Assembly: GCA_013365365.1 (NCBI GenBank) | Contig: JABVXU010000152.1 | Span: forward strand, 50,495 to 114,494 | From: Cruorifilaria tuberocauda | Lineage: Eukaryota > Nematoda > Chromadorea > Rhabditida > Onchocercidae | DNA length: 64,000 nt | Reading direction: 5' to 3' | Shown: positions 1-64,000 of the stretch, piece by piece | Numbering within the stretch: the first letter of the stretch is position 1 | Layout of the letters: every line of letters begins with the position of its first letter | The notes under the pieces: model-generated | Database searches by the model: none | Told to the model about the DNA's origin: nothing | Seen by the model: only the letters and a program-made list of their open reading frames with translations | Made by a program: the position numbers and the translations under genes

Positions 1-28
1 ACAAGTATTCAACGAAAAAAAACTTTAG

Positions 29-138
29 ATAAGGAGCGAATTCTTGGTGAAACACAACATCCAAGTAGTGTTGCTAAAATTCAACAAATTGAAGCACCAA
101 AATCTATTCCGGAAGAAATTCCGGATGCAATAAAAGAA
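29..138 (+). CDS. ketn-1: Kettin linker exon at window edge
   Basis: The acceptor is ACTTTAG at 22-28 and the donor is GAA|GTCAGT at 138/139. The exon reads GETQHPSSVAKIQQIEAPK in its middle, a typical kettin inter-Ig linker. It follows an Ig domain that lies before the window and joins in phase 0 to the exon at 576. Confidence 0.8.
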
Positions 139-3100
139 GTCAGTGCTTGCATTTTTATAATTTGCTATCGAATGAAAAATATATTAATATGTCTAATTTT
201 ATGCCATAAATTATTTTGTATTAATTGCAAAATATTTCAATGTTGCAGTTATACGTGAATGAATTTAAGTTAGGTAAAAGTTCACGTACGTGTTTTTGTA
301 CAGGTATATGTCTTAATATCAAATCAATACTAACATTCAATATCGATATATCAGTTCAATATAGATCTTAATACATGAATTATTAAACAACTTGCAGCTA
401 ATATTTAGCTTAAAGTTTCCTAGCTATTAGCATTAGTCTCTTCAATGTTCTTTTTACAGTCATTTTTGTGAAATGATATCGTTAAGTTTTTTTTTTTATT
501 TAATCAAAAGGCACTTTTATCAGTACAATCATCTGCAGTACAAAGAATATTATGAGAAGAAAGAGTTTTTTCAAGGCACCAAAATTCATCAAGCATATTG
601 GTAACGGTGAAATGATTTATGTTACCGAAGGTGATAACGTTTATCTTGGAGCGCAAATTACGCCCGTAAATGATAATTCTTTAACGGTCTGTCCTTTTTT
701 TTCTTAAAGTTAAATTAAACTGAAATTTGAGGAACTTTTCGAATTCGCAAATTTCATAATTTATTGGGTAAAAAAGGAAAAGCAATTTAATCAATTTCTT
801 TTTTTAAAAAGTTTTAAACTTTTCTCTTTTAGTATGAATGGCTTTTAAATGATAGGCCATTGATGAAAGCTCATCGTTTTGTGCTAAGTCATGATTTCGG
901 ATTTATTGCACTCAATATTTTGTATATGTATCCAGAAGATAGTGGTACTTATACTTTAATTGTGAAAAATGCAGCTGGTGAAGCAAAATCTGTTGCTGAT
1001 ATTGATTGTAAAGCTAAAGGAAGCATGGTTTGTATTTTATTCCGAAATTCCTTTTTTCATTTCTGATTAATCTTTTGGTTGTCGAAAAGTTAACAGTAAA
1101 ATATTTTCAAATTTGATATTAATTTAGAGTAGTATGAGAGAATTTTTTCAAACTTTTTATTTCAATAGGAAGTATACACGTACCGTCAACGAATCTACAC
1201 GTAAATATTTGTTATTTTTGACTCAATTGTGAATTAATTTAAAAATTTTAAATCTCATTCTTCCTAAATTACATTCATAATTCAATTTTTCTTTTTCAGA
1301 TAACAGAATCTTTTCATCCTAATTCGGTACAACGTATACGTGAACTAGAAATGCCGTTGCAGCTACCGGATGAACGTCCGGAAGCACCACGAATGGCACC
1401 AGAAATTGTACAAACGTTACCACCACAACTAGATAATGTACATGAAAGTCAAACGCTTCATTTAGAAGCGCAAATTTTACCTGTTGATGATAATCAACTT
1501 AAAGTAAGTTATATTGTTTTTAACATGCAATATTAGCTTCTAATGAACAATGGTTTAAATTAAAATTAGAAATTTTGTATGATCACTAATTGAAGAGCGA
1601 CGGATAAGTTCGTATTCAGAAAACTGCTTCATGTTACCATTGAGAAAGCCTTAAATCAAATATAACTTAACCTATCATTCTTTCCTGGCCACATCTGATT
1701 GTCTGAAAAAAGTAGCCAAATTAAGTCATCGTAAAATAAAAAATAAATTTCAAATAAAAAGTTTCAGGTTGAATGGCTTCATAATGGTCATCCTTTGAAA
1801 GCTGGTAGTCGGTACCGCCTGATGAATGATTTCGGTTTCGTATCTTTGGATATCGATTACGTTATTGCTGAAGATGCCGGAACGTATACACTGCTTATTA
1901 CAAATCCAGAAGGTAAGGTTCAGGAGGTGATACGGATAATTGCACTTATTCTAAATAAATAAAATCGTGAAAAAAGTGCGAGATTGGGGTCAGGATAGGT
2001 TCAGATTGAAGAACTAATTAATAATAATTATTTTGAATTGACAAAATTTGTGAAATTCTTATTTGTAAATCAAATTGAAAAAAATTCCGGTTCGACAATA
2101 TCGATGTGAAACATGCATTTTGGTTCTATAAATATTATAGGTAGTGCCGAAACAAGCACACATTTCGATGTAGAACGATTGAAGAATGTTTATATGGATA
2201 CGGAACATCCGGAAAGTTTACGAAGAATTCAGGAAATTGAAGCAATACAACCAGCAAAACCGACTGAAGAAGAATTGCTACCTGAAAAGCCATCTTTCAC
2301 GCAACTCTTGAACGGTCCTACAGAAGTCCTTAGAGAAGGACAGTCAGTACATATGGATTGTATGGTACAGCCAATTAATGATCCTAATTTGCAGGTACTC
2401 TTATTATTTATTTTTTGATGAGATGTAATTTTGAGATTAATTAAAATTAATTAAATATAATTACTTCTGGAATTTAGCTCGGGAAATTTTCTAAATGTAT
2501 TTTCCGTCAAATTTCTCAAATTTATCTGAAAATTCTGAGTATAGCTATTGCTTAAAATGAAAATTTTTCACAGATTGAATGGTTCCTGAATGGTTATCCG
2601 ATTATGTTCGGGTCACGTATTCGAACCATGCATGATTTCGGTTACGTAGGTCTTGAATTCTTGCACATTCATCCGGAAGATTCGGGTACTTATACATGTA
2701 AAGCAAGCAATGCAGCTGGTGAAGCAACTACCGAATTCTTTATCGAATGCAAACGTAAGCATCACTGAAATTTGTGGTATTAGGAAATGCTGATGCAGCG
2801 TAATCTAGCGTATTTTACGTGCTTATTGTAGCTTACAGTAATCTGATACAGGTTTAATTTTTACTTTAAACAGAACTGTCTTCTTAAAATAGAATTAGAA
2901 AGTATGATAATGTTGCAAGAGTAATAGATTATCAGTATATTTGCAGCACGAAGAAATATCTATCTTGATACTCAACATGCAGAATCATGGGCAAAAATAC
3001 AGGAAATTGAAAATTATCAACCGCCACGTGAACCATCACCTGAAATTTCTTTTCCACCACCAACTTTCACTGTACCTCTACAGGTGAGTCTTTGTTATTT

Positions 3101-6100
3101 TCAGTGGAATATTAATTTGATTTTAATATATGAAATAAATTTTATGGAAATTCTGATACTTTTGATACCTTGTAGAATTTCGATGGTATCGTTGACGGTG
3201 AAAGTGTTCGATTGGAATGTCGACTACAACCAATTAATGATCCAACCTTAAAAGTATATTGGACCAAAAATGGTTTGCCGTTACCGGAAGGTAATTTGCA
3301 TAGTTTTCAGGAAAATCAAATTGATATATTTAAGAATATCAATTTATTTTGAAAAGGTTTAATAAATAAAAAGTATAAATGAATTTAGAAAGAATTTGGA
3401 TAAATGTATTTATAAAATTTTGGTATTATTATTCAGAATTGTTATGTAACAATTTGATTTATCTGAAATCTTCCGTGTTATTACTGATTTATATTCATTC
3501 AGCATAAATCAGTAATCATACTTTCAGGAAGTCGTTTCATGCCGGCACGTAATTTGGATTATGTAACATTGGATTTACTGGCTGTATATGGTGAAGATTC
3601 CGGAATGTATTCATGTCGGGCGGTTAGTGAATTCGGTGAAGCAACAACTTCCTGTACTGTCACATGTCAACGTTAGTTAATTATTTAATTGACATTTTTT
3701 CTAAGAGTATTTGTAGCACTTTGAATTCATGTTTGAATATATTATATAGAAAATATGGAAATACTGAAAATATTGAAAACATTTAGCAACGGAATCGCTG
3801 CTTTTGGATACTCAGCATCAAGAATCTTGGAATCAAATTCAAGACATAGAAAATCGTCGTCCACAAGAGCCTATCTATTTTGAACCAGAAAAAATACCAC
3901 CACGATTTGTGGTACCTCTACCTGCACAAATTGGTGAATTCAATGAAGGTGAACCAATTCATTTAGAAGGACAGGTTAGTTTCATTAAAATTTATTTGCA
4001 ATGTAACTGTTCTTGGAATGATAGCATATACTCACATTAGCATCTTTAATTATTTACTGATAAAATTAATTCAGGAAAATGAAATACCTAACTTTTGTTA
4101 GTGGATTCCTTTTTGATTGCTATTTGACCTAACTTGGTCAAACTTTACATTAATCACTGATTGTAAATAATCGATTTTAATGATCAGATCGATCTGGAAT
4201 AGTGGATTAAAAAGTGCTTTTGATCTTAAAATTTTCTAATCTTGAAAGTTTTTCAGATAGAACCTACCAATGATAATGAACTGATAGTGGAGTGGTATCA
4301 AAATGGACAACCGCTTGCAAATGGTTATCGCTTCCGGAAAACGCATGATTTTGGATATGTTTCACTGGATATCCTTTATGCTTTTCCTGAAGATAGTGGA
4401 GAATGGACATGCGTTGCAAGTAATAGATTAGGTAACTCTTCCTTCTTTGTATTTTCCACTACTTTTATAAATCAATAGCTTTATTGACTTTAAGGAAACC
4501 CGTGGCTTAAAGTTTTCTGAGAACGATCTATTTTTCTTAGAACTGTTATTTAATTTTAAAATGATTACTTAACTTAAGGAATTTCAACTTTAGGTGATGC
4601 TCAGTCAACGGCAACATTCCAAATTATCGGCAAGAAAGTAATCTACAGTGATAGCCAACATCCAGAAAGTTTACAAAGAATTCGAGAAATTGAAGCACCA
4701 AAAGAAATAGCACCAGAAACACCAGAATTAAAACCTTTAGCACCGCAATTTTTGCAACCATTAGGAACCGTCGAAAGAATCGAAGGCCAACCTGCGCATT
4801 TTGAAACCAGGTTCTACTTTTAACATGCGATATTAAATTATTAAATTTAGATGTAAACTGAAATCTGCTGAATTTCAGTTGCATTCTGCAAGCTTTCACA
4901 CGAGGATGATAATTTTTCATCATTCAAAACAATTTCAATTTGAGACTATGATTTTTATAAATTTCATTTTTATCTTAGCTATTATTTAACGAGGAATCTG
5001 GTTGTTGTGTATTTTAGGGTAACACCAATCAATGACCCGAAGATGAGAATTCAATGGTTCAAAGATGGCGCTCCTCTGTTAAACAGTAATCGATTCCATC
5101 ACACATCTGACTTTGGTTTTGTCGGTTTGGATATTTCTTATACTGTTCCGGAAGATTCTGGTGTATATACGGTTGTAGCAGAAAATGAAGAAGGACAGGA
5201 TCAAGCAGAGGGAGAGCTTTCTGTTGATACCAAATCAGGTTTGCAGTATAGTTTTAATGAAATTTTTTTTTAAAACATGAATTAAATAGATATAGATTGT
5301 GATATCATGCGTTAAATATTTGAAAATTTTTTAAATTTGATCAAAGATAACATTTAGCTATTGTTGGTGATACGCAACATGAAAGTAGTTGGCAAAAGAT
5401 TCAAATATTGGAGCAATCGAAAACGAAGCCTGAAGAAGCTCCGGAATCAGATCATGGTCCACCTCATTTTACGCAACAGTTAAATTCCAATGAAAATGTT
5501 ATCGAAGGACAACCAGCACACTTTGAAGCACAATATGAACCAATTAATGATCCACAACTAGCAATTTTATGGTAAGCTTGGAAACTTCATATGAATCTGA
5601 AGATTTCATGAATTTAAGTGATTTTCAAATCTTGTACAGCGGAGGCAATCGATCTGAAGTGATATTACTTTATCCTTTATTACTTTCACTTTTATCCTTA
5701 AGTTATTTAGCAGAAATATCCAAGAATTTTAAAATTTTGAATGATATTGTAAAATAATTTACACGAAATATTTACTTTCTACTCTCGTTTCATTCTCATT
5801 AAGCTAAATATTTTTCGTAAATTTTAAATTTAATTACGAAAAAGTTTCAAAATTCATTTTAGGTTTCATAATGGACGTCCATTAGCTGCTAGTAGTCGTA
5901 TTTCAATGAGGAATGAATTTGGTTTGATAACACTTGATATACATTATGTGCTACCGGAAGATATCGGTGAATTCCGTTGCCTGATACGGAATGCAGTTGG
6001 TGAAGATCGAACATCCGGCAATTTGCAATGTCAAACTCGAGCAAGCATTCTTGCCGAAGTGCAACATCCAGACAGTTGGAAAAGAATTCAAGTGAATCAT

Positions 6101-9100
6101 TTTAATTCAAGAATAATTTATCACTTATATAAAAGTAAAATCACATTATAGTGGTAGAAAGAATTTTAGGAAATTGAAGCACCGAAGATTATACCAAGTG
6201 CTCCAGAATCGATAGTTTATGCAAAACCAACTTTCACTCAACCCTTGCAAAGTATAGCTGATGTACCGGAAGGAAGTGCTATTCTTCTAGAAGCAAGAAT
6301 TATACCTGTTAATGATCCAAAGCTACAAATTCTATGGTAAAGTTTTTGTAATTTCTTCTTAAATTACTGATAAGCTGGGAGGCAAATAATCAATTTTGTA
6401 ACTTTAACTCAAATCTAGACAATTAGGTATTTTAATTGAAACAAAAGAAAACTATTCAGGTTCCATAATGATGCTCCATTACAACAAAGTAGCTGGCATA
6501 CAATGACTAATGATTTTGGATGTGTCACTTTGCGCATTTCACCTGTTTACCCTCATCATTCTGGTGTCTACTCCTGTAAAGCAGTAAATGAACAGGGAGC
6601 AGCTGTAACAAGCGCAAATGTCACTATCTTGGGTATTTGTTGAAAAATATATTTAGGATTAAATTGAAACGAAAATTTATTTGTTGACTACATCAAGTTT
6701 ATATCCAACTTGAAATTTCCACCTACAGGTGCGGATAGTTTGGAGGTAGAAACTCAGCATCCAGATTCCCTGAAAAGAATTCAAGAACTGGAATCGATTG
6801 ATAAGAATGCTCGTTTTGAACTACCTGAACCAGAGTTCGATAAACCGAACTGGATCAAAGCATTTGATAATATTGATAATTTACAAGAGGGTGAAATCGT
6901 ACACTTAGTTGGATATGTGGAACCAGTTGGTGATCCTCATTTGAAGATCGAGTGGTATCTGAATGGCGCTCCCTTAAAGAACTGTAATTTTATTTTATAT
7001 TTCAAATTGAATTTTAAAAAGAAACTGAAGTTATCTTAGAATATTACAAGAAATGAAATTGAAGAATTTGTTTACCATTTCTTATTTTCTTCATTTTATT
7101 TCACGTACTTCATGATTGTTTTTTTTTTTTAATTTACATTTTGCAAATTTACAGCAAATCGATATCGTCATGAAAATGATTTTGGAAATATCACACTAAC
7201 AATTGTTCATGTTCTTCCGGAAGATTCTGGCGTATACACGTGTAAAGCTATAAATAAACATGGTGAAGCTACTACCAGTGCTACAGTGAAAGTTGCTGGT
7301 TCGTTATAAATACTATTTTACAATCATTTCAAAAACAATAAGCATTTTCTAGCAGTTTCTTTTTTCTTTCTGTAAATGCAAATAAAGTGTTGAATAATCT
7401 ATTTTCAGGTTATGAATCAATCGTACGTGACACGCAACATCCAGTATCTTGGGAAAAGATTCAGATTCTTGAAACACCTGCAATAATCGAAGAGACTGAG
7501 GAAGTTATTGAAAAAGAAAAACCACGTTTTCTCACTCAACTTGAATCAGCAACTGATGTTCCTGAAGGTGCGATTGTACACCTGGAAGCAACATTCCAAC
7601 CTTCTCGTGATCCTGATCTTAAGGTTTCTTTTACTCTTTATTTTTCTGCAAATGAAAACTTTAAGAAATTTTGAAATTTCTTCATTAATTCATTTTATTT
7701 TCATTAGTTTGATTGTGCTTACATATCAGCCGATGATATCAAGTTTTTGAATTGTGATAAAATCTTCGCATGACCCTTGCAAATTCACATTACTTTTATT
7801 GCTACAATTTCTTATTAATTTAATGAATTAATATTATAAAATAGATTTGATTGATTTCAGTAATTTTTCCAGGTCATTTGGTTACGCAATGGACAACCAC
7901 TTGGTGCTAGTCAGTTGGTGAAAACAACAAGTGAATTAGGTTGGGCAGCCTTGGATATTAGTGGTGTTAATCCTGATCATAATGGTATTTACACACTTAA
8001 AATCATCAATAGTGAAGGTGAAGCTGCTTCATCGGCATCTATCAAGGTTATTTGCAATTTTAATCCTGAAAAGTTCACGACACGTTTCGAATCCATTCAT
8101 TCTATTATCTGTTTGTTCATTCATATCACATGCATAATAGTAGCATTTGAGTAGCAATTTGTTTTTTGCAAACGAATTGTAGGCATGAATTCTTGTTCGC
8201 AGATAAAATACTTTATTTTAGGTAGCTGGTATTGGTGATATTTTATTGGATACTGCTCATGAAGAATCATGGCGTCGAATTCAAGAAATTGAAGCACCAA
8301 GAGAAAAAACACCCGGTAAGTGAAATTATTTGTGCAAAAGGTTTTTCATTTTTAAATTCTAAAATTTCATATAGACAACTATCAAATTTGCTTAGTATTT
8401 GGGATCACATGAATCTTTTTGTTTTTCTTTGAGGTAAAATACTGGTTTGATGATTAGGAAATCCTAGCTTTAACATACTTCAACAGTTTTTGTTAAACTT
8501 TAGATATCATAATTAATTTTCATTTCAATGACCTATTGACATTATAGAGCCACCGCCACCAGTTTACGACGCTCCAGCATTTCATGAACACATTTCGGAT
8601 ATTGAATGCGGTGAAGGTGAACCATCACACTTCGAAGCGATCATTGTACCAATTAATGATCCCAATTTACAAGTCACATGGTTCCGTAATGGACAACCAT
8701 TGGCACATGGTTCGAAATATGCAATTTCTCGAGATTTTGGCTTTTGCACCTTGGATATCGGTTACACATATCCTGAAGATCAAGTACAATTTAAATTTTC
8801 ATAATCAAATGTGATATTTCTTTTCTAGAGATCAAGTAAAGATTAAGCAAGCGTGAAACACGTTGATTATGGAAGAATTGATATTTAAGCATTCGTTTAA
8901 AATTTAGGGTGTATATCAGTTACGCTTGACAAACGAAAATGGTGAAGCGGTGTCCAGTGCTACGCTGAAATGTTATCCGAAAGAGGCGATATTTGGTGAT
9001 ACGCAGCATATGGAATCATGGAAACAAATACAGGTTCATCCAACAAGCATTAGTTACATTTTGTATTCAATCTTCCCAATAGTCTATTGAAATACTTATA

Positions 9101-12100
9101 CGTCTATACGTTATGAATTTAGGAATTAGAAGCACCGAAAACACCGTTACCCGAAATACCGCCACCTCCTAAAATATTACCTCGATTTCTTACACATATT
9201 CAAAGTCCTGGCGATCTCTATGAAGGACAACCGACACACTTTGAAGCTACCATAGAACCAATAGATGATCCAAATCTTAGGATACAGTGGTGAGTGCCTG
9301 TTTGAAAATATTGCTGACAACTGTCGTGAAAATTTTTTGAATCGAGAATTTTAACCTTAAATAAAGTTTTATTATAAAAGTTTGTCCCTTATGGAAGAAT
9401 AGTGATAATATCATTAGCATATTGTTAATGGATAGTTTTATTTTGATTATTGATGATTGAAATTACATTTCAAAATTTGATTGGAAGTTGGAAAGAAAAC
9501 TGATTGATCCCTGAAATTGTACGAACTGCTCCATTTAGACAATAATTAATACTATAATATACTGTTGTTAAGGAATCAATATGTAATCATTTAAAGAGTA
9601 AGCCGGTGGTAAACTGGAAAGTTATTTAAAGTAAAAGATTTTCGTTACAGATTTTAAGGCTGCTACTGGATATTTTCAATATGAAGTTTTATTTCGGTTT
9701 TTCCTAGCAGTTATATTTATTTATTTATTTGTTTTATTTATTGATCATATTCAGGTTCTTGAATGGAAGTCCAATATCAGCGAGTTCACGAGTAAAGATG
9801 ATTAATGATTTTGGTTGGATTATCATGGATATAAGTGCAAGCGAATCACGAGATAGTGGTGAATGGATGTGTGTTGTGTCGAATGAAGTTGGAGAAGCGA
9901 AAAGTTCGGCATCGATTAATGTTTTAAGTAAAGAAAGCATCATTTTTGATTCAATGCAACCACAAAGTCTTGAAAGAATTATGGAGATGGAAGCTGAGAA
10001 ACCAGTTCCTGATGAAGCTGCACCAAAAGTTAGCTTTAGTATTCATCAGTCAATAAAAGAATTAAATAATAAATAAGATTTATTAATATTTATTTTAAAA
10101 GCTTACAGCAGCAGAAAGTTGAAAGACTTCAATTATTAATTTAATTAATTGTGATTTCATTAATTTCAATTAAGTAATTTTCGTGGATTTTTTATTTCCA
10201 GATTTTCGATCCGCCACAAATTACTGTTCATCTAGAAAAACCAGAAAGTCTTACCGAAGGGGATAGTACTCATTTAGAAGCTCAATTTACACCAACTGAT
10301 GATCCGGATCTTAAAGTAGAATGGTACCGTGATGGAAAACCTTTGTTTCATGCAAATCGATATAAGATGGTTCAAGATTTCGGCTTTGCAATTCTTGATA
10401 TTTTGCATCTCTTTGCCCAGGTTTTATTTTTCGTCACTCTCTGAGTCTGCTATAACTATATTTATTCAATTTTCAAATTTAAGACTGCACAGAAGTAATG
10501 TAATAGATTAAAATTGCTATTTGTTAATTATAGCTTTAATTTGCTTTTAACATTCTGGTAACATTCTACAAAAATGATGAAATGTAAGTTACGATTTTGA
10601 AGTAATTTTTATTTTAACTTTAGGATGCTGGTGAATATACCGTGAAAGTAATTAATTCTGCGGGTGAAGCGAGCTCATCAACTACCTTGGAAATTGCGTC
10701 CAAAGAAGCGCTTCTGCTTCAACCTCAGGTAATTCAGTGATTTTTTTGAAACTAAATGGATTTTGCAAGTTTTCGATCTGAATAATTATAATTAAATATC
10801 AAACAATTAAAAATTAAATAACTTTCTAATCGGATGAAGATTGTTTGAAAATGAAATTTTGCATGGAATCATCTGTGGGAACTGTTCTGATATTAAGATA
10901 AGAGCTTAATATTTAACTTATCTTTAACTCTATATCGTAACTATTAAAATAATGCTAGATAATTTGGTAAGTATCGCTTAATTCAGAACATATTTTCAAT
11001 AAATAATATAAATCATTTATCAATAACTTGAGATGACTTTGTGTCTATTCTTAAAGCTTATTGTTAATTCGTTTTTTTGTCGTTCAGGATGAAGGTAAAG
11101 CAAAAGCAATTGAACAGCTTGAGCATAATTTACATATGAAACCGGAAGAAAGAGCTACAGAAGAACAGAAAACTGTTCCTGTATTCATCGAACCGCTTTC
11201 TGCTCCTATCACATGCGAAGAAGGTGATCGTGTTCATTTCACTGCTCGATATGAACCTTTGAATGATGATCAATTACAGGTTATTTTCATTAATTTACTT
11301 TTTTCAATCTTATTTTGAAAATTTTCGGTTTCATTTGAATTGAATTGAAAATTGATAAGATATGAGAAAAGATCTTCTTTGTTCATCGAATGTTTTTCTG
11401 ATCGCCAATTTTTCAAAATGATTCTTCCAGATTAAATGGTATCTGAATGGAAAACCACTGAAGACGGGAAGTCGTGTAAAAACGATCAATGATTTTGGTT
11501 TTGTTATATTGGAAATATCACCATCATATCCGGAAGATTCCGGTGAATACACATGTCGTGCTATAAACAAGGTTCGACTGTTTTTGGTCATGTAATCACT
11601 ATTCAACTATTTCTAATTCTCATTACGACATTTCTAAATTTCAAAAATTTCAGGTTGGTGAAGCAGTAACCAGCACACAGCTGAAATGTAGTCCAAAGCA
11701 AAAGATCATCACAAAATCACAGCTTCCAAATGGCATGTCTGGTGCTTATAAGAAAATCATTGAAATTGAGGCACCGAAAGCACCGCTTCCTGAAAAACCT
11801 GAATTTGATTATGAAGCACCAAAATTCCTAACTGAATTAGAGGTTTAAATTTAACTGTTCCTGAAAAATGTTTTCGTTAGTTTTTTGAAATTAAAAATTT
11901 TCTCGTTTTAATATACTGTTCTAAAATCTTTTTGTTTGTTTTTAAAATTTGTTTTGCTAATTGAAGTTATAATTTTTCATTCTAGTCGCTAACGAATTTA
12001 TCAGAAGGACAGTTAGCGCATTTGGAAGCACAAGTGGAACCAGTGGGCGACCCGAATTTAAAGATTGAATGGTTTCATAATGGACAACCTGTTGGACATT

Positions 12101-15100
12101 CAGCTCGTATGAAAACAATTCATGATTTTGGTTTCGTGGTTCTAGAATTGATACCTGCCGAACCACAAGATTCGGGAAAATGGGTATGCCGTGCAAGCAA
12201 TAAGAAAGGACAAGCGGAAACGTCCTGTGATATGGAGGTAAATTTCAAAGTTATAACTTCTATTATATGTGATTAATGTTTCTTGCATGAATGCTGTTAT
12301 CATATTTAAATTATAGTATTTTCTTGTTTTAAAAGGGAATTAATGACTTTGAAGGTAAAGAATTGTTTTTTATACGACGAATAATTAGTAATTTTTAGGT
12401 CAAAGGTATGGGAGGTATTGTTTCTGATTGGCAAAGTACTGCCGAAGGTAAAAATCGTATTGAAAAGTTGGAAGAATATATCCATCGGCCACGAGATGAG
12501 TTAGATCAGCCAGTGAGAGAGTTCGATGCGCCGTACTTTACTCAAAATCTCGATGATCTTGGCCAGGTAAAAAAAATTTATGTAATATTGTTACCTAAGT
12601 TCATTCGGTTTTTGTTGCAATTTAAATTTTATTATTGTTTGCAAATTTCATAATTTTTGTATAAAAGTTATTTGAAGATTTCTCGGGTTAGATCTGAGGA
12701 ATCTTGTCGAGATTTCAATCATAAAATACGATACATGGGAAATTGAATTTGACATTTTGACCAAAATGTAACTCTACATTTCCACCTGTTTATATTTTCA
12801 ATTTATACTTCCAATTTAAAAATTTACCTCAATACTCTGAAAGTAATCATTTTAGATGAATGAAGCGGAAGCAACAGCTTTCACTTGTGTATTGCAACCG
12901 ATCGGTGATCCATCGCTTCGTATCGAATGGCTTCACAATGGACATTCCATACCTTACTCAAATAGGATACATATGTCAAATGATTTTGGTGTCGCTACTT
13001 TACTAATTAAACATCTGATAACCGAAGATAGCGGAGAATACAAGTATGAATTTAACCGTTTATTTCTACAGTCAAATATTTTGAAACCTGTTATTAAACG
13101 AAAATGTTTTCATGAAATGTAGAGTATGTCATTCACATCTATTTGTTCACATTTAATTATCTATAAATCGAAAAAACAATTTCGTTATTTCCTAATTAGA
13201 TCTAAATACTGGATTTTCTATTGTTCTAATATCCTGTTTTTCAATGCATCACTTTGGGAATTTTAAAATTTATTGAATTTTTTTTTAGGTGTATAGCTTA
13301 TAATTCTAAAGGAAAAGCAGAAAGTGTTGGTCATATTTTGGTTGCATCTATCATTCAGATTGATGCACCAGAAATAATTCAACCTTTAGTTGAAAGTATT
13401 GACGGAGTTGAGGTATTGTTCTTCTTTCTTTTTCCCTTCTTGTGAGTGGATGTTTTAAAATGGATAAGATAATCCAGCGAGTTAGAGTTAGAGGAGAAAA
13501 AAAGAAATCTGGTTTATTGCAGCAAGGTGATTCCATTCACATGGAATGTCGTATATCACCGATCAATGATTCCAAATTAACAGTTAACTGGTTGAAAGAT
13601 GATAAACCACTCGCGGAAGCTTCACGTTTTAAACCATCGTATGAGTTTGGTTTTGTAACGTTGGATATTCTATATGCACTTCCAGAAGATAGTGGCATTT
13701 ATGATTGTGTTGTTATGAATGATAAAGGAGAAGCATCAACTAGAACTCATGTTACGGTAAAGATTTCTAAATTTTCTTTTTTTGTATTTAAATCTTTCTA
13801 GTAGAAAATATAGGAATATTTGAAAACTTTTTTGACATAATTTTTTAGCAAAAAATTACTGTGAAATTTGTTTTGTTTGAGAGAATGACTTTTTTTTTTG
13901 AGCATGATCGAATAATTTGGTGATTGTTTAACCATTTGACAGAGAGTTTTATTCTTCTTCTGGTACATTCGAAGGTTATTATCATGAATTGTTACTGATA
14001 GAGATATCATTTGGTTTTACTTTTTTATTTGTTATTCATCCTAAAATGTTTTGCTGAATTAAAATTCAAAAAATTAACTTATTAATTAGATATAGTTGAT
14101 TAAACGTTTTTCGGAATATTTTAAGATATCTTGAAACATATGCGTAATATAATGCTTGACGTTTACTGTTTATAGTTTTTTAGGAATCAAAATAGTAAGG
14201 AAAATAAAGTAAACAGACTACTATTTTGTAATCAGGAAACAAGGAATTATCTAATATTGAAGGGAATCATTTGCAGTTTTTTTTTTAAATTACGGGAAAT
14301 TGTGTAAGTAAGCAATTTCAGGAGCAATTATTCATTTGATTTGAGAATTAATTGAGAAGTAATTAAGTAATTTTTATTGTATAAATTTCTAGGATATGAA
14401 AACATTTTGTTTATTTTAATATTTTTATATTATAAAATTCTGTCGATATTCCGATAGAAAATTCAGTTTATTTCAAGTAAATGAAATATGATTGATTTGA
14501 ATTTAGGTTCTTTCGAAACCAAGCGTAGAATTTGCGCCACAAGCACCTGGAGCTAATATGGAAAATCTGGAGAATCATTTACGTCAGCATACCCGTGTTG
14601 CTTTGGCACTTAGCAAAGAGGATGCTTATAGCGAAGCTACAAATCGACCACCTGAATTTAAAACGAAATTGACGAATATTGGTGTTGAGGAGAGTGATTA
14701 TTGCCGCTTTGAAACACAAATAGCACCAATTAATGATCCATATATGAAAGTAGAGTGGTTCAAAGATGGAAAACCTGTTTTAATTGGTAATTCTTTTCCT
14801 TTTGTTTTTAAATTGATGCATTCTGCTCAAAAACGACTTTTCATCAGATATTGCTTTAAATTTTAAAGTGATAAGAATCTAAATATTTAATATCCTTCAT
14901 TAATTCTAATATAAATTTAAAAGTTTATATTTAATTTCATCCCTTTTTTGTCTTCAAAGATTTCTTTTCTATATTAGCTTTGATTTAAAAGAAAGTGTTG
15001 TAGGACATCGATTCCGTTCAATGTTAGATTTTGGATTCGCATGCTTAGATATCCTCTATGCATTGCCTGATGATACTGGTGAATATACTTGCGTTGCTAC

Positions 15101-18100
15101 GAATCCTTATGGAAAAGCCACAACATCAGCAAAATTGGCCTGCTCGGGTTCTAAACATATTATCACCGAAAGCCAACTTCCACAAGGTGTTCTGGTTTCT
15201 GATGTCAAGAAACTCGGTGATCAACCGTATTGGTTTGTTTTTTATTCTTGCATATTTGATTTTATCACGTCTATTTCTAGTTTTCTAGCTGAAATCTGCA
15301 AAAAATCAAACGCAATTTTTGTAATAGTTGATAGTCTCTAATTCTTTTCAACGCATGAAAAGGATTAATTAAACAGGTTTTAGGATTATTAAACACCCTC
15401 CACATGCTTTAAGTATTAGGGAATTTTTAGTATTCTGAAAGATGCAATTTTATATAATTAAATGCTTAATGCATTTTGTACTTTGAAATTCTGTTATTCA
15501 TTTTGACATGATGCTTATCATTAACCATAATCAATAATTAAAACCTTTTTTTTACGATAAATTTTTAAGGTCTGAACAAATGAGCGAACAGCAACGTGGA
15601 AAATTGCCACCGAGATTTACGATTAAACCTATGAATATTCAGGCGGTAGAAAATGAACCGGCAAGATTTGAGTGTGCAGTAATAGGCTATCCGAAACCGA
15701 AAGTCATTTGGTATATAAACGGAAATCAAGCCATACATGTAAGCTTGTGCTTTTTTTACAATATTGTATTGATTTTTAATTACTTAGATTTTATATGTTG
15801 ACGATCAATACAATACATATCAATACAATACAATATTGTATTGATTTTTAATTATTTAGATTTTATATGTTGATTACTTAGATTAAATGTTGATTTTATA
15901 TGTTTATACGCTTCACGTTTTCATTAGTTGAAGAGATATTTAATCACTTCGTGTCATTGAATTGTCTTGAAATGGAATTTTTCATTAACTTTTAAAAATT
16001 TTATTTAAGTTTTTCTCACTTTATTTTCACAATAACAATTGTTGTTTTGTTAACATTCGAACTTACTCTTATTTTTCTTTTTCTACCGAAAAATTTTCAA
16101 ATACAGTATCATAAAGAAATGATGATAATTTAAAAGAACTCGAATTTTAGGGAAGCAGATATAAGCTACATTTCGATGGAATCCATTATTTGACAATTTC
16201 AAAGACTAAAATATCGGACGCCGGTGAAGTAAGCACTCAAGTTTTCCGGTTTTTTTTTCTCCGTCTTAATTTTTGTAGAAGAAATCTGCTTTTGTGAGTG
16301 CTGGAACATTTCTAGATTGTTGTAATTGCGAAGAATTCGGAGGGTGAGGTACTTGCTTCCGCAATGCTAGACGTTTATCAGACGAAAGACTTCCGACATG
16401 TTAAACTAAAGCCAACATCGTTCAAAACCATTGATGAATTACACGAGAGAGAAGTCAGATGGCAAAAGGTTATATTAAATTTGAAATTTTTTTCTAATTA
16501 ATTGCCTTTTTGGTAGGATTTTATCTTAAATATTTTAATGAAATATTGATTTACCTGTATTACAAATGAGGTAAAAAGTTTTCGAAATTTTCAGGAAGTT
16601 CTAGGCTCTCTTGGAGAAGCATTTGAGAAAGCACCAAAAGCTGATCAACAAAAATTGATGAGAATTGAACGATCCAAGACACCTACTAAACCACTTGAAA
16701 GTGAAGAACTAATCGAGAAGTTTACCAGACCGAAGAATGAACAATTCTACAATCAGCTTACTTATGTAAGTTTTCCATATCTCATTGGAATTTTTTAAAT
16801 TTTATTTTTGCTCAAATAGGTTTCTCTAGTGTTGTAAGAAATTAAATCTTGACAGATTGATTCTTTATATATATCAAAATATGAAATGCAAGTCAACAAG
16901 TAGATAATTATCAATCATTACCAAACTTAAATCACCAGAAAGCATTGAAACAGTTAGCACTAAAACATAGTAAAACTTAGAAAATTATGATTAAGTGTAA
17001 AATTTTTAGGATTTACATTGTATGCGTCTTTTTCTGATATACCTGTTGATACCTGAATTTGTGTTGTTGCTATGAATGCGATAACTAATTAGATGTCTAT
17101 GATCAATTTTGCAACTTGTTAACTATTTCAACCAATATTTGATGATAAATTGTAAAATTTAATACAGATCGAGACAGTTCGTCCAACATTTGAAAGTATG
17201 AAATTGGAAGATGTAGCTCTAAAGCCTGGACATATCGAGAAATATGAGCCAGAAAAAGAAATGATGGAACGAGTGGAACTAAGAGCTGCTCCTAAAATAG
17301 AAAAAGAAGCAGCACCTGCCGGTGCACGTGTACCGAAACCGCAATGGGCGGTCGATAGAAAACTTGGCAATGTTGAATCAAGGTCAGTCTAATTTTGATA
17401 TGATATAGTTAATTGAAATTAAATTTATTTGATTGAAATTTTGAATCCAACTTGGATTGACTTGTACCTCAGAATTTGATCAAAATTAAATTAATTTATT
17501 TGAATGATTCAAGATATAAAAATCGCTTTCTTACCTATTGAAGTTTGTAGAATACAGTTCATTATTAGAAACTGTCCTCAAAATAATATCAGTGCATCAA
17601 TAGCAATAAGGTGACTATTGATTAAAGTCACGGGATATTTTTTAGATTGATTCAGTATAAGTATTAGTTATACAAATATAAGTATCAATATAAGTATTTA
17701 AAAGAGTATAAGCGAAATTTCTCCACTTGCTGACAAGATCGATTAGGTGATAGTCATAACTGAATCAAATGAGAATATATATCATTAAAATATTTAAGAT
17801 TCCGAAGGTTACCTGAGCAACAGAAAGAGGAAGTAGTACCGGCACGCGACCAGGTGAAATTTAAATTGGCGAAACCAAAACCAGCAGCCGAATTGCCATC
17901 TGCGCAACATGTGGAAATTGAAAAAGAAAAAGCGAAATTGGCATCTGTAAAACAAAAACCGGAGATACCTAAGCAGGTTGAGATTTTATTCTGTAATTCA
18001 AATCTTTTAAATTAAATTTGTAGTCATATAGCAATTTCATTTTCGGCGTTTTCAGGTAGATATTCCGGCAAAAGATCAGGTACAAATAAAACAGAAATTC

Positions 18101-21100
18101 AAACCGAAAGTAGTGAAACCGTCAGAAACGTCAGTTATTGAGAGTGAACCTCTTAAAGAAACACCTACCGTTGTCAAAGAGTAAGATATCTTCTGCTAGA
18201 TGTTTAACGGTTTAGTATATCTGATTCATGTAAAAGATAGAATTCTGTTGATGGTTGCTCCAGGATCGGATGAATACAAAGTTTTTTGTGTCTTTTATAA
18301 ATTCAACGTTTTAAAGATATTTGTTGTTAGACTTCAGGTTATCATGAATTAAAATTAGCACAGAAATAATCCAAATCTCAATGTGTATATGTTTGCTTTT
18401 GTTGTGACTGTTCCTGTAAGCATCTGTTTTAATCTCTTTAAAAATTTGATCGCATTTAATTGTAGAAATAATACCTTCTCAACTAGCCACTTCTACTATT
18501 TCGTGTAAAATTGAAGTCATAGGTCGAGGGTTTCTATTGAATTGAACTTGAAGAATTTTAGTATGCTGCATTCATTTTAAATTCAATTTTTTTCAGGAAG
18601 ATTACGGAATCAAAAATACCATCAAAGGTGAGTTGGCATTTTTTTGCACTCCTTTTTGCATGGTTTGATTCTGTTTTAAAAAACTTCTGTGTGGTTTTCA
18701 ATCATGTTTATGTGTTTGCGTATTACTAAATTAAAAGTTTTTTCTGAAATCGATTACTAACATTTTCTTTATACTAGTTGCATAATTTGTATAGAAGTCA
18801 GAGATATCTGCTTTATGACAATAATTCAAATTCCGCATAGAAATGAACTTTTTTTGTAATTTATGATCACTATATAACTATCATAGGTATAAAGAAGCTG
18901 ATTGCTTAGAAATTCAAAATCTATAAAATTTAATTCATTTTATAGTTTTTGAAAGTTAGAAAAAACTTATTAAATTTATCCGGACATTTTGTTGAGTGAC
19001 TTCTAATTGACTCTAAAATCAGTAAAAGTGAGGAAAGTGAACCTCTTAAATCAAAAGTCGCTTAGCAAAATGTCAGAATCAATAAAACAAACTTTTCCTA
19101 ACTTTCAAATGGAAATTGAGTGATATGATCAAAGTGATTGATCTAATCTTATTTATTAGCAATATTTAACAAATTATTATAATTAATTTTCATTAACAAT
19201 TATGTAAAAATTACTTTAGCATACTGTACTGTATCAAATTTGTCGTGAACATTCTGAGCATGAAATTGAAGTAAACTTAACAAAAACGGAAGATGATTTG
19301 ATATCGGAAGAATGTATGGAACGTGCAGAATACAACTACGGCAATCGAATCCGTGAACGAGTCTTGGGTTTTCGTATTCTACGACACGTTGCTGTCAGCA
19401 TTTTTTTTTTGAAATTTTCTTTTAATTGAATGTTTCCTTAAGTAACTTTTAGTGTGAGTTAACTGCTATCATTTGATAAAATTTAATTTATTAATCTTAA
19501 CAGGATTTCCAAAATTTTTATCTTCATCATTTTACTGTGGATACAAATTGCTTGGATAATTTTCGAAGCATTCCTAGAAGATTTAAACCGACTAAGAATT
19601 CTCAACTGTTTTCTACTAAATCGTGCGATCTGATCTACTAACAGTATAATCAGACTTTAGATTAGATGAGATCTGATCTAGAATTTATAAGATCAACGGA
19701 ATGATGACAGAATGAAGTATGATCAATAATTTAACAATTTTCATTGAATGGTCCTTCAAACTTGAAAATTTAACAATTTTATTAAATAGATCTTAAAAAA
19801 AATCAATAATTTATATTTAATATTTTTGGGTTTCATTGTATTTGTGTTATTTTCACAAACTAAAATTTTCGCGGGTGCTTTTTATCAGTTTCAGGCTTTT
19901 TTAATCTTTAAAATCAATAATGAAAATATCGAATTATCGATAATCGTTATTGGATTCTTCAGCCTCAACCAACTAAAATGGGACAAACGCAGAAGACAGC
20001 ACCGCAAATCTCTAAACAGTTGACGCCAGTGCAAGCTGAAATTGGACGTCAGGCACGGTTCAATGTAGTATTTAGCGGTGATGAGCCTATTACAGTAATG
20101 TGGTTCCGGAATGGTAAAGAAATCAAACCTAGTTTCGAATTTCAGGTATTCCGAATTTTTCAGTAATTTATATAATTGAATTGAAACTTTTTGAAATTTT
20201 TAATAAAATATTATGGAATAATTCAAATTCATGAGTTATTTGCGAAACTCTGATTGGTATTGAGACTTATTGATAAAATTCACTGAGAATGATAATTAAC
20301 ATAAATGGATAACTTGGGGTGAATTATGAGTTATTCGAACTAGATTGAGTTCAAAAAAAGTGATTTTAATAGAGAAGATAGAAATTTTGCTGATCTGTCT
20401 GTATCACACTGTAATAATAGCATCTTTAAAAATATCCATTTATTTAATAATATTAATTTTTAGATCGATACACAACCAAAAAGCTCAACCTTGACAGTCG
20501 GGAAGCTAAAAATGGACCACAACGGTCAGTATATGTGTCGCGTAACGAATGTTGCGGGTACCCAAGAATCGATGGCTAATTTAGTCGTTGTTCCATCAAC
20601 TGGACATGGAGTGGTACCAGATTTCACACAACGAATGACCGATCTTCGCATTCAACAAAATGCATCATCACAGTTCAAATGTATCGTAACGGGCAGTCCT
20701 GAACCGATTGCTAGTTGGTTCAAAGTAATTTTTGTTTAATTTTTTTTTCGACGAATGAATACTGCCACTTGAAACCGTATGCAAATAATTTGGCATGTGA
20801 AGTTTCAGGAATTTGTCCGAGATTTCTTCTGAATTGTAAACTTAAAATAGTTTGAAACATTTCGGAATTATAGGATGGCAAGCCACTGCCAAATGATGCA
20901 CGATATCAAATTATCAGTGAAGGTAATGAACGTTTGTTAATAATTTCTGGTACATTACCACGGGATGCAGGTATTTATGAATGCGTTGTGAAGAATAGCG
21001 CTGGTGAAGCTAGGTAAGCTTTCGAGCATTTCATTCATTTGTAATATCATCTTCTAATTCCAGATATTAGATTTTTGGACCTCTTTTTATTTGCAAGATT

Positions 21101-23053
21101 CGATCACTTTTTCAAATATTCGTATATATCTGTGTGCTCCTGTTTACTTCTTAAGCTGAATTAGAACTTGGATTAAGCTGATAATAATTAACTAAAATAT
21201 GATAAGCATTTGAGGAGAAATAGTTCTTATATATTGTTGAACTTCAGAAAATTGAATAAGACGTTGTTGAGCTTTATTTTACACAACTGACTCACTTTAA
21301 GCTGTCATGAAGATTTATTCCAGATGTAAAGCTCGTCTTAATATCATATTGGCAAGAACCGGTGAAGGAGCTGAAGTAGGGCCGCGATTAGAGGCACCGC
21401 GATTCCAGTCCCAAATACAACCTGTTGTAGTTGCTGAAGGTGCACCAGCTGAATTCAAAGCAATCTATACCGGTTCTCCTGGTATCATTTCTGTTACATT
21501 TATCTGTTTTCAATTTTTTATAGAAGCTATTAGTTTTCAAAGTGATACGAGCAAATACGAATAGTGATTATTGTTAATCACTCACCACCGGATTTTAAGA
21601 ACCAATGATTCGATGGTATCGTAATAATGAGCCAATCAAGAAGACGAAATATTTCGAAATGAGCCAAGGTAAAGGTGAAGCGAAACTACGTATCACAATG
21701 TGTTATCCGGACGATGTCGCAGAGTATAAATGCGAAGCGACAAATCCAGCTGGTAAAGCAACAAGCGTAGCTAATTTACTCTTACAACGTAAGTACCTTT
21801 AACTTAAATTCATTTTAATACTAATTTACATTTAATAATATTTAGATTTGTTATGTAGCTAGTTATAATCAATTATGGTTGCTTACAGCAAAAAGTGGCA
21901 TTGTAACGCGAACGACAGCTGCAGCACCTTCTTCTGCAACTGGAGAGCTAGCAAATAGTTCTGTTACTGATAAGACTCAATCGAAGAGGAAAGTACCATC
22001 TTCTGGTGCACCGCAATTTATTTTGAAACTTTCAGATATATCCGCTCGACCAGGTGAAATTAAGATGTTTGTCACTGTTCTGATGTTAAAAATAAATCAG
22101 CTAGAGTGATTTTTCGTAGTTATTTTTATTTCATGACTATTAAAATTTTCATGGTGATCTTATTCAACGTACTTTTGATTTAACTGAGAGGTTTTATACT
22201 GTAGAAAAAAAATGAAAGATTTTTTTTTCCATTGTTTTAAATTTAATCCTTTTCCTTCCATCAGGACATACGGTAAAGTTTGTTGCCGAAATATCCGGTA
22301 ATCCACAACCAACTGTTGCATGGCAATTTAATGGAAAACCACTTTATGATGGACGCAATCATAAGGTTAGTTTTGCCTTTGCTCAAATTTAGCTAATACA
22401 TTATAATTTGATTTCTTTTTAAATGCTAGTCTTTTGCTAGTTGATTTGTTTAGCTATGCGTCTTGGCTTTTTGGAATTGGGTGAATTTATCAATTAGCTT
22501 AAATATTTTAATTAAGCAATTCAAAGATAATAGTTTATTTCTTTCTAAAATATGAATTACAGTCATCCCAGGCCTCAAATACAAATTAAATTGAATGCTC
22601 CTAAAAAAATTTTTTAACTGAATCCTGAGAAATATTTGTTTACTAAAATAAAATTCATAACATTATAAGCACAAAAATGAACACAAAAACTCTTTATGTT
22701 CTTTTTTACTATTCAAATTATTAATTCTCAGTATTCGTAAATAATTTAAACTGTAAAATTCTCATTATCATAAATATAAGGAAATAAAGTAACTATAAAA
22801 CAAATAAATAAGTTTTCCTCTGTACTTATTTAAATGAGGTATAAAAAATTTAGTAGTATATAAGAAACTGAGAAACTGAGTGACATATAAATATTAATTA
22901 TTATATGTTTTTCAGATATCACTAGTTGGTAATAAAGCAGTTCTGGAGTTGCAGCGAATTTCGAATGCAGAAGTTGGTGATTATAGTATAACGATTCGCA
23001 ATTCTTTAGGCGTTGCTCAGAGCCAAGCAAAACTTAAGATGCAAATCCGATAG
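29..23053 (+). CDS. ketn-1: Kettin, 3' part of gene (5' end outside window)
   Basis: Kettin is a giant modular actin-binding protein of invertebrate striated and obliquely striated muscle. It sits along thin filaments near Z-discs or dense bodies and contributes passive stiffness. I join 56 exons (one a likely cassette), giving 9,813 coding bases in one frame: about 3,270 residues and then TAG at 23051-23053. The chain contains 23 I-set Ig domains. The first 18 are mostly separated by linkers of about 35 residues with the kettin hallmark DTQHPESW-xx-IQ-x-IE. The Ig cores show the typical NDP-x-L-x-(V/I)EW-xxNG, DFG-xx-LDI and PEDSG-x-Y-x-C signatures. As I recall, C. elegans kettin has 31 Igs, so about eight should lie upstream. 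The first 28 bases are intron. Splice sites are GT-AG throughout. Identity is very secure; individual exon ends are predictions. Confidence 0.95.
576..1027 (+). CDS. ketn-1: Kettin Ig k1 (exons 576-686, 833-1027)
   Basis: First complete Ig domain in the window. It starts APKFIKHIGNGEM and contains VTEGDNVYLGAQ, the core tryptophan in YEWLLND, then SHDFGFIALNI and YPEDSGTYTLIVKN. The intron splits the domain just before the C-strand Trp in phase 0. Neither canonical Ig cysteine is present (Ala in strand B, Leu in strand F), so no disulfide is possible. Confidence 0.88.
1300..1912 (+). CDS. ketn-1: Kettin linker plus Ig k2 (exons 1300-1503, 1768-1912)
   Basis: The linker reads TESFHPNSVQRIRELEMP, a diverged form of the DTQHPES motif. 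The Ig follows with VHESQTLHLEAQ, VEWLHNGHPL, NDFGFVSLDI and EDAGTYTLLITN. Both Ig cysteines are absent. The donor AAA|GTAAGT is strong, and the second exon ends in phase 1 at GAAG|GTAAGG. Confidence 0.9.
2141..2754 (+). CDS. ketn-1: Kettin linker plus Ig k3 (exons 2141-2394, 2574-2754)
   Basis: The linker contains MDTEHPESLRRIQEIEAI. The Ig holds VHMDCMVQPINDPNLQ, IEWFLNGYPI, HDFGYVGLEF and PEDSGTYTCKASN. This is one of the few kettin Igs here with both canonical cysteines (strand B and strand F). The exons split it right before the core Trp in phase 0. Confidence 0.92.
2947..3671 (+). CDS. ketn-1: Kettin linker plus Ig k4 (three exons)
   Basis: Exons are 2947-3083, 3176-3290 and 3528-3671. 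The linker reads LDTQHAESWAKIQEIENY. The Ig runs VRLECRLQPINDPTLK, VYWTKNGLPLPEG, LDYVTLDLLAVYGEDSG, YSCRAVSEFGEA, so both cysteines are present. Unusually, the linker has its own exon and the Ig is cut after the C-strand rather than before its Trp. A perfect 13-bp inverted repeat lies just upstream of the last acceptor (see findings). Confidence 0.9.
3480..3516. repeat. Perfect 13-bp inverted repeat before splice acceptor
   Basis: The arm ATTACTGATTTAT at 3480-3492 is followed, after 11 bases, by its exact reverse complement at 3504-3516. The acceptor AG is at 3526-3527. In the pre-mRNA this would form a stem-loop immediately upstream of the splice acceptor. The pairing is seen directly; any role in splicing is inferred. 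Confidence 0.85.
3787..4431 (+). CDS. ketn-1: Kettin linker plus Ig k5 (exons 3787-3974, 4257-4431)
   Basis: The linker reads LLDTQHQESWNQIQDIEN. The Ig has EFNEGEPIHLEGQ, then IEPTNDNELIVEWYQNG in the second exon, HDFGYVSLDI and PEDSGEWTCVASNRLG. The strand-F cysteine is present but strand B has Gly, so no internal disulfide. The intron sits earlier in the domain than in most modules, right after strand B. Confidence 0.9.
4594..5238 (+). CDS. ketn-1: Kettin linker plus Ig k6 (exons 4594-4810, 5018-5238)
   Basis: The linker contains SDSQHPESLQRIREIEAP. The Ig reads RIEGQPAHFETRVTPINDP, then IQWFKDGAPLLNSNRF, SDFGFVGLDI, PEDSGVYTVVAENEEG. Both cysteines are missing. The intron falls inside the Arg codon (AG|G) of the strand B/C region, at a position not shared with neighbouring modules except k5. 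Confidence 0.9.
5358..6091 (+). CDS. ketn-1: Kettin linker plus Ig k7 (exons 5358-5571, 5863-6091)
   Basis: The linker reads GDTQHESSWQKIQILEQ. The Ig carries VIEGQPAHFEAQYEPINDP, then LAILW with the core Trp codon split TG|G by the intron, FHNGRPLAASSRI, NEFGLITLDI and PEDIGEFRCLIRN. The second exon runs on into the next linker (EVQHPDSWKRIQ). Strand F has Cys, strand B does not. Confidence 0.9.
6170..6632 (+). CDS. ketn-1: Kettin Ig k8 (exons 6170-6336, 6460-6632)
   Basis: The end of the linker (EIEAPKIIPSAPES) opens the first exon. The Ig has DVPEGSAILLEARIIPVNDP, ILW with the split TG|G codon as in k7 and k12, FHNDAPLQQSS, NDFGCVTLRI and YPHHSGVYSCKAVNEQG. The usual PEDSG is replaced by PHHSG. 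Only the strand-F cysteine is present. Confidence 0.9.
6729..7298 (+). CDS. ketn-1: Kettin linker plus Ig k9 (exons 6729-6983, 7155-7298)
   Basis: The linker reads VETQHPDSLKRIQELES. The Ig contains LQEGEIVHLVGYVEPVGDPH, LKIEWYLNGAPLKN, then SNRYRHENDFGNITLTI and PEDSGVYTCKAINKHGEA. The domain is cut after the C-C' turn, inside a Ser codon (T|CA), as in k4 and k18. Confidence 0.9.
7409..8046 (+). CDS. ketn-1: Kettin linker plus Ig k10 (exons 7409-7623, 7873-8046)
   Basis: The linker reads VRDTQHPVSWEKIQILETP. The Ig has DVPEGAIVHLEATFQPSRDP, VIWLRNGQPLGAS, SELGWAALDISGVNPDHNGIYTLKIIN. The usual DFG is ELG and the usual EDSG is DHNG, so this is one of the more diverged modules. No Ig cysteines. 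Confidence 0.88.
8222..9033 (+). CDS. ketn-1: Kettin linker plus Ig k11 (three exons)
   Basis: Exons are 8222-8315 (linker LLDTAHEESWRRIQEIEAP), 8548-8783 (CGEGEPSHFEAIIVPINDPN, VTWFRNGQPLAHG, RDFGFCTLDI, YPEDQ) and 8908-9033 (GVYQLRLTNENGEA plus the start of the next linker, GDTQHMESWKQIQ). The intron at 8784 separates PEDQ from GVY, cutting the E-F region. Neither canonical cysteine is present. Confidence 0.88.
9123..10028 (+). CDS. ketn-1: Kettin Ig k12 (exons 9123-9289, 9755-10028)
   Basis: It opens with the linker end (ELEAPKTPLPEIPPPPK). The Ig reads DLYEGQPTHFEATIEPIDDP, IQW with the TG|G split codon, FLNGSPISASSRV, NDFGWIIMDI, SRDSGEWMCVVSNEVGEA. The second exon also carries the next linker, IIFDSMQPQSLERIMEME, a clearly diverged DTQHPES. 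Confidence 0.9.
10202..10728 (+). CDS. ketn-1: Kettin Ig k13 (exons 10202-10420, 10624-10728)
   Basis: The Ig reads SLTEGDSTHLEAQFTPTDDP, KVEWYRDGKPLFHANRY, QDFGFAILDI, FAQ|DAGEYTVKVIN. The exon break is between strand E and the DAG turn, as in k11. The usual PE of PEDSG is AQ. The chain then continues into a diverged linker (SKEALLLQPQ). No Ig cysteines. Confidence 0.87.
11088..11571 (+). CDS. ketn-1: Kettin linker plus Ig k14 (exons 11088-11279, 11431-11571)
   Basis: The linker reads DEGKAKAIEQLEHNLHMKPE, without a DTQHPES motif. The Ig has ITCEEGDRVHFTARYEPLND, IKWYLNGKPLKTGSRV, NDFGFVILEI, YPEDSGEYTCRAINK. It is completed by VGEAVTSTQLKC in the next exon (11654). The intron between those exons is only 82 bases. 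Confidence 0.88.
11654..12237 (+). CDS. ketn-1: Kettin linker plus Ig k15 (exons 11654-11842, 11986-12237)
   Basis: The first exon finishes k14 and carries a linker, ITKSQLPNGMSGAYKKIIEI, again diverged. The Ig reads NLSEGQLAHLEAQVEPVGDP, KIEWFHNGQPVGHSARM, HDFGFVVLEL, PQDSGKWVCRASNKKGQA. Strand F has Cys, strand B does not. All of the domain after its A strand lies in one exon. Confidence 0.9.
12399..13043 (+). CDS. ketn-1: Kettin linker plus Ig k16 (exons 12399-12566, 12856-13043)
   Basis: The linker is diverged (SDWQSTAEGKNRIEKLEEYI). The Ig runs NEAEATAFTCVLQPIGDPS, RIEWLHNGHSIPYSNRI, NDFGVATLLI, TEDSGEYK, then CIAYNSKGKAES at the start of the next exon (13289). Both canonical cysteines are present. 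The last intron cuts the strand-F codon for Lys (AA|G). Confidence 0.87.
13289..13756 (+). CDS. ketn-1: Kettin Ig k17 with very short linker (exons 13289-13412, 13523-13756)
   Basis: After k16 ends (GHILVAS) only about 10 residues (IIQIDAPEII) precede the A strand of the next Ig, so the usual 35-residue linker is missing. The Ig reads QGDSIHMECRISPINDSK, VNWLKDDKPLAEASRF, YEFGFVTLDI, PEDSGIYDCVVMNDKGEA. Both cysteines are present. Intron 13757-14506 that follows is long (750 bases) and shows no other coding signal. Confidence 0.87.
14507..15232 (+). CDS. ketn-1: Kettin linker plus Ig k18 (exons 14507-14786, 15004-15232)
   Basis: The linker is long and unlike the others (ANMENLENHLRQHTRVALAL). 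The Ig follows: VEESDYCRFETQIAPINDP, KVEWFKDGKPVLIG, LDFGFACLDI, PDDTGEYTCVATNPYGKA. The usual strand-B Cys is displaced three residues upstream. The last exon also begins the next linker (ITESQLPQGVLVSDVKKLG) and ends within a Trp codon (TG|G). Confidence 0.88.
15570..16468 (+). CDS. ketn-1: Kettin Ig k19 plus tail (four-part domain)
   Basis: Exons are 15570-15738, 16151-16228 and 16316-16468. The Ig reads LPPRFTIKPMNIQAVENEPA, RFECAVIGYPKPKVIWYING, SRYKLHFDGIHYLTI, SDAGE, IVVIAKNSEGEVLASAML. Unlike k1-k18 it has the general I-set form (YPKPKVIW) rather than the kettin NDP form. The usual Tyr-x-Cys of strand F is replaced by Val-Val, so the strand-B cysteine has no partner. The final exon continues into ELHEREVRWQK, the start of the unique segment. 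Confidence 0.88.
15758..15873. repeat. 44-bp direct repeat, 72-bp offset, with palindrome
   Basis: The 44 bases at 15758-15801 recur at 15830-15873 with one mismatch (C to T). The junction contains a perfect 11-bp inverted repeat, TCAATACAATA and its complement, at about 15820-15844 with a 3-base loop. It lies in the intron between two k19 exons and looks like a recent local duplication. Confidence 0.85.
16595..18627 (+). CDS. ketn-1: Kettin unique P/K/E-rich segment (five exons)
   Basis: Exons are 16595-16765, 17168-17382, 17799-17976, 18056-18180 and a 31-base microexon 18597-18627. The product has no Ig signature. It starts EVLGSLGEAFEKAPKADQQK and is then rich in Lys, Glu, Pro and Ala (for example EKEAAPAGARVPKPQWAVD and FKLAKPKPAAELPSAQ). 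It separates the linker-containing Igs from the C-terminal tandem Igs and is probably extended or disordered. Insect kettin also has a non-Ig stretch in this place, as I recall. Exon joins are all in frame; the microexon (KITESKIPSK) is the least certain. Confidence 0.82.
18950..19106. repeat. Imperfect inverted repeat, about 59-bp arms
   Basis: Left arm about 18950-19008 and right arm about 19048-19106 pair with roughly three-quarters identity. Clear matching blocks are TGAAAGTTAG, GACATTTTG and GTGACTT on the left with their complements on the right. The loop is about 40 bases. It sits in the intron just upstream of the candidate cassette exon at 19220. It may be a decayed foldback element or a structured splicing element. 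Confidence 0.7.
19220..19393 (+). CDS. ketn-1: Probable kettin cassette exon
   Basis: Acceptor TTACTTTAG ends at 19219 and a weak donor GCT|GTCAGC lies at 19393/19394. Between them 174 bases (58 codons) stay open in the frame required by both neighbours, phase 0 in and out. The peptide starts HTVLYQICREHSEHEIEVNL and contains EYNYGNRIRERVLGFRIL, with coding-like composition (several CG dinucleotides in an AT-rich intron). Skipping it leaves frame intact, so alternative splicing is plausible. It has no domain I recognise. Confidence 0.55.
19963..20463 (+). CDS. ketn-1: Kettin C-terminal Ig k20, first exon (19963-20145)
   Basis: First of four linker-less Igs. It starts PQPTKMGQTQKTAPQI, then QAEIGRQARFNVVFSGDEPI, VMWFRNGKEIKPSFEFQ. 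The domain continues in the exon at 20464 with SSTLTVGKLKMDHNGQYMC. Positions 20146-20463 are intron. Strand B has Val in place of Cys. Confidence 0.88.
20464..21013 (+). CDS. ketn-1: Kettin C-terminal Ig k20 end and Ig k21 (exons 20464-20724, 20874-21013)
   Basis: The first exon completes k20 (DHNGQYMCRVTNVAG) and begins k21: PDFTQRMTDLRIQQNASSQ, FKCIVTGSPEPIASWFK. The second exon adds DGKPLPNDARYQIISEGNE, LIISGTLPRDAGIYECVVKN. k21 has both canonical cysteines and reads like a general I-set domain. Igs here are separated by few residues. In insect kettin the C-terminal Igs contribute to actin and alpha-actinin contacts. Confidence 0.9.
21324..21788 (+). CDS. ketn-1: Kettin C-terminal Ig k22 (exons 21324-21481, 21600-21788)
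   Basis: A spacer (ILARTGEGAEVGPRLEAP) is followed by RFQSQIQPVVVAEGAPAEFK, AIYTGSP, MIRWYRNNEPIKKTKYFEM, KGEAKLRITMCYPDDVAEYK and CEATNPAGKATS. The intron breaks the Pro-Glu turn before strand C in phase 1, at G|AA. Only the strand-F cysteine is present. Confidence 0.9.
21889..23053 (+). CDS. ketn-1: Kettin last Ig k23 and stop (three exons)
   Basis: Exons are 21889-22053, 22265-22365 and 22916-23053. A Ser/Thr-rich spacer (TAAAPSSATGELANSSVTDK) precedes the terminal Ig: APQFILKLSDISARPGHTV, KFVAEISGNPQPTVAWQFNG, LVGNKAVLELQRISNAEVGD, YSITIRNSLGVAQSQAKL, then KMQIR and TAG at 23051. No tail follows the Ig, as expected for a kettin C-terminus. Both Ig cysteines are absent. Confidence 0.93.
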
Positions 23054-23700
23054 AAGTATCTTATTTCAGTGATATTCGAATTTCATCCAATCTGTTATGG
23101 TTCCTAATATTATAATGATTTTCCAGCATTCGAGTATTTTTTTTTGTTCAATTATTGTCTTGAACGTTTATATTTGTTCTTTTTTTTTTGTTTCAATTTT
23201 CAATGGTCATTTCATAGTTACAGACTGTTGTTTATGTTTATGTTTTTGCTTTTTTGTAAATCTAAATTCTCATATCATGCATTGCGGTGAGAAATTTTTT
23301 TTCTTTTATTGCTAAATTTATATTGTATATATTAATGCCATGCCAGTGCAGTTATACAATCTATTTCTATTCATCTATAACGTTGCCTTTAAATTTTGTG
23401 ATTTTTATATAATAAGTTTATTTCTATATTACAGCCAAAAATTATTCTGATAATATTGCTTCTTATCATTTTCCAATGATTATTATGGTAAACTATGCTG
23501 TGTGAATGAGACTTATACTTATGCTAATATGCCTTTTGTTAGACTTATTTTGTTAGGCTAATGTGTCTTTTGTAGTTTCATTTTAAAATTATATTCTTGT
23601 CTCATTTTTTTTTTTTTTGACTTTCTGGATTCAGATAATAGTATTCATGCTACTTTTTTCTTTTACTTATTTAAGTTAAAATAAATTTCTAGTAAAATTG
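23054..23700 (+). other. ketn-1: Probable kettin 3' UTR with AATAAA
   Basis: After the stop there is a very T-rich stretch without coding signal. The first canonical AATAAA on the + strand is at 23680-23685, which would give a 3' UTR of about 650 bases. The end position is an inference from that signal only. Confidence 0.45.
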
Positions 23701-26365
23701 TGCTTTAATTACAAATGGACGTTGCAAAGTATTGATTGGAAATTATTAAAAATGAATTAATTCAGTTCAAGTTATAATAATGAAAATTTTAAATCTAGAA
23801 ATATTATTTTAGAGCAATATTTATCTTTTATCATATCAAACTGCTACGGTTCGTATTCAAGAACGAAGTTAACAGCCATGATATCTTACTATCAGTGAAT
23901 GATGACCATGATAGTGATAAGCATTTTCGTACTCCTTTCCTTATCCTAATTTCTCTGTTGTGCTCTGTTGCCTGATCACAAGAAACAGTTCAATATCCTC
24001 AACATGATCAATGATAAGAATTTTTTGAAATATACAAGATCGATCATAAATATCTTGACAGTGGAAATTGTGAAAAAAAGTTCAAAGTTCATATTAATTT
24101 TAAATATTGTTTTGAAAGGACAATTCATCCTAATTCATACTTTTTCAATTTTTCATTGCTTTATAAGGATGATCATGATCATGTAAAATATGATTGATTT
24201 ATACGATAATGAAGTGATCAAAAAATTTCGTCACATGAATTCATTCCATAAAATGTTTTACAATTCGAAATAACTGCCATCATTTTTTCGAAAAGTCGTA
24301 ATGCAACCAAACTTTTTAAATTTTAAGAAATGTTAAAGTGCCAGTAAGTCATTAAACATCGACTTCTATAGTTGAGATACTTTCTAGATCGAACTATAGT
24401 TTCAGTAATAAGATCAAGTGTTGAACATGCCTGAAAGTTATAATACGACAAATATGAATGCAGAATGAATGTGAATAAACATGAATGCTTTTTTAGTAAG
24501 CTGATCATTTGTGATAACTTTTTAAGAAAGTTTTGAAAAGTAAAATCTTTACAAAATTGATAAATTGATTTTGAGCAAAATTCACCATACAGCAGCCCTA
24601 TTTATTTTCTGTTTTACAATGTATCTTTTCTTTTTTGTGTTTCCAGGATAATTCATTTTTTCCGGTAGACTTCCTTCTGTAAAGTTCAACTAGATCCCGG
24701 TTTTATAGAGAAAGCAAGAGAGAGAGAATAAATAGAAAAGCAACTGTTTTTCCGGCTGCTCATTAAACGAGAAAGAAAAACAAAAAAATGCAAAAGACTG
24801 AGAATTTTCAGATACACATATGTCGAATAATTTCATGAAAAAGCAACATGAAATAGTTATTAAAAGAGTTAGTAAAATAATGCTTAAAATAAGTTTTGAT
24901 AATTCTGAGTGAATTGGAAATATCTAATATTTGAACATTGAAATTTTTTTTATTTTGCAAAATTCATTACTCAAAGTTATCAAAATTATTAAAATTTCTG
25001 AAATTTTGAAATCTGTTGGATTGATTCGTTTTAAAATATTATTCAAAATGATTTTGAATTATTTCCTTTGAAAAAAAAAGAAATAAGGAGCGATTCAATG
25101 AATATGAAATTCGAAAAATGAAGTTAGATGCAACTTATTAGCTTTGAAGCCGTTAAATTGATAAAATCAAGCATTAATAAAAGAATTGATTTCCGTGATC
25201 TTTGGCACAATCATCATTCTAAGAAAATCAAACACTGATAAATTAATGATTCCTGTGATTTCTGACACATTCATCGGTCCGAAAAGAAAACAGATTAAAT
25301 AATTCTGGAAAAGAAATAAAAATTAGATGATGCAATTGGCGAAATGCAACTTAAACAAACTTAAATCAAGTTAAGTACAATTTCTCAGTATAATAGGGCA
25401 TTGATAAATTGATAAATTGATTTTTGATATAACAATTTAACAAAGTTAAATATCGAACTTGCAAGCAGTGAATTTTTACAGAGCAATAAATCATAATCGA
25501 AGGAAGCTTGGAGAATAATTTTCAAATAATTGAAAAAGAAAAAAGAATGTAAAAGACAAATTTCCAAAGGATTAAAACCCAAAAATTGATGGCATTAAGG
25601 AGATGTGAAAAAGTCTTGCCTGAGGGCAATCATTTCATCCAATCATCACTTTTAAAAATCTTTTATAGCATATCATTTAACTGTAAAATAATTGTAATCG
25701 ATTATATTAAAAAGTTTAAACTTTTATTTTGATAGTTTTGAAGAAGTAAATTCTGTCAGTTATTATATTCTTCTTGATTCAGGTTCTCAATCTTATCACT
25801 AATCAACAGAATCTAATAGTGATATCATTTCTTTCATTTGATGATAATTAATCTTGACAAAAATTGATTAGAAATACAATTATGATATTATATTTGGTTT
25901 GAAATTTAATTTTTTCCAAGATATTAAGATATTAATATTTAAAACTACATTAAGAGTAATATTCCAGTTTCCTACGTACGTGAAAAATATATGATCCCCG
26001 TAAAATTTGATTATATACGTGTACTTGAGAGTGATTGAACAGGTTGTGGCGATGTTCAACATTCAATATTTCCATCATTTTTGAAAAGAAATGAGTTCAA
26101 TTTGCTTTTTTTGTCTTGTTTGTGGAATGTTTAGCTTAGAAATTTTAGAGTTAGCAATGATGCATTGAAGGATGGAAGGCTAGAAGGAACGAATTGTGTA
26201 AGACTGTTTGTTGAAATTGAAATTAAAAGGAGCTGAAGCTTTTCGATTTAAGAATTTCTATAACAACAACTTTAGCCCTAAGGCAGAGAAAGATTTGTTA
26301 GCCCACGCTTTGAAATTTGTTGCAAAGAAAGAGAGAGAGAAAGAGGTAGTGAAGAAAAGATGATT
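23701..26365. other. Intergenic, no gene seen
   Basis: AT-rich sequence with only short, unconserved-looking open frames on both strands. The one internal structure noted is the imperfect tandem repeat at 25188-25307. No RNA gene signature was recognised. Confidence 0.6.
25188..25307. repeat. Imperfect tandem repeat, 60-bp period
   Basis: The unit beginning GATTTCCGTGATCTTTGGCA at 25188 recurs at 25248 as GATTCCTGTGATTTCTGACA, and the match continues through CA-xxxTCATC and AAAATCAAACA/GAAAACAGA. A partial earlier copy (AAAATCAAGCATTAATAA) precedes it. Copies are clearly diverged. Confidence 0.65.
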
Positions 26366-26405
26366 TATAAATAAGAGATCTCTCTCTCTCTCTCTCTCTC
26401 TCTCT
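26329..26405. promoter_or_regulatory. TATA-like box between GA and TC tracts (candidate promoter)
   Basis: A GAGAGAGAGA run ends at 26340, TATAAATA lies at 26366-26373, and a pure TC tract of about 27 bases runs 26379-26405. The GA and TC tracts are complementary and could pair or form triplex DNA. A TATA box followed by a pyrimidine tract fits a core promoter reading rightward toward titin, but no start site is shown by the sequence itself. Confidence 0.3.
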
Positions 26406-26589
26406 AGCACATATTTAATGATGTTAACATTCTCAAACATGTAGACATGATAAATATCGGGAAAGATTTTGCACAAATTTAATTGAATTAAAAGATTGAA
26501 AAACATAGAAAAAAACATGAAGGAAGATTGTAGGAAGAAGTTAAGAAAGATGATGAAAAAGAATCAAGAGATTGTATTTTCAGCAACTG

Positions 26590-26915
26590 AAGTTAGAAGC
26601 CAAGAGAGATAGATGATTGTAGGTGCAGACAGAGTTCGGGAAGTTGTTATCAGTTAGCAGGAAGAGCAGCAACATCAGTTCACATCTGATCCAATCCATC
26701 AGTGTACATCTATCACTTCACACTAACTTAGCCGACTCCTCGAACTAGCACAGTGCCCCTCTAAAGAAGATATTCCAAATTTCTGCATTTTGGAATATTT
26801 TGGAATATTCGAGAAGAGAAAAACAAACCACGAAAGGGTGATATTGGTGATAGTGACGATTTTCCGTGACCAATTGGAGAGGGGTACTGTTCAACGGAAT
26901 TTTCACAAATTTCAC
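26590..26915 (+). other. Candidate non-coding first exon of titin
   Basis: This stretch is less AT-rich than its surroundings and ends at a strong donor, TTTCAC|GTAAGT (26915/26916). No frame with coding character crosses it. It could be a 5' UTR exon of the downstream titin gene, spliced over about 3 kb to an acceptor near 29947 or 30160. This is inference from the donor and composition only. Confidence 0.25.
26793..26815. promoter_or_regulatory. Heat-shock-element match, five units (one imperfect)
   Basis: The sequence GAATATTCGAGAA at 26803-26815 is a perfect GAAnnTTCnnGAA element. It is preceded in register by GAA at 26793 and TTT at 26798, giving five contiguous units with one mismatch. 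It lies inside an inverted repeat (ATATTCCAAA at about 26770 with TTTGGAATAT downstream). Function is inferred from the HSF1 consensus. Confidence 0.45.
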
Positions 26916-27220
26916 GTAAGTTTTCCTTTCTTCCAAACCTTTTCCTCTCTTTTTATAAATCATTTCGTAAAACTTTAATTCCTATTATCTTTCTTTGTCA
27001 CACTTATCAGGTTATAATGCAAATTTGATACAAATCGTACTATTTATTTCTTTGGAAAAAAATCAATTTGAAATTATTTTTATCTTAGAAAGAGTAAATT
27101 TAAGTAAAAGTAATGATAAGTTATTATAGAGAGAGTGAGGTATGATAGGTAAATAATTTTCCATTCCTGCTTATTTCTCCACATTTTGCTTCATATTTTC
27201 TCGTCTTATTCATCTTCAAC

Positions 27221-27256
27221 AAATAAACAAACAAACAAATAAACAAGTAAACAAAC
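27221..27256. repeat. AAAC/AAAT tetranucleotide microsatellite
   Basis: Imperfect array of AAAC and AAAT units (AAATAAACAAACAAACAAAT and onward). Simple-sequence repeat in intergenic DNA. Confidence 0.85.
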
Positions 27257-29946
27257 GTCCTTTATTCATTATTTACTACCTGTTGCATCTCTCGGATATA
27301 ATCGAATTCGAGAAATCAGAAGCTTTTGCCACTTATACTTTTTAAATTTTCCTTTTTTATCCCAATTACTGCTATATGTATTTTTAATATACTTTTTAAT
27401 TTCACTTTGAAATTTTGTTTTTTTCTTTTCTTGTTGAAAAATGATATTTTACATAGATTTCATTCGTTGCTGTATTGAAAATTCTGTCAATTTTATTTTA
27501 CTGCCGAAGAGTTTAGAGAGAAAAAGCATTTCAAGTTTTAAGCAACAAAAATGTTTCGTTAAATTCATATGAAAATTTTTATATTTCAAAGATAAATTCA
27601 TACTTTCTTTCCTTTTTTTGGTCATATTTATTTTCGAAAGCAAAATGAACTTTTAAAAAGGTAAAATTTTTTTCCCGAGATTAAAAGCTATTCAGAAATC
27701 TCTCTATCTGTTCTCCATTTATTCACTTTTATACTTTAATTTTCTTTTATCTAATTGTTTAAAGTATTCCATGGATGACCGGATTGTTACAGAAAGTTTG
27801 ACAGGAACTTACAATAGAAATAGAAAGTGAAGTTTGTGAAAGACAAAAATATTAAGAAAAAAGTGTTAAAAGCTACCAGGCAATGATTCATATAAAATCA
27901 TAAAGCTAAAGAATGAAAGAAATAAAATACTAAAAGTTTGAAATGAAAGAATATTTTCATTTTTTTTTTGAAGAGTTCAAGAAAGTTCAAAAAAAGGTGT
28001 GATTCATTCACCTAAAAGCTTTTCACTGTTTTATATTACCTGTTCAAAAGTAAGCAAATATTAGCAATTTTATTCTTCTCTTTTTTAATTCTTTTAAAAA
28101 TTATCCTTACTGATTCTATTAAATATCATTTTTATCACAGTAATATTATTCTTATCACTCTTATCATTATTAAATAGATTTTGCTCATTTTATTTCTGTA
28201 TTTTTATATCGTTATTTCAGGTTTTAAATTTTTATTTATAAAATCTTCCTACATTTTTAATCTTTCATTCTTTAATTAACGAAAATTCATTTCATGCAAA
28301 CTGAAATTTAATTAACTTTCAGCAATAAAGTATAATAATCTATGATAACAAGAAATTGTAAATCTTGCCGTTTATGTTAATTTCCAAAATATGACATATA
28401 ATACTATTTGTCTTACAATTTTTCGAACGGTCTTCAGAACGTTTGATTAATTCGTTGCTAGCTGAAGCTAAATTACGAGTGTGATAATTATCCGGGATAC
28501 AATCTTGATACCTTTTCAGATAGTTCTGGATCTTTTTGTTGGGATAAGGTTAATTCTTGCGTTTTTTAATGAGTTTTTTACTTTTTCAACAACTTGTTTT
28601 TGTTTCTCTCTTTCGAGTAATTTGGGTTGATTACTGGTTGTTTTACTTTACGGTTAATCAGGAAGAGGATATATAGAAGAAGATAGATTACTTCTTTGAG
28701 ATATTTACTAGAGTAATATTGATAGGTAAAATCGCTCAGGTAACACTGAAATACAAGTATGCTAAGTATGCTAAGCTCATTAAGCATTATTTACAGTAAA
28801 TAATCAACTGATCATTTTGTGCATGAAATTGATGGGAAATAAAGAATCGTAAAAAGTCAAAGAGACCGATAGTTCACAAAGAATTGCTTGTACTGATGGT
28901 AAAAGGAAATTATTTGTTTGTTAATCATTTAGAGTAATGACTTAAAATAATAAACAAAGCATATCGAGTAATTTCACAAAGAACATTTAAGATAAAAGAT
29001 TTCTATTGCTTCCATAGCTATACCATTTATTTTTCATTTCAAGAATATAAAGCACTTTGATTTGAACAAATATTTTATAGTATAAATTTATAAATTACAT
29101 TATTACAAGTAAATTACAATACAATACAAATAAATTACAACTTTATAATTTATAAATAAATTACCGACGAACTTAGAACAATTATGATTTCTATTTACCA
29201 TGAATTTTTCATGAGAAAAGATTATTGAAAAGTAAGAAACATTCAGATTTACACAAAATTTGAATTGATACATCAATTATGAGCTGAAATCAAAAAATTT
29301 ATGTTACTCAATTACTAACTTAATTTAATGGAATAATATAAATTCTCTAACTTAAGAAATTCTATAAACTATGAAATTAACTTGCGATATTTTGCAGTAT
29401 AGTAGGAAGTTTAACTTTTTATTCATTTTAGAATGATTTGAAAAAATTGCATTAAATTAAATCAAGTTAAAAGCGTATTAGTAAGCTTTAGCTAATCTAG
29501 CAGTAGGATGTATGAATCGAAATGTAATGAACTGTGCATTACATTGTTGCAAATTTAAATATTTCCTTTAAATTTTAATTAATCTCATTTGTAGAAAATT
29601 TTCAAATCTTATCAAATAAAAGAACATCTAATTTATGTTAGCATAGTATGGCATTCATTAGCTACTTTTTTTTTTACTAAAACTGATAAAATGATAAAAA
29701 TTTTCATCCAAATTATACAACAGTTGACATTTGACCCTTTTGATTTGTTTAAATTGTTTAAGAAATAGAGATTTTTCATGAAAGAAGAAATAATGAGTCG
29801 AAACAAACTTATCATAATCGAAATAAACTTATCATATTTGATTATTCGTTGATTAGCGTATGATTATTTGATTAATATACGATTATTGATTTTTTTTCTT
29901 AATCATTTAGATTAAAAAAATTTTTAAAAAATTTTTTGAATTTTCA
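27257..29946. other. Intergenic or long 5' UTR intron, no gene seen
   Basis: AT-rich, with homopolymer runs and no convincing exon on either strand. If the candidate exon ending at 26915 is real, this is its first intron. Confidence 0.55.
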
Positions 29947-29947
29947 G

Positions 29948-30035
29948 ACGAACGACACTTTGATTTTTGTTAAGAACAGAGTATTTTGGTGTAAAATATA
30001 TCAGAGGCGCTCGTGCGCCAATTAGCGCTAAAAAG
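29948..30035 (+). other. Candidate 5' UTR exon with GC-rich palindromes
   Basis: Bounded by acceptor TTTTCAG (29941-29947) and donor AAAAG|GTAACC. It contains a hairpin GGCGC-TCGT-GCGCC at 30006-30019 and the perfect palindrome TTAGCGCTAA at 30022-30031, striking in AT-rich surroundings. It would be a non-coding leader exon of titin if transcribed. Confidence 0.3.
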
Positions 30036-30150
30036 GTAACCTTACAATTATTCATTATCATATTCAACCTTTATCTTTTACGATTACTAAAACTATTGAG
30101 TAATGATAAAATGTCAAACGAAGAGAGTCGAGTAACAAAAATAAATTATG

Positions 30151-30160
30151 TGATTTGTAG
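30151..30160 (+). promoter_or_regulatory. Candidate SL trans-splice or first cis acceptor
   Basis: TGATTTGTAG precedes the predicted titin ATG by 78 bases with no intervening AG-pyrimidine acceptor of equal quality. In nematodes such a site commonly receives a spliced leader. Which acceptor type it is cannot be read from the sequence. Confidence 0.35.
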
Positions 30161-30238
30161 GAAAAGTCGGTTAAGAAGTGAGAAGACGATCGAACGTAGT
30201 GTGTGCGTGCGTGTGCGTGTGTTTACTTCGAACGGAAA

Positions 30239-30971
30239 ATGGACGAGCGAGACAGACCGCATAAGAGAAAAGCCTCTACTTCAGAAGATTTCATAAGGTA
30301 AGTTGATTATATGAGTTCAGAAGCTATTATAAACACACCAAACCTCTTTTTGGCTAGTTAGTTCAGTGTCGTCAGTTTGCCAAACTGTTTTAGAATCAGG
30401 AATTTTGATTTTGCCGCTTGGATTAAGACATCCAAATTCTGCGAAATATGCATCTTTTCATTCTGCAGTGAGTTATAAAGAGGAAGAGTTTAGCTCCATG
30501 TGATAGAGTAAAAGTAGACACTATGAGTACAAATAGGTATTACATAAGTACATTATTAAATGAGTACAGGTAAATATTATACGAATAGTTTATTGTTTGA
30601 AAACGGATAGGTGTTATACGATACGAGTACATAATAAAAAATAATGCACTTATAAATTTTTGATTTTTACTCCTAATAAGACGAATAGGTAAAACTGAAA
30701 TCGATTAAGTCATAAAAGTATTTTACTCTAAATGATAAAATATATATATATATATATTTTTTGTTGATTATTTGTTTACTAAAAGAAATAATTATATATT
30801 TTCATAAAATGTTTCTTCTACGACAAGAATGATAATAAATTAATTGTAGAATGGAAACCACAGAGGATGGAAATTGGACGAATGTTAAAAGAATTCACCA
30901 AAATGGGCCAACAATCGAATCATCAACATTTGATAGTGATGATAAAGATGCCATTGTATCTTATTCAACAA
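30239..30971 (+). CDS. ttn-1: Titin N-terminal leader (exons 30239-30297, 30850-30971)
   Basis: The first coding exon gives [19 protein letters not shown], basic and hydrophilic, ending AG|GTAAGT. The second gives [19 protein letters not shown] and an acidic stretch. No signal peptide, as expected for a cytoplasmic muscle protein. This start was chosen because the frame is continuous into the first Ig and an acceptor lies just upstream; an internal start at the exon-2 Met (30851) is the main alternative. Confidence 0.6.
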
Positions 30972-33900
30972 GTAAGTAGAAAGTTGAATTATGTTCAATT
31001 TTTTATTCCATTTTTATCTAATTAAATATTTCAGTTTCTTAATGATAAGAATGATTAATTAAAGTAAGGATGAATTTCGAATTAAAAATCATATATTAGA
31101 TTTCGGATTAATTTTTTTGTTTGAAATTTAATCGTTGTTAATCTTGAACATTCATGCATTCTATGATTTCATCCATGACTTTTTTTTCCTTGGATTTTTA
31201 ATAAACGATAAATAAAGCATACCTGTATGAGTTGAAATAAATTTTGGCCATCCAACAATTAACAATAGCTGCTGTTCCATCCTTTTAATTGAACAATCAG
31301 TGAAGTAAGCTTAGAAAACATAAAATAAATCGTCCTTGATTGATTAATTTAATTTTAGATCGTGAAAAAATATATCACAGAAATGCAGGAACTATTGAAG
31401 AGATACATATTCTGGAAAGCTCCGGTAGAACTACCAGAAATTTCGCCGAAGAACATTGGTCTTCGAAAATCAAATCATATGTAATGCCTCAACCACCTAA
31501 ATTTATGCAGGTATAAAATAATTGTCCCAATTATCTTCTCCACAGGTAATTGATAATTGCCCAATTGAAGAAGTTATAGTTTATTCCTTATTTTACCAAA
31601 TTCAAAAATTGATATGAAAATGATTCGTATACTTTCGCATATTCTATTTTGTTAACTCAATATACTTCTGTGAAATTTACGATTAATTGTGCTTTCACTT
31701 CATTCTTACCTGTTCAGGTGATTAAAGCATTTCGAGTGTTAACTACTGATACGTTAACACTTGTTGTTGAAGTACAAAGTGATCCGCCCGCTATTTTTGA
31801 ATGGTTCTGCAATGATAAACCGGTGCAACAAAACCGACGCAAATCCAAGGTTTAATTATTTTCGCTGATAAATTCCTAGGACTACAGTTTAACTAAGATA
31901 AATTAATTCTACATAGTTTTTGAGAGTTATTATTTTAGCTAATACCAATTTAAGATAAAAAATTCGAAATTAAAATTAAAATCTACGCAATATATATCCC
32001 TAATATTATAGATAAGAAATATTTAGGTACGTCATGGAATTAATATTACCACCCTGACCGTTGAGGGCCCGGAGCAGGGTGTTTATAAGTGTACTGCCAG
32101 AAATCCCGTCGGTGTATCCACAACTTATGGTTACGTCACAGTCAGCGGTTCGACCTTTTTCATTTTACTAATTTTAAATTTTCAATAAATTCAAATGATT
32201 GAAATAATGCTACATCAAGTTGTCCATAAATAATTATTATGGTATTATTAATTCGGTAAAAAATTTAAAACTTTTCTGTCTACTAACAATGCTTCCAATT
32301 TTCCGTAAATGTAAACAATTGATTCTCCGGTATATCGTTTATGCTTTTTCTAATCAAACATTTGTTAAATTTATTTTAAAGCTTTTTTTAATTTTATCAT
32401 TTCAAATTAATTATCATTATTTTAAAGCAAATATTAAAGCTTCTCTTCTCTTTTCAGCTCCACCATCATATAAAACATGGTTGGAGCAAACGCACGAAGT
32501 CAGTGAAGAAATGGATATGGAAATTATCGATAAGGAAAATATCCGTAAATTAATTAATTATTTTAATCAAATAAATAATAAAGAATTAATTATCTAGAAT
32601 ACTTAAGTTAATTTTATAAGTTTCATTTCTTTGTTGCGAAATATTCGTTAATCGAAAGAAAATTTCAGAAACATCGATTGATCAACCGCCCAGATTTATT
32701 CTGCAAATACCAAATTTGACACTACGACCTGGTTGTGAGGCGCTTATTGATGTTGAAGTTGAAGCATCACCTCCAGCTAAGTAAGGCTAATCAGAGAATA
32801 TCATTTTGGATTTTGAGTTAATTTAATTACGAATGTTGAAAGTGAATATATACATTAATTTATGATATAATTATTTTATAGAATTAATACTTCTGCCGCC
32901 TAAATATTATACTAAAATAAAGAATCAGAAAATATTTTTTTTAAATTTTTTGAATAGATATTGAAGTACAAAATGCTTAAACAGTGTCTTTTCTTGTTTG
33001 AACTATGAAAAAACAATATTCAATTATTAACTTTCAGAAGATCAATAATTTACTTACATAAAGCTTTACCTGTTAAAACTATTATATGAAGTTAAATCAT
33101 TTTTGCAACTCTTTGTGAAATGTTAATTTTTCTTCGTCCTGTAATTCTATTTTTGAATTCTTTGATTTCTAGAAGAATTTAAAGGATTCAAGTAAAACAG
33201 TAATAAAATGTTTCCATTTTTTAAACTTTATGAGATTACAACAAGGTTATTTATATCAGGTCATGAGGTATATAGGTAAAAAATGAGCTGTACTTACTGC
33301 TTCAGATTCACTTGGTATGTGAATGGTATACGATTTCGCGATACAGTGGGACAAATCGAAGTTTATTATCCAATAGTTAATCGTTGTATTGCTCGATTTC
33401 CAATTCCACAAAAGGGTGAATACAGAGTAGTTGCAGAAAATAGAGCCGGTAAAGCACAAAGTATCGGTTATATCGATATCAGAAACGGTAACTTATCATT
33501 TCCTAACGTAATATTTTTTCATTGAATTTAATGAACTAAATACTATTTCTTCTAAAAATAAGAATAAAGTATGAACTAAATACTGTTTAAAAGTAAAATA
33601 ACCAATAACGAAGAAAAAAAAAACTGTTAAATTATTGATTAAATGAAACGTTACAGAAGTTATGTATGATCAAACACAATTACCACCTTTACCAAACGGT
33701 CATATGCATCAAAATTACACCGAATCTGAACATCGTAAGAAATTTAAAGTGTATTAATTTAACTTTAAAATTGGTTGAAACTTAAATAATTTGAAAAATT
33801 TTTGATATTTTTTTGTGATAATGGTTTTTCATTATTTTCATCAAAAATTTATTAAAATTATTCACGGAAACTATGAATGTTACAGGTGAAATACCACTGG

Positions 33901-36900
33901 TACAAGGTAGAGGACGAGCATCTTCGATGAGTAAAATGGTTGATAATTATGAAGAAAGTAGCTATTATCAACGATCAACAAGCTTACCAAGACAAATGGA
34001 TCATCCATATGAATTCAAGAAAGGAAGGGAAATGATTCGAACATGTGGTGACGGTGCGTTTCTTCTTCATGAAGGAAACTTTTACTAAAGATAACTTCCG
34101 TTTTAATTTCTCTCCGACCAGTGATAGGATCAATGGACGGGGAAGTAAAGTTTCAATTGTAAATAACTGTATAAAACGAAAGAAGAATATTGCACATATT
34201 TGCTATATCATGTTTAAATAATTCAATAAATAATTATTGAAATTTAAAATTAGCAGAATTGAAAGAAAAATTAAATGATTCGCTTAATGTAGTAAATGTT
34301 TCATTGATTTTAATATATTCTTTGCATAGGTTAATTGAATTATGAGAAAATTAAAATGAACTACTACTTTAACTTGTAATTAATTAATTTTATGAAACTC
34401 AATTTCCCACGTTGAAAATGACGTGCATCTTTTCTGTTAACAAAATTTGCATGCATTTTTAACTGAAAAAAGAATTAAAAATTCATTTCATTTTATTTGT
34501 GCACAAAAATTTTGCATTTTTTTCTTTTGCTTTTTTAAAAAAGCTTTGAAAAATATGTCATTTTAAGAATAATTTGAAAAATTTTTTCATCATTCTATTT
34601 GTTGCTTTACTTTCTTCTCTGTTATATTTCCTCGTCTTTTTGTTTTTTCTTTTCCTTTTATTTTGCAAAAACAATTGTTTAGACACGAATCAATTGCAAC
34701 AACAACAACAACAACAACAGCGACAACGATCAAGAGAGCTTGTTGATGTAGAAGAAGAACAATTAGAAGCAGTGAAACGTCGACGTTATAGTGAAACGAT
34801 ACCTCAAAAACCAGTTTTTATTAATAAACTACCAGTAAATGTTATGGTAGGTCCTGATGAAGATTTGGTGCTCAGTATTCAATTTAAAGCAGATGCAAAA
34901 ACAGATGTGAAATGGAGTGTAAATGGTTTTGAACTGAAAAATTCAAAGAAAGTTACAATAATCAATGAGAAAGATCATTCGACACTTATCTGTCGACCAC
35001 CAATTCGCTATGGACGTTATAGTATCACAATAAATAATGAATATGGTAGAAGTGATCAAACTACACGAGTGAGTTATGCTGAGAGAAAACAATATCAAGA
35101 ATCCAATGGAATCACAGAACATCCGGTATCTGCTTATACTACCACTACACTATCTGATGGATGGGAATTAGTCGATGAGCAAAAACGGTCTAGCAAATTG
35201 GTAGATTCATTTGAAACGGTTAAATATACGGAAGCAGTTCGACCAGCTACAGAAGGACATGAAGCACTACTCATTCCATGTGATCAAACAGCCATTCCAC
35301 AACAATCATTTTATTCTTCTACGTATATCGTAAGTGAAGAAGGTAGAGAAGGAAGAAATGGAATGAGTTATAAAGCTCCAACAGATCTAGCACAACCATT
35401 ACCAACACCAATTATACCTGTAATCCATGAACCGGTAATAGGAATGAACGCTTCTGTAGTTCCTGAAGCATTGCATTCAATTCCTTATGTAGAGAAACGA
35501 TACGAAGAAATCACAAGTGGTATATCGAGAACTATTTGTGAACCGTTTAAACCAGTTGAACCAATGGAACAAAGATCTGAGGAAGCTATTCGTGGGGAAA
35601 GCGAAGTTACGATTCATGGAGTACAATCTCCAAAATTACAACCACAAAGAGAAATTGAGGAGCATGAAATTATCGGAAAGAAAACATTTCGCGTTCCAGT
35701 ACAACGCGTCATGGAACCTATTCCAAAACATCCATCCATTTTGAAACAACCTGAGCCAGAAATTCGTCTCAAAGCAGATGAAAAGCTTGTATTGGAATCT
35801 AAGGTTGATTCATTCCCACCATCTCAGTTCAAATGGTATCAAAATAATTTTGAAGTACGACCATCACCATCTGTGATTATTGAGAGTCCAGCATTAAATG
35901 AAAGTCGAGCTACATTTCTGAAGCCAGTTAGTGGTACATATAGAATGGTAGCTTCCAATACCCATGGTTCTTGTAGCAGTACAACACGTGTGGTTACTGA
36001 AGTCACCGAAGTCACCGAAGAATCTGGCGTTCCTATTGTTAGGACAATGCCGGAAAAGCATGAACCAAAGTATCACCTTATAAAGAAATCTTATACAGGG
36101 AAACGAAATGATTTACCAAAAGCGCCACGAATTGTGGAAGGTTTCGCTCCGGTTCTTAAAATCTCCAATAATGAACCATTGGTGTTACGTGTTACCGCAG
36201 ATGCAATACCGGAAGCGGAATTCCGTTGGTTGTTGAATAATTTTGAAGTAAGAACAAATCAAACAGTCACTATTCAACGTCTCGAACCAAACGTTTCACA
36301 AGCTACATTTCATAGTCCGATAAGTGGACGCTACGAAGTGATAGCTACAAATTCATTGGGTCAAGATTCTTGTTCTGGGAAAATAATTCTGAATTATGAA
36401 GAAGAAGTTCAAATCATTCCTATTAAGCCGGTTGAGAAGCCAACTGTTCCGAAAATTCCCATATTTATCAAACCATTACCAGGAGAAACACAGTTACACT
36501 CTGATGAACGAGAATTCCGCCTTTCCGTATCAGTACATGGCGAGAAACCGATTACATTCCGCTGGTTTGCTGATGGCAGTCTTCTCTCAAACAGTATTGA
36601 GCATCAAATGATTAACGATTCGGAAAATAGTACATTAGTTGTGCGGAAAGAAATTGAATGTGATGTTGATTATGCAGTTGAAGTTTCTAATGCTTACGGA
36701 GCAGCTTGGTCGGAAACGACGGTAATACCGTTACTGTCAACAACATCTTTAATGGGTACAGATTCACTGGAAGGTTCACTACTAGAAGTAGACGATGCTG
36801 AACGATGTTCTCCACGTTATACAATCGTATTAATGGATAATGATTTGCAACAAAATGATGAATTTACCGCACGTGTAGCTATCAACGCGGAATCTAGCCC

Positions 36901-39900
36901 ATGTGAGTTTATCTGGATGCTTAATGGACGTGATATCCGTACAATTCCTGGATTTCGTGTTGAATCCACATTATATGAATCTATTCTTTACATCAAATCA
37001 GCCTTATCAAAACATTCTGGCGAATTGTCGGTTATAGCTAGCAACAAATATGGTACTGCTAAATCAGCAGCTAAAATCACCGTTCACCCATGTTAGTTTC
37101 TAGATTTCAATTAATTAACTAATTTTCTAACTTCATTTTGAAAAAATTGAAATTCTTTCTTTATAGCATAGATATGCGCTTGATTTCTCATACTGATATT
37201 AAGAACTAACATCTATTATTCTTGAGTAACCGAATAATATATCTACCTGAAAGTTTTGAGTTATGCATTACTCTGATGAATTGCAAGATTTACTGTAAAT
37301 CAACAGATACTATAATTCTGTTCATATACTAAAAAATCTTATTAACAACGATTTTCTTCAAAAATATTAACAGTAATTTAAGGAGAGATGCGCGGTATTC
37401 TAAATTTCCGACGTTTTAAAAGCATGTTATTATAATTATCACCCATGAAAAGCCCCTTAATCCTTAACCCATATTATCAATTATCTTTTATTTTGCTTTC
37501 AAATTCGGAAATTTGGAATCAAAATAAAAAGTAGTTTATCAGTAAAACTGGAATTCAAATTCATTGATTGAACTGATCATGAAACGCATGTTCCATAATT
37601 TTCAGTATGTGAAGAATCGTATGAATTCATTTCGGAAGCAGAAACTATACCAGCTGAACGGCCACCACAAATTGTTTCACCTTTACAACCTTCCGTTTTT
37701 CGATCGGGTAGGTCATTTCCGAGATTTTCTTTAATTCTAGATATTATAATATACTAGAAGAGTAAGGGTTACAAGGTTGATCTTTCAATCTTTCAATAAT
37801 CGGCAGGATTTTGAAACTAACGTTAATACTTTCGGTGGTATAATAAAATATAAGCGATTTACGAGTTCGCCTTTTCTCGTTCATTAATCTATAGAAAGAT
37901 TCATGAAATTTGACACGTAGAATGTGTAGGTGAATCACTGCAATTACGTTGTTCTGTTGATGGTTTACCACAACCGGAGGTATTCTGGACCAAGGATGGC
38001 ATTCCTGTCGATAGTGGGACGGTAGGAAAAGAATTCATCGTTGTTCAATATCCGGATGATAGATATGAACTAATTAAACCAAAATGTGCACCTGAAGATG
38101 CTGGTTTATATCAGTTAACAGCTCGTAATATCCATGGTACCACGAATACCTCAGCTTATATTCTTATTGAAAGTAAGTAAATGAATAGTTTAGCTAAGAG
38201 AAATTTTTTTTGTTAAAGTTTAATTATTTATTTTTTACTTTTCTATTGCTATAAAATTATCGTTTCAGAGAGAGAAATAATAGAAGCAACAACAATGGAA
38301 ACGGTAAAAATTTTTAACTTTCAATTAAAAGACTCATAGAAAATTTATAAATTCTTGAAAATTTGTTTAATGAATTCCTCACTGAATTTGTAGAATACAA
38401 ACATTTTGCTTCTAATTATAATTTAATAATTTAGTGAATTCGTTTAATTGCCATACTAATGATATTTAGTTAAAACTTAAAATTCCAACTAACCTATATG
38501 TTTAGGAAAATAAAATTCAAATGATTGATCAAGCACTATCAAAACCACGATTCAGTGAGATAATATCGAAACAGTATGAACATGATATGATTGTGAGCTG
38601 TAAAGTGATAAGTGATACACCAGTTGTGGTGTCCTGGTACAAAGATGGACAATGTCTTTATCAGACGTATAAATATCGCATGGATAAATTATCTGACAAT
38701 ACTTATACACTAACAATATGCAATGTGGAGAAGTGGGATGAAGGTATAAATTGTCTAATATGATTATACAAGTGAATTATCAATGATAAATTCAAATGAA
38801 GAAAATAAGATTCGATAGATGAATAACGGAATCAGGTGGTCAAATCATTTAAATAGATGAAAATTTTAATGATACTGAATTTTTATAAATAAATTAAAAT
38901 ATTGTTCTATTTTTTTTATTCATTTATTTTGTTAGCATGCAATTATTTTGCACTATCATAAAACAATAGAATTTTGTTAGTATTATGAAACTTCTATGAA
39001 CTGCTACTTTTTATTCCAGGTCCATACATTTGTCGTGTTGAAAATGCATACGGTAGCTCAGATATGAGTATTTATGTCCGACCTTCGGTAAGAACTCGAG
39101 AAATAAGCAAGGAAATACTGGTTGAAGAAAGTGATAGTGAAGTAGTTGGATTACAAGATGATACGGCTTATATGAAGAAAGTATGCTAACTTTACATATT
39201 TTTTAGTTATTTAAATTAATTCTAAGGAATACAAATAGAAGAAAGTAAACGTTTGAAAGAAGACTAAAGTTAATTAAACGGTTTGAAAGAACAATTAAAC
39301 TTATAATAAAATAAAAAGAATTCATGGAGAAAAAGATAGGAAGTTTAAAATAATTGCGTTAATTTTTTGTAAAATTCCATCAAAGTTGTAATTGAAATTA
39401 CGCATACGCATTACTATTCGTTGAGAAATTTGGAATATATTTTTCAGGATTATATCGATACAACAGTTAAAGTATTGGTAGAACCTGAAGTAAGTGGTAG
39501 TCAAGAAGTGTACAGTCATACTGCTGAATTACGAAAAACCGAAGGTTTACTTATTTTAAATATTTTCAGTATATATGAATCACATTCCTATAAATAATAG
39601 TTCATATAAATCGATTTTAGCAGAATATAAATTGCTGGTGAAAGTTGCGGAAATTGTTGCAAGCAAACTAGTTGCTAAAGTTGTAATCGATGAAGCAATA
39701 CAAATTGCTTTAAAACGAATGAATGTAGAAATACAGTCTAGTGAAGAGGAGGAATTTGAAACAATCCATGAGCAACATCCATGCCCACCAAGGTATTACT
39801 TATATAAAAATATTTTCAGTTTACTACTTATTATTGAGATATTTTAAGTATATTACTTATTACAAAGATATTTTAAGAGATATTTTATTATAAAGATATT

Positions 39901-42900
39901 TTAAGTGATGATGAATTACGTCACTATTTTTAATTTACGCAACAGCTTGACTGATATACAGTTGGAAAAAGGAGTTTCCCATCTATTAATATCGATCTAT
40001 CTTTTTGTTTTTAGATTTGAAACGAATATCGAGTGTTATACTGTTGATGTTGGTGATGCTGTTGTATTGCACACCGATATTAATGGATATCCTCAACCAT
40101 ACGTTGAATGGTACTTTGGCGAGCAGAAACTTGAACAATCAGAGTAAGTCAAAATCAATCAGAGTTTGATTTAATTCATTATATTTATTTGATTTAGATT
40201 TTTTATCTGTTTTACAAATTAAGATATTTAAATCTAAATTCGTATATTTATTTAAAAAAGATTTTTTGAATTATTTTTTAAATGAATGAATGAATAAGTT
40301 CATTTGGAAAGCTTATTCTGATCAAAGAGAATGAATTGAGGAATTTAACTTTGATTATTAATGATTAGCAGAAATCTTTCTTTCAGACAAATTGAAGTGA
40401 AATATGTAGATAAGAAAGCCATATTGAAAATTAAAAAAGTGGAGAAGAAACATGAAGGAACTTATTATTGCCATGCTAAAAACGATTATGGAAAAGCAGT
40501 ATTAGCGTGTAATTTATGTGTAACTGATACAGCCCCAGGTTACTTTTTGCCATTTAAGGTGGAGAAGTGATAATTTTCAAAGGTAAATCAAATCTGGAAT
40601 TCAAGTAAATCTTACCTCATGAAGAATGAAATAATGCAAAATGCAGTGGACATTAGAATTGTCAAAATGATGGATATTTCGTCGATCAATTCAAATTTGT
40701 TAATAGCATTAGATGCAGAAGTATTGTAACACTAACATATGAAGATAATTTACAGGATGGTCTGAATCTACGCATAAAATGATTCGATCTCCGCTAATTT
40801 ATGCTTTATCCGAAACTGAAGCAGAATTATCGTCAAATGTTCACGTTACTCACGCTGAAGAATCACACGACCATTTCTTCTCCTCTATCCAACCAGAAAC
40901 CTTTGCATTGGGTTATTCATGCCTTGCATCAACCAGTAAAGTGCACGATAATTCCGTGATTATAAACCGTGAATCAATGCAGAAAATGAGAGAAAACGAA
41001 CATGAAGTAGCGGAAATTATCTTAAATGTAAACGTAGAACGTACACCGTCAGTTTTCAAGCACGATGCACGTATTTTACGATCAGCAGATGAAAGTGTTA
41101 CAATATCTCAACGTGAACCACGATATATAAGAGCAGAAGAAGTAATCCAAACCAATGATATACTTTTAATTCGTGATCAAAGTGTTCTACAACAACGTCA
41201 ATCTGTGGTTAATGCTATAACGACGGTTATATTCGAAAAGCCACCACAGCGAAACTTACTTGGAATCACTTGCTTGTATAATGAAAAGGTTATCAGTACA
41301 AAATTCTTTCGAATAACATTGATAATGAATAGTTGAATTCAAATCAAAATCAATATTGAACTGGAGATTCTCTATTTTAGATGTTTTATAAAATAGATGT
41401 AATTCCTGCATTGCATCCATGGGAAAACACTTTCATTTAGACAAAATAATCTTACATTTGAATAAATTAGTAAATAATTACTTCATCAAATTAATCACTG
41501 TATGAATGCTTAACTACTTTATAATTATTATCATTGATAAAGCTGTTGTGTTTGAACTTACATCGAATATTATAGATGATAAGATACTGATATTATCTCA
41601 TTCTGTCTAAGATTTATATTAAATAGCTAAGCTATTCTCTCTAATCGCTTCTATATTACAGTTATAATTCCAGGAACGTGCAAGCAAGGAGAAAATTCAA
41701 GCCGTCGGTACAGTTGATATCAAGAAAAGTGAAGTTGTCAATGAACTTATGAGTACCATTATGGCAGAGGTTCTTATGTTTCATTCTCTCAGAAATAATC
41801 GCTTAAAGCACTTCAATTTTAATAATTATTTTGTGCAAAAATAGCAGCATTGAAAATTTTGAGACTGTTTATTTTAAGGAAGTTTTACAAATTAAAAGCC
41901 TTTCTTACTAAATTAAAATATATTATAACATTTGCAACTGCAAACAAATCCAGAGAATGTTCCGCGAAGCACATGCTGAATCAAACGTTGACGTAAGACG
42001 TCCGGATGCCATATTTGATCATTTCATAACTGTTATTGAATCGGAACACAAATCTCTCGAAACACACTTGATTGCACCGATTGTTGTAACGAATCTTGCC
42101 ACTTCCGATTTTCATTTCCAACAAAAACCGGAATCATCGAACGCAGAATCAGTGCATACTGAATATCCCAGAAGAAATGCCACTGCTGAGCAGCGAATCG
42201 TTATTCTTCAAGGTTCATTCCAAAAATTCAGCGAAGCTATCACATGGAACTTGAAAAAGGTTTTACATTATTCAATTCTATTCTATTCATGAAAGTCATC
42301 AACTTTTAAAACTCATTTAAATTATTCCATCATTAAATATATGCATGTACAATAAGAATATTAAGTGATAATCAAAGTTTTATGAATACTAAATTGCCTA
42401 TCATTTAGCTTTGTTTGAAAAGAATGTTTTTAACTTTTAACTTTTTCTTTAGAATCCCATTACACCTGTCCAAACTTTAAATTCTTTTTCTTTCTAAGGC
42501 CATAATCTCTTATCATACTTTTCCAGGTTACTAAAGAAGCAACTGAGAGTGGCATAACAGTAGCACATGCAAATATTAAAGTATTCAAACCGGAAGAAAT
42601 TGGTGAGCATACAACAACAATTATGAGTGCAAGGAGAATGGTTCCAGAATTACTTGCTATCGCTGCTGCAGCTAGTAAACTTAAGGTATAATCTCACAAG
42701 TCAACTTCAGAGAAAAAAATCTTAATTCAGAGTGTAGCTTTGATAGAATTAATAGTGAATTTTCTTTTTGTCAAATTTTCCATTACTTATACTTACTTCA
42801 TTTAATTTCCCTCTCTTAAAAGATTTCCCTAAAGCAGAAATTATAATTTTTAAAATGAATTTAAATTTTAAACTTTCAAAATGATCACTTTTAGCTTACT

Positions 42901-45900
42901 AGCGTTTTTGTAACGTTCACTAAGAAAGGCGATGTTGCACATCAAGCGCTTGTTATTGAATATGAAAGTTTTGTGGAAGATGAAGCAACTCTTAATGTGG
43001 CTATGCTTACCGCTCCTGCATTTCATTCAAAAGAGGTGAAATTTATAAAATCAGATCGATAAAATCAAATCAGATCAAACAGTTCTATTTGTTAATACCA
43101 ATAGCTTTTGTTCAATTTCAATAAAAATTGTTCATATTGAAATCTATCAAAAATTACTAAATTTTAAGGAGAGTGTTTGGTCATATGAAAAGAAAAATGA
43201 AAAATCTGAGAAAACTGAAGCAGATATTATGGCCGTTTTTGTGGAAATTAGTGTTACCTGTCCAAATCAGGCGAGAATTCTGAAGAATTATAAGAAAAAT
43301 TTTAGTTATAAAAAACTCTTATTGATTCTTGTTTAATCGGCTAACTTATAATGTCAAAAATTTTTAATCTTATCTCAAGTCTATCTTGGTAAGTATAAAA
43401 AAATTTTTCGCTCTTAATTTAAAAACTTTCCTACAATGAAATTGATCTAATTTGAATTAGATCAATTTTAATGTAGGAGGAAAAAAAAGAGGAAAATTTT
43501 TATTTTCAAATAATAAAAAGGTTTTGAAATCATTTAGACGGAATTAGTAGCATCAGTTAGTTTACCACCAGCTGCTCCTGGAATTATGGATATAGCTCAA
43601 TCTTCACAATCATATCTCGAACCGTCATCTGTTTCTTGGTCCGAATCTTCAGACACTGGTAGATTTAAACACTTTCTTCTTTTTTATCATCACCACTCTT
43701 TTTTTATTGGATATAGTTGCAAAGATAATAGCAATAATGAATATAATAATAGCATAATTAATTGATGGCATAATATTATAATGAAATAAAGGATAACAGT
43801 AATGGATCATAATATTTCTACATTGAAAAATATGATTACTACAAAAGAGGAGTTGGATTTTTATTTCAAAATTTCTTAAGTAATAGCAAGATCTAATTGA
43901 TAATAGCTCTTTCTTTGAAACCTATTTTTCTAGGATTGCTTCAAGTACCAAAATTCATCAAAACATTGGAAAATATGAGGGCAGCAATTGGAGAATTGCA
44001 TCAATTTAAGTGTATTGTTAGCGGTATACCAGCACCAGTAATACGATGGTACGTGGATGGTGATATCATTCATGATTCCGAGTAAGCACTGCTTTTTTTC
44101 ATCATTTTATATATCTGAATGGATGAAATTAGCTCCTTAGGTCATTTCATATACCGTGAACGTGTATCATTTAAAAATTTTAGCCTCCATAACCTGACTG
44201 TTATTGATTTCTTGTTGACTGATTTTTTGTTTATCGATGCTCTAATGGCAACGGTTTTTTGTTTGTTTGAAGCTTTGATGAAAAAAAATACCGTTGTGCT
44301 TCAACTATTCTATACTATACTATTGTTAACATTTCGTACTATAAGTAAACTAATTTATATTTCCCGATTTTATTTATCATTTTCAAATCTTGTATCATTT
44401 CCAGATTCCCAGTGTCATAGACAAAAATTTACTATTTGGCATATTTTGACAATCTTATTTTCTTATCTTCTTTAAGCGTTTATCAAACTATCTACGAAGA
44501 TGGTGTTTGCATTCTGAAAATCCGAGAACTTGCAATTGAAGATGAAGGTGAATATACCTGTGAAGCAACCAATGATGCTGGTCAAACGATCACGAAATGC
44601 TTCTTGCAAATTATCAGTTAGTTTACTTTTTAGATTTCAGTGGAATGGTTCATCCTCATCTATTTCAGAGAAATTTGTTGAAAATTCCAAAAAGAAAAAG
44701 ATATTATGGTTAGATTAGAAATATTCGAATTAAGAAATTGAACATGATTATGTATATTTTTTGGAATTAATTGAAATACTTAGAAGTTTTATATTTCCAA
44801 TAACTAAATTAGATGAATGATGGATAATTAGTAACAATTTGATCAGCAGATGTGCTGTTACGAAGTACAAGATTTAAACGTTATAAGTGATGGTATGAAG
44901 TGAAATAAATTATCGCACTACGTGTATTCCGATTTGCCGTCCTCTAAAAATTTTGTGAATTTTTGCTACAGGGATGAATAGTACAAGCATTGATAATTGT
45001 ATCATATTCTATTCTCCAATTCATTTTATTTTCGTATCATTCTCTCCTTAAACTTCTTTCACGAAATCCATTCTATTCTTCAAAACCATGTAATAAATCA
45101 TCTTTAATTATACCTTACTGAATTTGCATCTCTTGAATTCATGTCAATTATTTAAGAAAAAAAAGACGTGCACATTTTTTTTTCTATTCTTCTTTCTTGC
45201 TTTCCTTATTTTAGAGCATTTTTAATCATTAGTTATCCCATTCATCATAGTATACTTTTTTGCTTTATTTCTTCATTTGTTACGTTTAAGTCTCGTGCCT
45301 TTCACGCGGCATTTCTGCTCACGTTTTCTTACCCAACCAATTCTAGTAAACAGTAATTTAAAACCAACTAAACAAGTAGCAGTAATACTTTTTTTCTTTT
45401 TTGGAATGATAATATTTCTAATCTTACAATTACTTTATCAAACTATGTAATTCTTTTTTAATACACAGCAAAAAAAAAATGAATTGGATACAAGTTGATG
45501 TAAGACTTTTTCGTTGCTATCATCCATTCCGTATTACTACTACTTAAAAATACTTTTTTTTTTATTCTAACCAAGCATGTTAATAGATTTTTTTGTTTTT
45601 AGAAAATGATTATTTCTAGTGCTTTCTAACGACATGAATCACTTTTTTTTTCTAAAAATAACCTTACTTTACCATATTTTTTAGCCGAACCTGATGCTTT
45701 GAAATACCAACAGCAAACCATGCTTGAAAATGTACTATACAGCAACAATGGCGGAAATAACAACAGCGCTAACGACAATTTCGCATCCCGGGATAATATT
45801 AGAACATTTAGTAATGTTAATAGGAATGGGAATCATAGAGCTAAATTCAATACTTTAGAAAAGCGAGATAATAGTATTAGTAGTAGTGATCATGGGGAAC

Positions 45901-48900
45901 AAAATCTTATGGTTAATTATGAGTTTACTCGAATTGAACCAGTAAACGCTGAAACAGCGGTAATCGTAACAAGTTATATTGCTTCATCGAAAGGATTGCA
46001 TAAAAATTTGGCATCTGAAGAGCGAAGCTTCAATGTTTCCATTTTTCTACCAAATGCCGCAATGGAATGCGATTTTATTTGGACACTTAATAACTGCGAG
46101 ACTATTACGCTAAATCTGATATCGTCATTTCAGATGGCTGATTTTGTAATTCATAATTTTCTGACAGAACAAGTGAAAAGAGCTCATTTGTTACTAACTG
46201 TGAAGAAATTAACATTTGAAAATATTTCATTTGCTGTTTGTCAACCATGGGAAGAAATTTTATTGCTAAAAAAACCTGAAAGCGCATTTATTTGGGATAA
46301 TGAATTCTGTCGAATGCAAAAAGCGCAAGTGGAATTCTTCATCAAAAATTCTAGCCAGAACGATTGTAATGATGATAAACTTATTGAAGATGATCGAGCA
46401 AATTTACTTATTCAGGAAGAAAAGATTAACAGTTCTGGGAAGGGAACAAGTGAACACAAGGAAAACATGGTTCGCTACAAAAATGAGAGAAAAGATGAAT
46501 CAGGAATTACGGTTATTCCTCAAGAAAAACAAATGATCAAAGATAATGAAACGAAATTCAAATGGCAAACATCTGGAGAGTATTCAGAAATCAGTGCTAG
46601 TGCCTTAGACGCAATTCAACGATATGTAAATGAGCTGATTGATTTTACTCCTGACATAACAACAAGAATTTCTATGAATGCAAGTAGTAGCAAACAGAAC
46701 AATGTCAATAATCTGAATACGAAAAGTAATCAGATGGAAAATGTTATCTTGAAGGATTTTATTAATGAAAGATACCTGAATTGCTCATTTTGTCGCAAAC
46801 CGCTGTATGCTGAGACAAGTCGAGATTTGGTAGTACTTGCAAATAACTATGTGACGGGAAATTTTTCATCAGGAACTGTGTATGTAGATTCAAATCCAAG
46901 TTCCAAAAATATGGTGCCTAGCAAGAAAAGCATTGAAACTACAGAGTCATTTGGATCATTGGCCCATAAAGATGATTACGATTTAGTTGAGGATTCGAGG
47001 AAAAATCTTGACAATCCTGATAATAACGAAAGCAATATCATGTTCGATACTTGCAATAGTTTCAGCAAATTGGACATTCAATCATCTCATCTAATTACAG
47101 AAGCTTGTCCTTCACATTGTACAAGTTCGATAGAAAGTACAGATGCTTTTGCTGCAACTGTTGATGCCAGCGAAGAGTTTGAAATTCTCAGTGCTTCAGC
47201 AAATCCCAGGTTACAAAATGATAAGAGTTTACCGCCATTAGCGCATATAAATGATAACCCTTCTCTATTGGAATCTGACCATTCGAATCCTTACGTTCCT
47301 AATCCCGAAACTGTTAAAACTTCAGCTTCAAATACCGGAATTTTTGCTAAGGAGCTGCCCTCAACCCATGAGGTTGTTGAGATTCCAGCAGCCGATAAAG
47401 TTTGTGGAGAAATTGAAAATGAAATTAAAACCAAATCAGAAGATAACGAAGAAGCACTTCAAATTGAACGTGCAATATACGACATATCCGAGCGAATAGA
47501 ACACCAGAAATCTCTAACAGGAGCACAAGCGGAAGCAAGTGAAGAACTTCTAAAAACTATACTTGAAGATATTATCAAGAACACAGGGCGAAGTAGTGTT
47601 AGAGAAACAATGGTCGCTTATAAAAAACCAGTTGTACTACTGCGAGAAAAGTTGACAGATCTGGAAGAAACACTGAAGAGAGAATCTTCTGATTTAGAAT
47701 TCGGAGAATCATCGATGAGATCATTTCCAGAAACAGAATCCACATTTTCAAAATCATTGAGTGTGGAAGCTGAATATGCAAAATTTACCAGAGAAAGTTC
47801 GATTGAGAGAGGAATTTGTGGAATTTCATTGTGTGATTTGCAACAATTTGGAAATATCAGTAAGCAAGAGATTAGACGGATGACACCTTTGACATCAAAT
47901 ATTAAGGATCAGCTTCAAAGCTTGGAATGTATGCTTGAAGAAGTTGAGAAAGAAGGAGAAGATGGCATGAAAGAATTGGTTGAGGAAGCTCAACTTACCT
48001 TCCCGGCATATTCTGATGCTAAGCAACATGAAATGCACAAGATTTTGATGCAAATTAACAATGAAATAAGTATTATCAAACGATGCTGTCAAAGAAATAT
48101 TTCGAAGACAAGTATCGATGCTGCAGTTAGTTTGTTGCATAAAGTTCGCAACAATGTTTCCTCAATAATTGATCTGATATCATTGTATAGAAAACGAATG
48201 AGGAAAAAATCGCCTGCCGATAAAGGATCAAATGTTAAAAGAGGACGAGTGAGATCTAAACGATCTTCCCATCATTTATCACCTTGTTCCAGGACTGGAT
48301 TCTTTTTCAAAACAGATGCTTCGGTGAATATATACCTCGTGAAACGTGAGGAATCAGAAATTATCAATGCTATTGTTAAATTATTCAGTTTATCAGATAA
48401 TCTTGGAAATAAAATGTCAAAAAGTGAGAACTCTGAAATTTCTGCATATGAAGATGCGGTTTTTGATAACGAAAACAAAATTATACAAAAAACAGGAATT
48501 GATCCACAATGGACACTCTTAAGTTCTGAATCAGAAAAGGATGACAAAGCATTCTTGCCAAATCTTGTTGATCTAGAAAGCAGTACGTTTTCAGGAGATT
48601 TTGTTCAGGATTCTCAAGCAGCTCCTGTTCGTCCTCCACGAAGGCCAAGAAAAAACAGCCAACGAAGTACTCGTTCCTCACCTCCGATTCCACCTTTTCG
48701 TTTGAAGCATCGTTCAGCATCAGTTGGTGATTATAAAAATCTTATTGCTTCATCCTGCTCTTCTGATACATCGAATTATCCACTGAATATGACTACTGAT
48801 ATGTGCGAGATGGGAGAAGTACTGCAATCAGATACTCCAATTTATGCGGATCAGTTAGACTTACAGAATATCAATTTACTGGATGTCAAAGAGTCAGGCT

Positions 48901-51900
48901 CATTAATATCTGAAAAAAAATCTAAAAATGTTAGCAAAAATGAAATCAATTACGAAAAAATTATTAAAAAAGTGGAAAGCTTTTACAACTGTTCGTACAC
49001 TTGGCCATCATATCATGTTTCATTGGAAATGTCTGATGAATCTAGTTCTGTGCAACTTATTTGTGAGGATTCTGACTATACGCCGGAATCAGTTATGCAT
49101 CCATTATTATTATTTGAGCCAACGAATAAGATTGAAGAAGAAACCGAAGAAGTGCTTTTACAAACATTAGTACTTTTATCTGATTTGAATGTAAGTAAAA
49201 CCGAAACTACTGAAGACACTACAAAACAGAAAGAGAATTTAACTGGGCTAAAAGATAAAATGGAAGAGAAAAAGTACATAACTCCTGAATTAGATGCAAG
49301 TAACAATCAAAATAATTCGAAATACTTAGTGGACATGAGCCGGAAAATGAAGGAAGATTTAAAATTGATCGGAAACCCGAGAAGTAGTACATCCCAAGAT
49401 GTGGAGTTCAAAACTCTTCAAAAGCCAATACAACATCTTCATGCTTCTTCTGGTGTAAAACCACAAGAAGTGCCTGTAACAAGTGCATTAGAGGATGAAA
49501 CGAATTCTATGCATGAAATTGAATCAATTGATGATAAAGATGAAATTCTGGATGAAATAGATGATCTAATGGTAATATGCAATCCTCATGCCAGCATTAT
49601 TGATGGCGTCGATTTATTGCCAACAATAATGGAAGATAGTGAAAACTGTAAAATTGCAAATTCATTTATGTCAGTGAGCACAAATACTGTCATTGCTCGT
49701 AGCATATCAAATATTGATGAAGAGGAAAGCGATATTACAGCATCGTCAACAGTAGAATCAAAATCAGAATTGACTAAGAAAATTTCCTTGAATCCCTTGA
49801 ATAGAGACGACGAGGACGATGTGAACTATTTAGAAGATTATAAGAAAAGAATAATTTTAATATGTGAAAGTGATGCTGATCAAATATCAGAGGAAATTAC
49901 AATCAACATAAGCTATAAAAAGCCATCGAACAAGCTCAAAGTGATAGCAATCTTATCACCTGAAGTACAAGCTAAAGCTGAAGCACATACGATTATTGGA
50001 GAAGAAGATTTTGATGTTCTAGTGGAACAACCAGATGAAGCACAAGATTTTATCGTAAAAATTTTAGATCACATAAGCGATTCGATCAGTCTCGATTTGA
50101 CTGTTCCAAGCACAGTTAAAATGGATTTGTCTCTAAAACGTCGTGAACAGTATGAAGGTGTTTTATCTTATCAAGTTAAAAATCTAATTGATAGTGAAAT
50201 TGACCAGGAACGAGCAAACATGACGAGTGATTATGATTATCATCATCATTCATATAATGACAAGGAACAATGTACCGGTATTTCTGTAAACATCATTGCG
50301 CGAAGTATGCATGATGTTGCACGAGCTTCACTCGAGGAAATTCCTTGGGGTGAAGTATCCATGTATATTGTACTGCCACCCACTATGACTCGTTCGGTAA
50401 CGAATTCAGAAATCAGAAATTCGCTAATCCAAAATATTACCGTTTCGGAATCAAACGAAACTGAAAAACGATCACTACATTCTCATGAATCGCTCCGCTC
50501 ATCGTCACAGCTATCTCTTGATTGGAATGAATTTGGTGATCGAGACATCAGTGGACAAAATCTCAGTATACCAAGTTATGTGGTTAGGGAAGGATCAACC
50601 GCTACAATTACTTGCGAATTTAATAATTTCTTAGCTCCTGGAAGTTTCATTGATTGGTTCAAGGGTAAAGCTGTGGTGGAAATTATACCCGGAAAAACGG
50701 ATCGTATAAGCCATGATCTGTTAGAGGTGTTAGTTATTTCACATGTGAATCCAATGGATAGTGATGTTTACAGCGTCAGGGTCAATGATATCATCTATCC
50801 CATTGCATGTCTTATTATAGAAAGTGTTAATGGATCATCTGAAAAAATTAACGATGATGTACAGTTCATAAGTCCACCACAAACATTATTTGTTATGGAA
50901 GGTCAACCATCAATTATTTCCTGTCAAGTGAGTAAACCTGATCAAAAAATTGAATGGTGTAAAGATAATAAAAAATGGGTGGTTGAGAATGAGAGAATAC
51001 GATTAGAATCAGATCAGCTTGGTTATCATCGGATAATTATTGATAAGTCTGAATTGGAGGATCAGGGAACTTATTATGCTTTTTTGGGTGATCATTTTAC
51101 AACGGTTACACTGGTTGTTGAAGGTAAGCTATAGTTGATTTTTTTTTCTTGCAATGCTAATAACTATAATTGAACTATTATTCATTTAATTTCTTAAAGC
51201 TATGCTAAAAATTCATCTTTCAATTATTACTATTATTATTTAGTTAAGATTTTTCTTTGATAGTTGCTTCATGTTTCATGATATGATGATTGCTTCTTGA
51301 ATATAATTTTCATTAACACTGTTCTGTTGTAATTCTAAAGATAACAATTTTCAAGTTGATTTTTTTAACTATCTCTTCCTACTAACTCTTCTTCCTGTCT
51401 AATCTCTCTTCAACACAGAGCGCATTGATGAACGTGAAGTGATAATCAACGCATCGGGAACAGACACTGAAGATGATGACTATCGTGAATATCTGGTACC
51501 TTTTGGTAGCACAGCAACAATTGCTTGTGAGCTGGAAGATAGCGATGAGGTGCAGGAATTGGTATGGCGCAAAAATGGTACACGAATTGAGTTTTCGGAT
51601 GATGCAAAAGTTGAACACGTAGTGAATGGTTTAAAGCATTATTTGGTGATTCATGATGCACAAGCTAATGATTCGGCATCCTATAGCATTTGTATCAATG
51701 ATACTGAATTCAAGATTGCTCATCTGATAGTTAGCAATTATGCAACAGTTATCGGTAGCAAGCATACTAAGCGTATCTCTAAAAACTTTCAACATTGATT
51801 TCATTCTTCTTCATTTCTATTCTCTCATCTAGAATTGTCCAATCATACAATGTGCAGATTCATAATTTAATCTTCTATAAACTGTAATTTCATTTCATTT

Positions 51901-54900
51901 CTACCGGAAATGAATTCTTATCTGAATTGATATCGAGAATAATTAATTACTGAAAATTCATTTCATACTAAAGCTATATGATATACATTTAAAAGATATT
52001 TTTGAAAAAAATTTTTCTCCAAAAAATTTTACTGAAAAATAAGGAATGGCAAGCGAATATATGAAAGATTGGGTATATGAAAGATCTGATTTCTGCTAAC
52101 ATTAATCTATTAAATTTATAGTACGACCGATATTTTGTTATAAAATATTAAATTACCTCAGCGATAGAATGATTCAATGTTGTAAAGCTTTACTTTCCAT
52201 ATTTTTTACCTAGTAAAATGCATGGAATGAATAATTCTGCTGATTAGGAAGCTTTTTTCACAGGAAAACAACGCCTTTCGATTTTTCTTTTTGCAAAATA
52301 CTTTTCATTTATTTTCAAAAATTGTTGCTGTCTTTCAAATTGATAGATCTATTCATGACATAATATAGCTCAAAAAAGGAAGTTTCATGTACAATTAGCT
52401 ATTCATATAGCTAATAGCTTCCATCTAATTAGGCGTTCTTGGAATTCTTATGCTATTTTTAGGTGATTTTTGACATCGTCTCTATATTTCCATCGAAAAA
52501 TAATTGAATTCGACCAAAAAAATTGGTCGTTTTTGAAACATGTTGTTGTTTGATTATTGTCTGATAATCAGTATCATATTTGTTATTAAGTTATATTTCG
52601 CTCATTCTTGCAACATTTTCGTTCGTTTCAAGTAAAACACTTATCATTGTTTTTCTTATATTACTACATCGTTATCATCATCATCATCATTATCATAATA
52701 ACGATCATTACTTTTTCTCTTCAAATACAGTCAGCTTTTGTTGAAAGAAACATACAATTAACAATGCTTGTACAACATTACGCTCTCCCCATTCTATCTG
52801 GTGATTGAATTTTTCGAATAATTAAATTCATATGAGCCAACCTCAAAAATTGTAATAAGGTAAGAGTGGTATTGGTTAATTATCAAATCAAATTTTAACT
52901 ATTTCCACATCTTCTAAAATTTTATCGTTAATCGAAAAACGAGGAAGAGAGAAACGAAATGCATTTCATGATAGATTTTAAAGAATTTGACAATTTTTTC
53001 AGATCTGATTCAAATTTTAAACATTATGTTTCACAGTGAAGTTCTCGTAATAACGAATCAAAGATTTTGATCAAATACAAAGCCAGTGGTTGACAAGAAA
53101 ATCTTTCAGAGATATAAAAAATTAATGAGAATAAACAAAAGCACCACCGAAAAATTAAACGACCTTAAGAAATCTTAAGAGAAAAATGAGAGAAAAGTTC
53201 ACGTTGGGAACATTGCAAAAACCACGTATAATACCATATCATTAAATTGTTTCACTTGATTTGCTCATCCGTTAGAATATCGTTAACTTCTAAATAAATT
53301 TAAAAGTACAATTTTAGTGGACATGATAAAGTCGTATTCAATACAGTTAGTGCAGTTTTAACCATGATATTACGTGTGGTATACATGGCTCAGTTTTCAG
53401 ATTATTGAAAAAAAATCAACTGATTTCTGAATCTTCTGGATACTTGAAAATTTAATATTCACAAAATTTTGAAAAAAATCTTAATTTAAAAAAAAAATCT
53501 GTATTTAATAGGAATGCTGTAATTCTATATTAATAGAGCTAATCAAAAATAAAGGAGGAAAAAATTCGTGAATTTTATGATGGAAACTGATGGTAAGATG
53601 TAATTAAGGATACACTTAAGGGAAAAGATTTTTTGAAATTCGTCAGCATCAAATGTTGATAGCTACTTGTTGTCTTAAAGAACTTTGAATAATATTAATA
53701 GCTGAAGGTAATACAATTTTTCTTTTGAAATTTACTCAAATTTTATTATTTATCCATTTTACACGGAAAGATGAATAATCTTTCTATCAAATTTCTTTCC
53801 CATAGAGAAAGGAAATTTATTTTAAAACATTCCCTGTCCATCAATTGTGCATATCATTTTGAGAAAAAACAAATGCTAGCACTGTTTTTTTTTGTGGTAA
53901 AATAAGGCTAGAATATACTGATGTATGAGCTTAATCAAGAATTCGTTATAATTTCTGTTATTAGATTTCGATTGAATCAATCCATAATAATTTTAACTGA
54001 TAGTCTTTCATTATAGGAGAATATGAAAATCAAGTAACAGTGGAAGAATCGCTGGTACCAGTCGGTTCAGCTGCAACAATTCACTGTGAAACAATCACGC
54101 AACAATATTCACTGGATTGGCGTAAAGATCTACAACCTATCACGCAGAGTGAACGAATCGAACGGAAGGATACAGCTGATGGCTTTGAGCATAGCCTTAC
54201 AATTTATAGCGTTCGAAAGAGTGATGAAGGCGAATATGGTGTTGTAATTAAAGATTCATATACTGCTGTCACTAAAATAACTGTAATTGGTAAGCATTTG
54301 AAACATTAATTATTTATTATTTATTAAACGCATTTATTTACAGTTTAGTAATTTCTAAAATTGCTACTTGTAGAATAGAGAAGCGTATTTAAGGTTTTTT
54401 TTTGAAAATTTATTTTGAATGATGATGAATTATGGAAATCATAGAACAAAAAGCATGACGTTTAATTGTCTTTTTCACTAAGGAATTTCAGAATTTAGGG
54501 ATTTTATTACTAGTAATTGAATTGATCTTCTGATTATTGTGATCCGTAAACTTTGGTAATAATTGAAAATATTGGAACTTACGATTATTTCTTATTAAAG
54601 CATAAATTTTATTCTTAATTTACAGAATCACAGGAACAAATTGCCACCGAAGATTTCGACATCTCATTACATCCTACACAATCAGTAATGAATGAAGCCT
54701 TCGCTCAGTTACATGATCGTATCAGTCTTCCACAAACACAGGCTTCTTTTGAAGCTTATCAGTTATGCAACATGGAAGAATATTTTGATTTGCAATTTTC
54801 CATGCAATCGCTTGAAGTTCCAGTAGTTGTAGATGAAAAACGATCAGCATCAGTCAGCTATCTTTCAAGGGAGAAAGATATTTACATACAGCGTGAGCCT

Positions 54901-57900
54901 TCTTATGAAACTAACGCGGATTTGACTTTAATGGAAGTAACCGTCGTTGCGTGCAATTTTGTAACAACAGATGCTCGTTTTCATTTCACATCTTCCACCT
55001 CAGTTAATCGTGCTGTTGCTGAAGCTGTAGTACTAACACCGATTGCACAACAATCTATCCAAATTGATCTCAGTTCACAATTTACTGCGTTTAGAACTAG
55101 TTTTATAAAACAGTCTGGTTTACAACAATTAACTGTTGCTGCAAATATGCCGCAAAAAATTGTCGAAAAATTAGGAATAAAATTAGGTGATAGGTGGATG
55201 AAATTAGACGTGATATTGTTATCACCAATGCGAACTGAATCAGCGGATATTACGAACAAAATTCCTAGCATAATAACATTAGAAATGAACTTTCCTCCAC
55301 TAATATTTGAAAGATGCGACAAGGACTTTACATTTGATAAAGAATCTGAACGAGAATATTTCGACGCAGTGGTACTTACAAAATCAATCACGTATCCAGA
55401 AAGGATCAGAAGACAGTTTAGCATGGTTGTTATTTGGTTGGAATTCATAGCTGTTTATAAAGTACCGCAAGTTTTTGATACCATAATCAAAATTGACGTT
55501 ACTCAAAAGGAAACATTTCATCTACAATGCAAATCTTCTAAAGCAAATGCAGTTGATGAAATTTTCACAGTTTGTAGACCCGTTCCACAACAAGATGCTG
55601 CAGTAACATTACTGGAAGTTCCCTCTGTAGCAACAAGTCGAAATTATATTGATTCAGTTTCATCTTTGGAAATAATTTTAAGATCACGTATTGATCAAAA
55701 TCTGTTTATAAACAAGGAAGTACCACTGATTCAAAGAGAAATGATCAATAGGCAGCTGATGCCTTCAATGCATGAAGTGATTCCAGTAACTTACAGTTTC
55801 TCGAGGCCTGCACAAAATGAAAATTTAGAAATGAAAGTATTTGTGAAATCGCTAAAGCACTATGAAATGAGTCAACGTAATTTCACTGATAGCGTCACAA
55901 AATTTGAACTAAAGTTTTGGTCGCAGACCGAACGTAACTTTTCCGTCACTGATAACTTCCGAACGAGTGAATTGGATCGAGTGAGTGCAAGATTTTTCGG
56001 TTCAACTGTGGAGTATTTCGATGTATCAACAGCTTTCAATATTCAACCGAAAATGGATACAGTGATAGCTACGCTACCGATAAAGACAACAAAAACTGTT
56101 CGAGAAGTAAGTCGGCTGTATTCAGATACGCTTGTAACTCTTACTTCAGAATGCTGCTCTCAGATGTCTCGGGAATCTCGTGCAGATGCTATTTTACTGA
56201 AACCACGGATAGATGTATGCATTGCAAATTTCAAAGCTTCAACTTTTGAAGATCTCTGTGTTATCATAGCTTTTAAGATAGAGTCTCAGGCAAACGGTGC
56301 TAATGTAACGTTAGTAACGAGAGCACCAACAATCACTGGAAGATCTATCTTTACGTTTTCCGATGATTTGATTCAAGAGAGAGCAGAATTCCGATCGCAA
56401 CTTCAGCGTAGCTTGGAAGTAGAAATGGAAATTTCCACTGCTCGAAAAGATAATTTGATTATGAACATTAAAAGTGCAGAATTTAATGAAAGAAATATTG
56501 TAGTTATTATTGAGATGCGACCGGAGAAGGAAGGTGTAGAATTCGTACTACTAACTCCACTTCCAGCAGTGATCGAAGAGATCAGTCAATCATTTTCGGA
56601 CACTGTCGTAAACCTAATTACTGAATTACATATGCAAAATGATTGCCATACAGATAATGATATTCTAATTGCTCGGACATGCGCACTTCAAATGTATCTG
56701 AAAGCTTCGAAAGAAGAAAATATCACTATACAGGCAAGATTTTGTGTCCAACATGAAATCGAAAATATCATAGCTACTTTACTAACACGAGCACCGACAA
56801 TTGTTGAAAGAAATGAACGCAAATTTTCAGACAATTTAGTGAATTTCGTAACTGAAATGTGGTCGCAAATTTGTCGAGAAGCTTTTGCAACTGCTGATAT
56901 TTATATTGCTAGAAATGATAAGATGCAGAAACAATTAAAGGCTTCAGCTACAGAAGATGCGCATACTTCAATAGCATTTGAAGGATGCTCTGAAATAGAA
57001 GAAATCGAAGTGACTTTATCAGAGCTAATTCGGGCTGATACTTACAAATTAAATCGCTTCTTTGCATATAAAACTGTTGATTTCATAGCTGCATTATTGT
57101 TTCAAACTCAAAACAGCTTCTACGCTGATATAAATATACCAATTAAACGAATGGATAGCAATCAGTTACATTTAAAAACTTCTGGTGAAGAATGTCTAAA
57201 TGTGTTAATGAGTTTTGAAATGAAATCACAAATACGAAATACTGCAATAGCACTGCTTGCTCGAGCAGAAGCGATTGTAGAAGAGACAAATAGAACTTTC
57301 TCATCAAACTTCACAGAAATAATTTCTGAAATATTTTCAAGAATGAATAGAGATTTGCATGCATATTTTGAAGCAATGATTGTAGTGAATGAAACTGCAG
57401 AAACATGGATAGAAGCATCAAAGGAAGAGAATTTATGTATTGAAAAATGCTTTGAAAAGGAATTGCAAACTTATTACGCAGATGCTACAGTATTAATTAC
57501 TCAGGTGGAAAGACAGCTTACAACTATAAAAAGTGCATCTCTTGAAAACATCGAAATTTATCATTCTTTCGAGTTATGCCCAGAAGAGGAGCTGTCATCG
57601 ATTACTGTCACCTCCAAACAAATTGAAATTACGGAAAAGAGATATAGCAATGAAGTGATAAAACTTGATGTTCAATATGACTGTAGAGTTTTAAATGAAA
57701 TGATTGAAGCAGATCTCATGGAATCTGAGCCATCAGTACGGATGTCTTGTAGTTACCAAGCATACAATGAACGATCTTCCTGTTTGTTTACAAAGAGATT
57801 TATTGAAAATATCATCAATGAAGCATATGAAGGTTTCACGCAGGGTTTGGAAGAAAATATAAGTTTGATGATTGAGTTGTCTCGTAAGCCATCATCAATA

Positions 57901-60900
57901 CAATCTTCTCAAATTGATTTACGAGATATATATCAACAGAGACGAACAATCGAGGAGAATGAGGTAATTTTTAGGCATGAAAAAAACTTCTCAGTATTTA
58001 AATACTGTATTAGACGTATTTCAAGTGTGATAAGTTATGTTTTTTGAGATAACGACATTGTGGAGTCGTGTACAATTAAATGTAGAATTCTATCAACGCA
58101 TAGATGTAGCACGATCTCCACAAATAATCGATTCTACTTTTATCTTACGTGGAAATATCTGTGAAGGTTTGTTATTTACTCTTGTCACACGTTAACTTGG
58201 TTTTGCATCATTTTGCACGAAATTCGCGAAACAGATTCATTGTTTTCAATTAATGATAAGTGATAATACAGCAGATCATTTTTTCTCTCTCTTCTTCATT
58301 TCAGTATATGAAAGGGAGAAAGAATGGGAAAAATGAAAGCGGAAGTATAATGTTATTAAAAACTTTTCTTTGAGCTCTTATAATTAGAAGTCATTTAAGA
58401 GCTATTACTGAACTCTTTAAATAAATAGCCATCAATAAATCTATATTCTTTACATTTCCAGCAACGAAGCTATGATTTCAAAGCTTCATTTCCTATAATA
58501 CTTTCTTGAATTTCATTAAAGTCTTATTTTTCATTATTAACCAAAAGTTAAATGAATAGATTTTTAGTTGCACTTCCGTTTGCTTGATATTTTTGTTTAA
58601 TAGTTACGGTCTTTTTATTTAGATTAAAACTTTCTTAGCATTATTTGTGATTATAATTCAATGTTTTGTAGCACTGATTGTTTCTGAAGATTGAAATTAA
58701 AATTACAGCATGTGAAATTGTAAACCCATAATTTTTGCTAAATTAAGTTAGCATATTTCCTTTTACAAAATGCACATCGTTTTTCCTTTATTCTGACTTA
58801 TTTGTATGAGGTACAGAAATGATATTTATTTATTTTATGAAATGAATGAACTTATAAAATGCTTTCTTAGACGAATCAACCGATGAAACTAGCACATCTT
58901 CGGTTAATACAGCTCCTCAATTTGCCGAACATTTAAGTGAAATTTATGAAATCGATGAATTTGCAACTCATTATTTCAAATGCATTATTTATGGGACACC
59001 AATGCCACATGTTCGATGGTATTGTAATGGAAAAGTTATCATCCCAAACAAGTAAGATATTAAGGCTTAATATTTCAGGCTGTTTATTTAAATATTATTA
59101 TTTAAATATCATTAGTAAAGATGTTTTTTCATTTCTTTGGGAACAATAGTTCAGTAATTTTTTCAAGAGACTTTAATCCAATAAATTATCATGAGCTCCA
59201 AAATTGTTGCGTAATTATCAATAAAGTAATTAACAATACAAAATTTATTACAATAAACCAAATTTTTCGAGAACTTGGATATTATTAATTATAATTGTTG
59301 CAGTAATATAACCATAATTGCTGAAGATGGTATCTGCATATTAAAAATAAACAGCGTAGATAGAAGTTGGAATGGAAGTCTGATTTGTGAAGCAGAAAAT
59401 ATAATTGGAACAGCTTGCACACATACCATTATTCGCGTTCAAAGTATTAGCTTATTTGAATGAAACATTATTACATTATTTTTGATGCCATAAATTCAGT
59501 AATTTTCAATAATGAATGAATCTTTTGAAAAACAAAGTATTTTAAGGAATGAAAATTAGAATACCTTTACTTAAGAGCAAACTTTTATTATAGGTATTAC
59601 AGGAAAGCTAAATTTTTTTGCTTTTACTTCATTGAAATTGAATAAAGGATTTGAATAAAAATCAAAAAAGAGACATGAATTGCAAATAATTATTGATTGA
59701 ATTAGTAACACAAAACCTTTCAAAAAGAAAAAATTACAGGATCAGAGGAAAGTTCCACAAGTAGCACTTCCACTGGAGGACAAATACCTATAATTCAGCT
59801 ACCGCTTAAACGTGAAATGCATGTTACAGTAAGTATATTTAAAAAAACACTATTATAAAATAATGATGAAAATAAATAATGATTGAGTTTATTTTTTAAG
59901 CAGTTATTGTAGATTTTTTTTGGTTTTTTCTCATTTTCCAATATTTTTTCACTTATCAAAAATTATTAATTGCGCCAAAATCCTCAATCGAAAACCTCGT
60001 TGATCGGAATTTTTATAGGATTTACTTTTTTCTTCGCAAAATATTGGAATTCAAATTATTTTATTTTAAAAATCATAAACATATAAGTTTCAGAAGGGAG
60101 AAAATGTCAGACTCAAATGTATTGTGTCCGGAAATCCGTTGCCTTCAGCGCAATGGAAGCGCAATGATGTTATCATCGAAAACAATGAGTAAGATAAAAT
60201 TTAAATAGAAAGCTAAAAAGAACATAGTTGTCACTTAACTTATGCTTTAAGTTTTACAGCTAGGTTTACGATATATGAACACACACATATTACATTAATT
60301 ATCCAGTATATTTCACAACAGTAGAATAAATTATTTCTCATCTTTCAGGCATTACTCAATTATATGTGATGACGGAATCTATATTTTGCATATTTTAAAT
60401 ATCGCAGAAGAGGATAATGCAATTTTCAGTTGCACAGCAATGAATTTATTCGGTTCCACAGAAACTGACAGTAAAATAATTGTTAGAGGTAATTAAGAAT
60501 TTCTGTACTGAATTTTTGAAAGGTCATTTTGAAGAATTCCTTTCATTTAATAAGTGATATGATAGTGTGATTGGACAAAGTATATGATATCAGCAAAATT
60601 ATTTTATCAAATATTACTTTCGCATATAGATTATCCACAATATTAATATGAAATAGTAATTGATTGAAAATTAAATGAATAACAGTTACAAAAATTGAAT
60701 CAAGTAAAATTTTAATGTTTGTATATTTTTAAAAATATTTTTTTTTTAGAATTGCAATTAACAAATGCAAGTAGTTCAAAAGGGGAGGAAAGTTCGCTTA
60801 CAAGAAGCATTATGGAGGACCATACCATAGGTGAAATATCTCCCGGTTCGATATCCTCTAACGATTCATTTACTACTCAATTCGGAGAACCAAAATTCAC

Positions 60901-63900
60901 GTTACCTCTAAATGACATAAACGTACGGGAAACCGAAGAACTGCAACTTAAATGTGTTGTTACGGGTGAACCGGTACCTACAGTTCATTGGACATATAAT
61001 GGCAAGACAATTCAAGCAGACAACAGGTGAAAAGTTTTAATTCATCTTACATAATAAGCTACTAGTTTTAACTCACTCATAATTCGGATTTCTTCCTCCT
61101 CCAGTGAAGATTTTTATCGGATGGGCTCCTATTTGAGGTATATAAAGCGATAGTTCATGACGATAATGACCAAGGTTTTAATAAAGTCTCGAAAAGAATT
61201 AATATGGAGTTTGAAGTCTGTAATCTTTTTGAACCAAAATCATTTTACTTCTCCCCGGAAACTCTCTGGAATAAATTTGCCTTTTTTTCATAATATGTTA
61301 CTTATTTCCCATAATTTTGTCGCAAATGTCTGCGGATTTTTTCAAACATCTGTTTACTTAACTGTTGTCTTTTTGTTTGCTTTATCTTGAAATAGTTTCC
61401 TTCTTTGTTCATTTCCGCACCAGATTTTCAAAAAAAAGTTCAATCGCTAATAATATTTTTCAGAGATATATTTCTCGTTTATGAGGATGGCATCGCTCTG
61501 TTGAAAATCACAAAAGGTTATAAAGAAGGATTATACGTCTGTGAAGCAACAAACGGTATTGGAAATACGCAAACTCGAAGTTTTGTTCGTATATATAGTC
61601 CGGAAGTCGCACTGACAACAACAGTGAAGCAGAAAGATACGATAGAGTCAGCTGAGGCTGAAGTTTTATCAATCTCGACATCAAAATTCTGCTCAACTGT
61701 TGACATAACGGAAGAGAGAAATAAAGTAATTGATCAAGATCTGGAAGGAGAAAATTCAAGAAAAAAATTCGATAAAGAAGAAATCACTATTGATCAATAC
61801 ATTCCAGCAGGCAGACTGAATTATTTGATTGAGGCAGAAGCAGTAACAACAAGAGTTGTGAATTGCAAGCTTTTTGCTTATGCAAAACTGAGAGAGAAAT
61901 CAAAAAAATTGAAGAAGGAGAAGTTACTTAAAATAATCATTGAAGAGGAAGTTATACGTACGCGAACTTATTTAAGAGTGGTCGAACTCAGTGCAAGGCA
62001 ATTTTGGACATTTCAAGATACTGAAAGACCCCCACATTGGAGTCGAGAAGTTATTAATGAGAGAATAGAATTTGAAAAAATATTCCAAAATGATGAAATT
62101 AACGAATTTTTAGAAGATAAAGACATTATTGAACGTTATGTTCAGCTCTTAAAAGCGAAAGAATGGAAAAGCAATGAGGAATGCGAAACTCGATTTAAGT
62201 TACGTCAGACTGAAGATCCAGCAGAAACTTTAGAAGGACGACAATTAGAAATACGGAAAGAAGAAACTGGAAGTCTTACCGAGGATACTGGTGTCTTCAC
62301 AGTCGTCCACTGCACAGCAAACGCAATGCATCATGCTTTAGAAGCATTTGTGATTCTCATTATGCGTCACCGATACAAGGCAACATTTGATATTCGATCT
62401 GCTTCACATCGAATGATTGCTAGAAGTAACGAATTTGAAGCCTCTATTGAAGAATCAGTCAAGAGGCAGAAATACTTCTCCCATTCAACTTTGAAGCTAC
62501 CGCATTTTACTCAATCATTTTCTCTCTTTGAAGAAGGCTTCAATACAGGACTGCGTTGTTCTGTTTACGGTCTACCATCACCATATATTCGTATTTTGCA
62601 TAATGGATGCCCGATCCTGAGAAATAATAGGTTAGCCCAGAATAATAGAATAATGAAAGGCCTTTACTATTTATTATTGCTTGCATCAAGTACTGTCTAA
62701 TATATACTAATTACAAGATGTACAAAAGTAGAATAGTGGAATGCTTCTTTGCTTAGGAATAAAGTAAGGCTAGCAATTAGTCCGATCCTTTAAAAATTAA
62801 AGCTACGTTATTATCCATAAAATCATAGAATAAGGCAACATTTGATATTCGATTTCTATATCAGATCAGATTGCTAAAAATAGCAAATTAAAGTTTCTAC
62901 TGATTTAAGAGACAGAAATATTTCTCCCATTGAACTCTCATTTAATCACTTCCTGTCTTTAAAGAAGACAGTACTAAGAGAAACTGTTTATAATTTCGTT
63001 ATAAACAATTTTGCTTAATAAATTCATATTTTTATTGGTTTAAAACTAAGATGAGTGCAAGCTTTAAAAATGCTAATTTAATAGCCACAACATTCTGATA
63101 ATTTGATTTAGGAAATAAATTGCTTTCAGGTTCTTTCATGTAGTCTACAAAAGTGGCGTCGTCACACTGTACATGCAGCATATTCTCGAAGGACATTATA
63201 TGTGTGAAGCAATCAATGCTGTTGGACGGGCTACTACAGAATGCTATATTCGAGTCGATGAAGCATGGAGCGAAAAACAGCACAGGAAAATCCGAAGAAT
63301 ACGAGTTGAAAAAGCATCCAAAACAACGAGATCCGCAGAGAGCAGTTCTCAAAATGATGAAATCCTACCAAGCACCTCACAAACATGGGTATCTCAATTC
63401 GAATACGAAAATAATAAGCAAATCAACGAAACTTCAGAGTCAGTGGAAAATACTGGAGATAGTCTGGTCGAACATCATATCAAACTTCACGAATTATCTG
63501 AAAAAGATATGAAAGAAGTAAGGGAGACCAGAAATGATAACAAAGCTAGAACATTTAATGAAATCAGCAAACACATTTCTATCGAAAAAACACCCGATAC
63601 TACATCAACAAGCATTTCAGTGATAGAAAATATCCATAATACATCACAACGACTATTTAAATTTCCACAGGAAGATACTGATGTTTTAATTGATGGTACA
63701 AAGCCTACACCTAGCTTTGCATCGGAAGGAGTAAAGGAGATTTCAGAGGCAGTTCAAGATTCAATCCGTTCAGCAAAACAAGCAAAGAAAAAGCAGCTCG
63801 AAGAAGAAATTGCTGAAAAGACGGCTGAATTAAAGGAAGAAATTGACGAAGAAAAAACAAACAGAACTGTTCAAGAACTAAAGGAAACAGAAATCAGTGT

Positions 63901-64000
63901 ACTTCTGGAAAAACAATTCGAGCACGAAATCGTTGATGTTTCAGTTATGAGCTTAGTTTCAGAAGAAGTTCAAACCTCAACATTCTTAATAGGAGAACTG
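30239..64000 (+). CDS. ttn-1: Titin-like giant protein, 5' part of gene (3' end outside window)
   Basis: The predicted start is ATG at 30239. 42 exons join in frame to the window end: 19,164 coding bases, 6,388 residues, ending exactly at a codon boundary (GGA GAA CTG). The chain contains 19 I-set Ig domains, long charged spacers, two blocks of beta-rich repeats, and a coiled-coil stretch at the edge. No fibronectin-III or kinase domain is inside the window; in C. elegans TTN-1 (about 2 MDa) these come later. Placement right after kettin on the same strand matches the arrangement I recall for C. elegans ketn-1 and ttn-1. Expected role: sarcomeric scaffold and elastic element in the I-band. 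Twitchin is less likely because of the kettin neighbour and the absence of Fn-III modules over more than 6,000 residues. Confidence 0.88.
30741..30756. repeat. TA dinucleotide microsatellite
   Basis: Uninterrupted TA run in the first coding intron of titin (30298-30849). The rest of that intron is AT-rich and shows no other feature beyond three loose copies of GAGTAC. Confidence 0.8.
31359..32147 (+). CDS. ttn-1: Titin Ig t1 (exons 31359-31510, 31718-31849, 32027-32147)
   Basis: The Ig begins [20 protein letters not shown] and contains [19 protein letters not shown], the core Trp, then [20 protein letters not shown] and [14 protein letters not shown]. The strand-F cysteine is present; strand B has Val. 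Upstream residues in the first exon ([20 protein letters not shown]) form a leader to the domain. Confidence 0.85.
32458..32544 (+). CDS. ttn-1: Titin short linker exon
   Basis: Peptide [20 protein letters not shown] and MEIIDKENI, acidic, between Ig t1 and t2. It fits phase 1 on both sides (acceptor TTTTCAG, donor ATCC|GTAAAT). Confidence 0.75.
32669..33487 (+). CDS. ttn-1: Titin Ig t2 (exons 32669-32780, 33306-33487)
   Basis: Reads [40 protein letters not shown], then [20 protein letters not shown] and [13 protein letters not shown]. No canonical Ig cysteines. The intron (525 bases) cuts a Lys codon (AA|A) just before strand C. Confidence 0.85.
33657..34047 (+). CDS. ttn-1: Titin linker exons (33657-33734, 33886-34047)
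   Basis: Non-Ig spacer rich in Ser, Tyr, Gln and Met, for example [19 protein letters not shown] and [20 protein letters not shown]. Ends ACATGTG|GTGACG; a donor 6 bases downstream is also phase-compatible. The following intron (34048-34682) is T-rich with no other feature. Confidence 0.72.
34683..37091 (+). CDS. ttn-1: Titin large exon with Igs t3-t7
   Basis: A single 2,409-base exon carries five whole Igs. t3 starts [17 protein letters not shown] (about 34802), t4 [20 protein letters not shown] (35722), t5 [17 protein letters not shown] (36113), t6 [20 protein letters not shown] (36445) and t7 [19 protein letters not shown] (36805). t3-t6 share an F/V-K/R-W-xx-N/D-G core and RY-x-V-x-N-xxG ending but lack the canonical strand-F cysteine. 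Between t3 and t4 lies a 200-residue spacer rich in Pro, Glu and Ser (for example [19 protein letters not shown]). The upstream open frame reaches 34574, but its hydrophobic start is intron translated from the T-rich acceptor region. Confidence 0.88.
34691..34720. repeat. CAA microsatellite encoding polyglutamine
   Basis: CAA-rich run translating to [12 protein letters not shown] within the first 15 residues after the acceptor. Length is likely polymorphic between isolates. Confidence 0.9.
37606..38172 (+). CDS. ttn-1: Titin Ig t8 (exons 37606-37707, 37921-38172)
   Basis: Reads [79 protein letters not shown]. Strand B has Cys; strand F has Leu instead. The chain ends YILIE and leads into a microexon. 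Confidence 0.87.
38269..38303 (+). CDS. ttn-1: Titin 35-base microexon
   Basis: Acceptor CGTTTCAG, donor ACG|GTAAAA, peptide [12 protein letters not shown]. It converts phase 1 to phase 0 and is needed to keep frame between t8 and t9. Confidence 0.7.
38506..39180 (+). CDS. ttn-1: Titin Ig t9 (exons 38506-38743, 39020-39180)
   Basis: Reads [75 protein letters not shown]. Both canonical cysteines are present. The second exon continues into an acidic spacer ([20 protein letters not shown]). Confidence 0.88.
39448..39792 (+). CDS. ttn-1: Titin linker exons (39448-39544, 39621-39792)
   Basis: The first exon gives [19 protein letters not shown] after an in-frame GTAAGT decoy (39490) that would break the frame if used. 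The second is probably helical: [20 protein letters not shown] and [19 protein letters not shown]. The intron between them is 76 bases, among the shortest here. The second exon ends at the start of Ig t10 (CPPR). Confidence 0.72.
39835..39905. repeat. AGATATTTTAAG short tandem copies
   Basis: Several copies of AGATATTTTAAG or close variants lie in this intronic stretch, spaced about 20-36 bases apart. Looks like local replication slippage. Confidence 0.6.
40015..40538 (+). CDS. ttn-1: Titin Ig t10 (exons 40015-40143, 40387-40538)
   Basis: Reads [76 protein letters not shown]. The intron falls after the C-C' turn inside a Glu codon (GA|A), the same place as in t11 and t16-t19. Strand F has Cys, strand B has His. 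Confidence 0.88.
40756..43658 (+). CDS. ttn-1: Titin non-Ig segment, first block of beta-rich repeats (seven exons)
   Basis: Exons are 40756-41288, 41674-41769, 41954-42259, 42527-42685, 42895-43035, 43169-43270 and 43538-43658. There are no Ig signatures. The chain is a run of units with a shared strand-like start, such as [59 protein letters not shown] and [19 protein letters not shown], and a core [17 protein letters not shown] that resembles the second block's [13 protein letters not shown]. The donor at 43270 appears to be GC (CAG|GCGAGA). The last exon is a Ser/Pro spacer ([20 protein letters not shown]). Fold and function unknown. Confidence 0.75.
43430..43477. repeat. Strong 22-bp intronic hairpin
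   Basis: The arm at 43430-43451 (starts CCTACAATGAAATTGATC) pairs with 43456-43477 at 20 of 22 positions across a 4-base loop. It lies in the intron that follows the proposed GC donor. Confidence 0.85.
43934..44616 (+). CDS. ttn-1: Titin Ig t11 (exons 43934-44081, 44477-44616)
   Basis: Reads [81 protein letters not shown]. Both canonical cysteines are present. The intron is phase 2 after the C-C' turn, and the second exon is exactly 140 bases, as in t16 and t17. Confidence 0.9.
44617..45684. other. Titin intron, nothing recognised
   Basis: A 1.07-kb T-rich intron before the giant exon. Open frames here are hydrophobic products of T-rich DNA. No repeat or RNA feature recognised. Confidence 0.6.
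45685..51123 (+). CDS. ttn-1: Titin giant exon: charged spacer plus Igs t12 and t13
   Basis: 5,439 bases open without interruption, about 1,813 residues. It begins with an Asn-rich low-complexity stretch ([18 protein letters not shown]). A probable helical region around 47400-48190 contains [19 protein letters not shown] and [19 protein letters not shown] basic cluster follows ([20 protein letters not shown], 48190-48271), then a Pro/Arg/Ser-rich part with PVRPPR and PIPPFR, both fitting the SH3-ligand pattern PxxPxR (48619-48722). Long acidic Ser-rich sequence leads to two Igs: t12 ([20 protein letters not shown], about 50560) and t13 ([20 protein letters not shown], about 50859). Both have a strand-B Cys but no strand-F Cys (VYSVRV, YYAFLG). 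The spacer has no family I recognise. Confidence 0.88.
51419..51754 (+). CDS. ttn-1: Titin Ig t14
   Basis: A single-exon Ig with an acidic lead ([20 protein letters not shown]), then [50 protein letters not shown] and [15 protein letters not shown]. It is shorter than most I-set Igs between strand F and G. Cys in strand B; the strand-F Cys is offset by two residues (SYSIC). Confidence 0.85.
51755..54016. other. Longest titin intron, ATC microsatellite only
   Basis: 2.26 kb of AT-rich sequence. It contains an imperfect ATC repeat at about 52673-52694 and a 13-base near-duplicate (ATATATGAAAGAT, GTATATGAAAGAT) near 52060. No exon fits the phase-1 boundary on both sides. Confidence 0.6.
54017..54289 (+). 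CDS. ttn-1: Titin Ig t15
   Basis: A single-exon Ig very like t14: [59 protein letters not shown] and [15 protein letters not shown]. Strand B has Cys, strand F has Val. Similar length and phase to t14 suggest duplication of a one-exon Ig. Confidence 0.87.
54626..57963 (+). CDS. ttn-1: Titin exon of tandem 79-residue beta-rich repeats
   Basis: 3,338 bases, 1,113 residues, no Ig. From about 55417 to 57760 the protein repeats with a fixed period. The aromatic anchor of the FSDTLV-like motif starts at 55645, 55882, 56119, 56356, 56593, 56824, 57061 and 57298, intervals of 237 bases (once 231). A second anchor, KAS-xx-EEN ([45 protein letters not shown]), lies 114 bases after each of the last six. 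Between them run strand-like stretches such as ADIYIARND and [13 protein letters not shown]. After the last full unit an unpaired half-unit of 39 residues occurs. Each unit therefore consists of two related halves of about 38 and 41 residues. Known C. elegans TTN-1 regions include short-repeat families named PEVT and BLUE box; whether this is one of them I cannot tell. Confidence 0.85.
58049..58166 (+). CDS. ttn-1: Titin exon continuing the repeat block
   Basis: Peptide [20 protein letters not shown] then [19 protein letters not shown]. Joined to the previous exon it restores a repeat half ([15 protein letters not shown] resembles [14 protein letters not shown]). The 85-base intron has an unusual acceptor, TTTTTTGAG, with G at -3; no other acceptor keeps frame. 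Confidence 0.65.
58167..58870. other. Titin intron, nothing recognised
   Basis: 704 bases, AT-rich, including a GA/TC-rich stretch near 58290-58330. No open frame with exon-like character. Confidence 0.55.
58871..59443 (+). CDS. ttn-1: Titin Ig t16 (exons 58871-59051, 59304-59443)
   Basis: Reads [80 protein letters not shown]. Both canonical cysteines are present. The second exon is exactly 140 bases with phase 2 in and phase 1 out. Confidence 0.9.
59740..60488 (+). CDS. ttn-1: Titin Ig t17 (exons 59740-59828, 60094-60188, 60349-60488)
   Basis: A Ser/Thr spacer ([19 protein letters not shown]) leads to [58 protein letters not shown] and [12 protein letters not shown]. An extra intron splits the A-B region (ACA|GTAAGT). 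The last exon is again 140 bases. Both cysteines present. Confidence 0.9.
60750..61599 (+). CDS. ttn-1: Titin Ig t18 (exon 60750-61026 and start of 61464-62630)
   Basis: Reads [83 protein letters not shown]. Both cysteines present. The upstream part of the first exon is a Ser/Thr spacer ([20 protein letters not shown]). The intron (61027-61463) is phase 2 at the same Ig position as in t11, t16 and t17. Confidence 0.9.
61600..62495 (+). CDS. ttn-1: Titin charged linker between Igs t18 and t19
   Basis: About 300 residues in the middle of exon 61464-62630. Highly charged, partly helical ([39 protein letters not shown]). It contains strand-like pieces resembling the repeat family ([32 protein letters not shown]). 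The piece from 62377 on has a decayed copy in the next intron. Confidence 0.82.
62496..63250 (+). CDS. ttn-1: Titin Ig t19 (end of exon 61464-62630 and start of exon 63130)
   Basis: Reads [80 protein letters not shown]. Both cysteines are kept, but the nearly invariant strand-C Trp is Ile (YIRILHNG), unusual for an I-set Ig. The intron 62631-63129 follows the shared phase-2 position. Confidence 0.88.
62832..63005 (+). pseudogene. Decayed copy of the preceding exon inside an intron
   Basis: From 62832 the intron repeats exon sequence beginning at 62377: the first 22 bases, AAGGCAACATTTGATATTCG and on, match exactly. Further blocks match with substitutions (GATTGCTA, AGACAGAAATATTTCTCCCATT against AGGCAGAAATACTTCTCCCATT, TCTTTAAAGAAG against TCTTTGAAGAAG). 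Stops in frame make it non-coding. It is a relic of a tandem duplication covering the linker end and start of Ig t19. Confidence 0.8.
63130..64000 (+). CDS. ttn-1: Titin exon running off the window, charged with coiled-coil
   Basis: 871 bases open to the last base. After finishing Ig t19 it gives a basic patch ([19 protein letters not shown]), a Ser/Glu/Asn-rich spacer ([19 protein letters not shown]) and a probable coiled coil around 63756-63900 ([20 protein letters not shown]). C. elegans TTN-1 is known for coiled-coil segments, supporting the assignment. The exon has no donor before the window end that is clearly preferred. Confidence 0.85.

What the first reader, a model, noticed from the sequence alone, without database searches (positions are those of the whole stretch)
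55417..57760. Regular 79-residue titin repeat built from two unequal half-units
Eight anchor codons of an FSDTLV-like motif start at 55645, 55882, 56119, 56356, 56593, 56824, 57061 and 57298: spacing 237 bases in six of seven intervals and 231 in one. A second anchor (K-A/T/S-S/A-xx-E-E/D-N) sits at 56233, 56470, 56701, 56938, 57175 and 57412, always 114 bases after the first and 123 before the next. An extra half-unit (117 bases) occurs at 57529. The strict spacing despite strong sequence divergence suggests a structural constraint, such as a beta solenoid or strung hairpins. It has no Ig, Fn-III or PEVK character. It may be a new elastic or binding module of nematode titin, or a form of the TTN-1 BLUE-box region.
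Basis: partly seen in the sequence, partly recalled or inferred. Interest (0 to 1): 0.85.

Follow-up and report, generated by a model that had tools for sequence, protein, structure and literature searches.

The report
Length-locked repeat array in filarial titin
A giant muscle protein of filarial worms carries about ten copies of a 79-residue repeat that matches no domain in the libraries searched; its letters change fast between species while its length hardly changes, so it is probably a folded mechanical module of unknown shape.

Summary
The repeat is real. It lies in one 3.3-kb exon (54626-57963) of the window species' ttn-1 (titin/Sallimus-like) gene. Eight regular units are confirmed (offset 79, z 11.5; leave-one-out E 0.0029 to 9.9e-19). 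Two weaker units lie upstream, perhaps a third. One of the six listed A-to-B spacings is 108, not 114. No Ig, Fn-III, other Pfam or PDB match is credible. All ten relatives found carry the array: seven named ones are filarial, three unnamed. Units are positional orthologues. Sequence evolves fast (59-68% identity against 91-92% for the adjacent Ig, four relatives), yet indels are eightfold rarer per substitution than in upstream non-Ig linker of the same proteins (8 per 1103 against 123 per 2036). The only length differences above 6 residues are 79, 39 and 40: one unit or half a unit. This favours an ordered, length-constrained module over a disordered spring. The fold is unknown: both AlphaFold runs failed (pLDDT 27.6, 26.4). 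Homology of the halves is only hinted at. C. elegans TTN-1 repeats could not be compared.

The parts
54017..54290 (+). Ig (I-set) exon directly upstream of the array exon
   Evidence: Pfam I-set E 1.1e-10; splice phase agrees with relative P0009, '...TVIESQEQ...'
54626..57963 (+). single array exon of ttn-1; read in frame from 54628 it gives 1112 aa
   Evidence: open frame of 1142 aa; splice sites ttacag|AA and GAG|gtaatt read by eye; orthologous in 10 relatives
54946..55176 (+). possible further degenerate unit (tentative, boundaries approximate)
   Evidence: joint hhalign match over this and the next unit E 1.2e-7; alone only E 0.038
   Evidence: E 0.0022 with an HMM built without it; hhalign E 7.7e-6 (slightly circular, see full report); positional counterpart in P0003, P0005, P0007, P0010, P0011
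   Evidence: E 0.00046 with an HMM built without it; hhalign E 3.1e-8 (slightly circular); counterpart in P0007
55639..55875 (+). unit u338, 79 aa
   Evidence: leave-one-out E 0.0029
55876..56112 (+). unit u417, 79 aa
   Evidence: leave-one-out E 7.8e-10
56113..56349 (+). unit u496, 79 aa
   Evidence: leave-one-out E 1.6e-15
56350..56586 (+). unit u575, 79 aa
   Evidence: leave-one-out E 2.4e-8
56587..56817 (+). unit u654, 77 aa (two residues short, in the first half)
   Evidence: leave-one-out E 1.7e-16
56818..57054 (+). unit u731, 79 aa
   Evidence: leave-one-out E 9.9e-19
57055..57291 (+). unit u810, 79 aa
   Evidence: leave-one-out E 2.5e-12
   Evidence: leave-one-out E 6.8e-8 for u889; 39-residue difference, junction after residue 937
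58872..59460 (+). following Ig domain, split over two exons
   Evidence: reading resembles relative P0009 at about residues 5459-5553 by eye; no domain scan was run on it

Best explanation
This is an old tandem array of about ten 79-residue modules, of no family found in the libraries searched, inside the titin (TTN-1) of filarial nematodes. The modules are probably folded and joined end to end in fixed register, giving a rod- or ribbon-like segment of defined length between Ig domains of the I-band titin strand. Its job is most likely mechanical: a length-setting or reversibly unfolding spacer, whose surface residues are free to change while the number of residues per module is not. Shown: the array, its gene, positional orthology among the sampled filariae, indel intolerance, length differences in whole- or half-module steps. 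Inferred: that it folds, that it bears load, that it lies in the I-band.
For: Repeat and boundaries. Spacing between neighbouring regular units over 11 sequences is 79 in 52 of 68 intervals, 76-78 in 15 and 151 in one. Gene: P0012 is Bm6219 isoform k; [quoted passage not shown] the poly-Q peptide which that paper names in Bm6219 also stands in window ORF 34550-37096. Constraint: 8 indels per 1103 substitutions in the array against 123 per 2036 in upstream non-Ig linker of the same four proteins, P0009-P0012. In four further relatives the array has 0 per 289 (P0003), 2 per 287 (P0002), 6 per 323 (P0006) and 7 per 487 (P0007, partly alignment artefact). A decayed genomic copy of part of the array has 6 indels over 868 aligned bases. 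Length differences above 6 residues are 79, 39 and 40 only. Charge-hydropathy: +0.051 on the folded side, against -0.034 for the charged tail of P0009. TTN-1 as a Sallimus homologue spanning the I-band: PMC9886281, 12 passages seen.
Against: Both AlphaFold predictions failed (pLDDT 27.6 and 26.4), which disorder would also produce. No Pfam family or solved structure supports a fold. Codon positions 1+2 and 3 differ from the decayed copy about equally (109 of 898 against 60 of 446, p 0.49), so purifying selection on residues could not be shown that way. Downstream non-Ig linker is closer to the array in one relative (2 indels per 84 substitutions, P0006; 2 per 64, 5 per 67 and 4 per 69 in P0009-P0011). 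No localisation or mechanical data were found for this segment.
Confidence: 0.5

Rival explanations
1. The array is an intrinsically disordered elastic spring (PEVK/PEVT-like entropic spring), and the period is only a relic of duplication.
For: C. elegans TTN-1 is reported to have extensive modular disordered segments (only the title of that paper seen, in reference lists). AlphaFold confidence is very low. Sequence evolves fast.
Against: Indels are about eight times rarer per substitution than in upstream non-Ig linker of the same four proteins. P+E+V+K is 23.5% and proline 2.1%, against 45.5% P+E+V+K in the charged tail of P0009. Hydrophobic residues are 36%. Charge-hydropathy is on the folded side.
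Confidence: 0.2
2. The 39-40 residue half-unit is the true structural quantum (a two-strand hairpin-like module), fixed as a 79-residue pair; the array is a ribbon or solenoid of about 21 half-modules.
For: Two separate length differences of 39 and 40 residues, whose junctions imply nearly the same register (position 50 replaced by 10, position 63 by 24). Offset 39 ranks first of 39 in log-odds profile self-similarity (z 1.98) and has autocorrelation z 3.0 in P0001. Beta-type hydropathy alternation z 2.4.
Against: hhalign of half against half gives only P 0.09-0.10 (eight column-permuted controls 0.17-0.65). In P0007, the most regular array, offsets 37-42 give z 2.1 or less. In the BLOSUM version of the profile score offset 39 is tenth. 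Gap placement depends on one MAFFT alignment. The 40-aa gap in Brugia and Wuchereria comes from annotated proteins and could be a mis-called 120-base intron.
Confidence: 0.25
3. Each 79-residue unit is one independent globular domain of a known fold, too diverged for sequence search ('beads on a string').
For: 79 residues is a usual small-domain size (general knowledge); charge-hydropathy and indel intolerance suit a folded domain.
Against: 19 three-unit pieces gave only scattered unrelated Pfam families (best E 0.0013, a viral family hit by 4 of 19); no PDB match at E 10; 39- and 40-residue losses would cut such a domain in half; glycine is 0.9%, low for a globular domain (general knowledge).
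Confidence: 0.2
4. The units are ordinary diverged Ig or Fn-III domains.
For: They sit among Ig domains in a titin gene.
Against: No Ig or Fn-III family among the 22 listed for 19 three-unit pieces at E 10 (HMMER filters drop most matches above about 0.1), while three of four other exon pieces of the same gene score I-set at E 1e-10 to 1e-36; the fourth, 61396-62697, reached only E 0.0065.
Confidence: 0.03

Closest known systems
C. elegans TTN-1 tandem repeats, including a satellite with a 117-base (39-codon) repeat in ttn-1 (PMC6210790, passages seen)
   Same: Same gene by name; tandem repeats in a titin; 39 codons is half of the 79-residue unit.
   Different: That satellite is recognised as a DNA tandem repeat 14.9 kb long in the newer assembly; the window units average 22% amino-acid identity.
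PEVK-type springs of titin and Sallimus
   Same: Non-Ig stretch between Ig domains of a titin-like protein.
   Different: P+E+V+K 23.5%, proline 2.1%, folded-side charge-hydropathy.
Nebulin-type actin-binding super-repeats (recalled)
   Same: Strictly spaced short modules in a giant muscle protein.
   Different: Recalled nebulin modules are about 35 residues with an actin-binding motif; no nebulin family appeared in the Pfam scan. Recall, not a full test.
Ig/Fn-III modules of titin
   Same: Tandem modules of similar size in the same protein.
   Different: No detectable similarity.

Membership tests
Ig I-set / Fn-III domain | match to the Pfam profile | tested here: not met
   no Ig or Fn-III match in P0001, P0007 or P0003 or in 19 three-unit pieces; Ig exons of the same gene match
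PEVK/PEVT-type elastic segment | P, E, V, K (T) richness and low hydrophobicity | tested here: not met
   P+E+V+K 23.5%, P 2.1%, hydrophobic 36.4%
TTN-1 (nematode titin, Sallimus-like) | orthology with a gene named ttn-1 | tested here: met
   P0012 = B. malayi Bm6219 isoform k carries the array; Bm6219 is called Bma-ttn-1
TTN-1 (nematode titin, Sallimus-like) | protein kinase and Fn-III part (recalled) | not tested
   the contig ends with the window; no kinase search was made
published C. elegans TTN-1 repeat classes (PEVT, CEEEI, AAPLE, BLUE, DispRep; recalled) | sequence similarity to a class consensus | not testable with these tools
   paper not held; no C. elegans protein returned by three protein searches
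beta solenoid | regular coils stacked in three dimensions | tested here: inconclusive
   AlphaFold pLDDT 27.6 and 26.4
any solved structure | sequence or profile match in PDB | tested here: not met
   one hit at E 1.7 with the exon profile; none at E 10 with the three-unit profile

The most novel reading that the evidence does not exclude
The array is a new protein architecture: a continuous ribbon or solenoid whose quantum is a 39-40 residue half-module, set in register pairs of 79. It would act as a length-coded, reversibly unfolding strut in filarial titin, and may be the ordered ancestor or cousin of the 39-codon repeats of C. elegans TTN-1.
Probability: 0.15. Interest if true: 0.75.

Novelty: new variant of a known kind. 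Interest (0 to 1): 0.5.

Why it matters
If it folds, it is a further kind of titin building block beside Ig/Fn-III beads and disordered springs, with a measurable signature: substitutions tolerated, indels not, length changes in half-module steps. It would give a way to ask how a worm sets passive length and stiffness in obliquely striated muscle. It is also a segment so far seen only in filariae, in a protein that one paper lists among filarial excretory-secretory proteins (PMC6220944, passages seen).

Tried and rejected
Rejected: Ig or Fn-III identity; PEVK-type spring; homology to neighbouring non-Ig exons of the same gene, where profile comparison stayed within the column-shuffled null; further units elsewhere in the window (best other match E 0.054 in six frames).

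Led nowhere: AlphaFold on three units with 19 rows and on the whole exon with 11 rows; the models were too poor for a fold search, so none was run. A four-unit alignment with overlapping shifts was discarded because MAFFT aligned shared sequence out of register. PDB profile searches and NCBIfam. Nine literature searches, of which only the listings were seen (10-20 rows each, fewer where fewer exist): no listed title or abstract start names a 79-residue titin repeat. Codon-position comparison with the decayed copy was inconclusive.

Weak points in my counts. The hhalign test is slightly circular: the 74-unit profile holds one unit of P0007 (residue 280) that is the counterpart of u262; the tests are free of this. 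In one search the rows of 87-96 given as one indel for the Ig exon are artefacts (a second Ig was caught) and were not used; so is the 56 in the P0007 row, where end effects blur the 39 and 79 gaps. The main indel comparison uses the four relatives with both regions (P0009-P0012); these share history, so rows are not independent. For P0005 (partial protein) the end of the array was left out of the indel count. The first 183 residues of the exon are not indel-poor (2-3 indels per 40-78 substitutions in eight relatives), so the tentative third upstream unit lies partly in a stretch without the length lock. Protein searches scored only part of their candidates (7994 and 7984 kept; 913).

Full report
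What was checked. The finding lies in a single open frame at 54619-58047. Splice signals and relative P0009 place the exon at 54626-57963; read from 54628 it gives 1112 residues (P0001). Autocorrelation of the exon product peaks at offset 79 (z 11.5), 235 (z 8.4) and 158 (z 6.7) against 300 shuffles. Each of the eight units is recognised by an HMM of the other seven (E 0.0029 to 9.9e-19). An HMM of ten units of relative P0007 alone finds nine stretches of the window exon at E 7.6e-6 or better, while 100 shuffled exons reach at most 5.4 bits. Units are on average 22.1% identical to each other (10-37%), against a mean of 15.7% and a 95th percentile of 20.9% for shuffled units.

The A-to-B spacing is 114 bases in five of the six pairs listed and 108 in one (56593 to 56701). 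The array starts earlier than reported, with weaker units. An 18-unit HMM without them finds u184 and u262 in the window at E 0.0022 and 0.00046, and their counterparts in P0007 at 1.6e-5 and 3e-11; an HMM of the eight window units finds the P0007 counterparts at 1.2e-4 and 3.5e-7. Profile comparison of residues 1-337 over 11 sequences gives E 1.6e-13 for the pair and a weak third, with the slight circularity told in Tried and rejected. Against this: offset 79 is not among the 15 best in residues 1-340 alone, and the P0007-only HMM sees u262 of the window at E 0.67 and u184 not at all under E 1. The extra half-unit at the end is the site where P0007 has 39 more residues.

Relatives. Three protein searches gave ten relatives in all, and all ten carry the array. 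Seven are named: Wuchereria bancrofti, Onchocerca flexuosa, Litomosoides sigmodontis, Cercopithifilaria johnstoni, Elaeophora elaphi, Loa loa, Brugia malayi; the genera of all seven are in Onchocercidae. Three are unnamed (P0002, P0003, P0007). No other nematode appeared, but the search needs shared five-letter words and scored a capped list in two of three cases, so absence elsewhere is not shown. [quoted passage not shown] PMC9886281 (12 passages seen) describes C. elegans TTN-1 as a Sallimus homologue that spans the I-band.

How it evolves. Each of ten window units finds its own positional counterpart as best match in Loa loa, in Elaeophora and in P0003 (10 of 10 each), and nine of ten do so in Onchocerca flexuosa, whose protein is partial. 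In P0007 nine of ten keep the same rank and the tenth shifts by one, because P0007 has one more unit there. So the units were distinct before these species parted and have not been homogenised. Over 11 sequences, 52 of 68 intervals between neighbouring regular units are exactly 79, 15 are 76-78 and one is 151. Against the four relatives that carry both regions (P0009-P0012), the array (residues 184-972) has 8 indels for 1103 substitutions, whereas upstream non-Ig linker of the same proteins has 123 for 2036, at similar identity (59-68% against 62-70%). Four more relatives give 0 per 289, 2 per 287, 6 per 323 and 7 per 487 in the array. Other controls in the same call are less extreme: downstream linker 2 per 64, 5 per 67, 4 per 69 and 2 per 84 in four relatives; the first 183 residues of the array exon 2-3 indels per 40-78 substitutions in eight. 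The adjoining Ig exon is 91-92% identical in P0009-P0012 and 88% in P0006. Length differences above 6 residues inside the array are 79 and 39 (P0007 against the window) and 40 (Brugia and Wuchereria against the window). In unit coordinates the 39-residue gap joins position 49 to position 10 of the next unit, and the 40-residue gap joins 62 to 24, so both imply nearly the same equivalence of the two halves. Gap placement rests on one alignment, and the 40-residue case rests on annotated proteins and might be a false intron.

Are the halves homologous? Evidence is mixed. Offset 39 ranks first among 39 offsets in log-odds self-similarity of the unit profile (z 1.98) but tenth in the BLOSUM version; hhalign of half against half gives P 0.09-0.10, eight column-permuted controls 0.17-0.65; in the most regular array, P0007, offsets 37-42 reach only z 2.1. 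I treat half-unit equivalence as a hypothesis.

Fold. Composition is hydrophobic (36%) with 0.9% glycine and 2.1% proline in residues 338-1004, on the folded side of the charge-hydropathy line. The mean hydropathy profile alternates with a beta-like period (z 2.4, alpha-like z 0.3), but residue propensities read as a mixture of strand and helix. AlphaFold gave pLDDT 27.6 for three units, with a few strands, and 26.4 for the whole exon, mostly helix where anything; the two disagree, neither supports a fold, and no fold search was run. Pfam, PDB and NCBIfam gave no credible match.

What I think it does. An ordered, end-to-end array that tolerates substitutions but not length change is most simply a mechanical spacer: its geometry matters, its surface less. 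Placement in the I-band follows from what is reported for TTN-1 and from flanking Ig domains; it is inferred, not measured.

Relation to known TTN-1 repeats. PMC6210790 (passages seen) reports three satellites in C. elegans ttn-1 with 24-, 117- and 42-base repeats; 117 bases are 39 codons, half of 79. From recall only, Forbes et al. 2010 describe five classes of 30-51 residues, mostly disordered; that paper was not held. Length alone suggests a possible link to a 39-residue class; composition argues against it. Only a direct comparison can decide.

A broken copy. Elsewhere in the same genome (C1010, about 25.8-29.2 kb, minus strand) lies a partial duplicate of window 52588-56223 at 76-84% DNA identity, with the intron kept, stops in frame and 168 window bases (55164-55331) without a match. 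It differs from the window exon at 109 of 898 codon positions 1+2 and 60 of 446 positions 3 (p 0.49), so it does not by itself demonstrate selection on residues.

Verdict. It is an undescribed repeat family as far as the libraries searched and the nine literature listings show, within a known giant muscle protein. Its fold and mechanics are open.

Noticed in passing
own genome G000:C1010, about 25757-29184 (L016), from window 52588-56223: Decayed 3.6-kb partial duplicate of ttn-1 DNA (Ig exon, intron and first part of the array exon) with in-frame stops and small indels, 76-84% identical to the window.
   Followed up: partly
P0009 (Cercopithifilaria johnstoni) residues 6200-7239; similar acidic sequence, by eye, at window 63119-64000: A second, highly charged tandem repeat of 72 residues (period z 42.5) downstream of the 79-residue array in the same protein.
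   Followed up: partly
window 34550-37096: Exon with a poly-glutamine run (QQQQQQQQR) before Ig domains that look kettin-like (label recalled); the same peptide is reported in Bm6219 by PMC6220944 (passages seen), which calls that protein and its Onchocerca relative excretory-secretory proteins.
   Followed up: no
P0005 (Onchocerca flexuosa) residue 988 onward; P0007 residues 908-986: O. flexuosa has a unit best matched by P0007's unit 908 that the window species, Loa, Elaeophora and P0003 lack, so unit number varies within filariae in a way that may not follow the species tree.
   Followed up: no
P0007: Unnamed relative (41% identical, 1260 aa) with the most regular array (period 79 z 19.0); its species is unknown and could tell how old the array is.
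   Followed up: no
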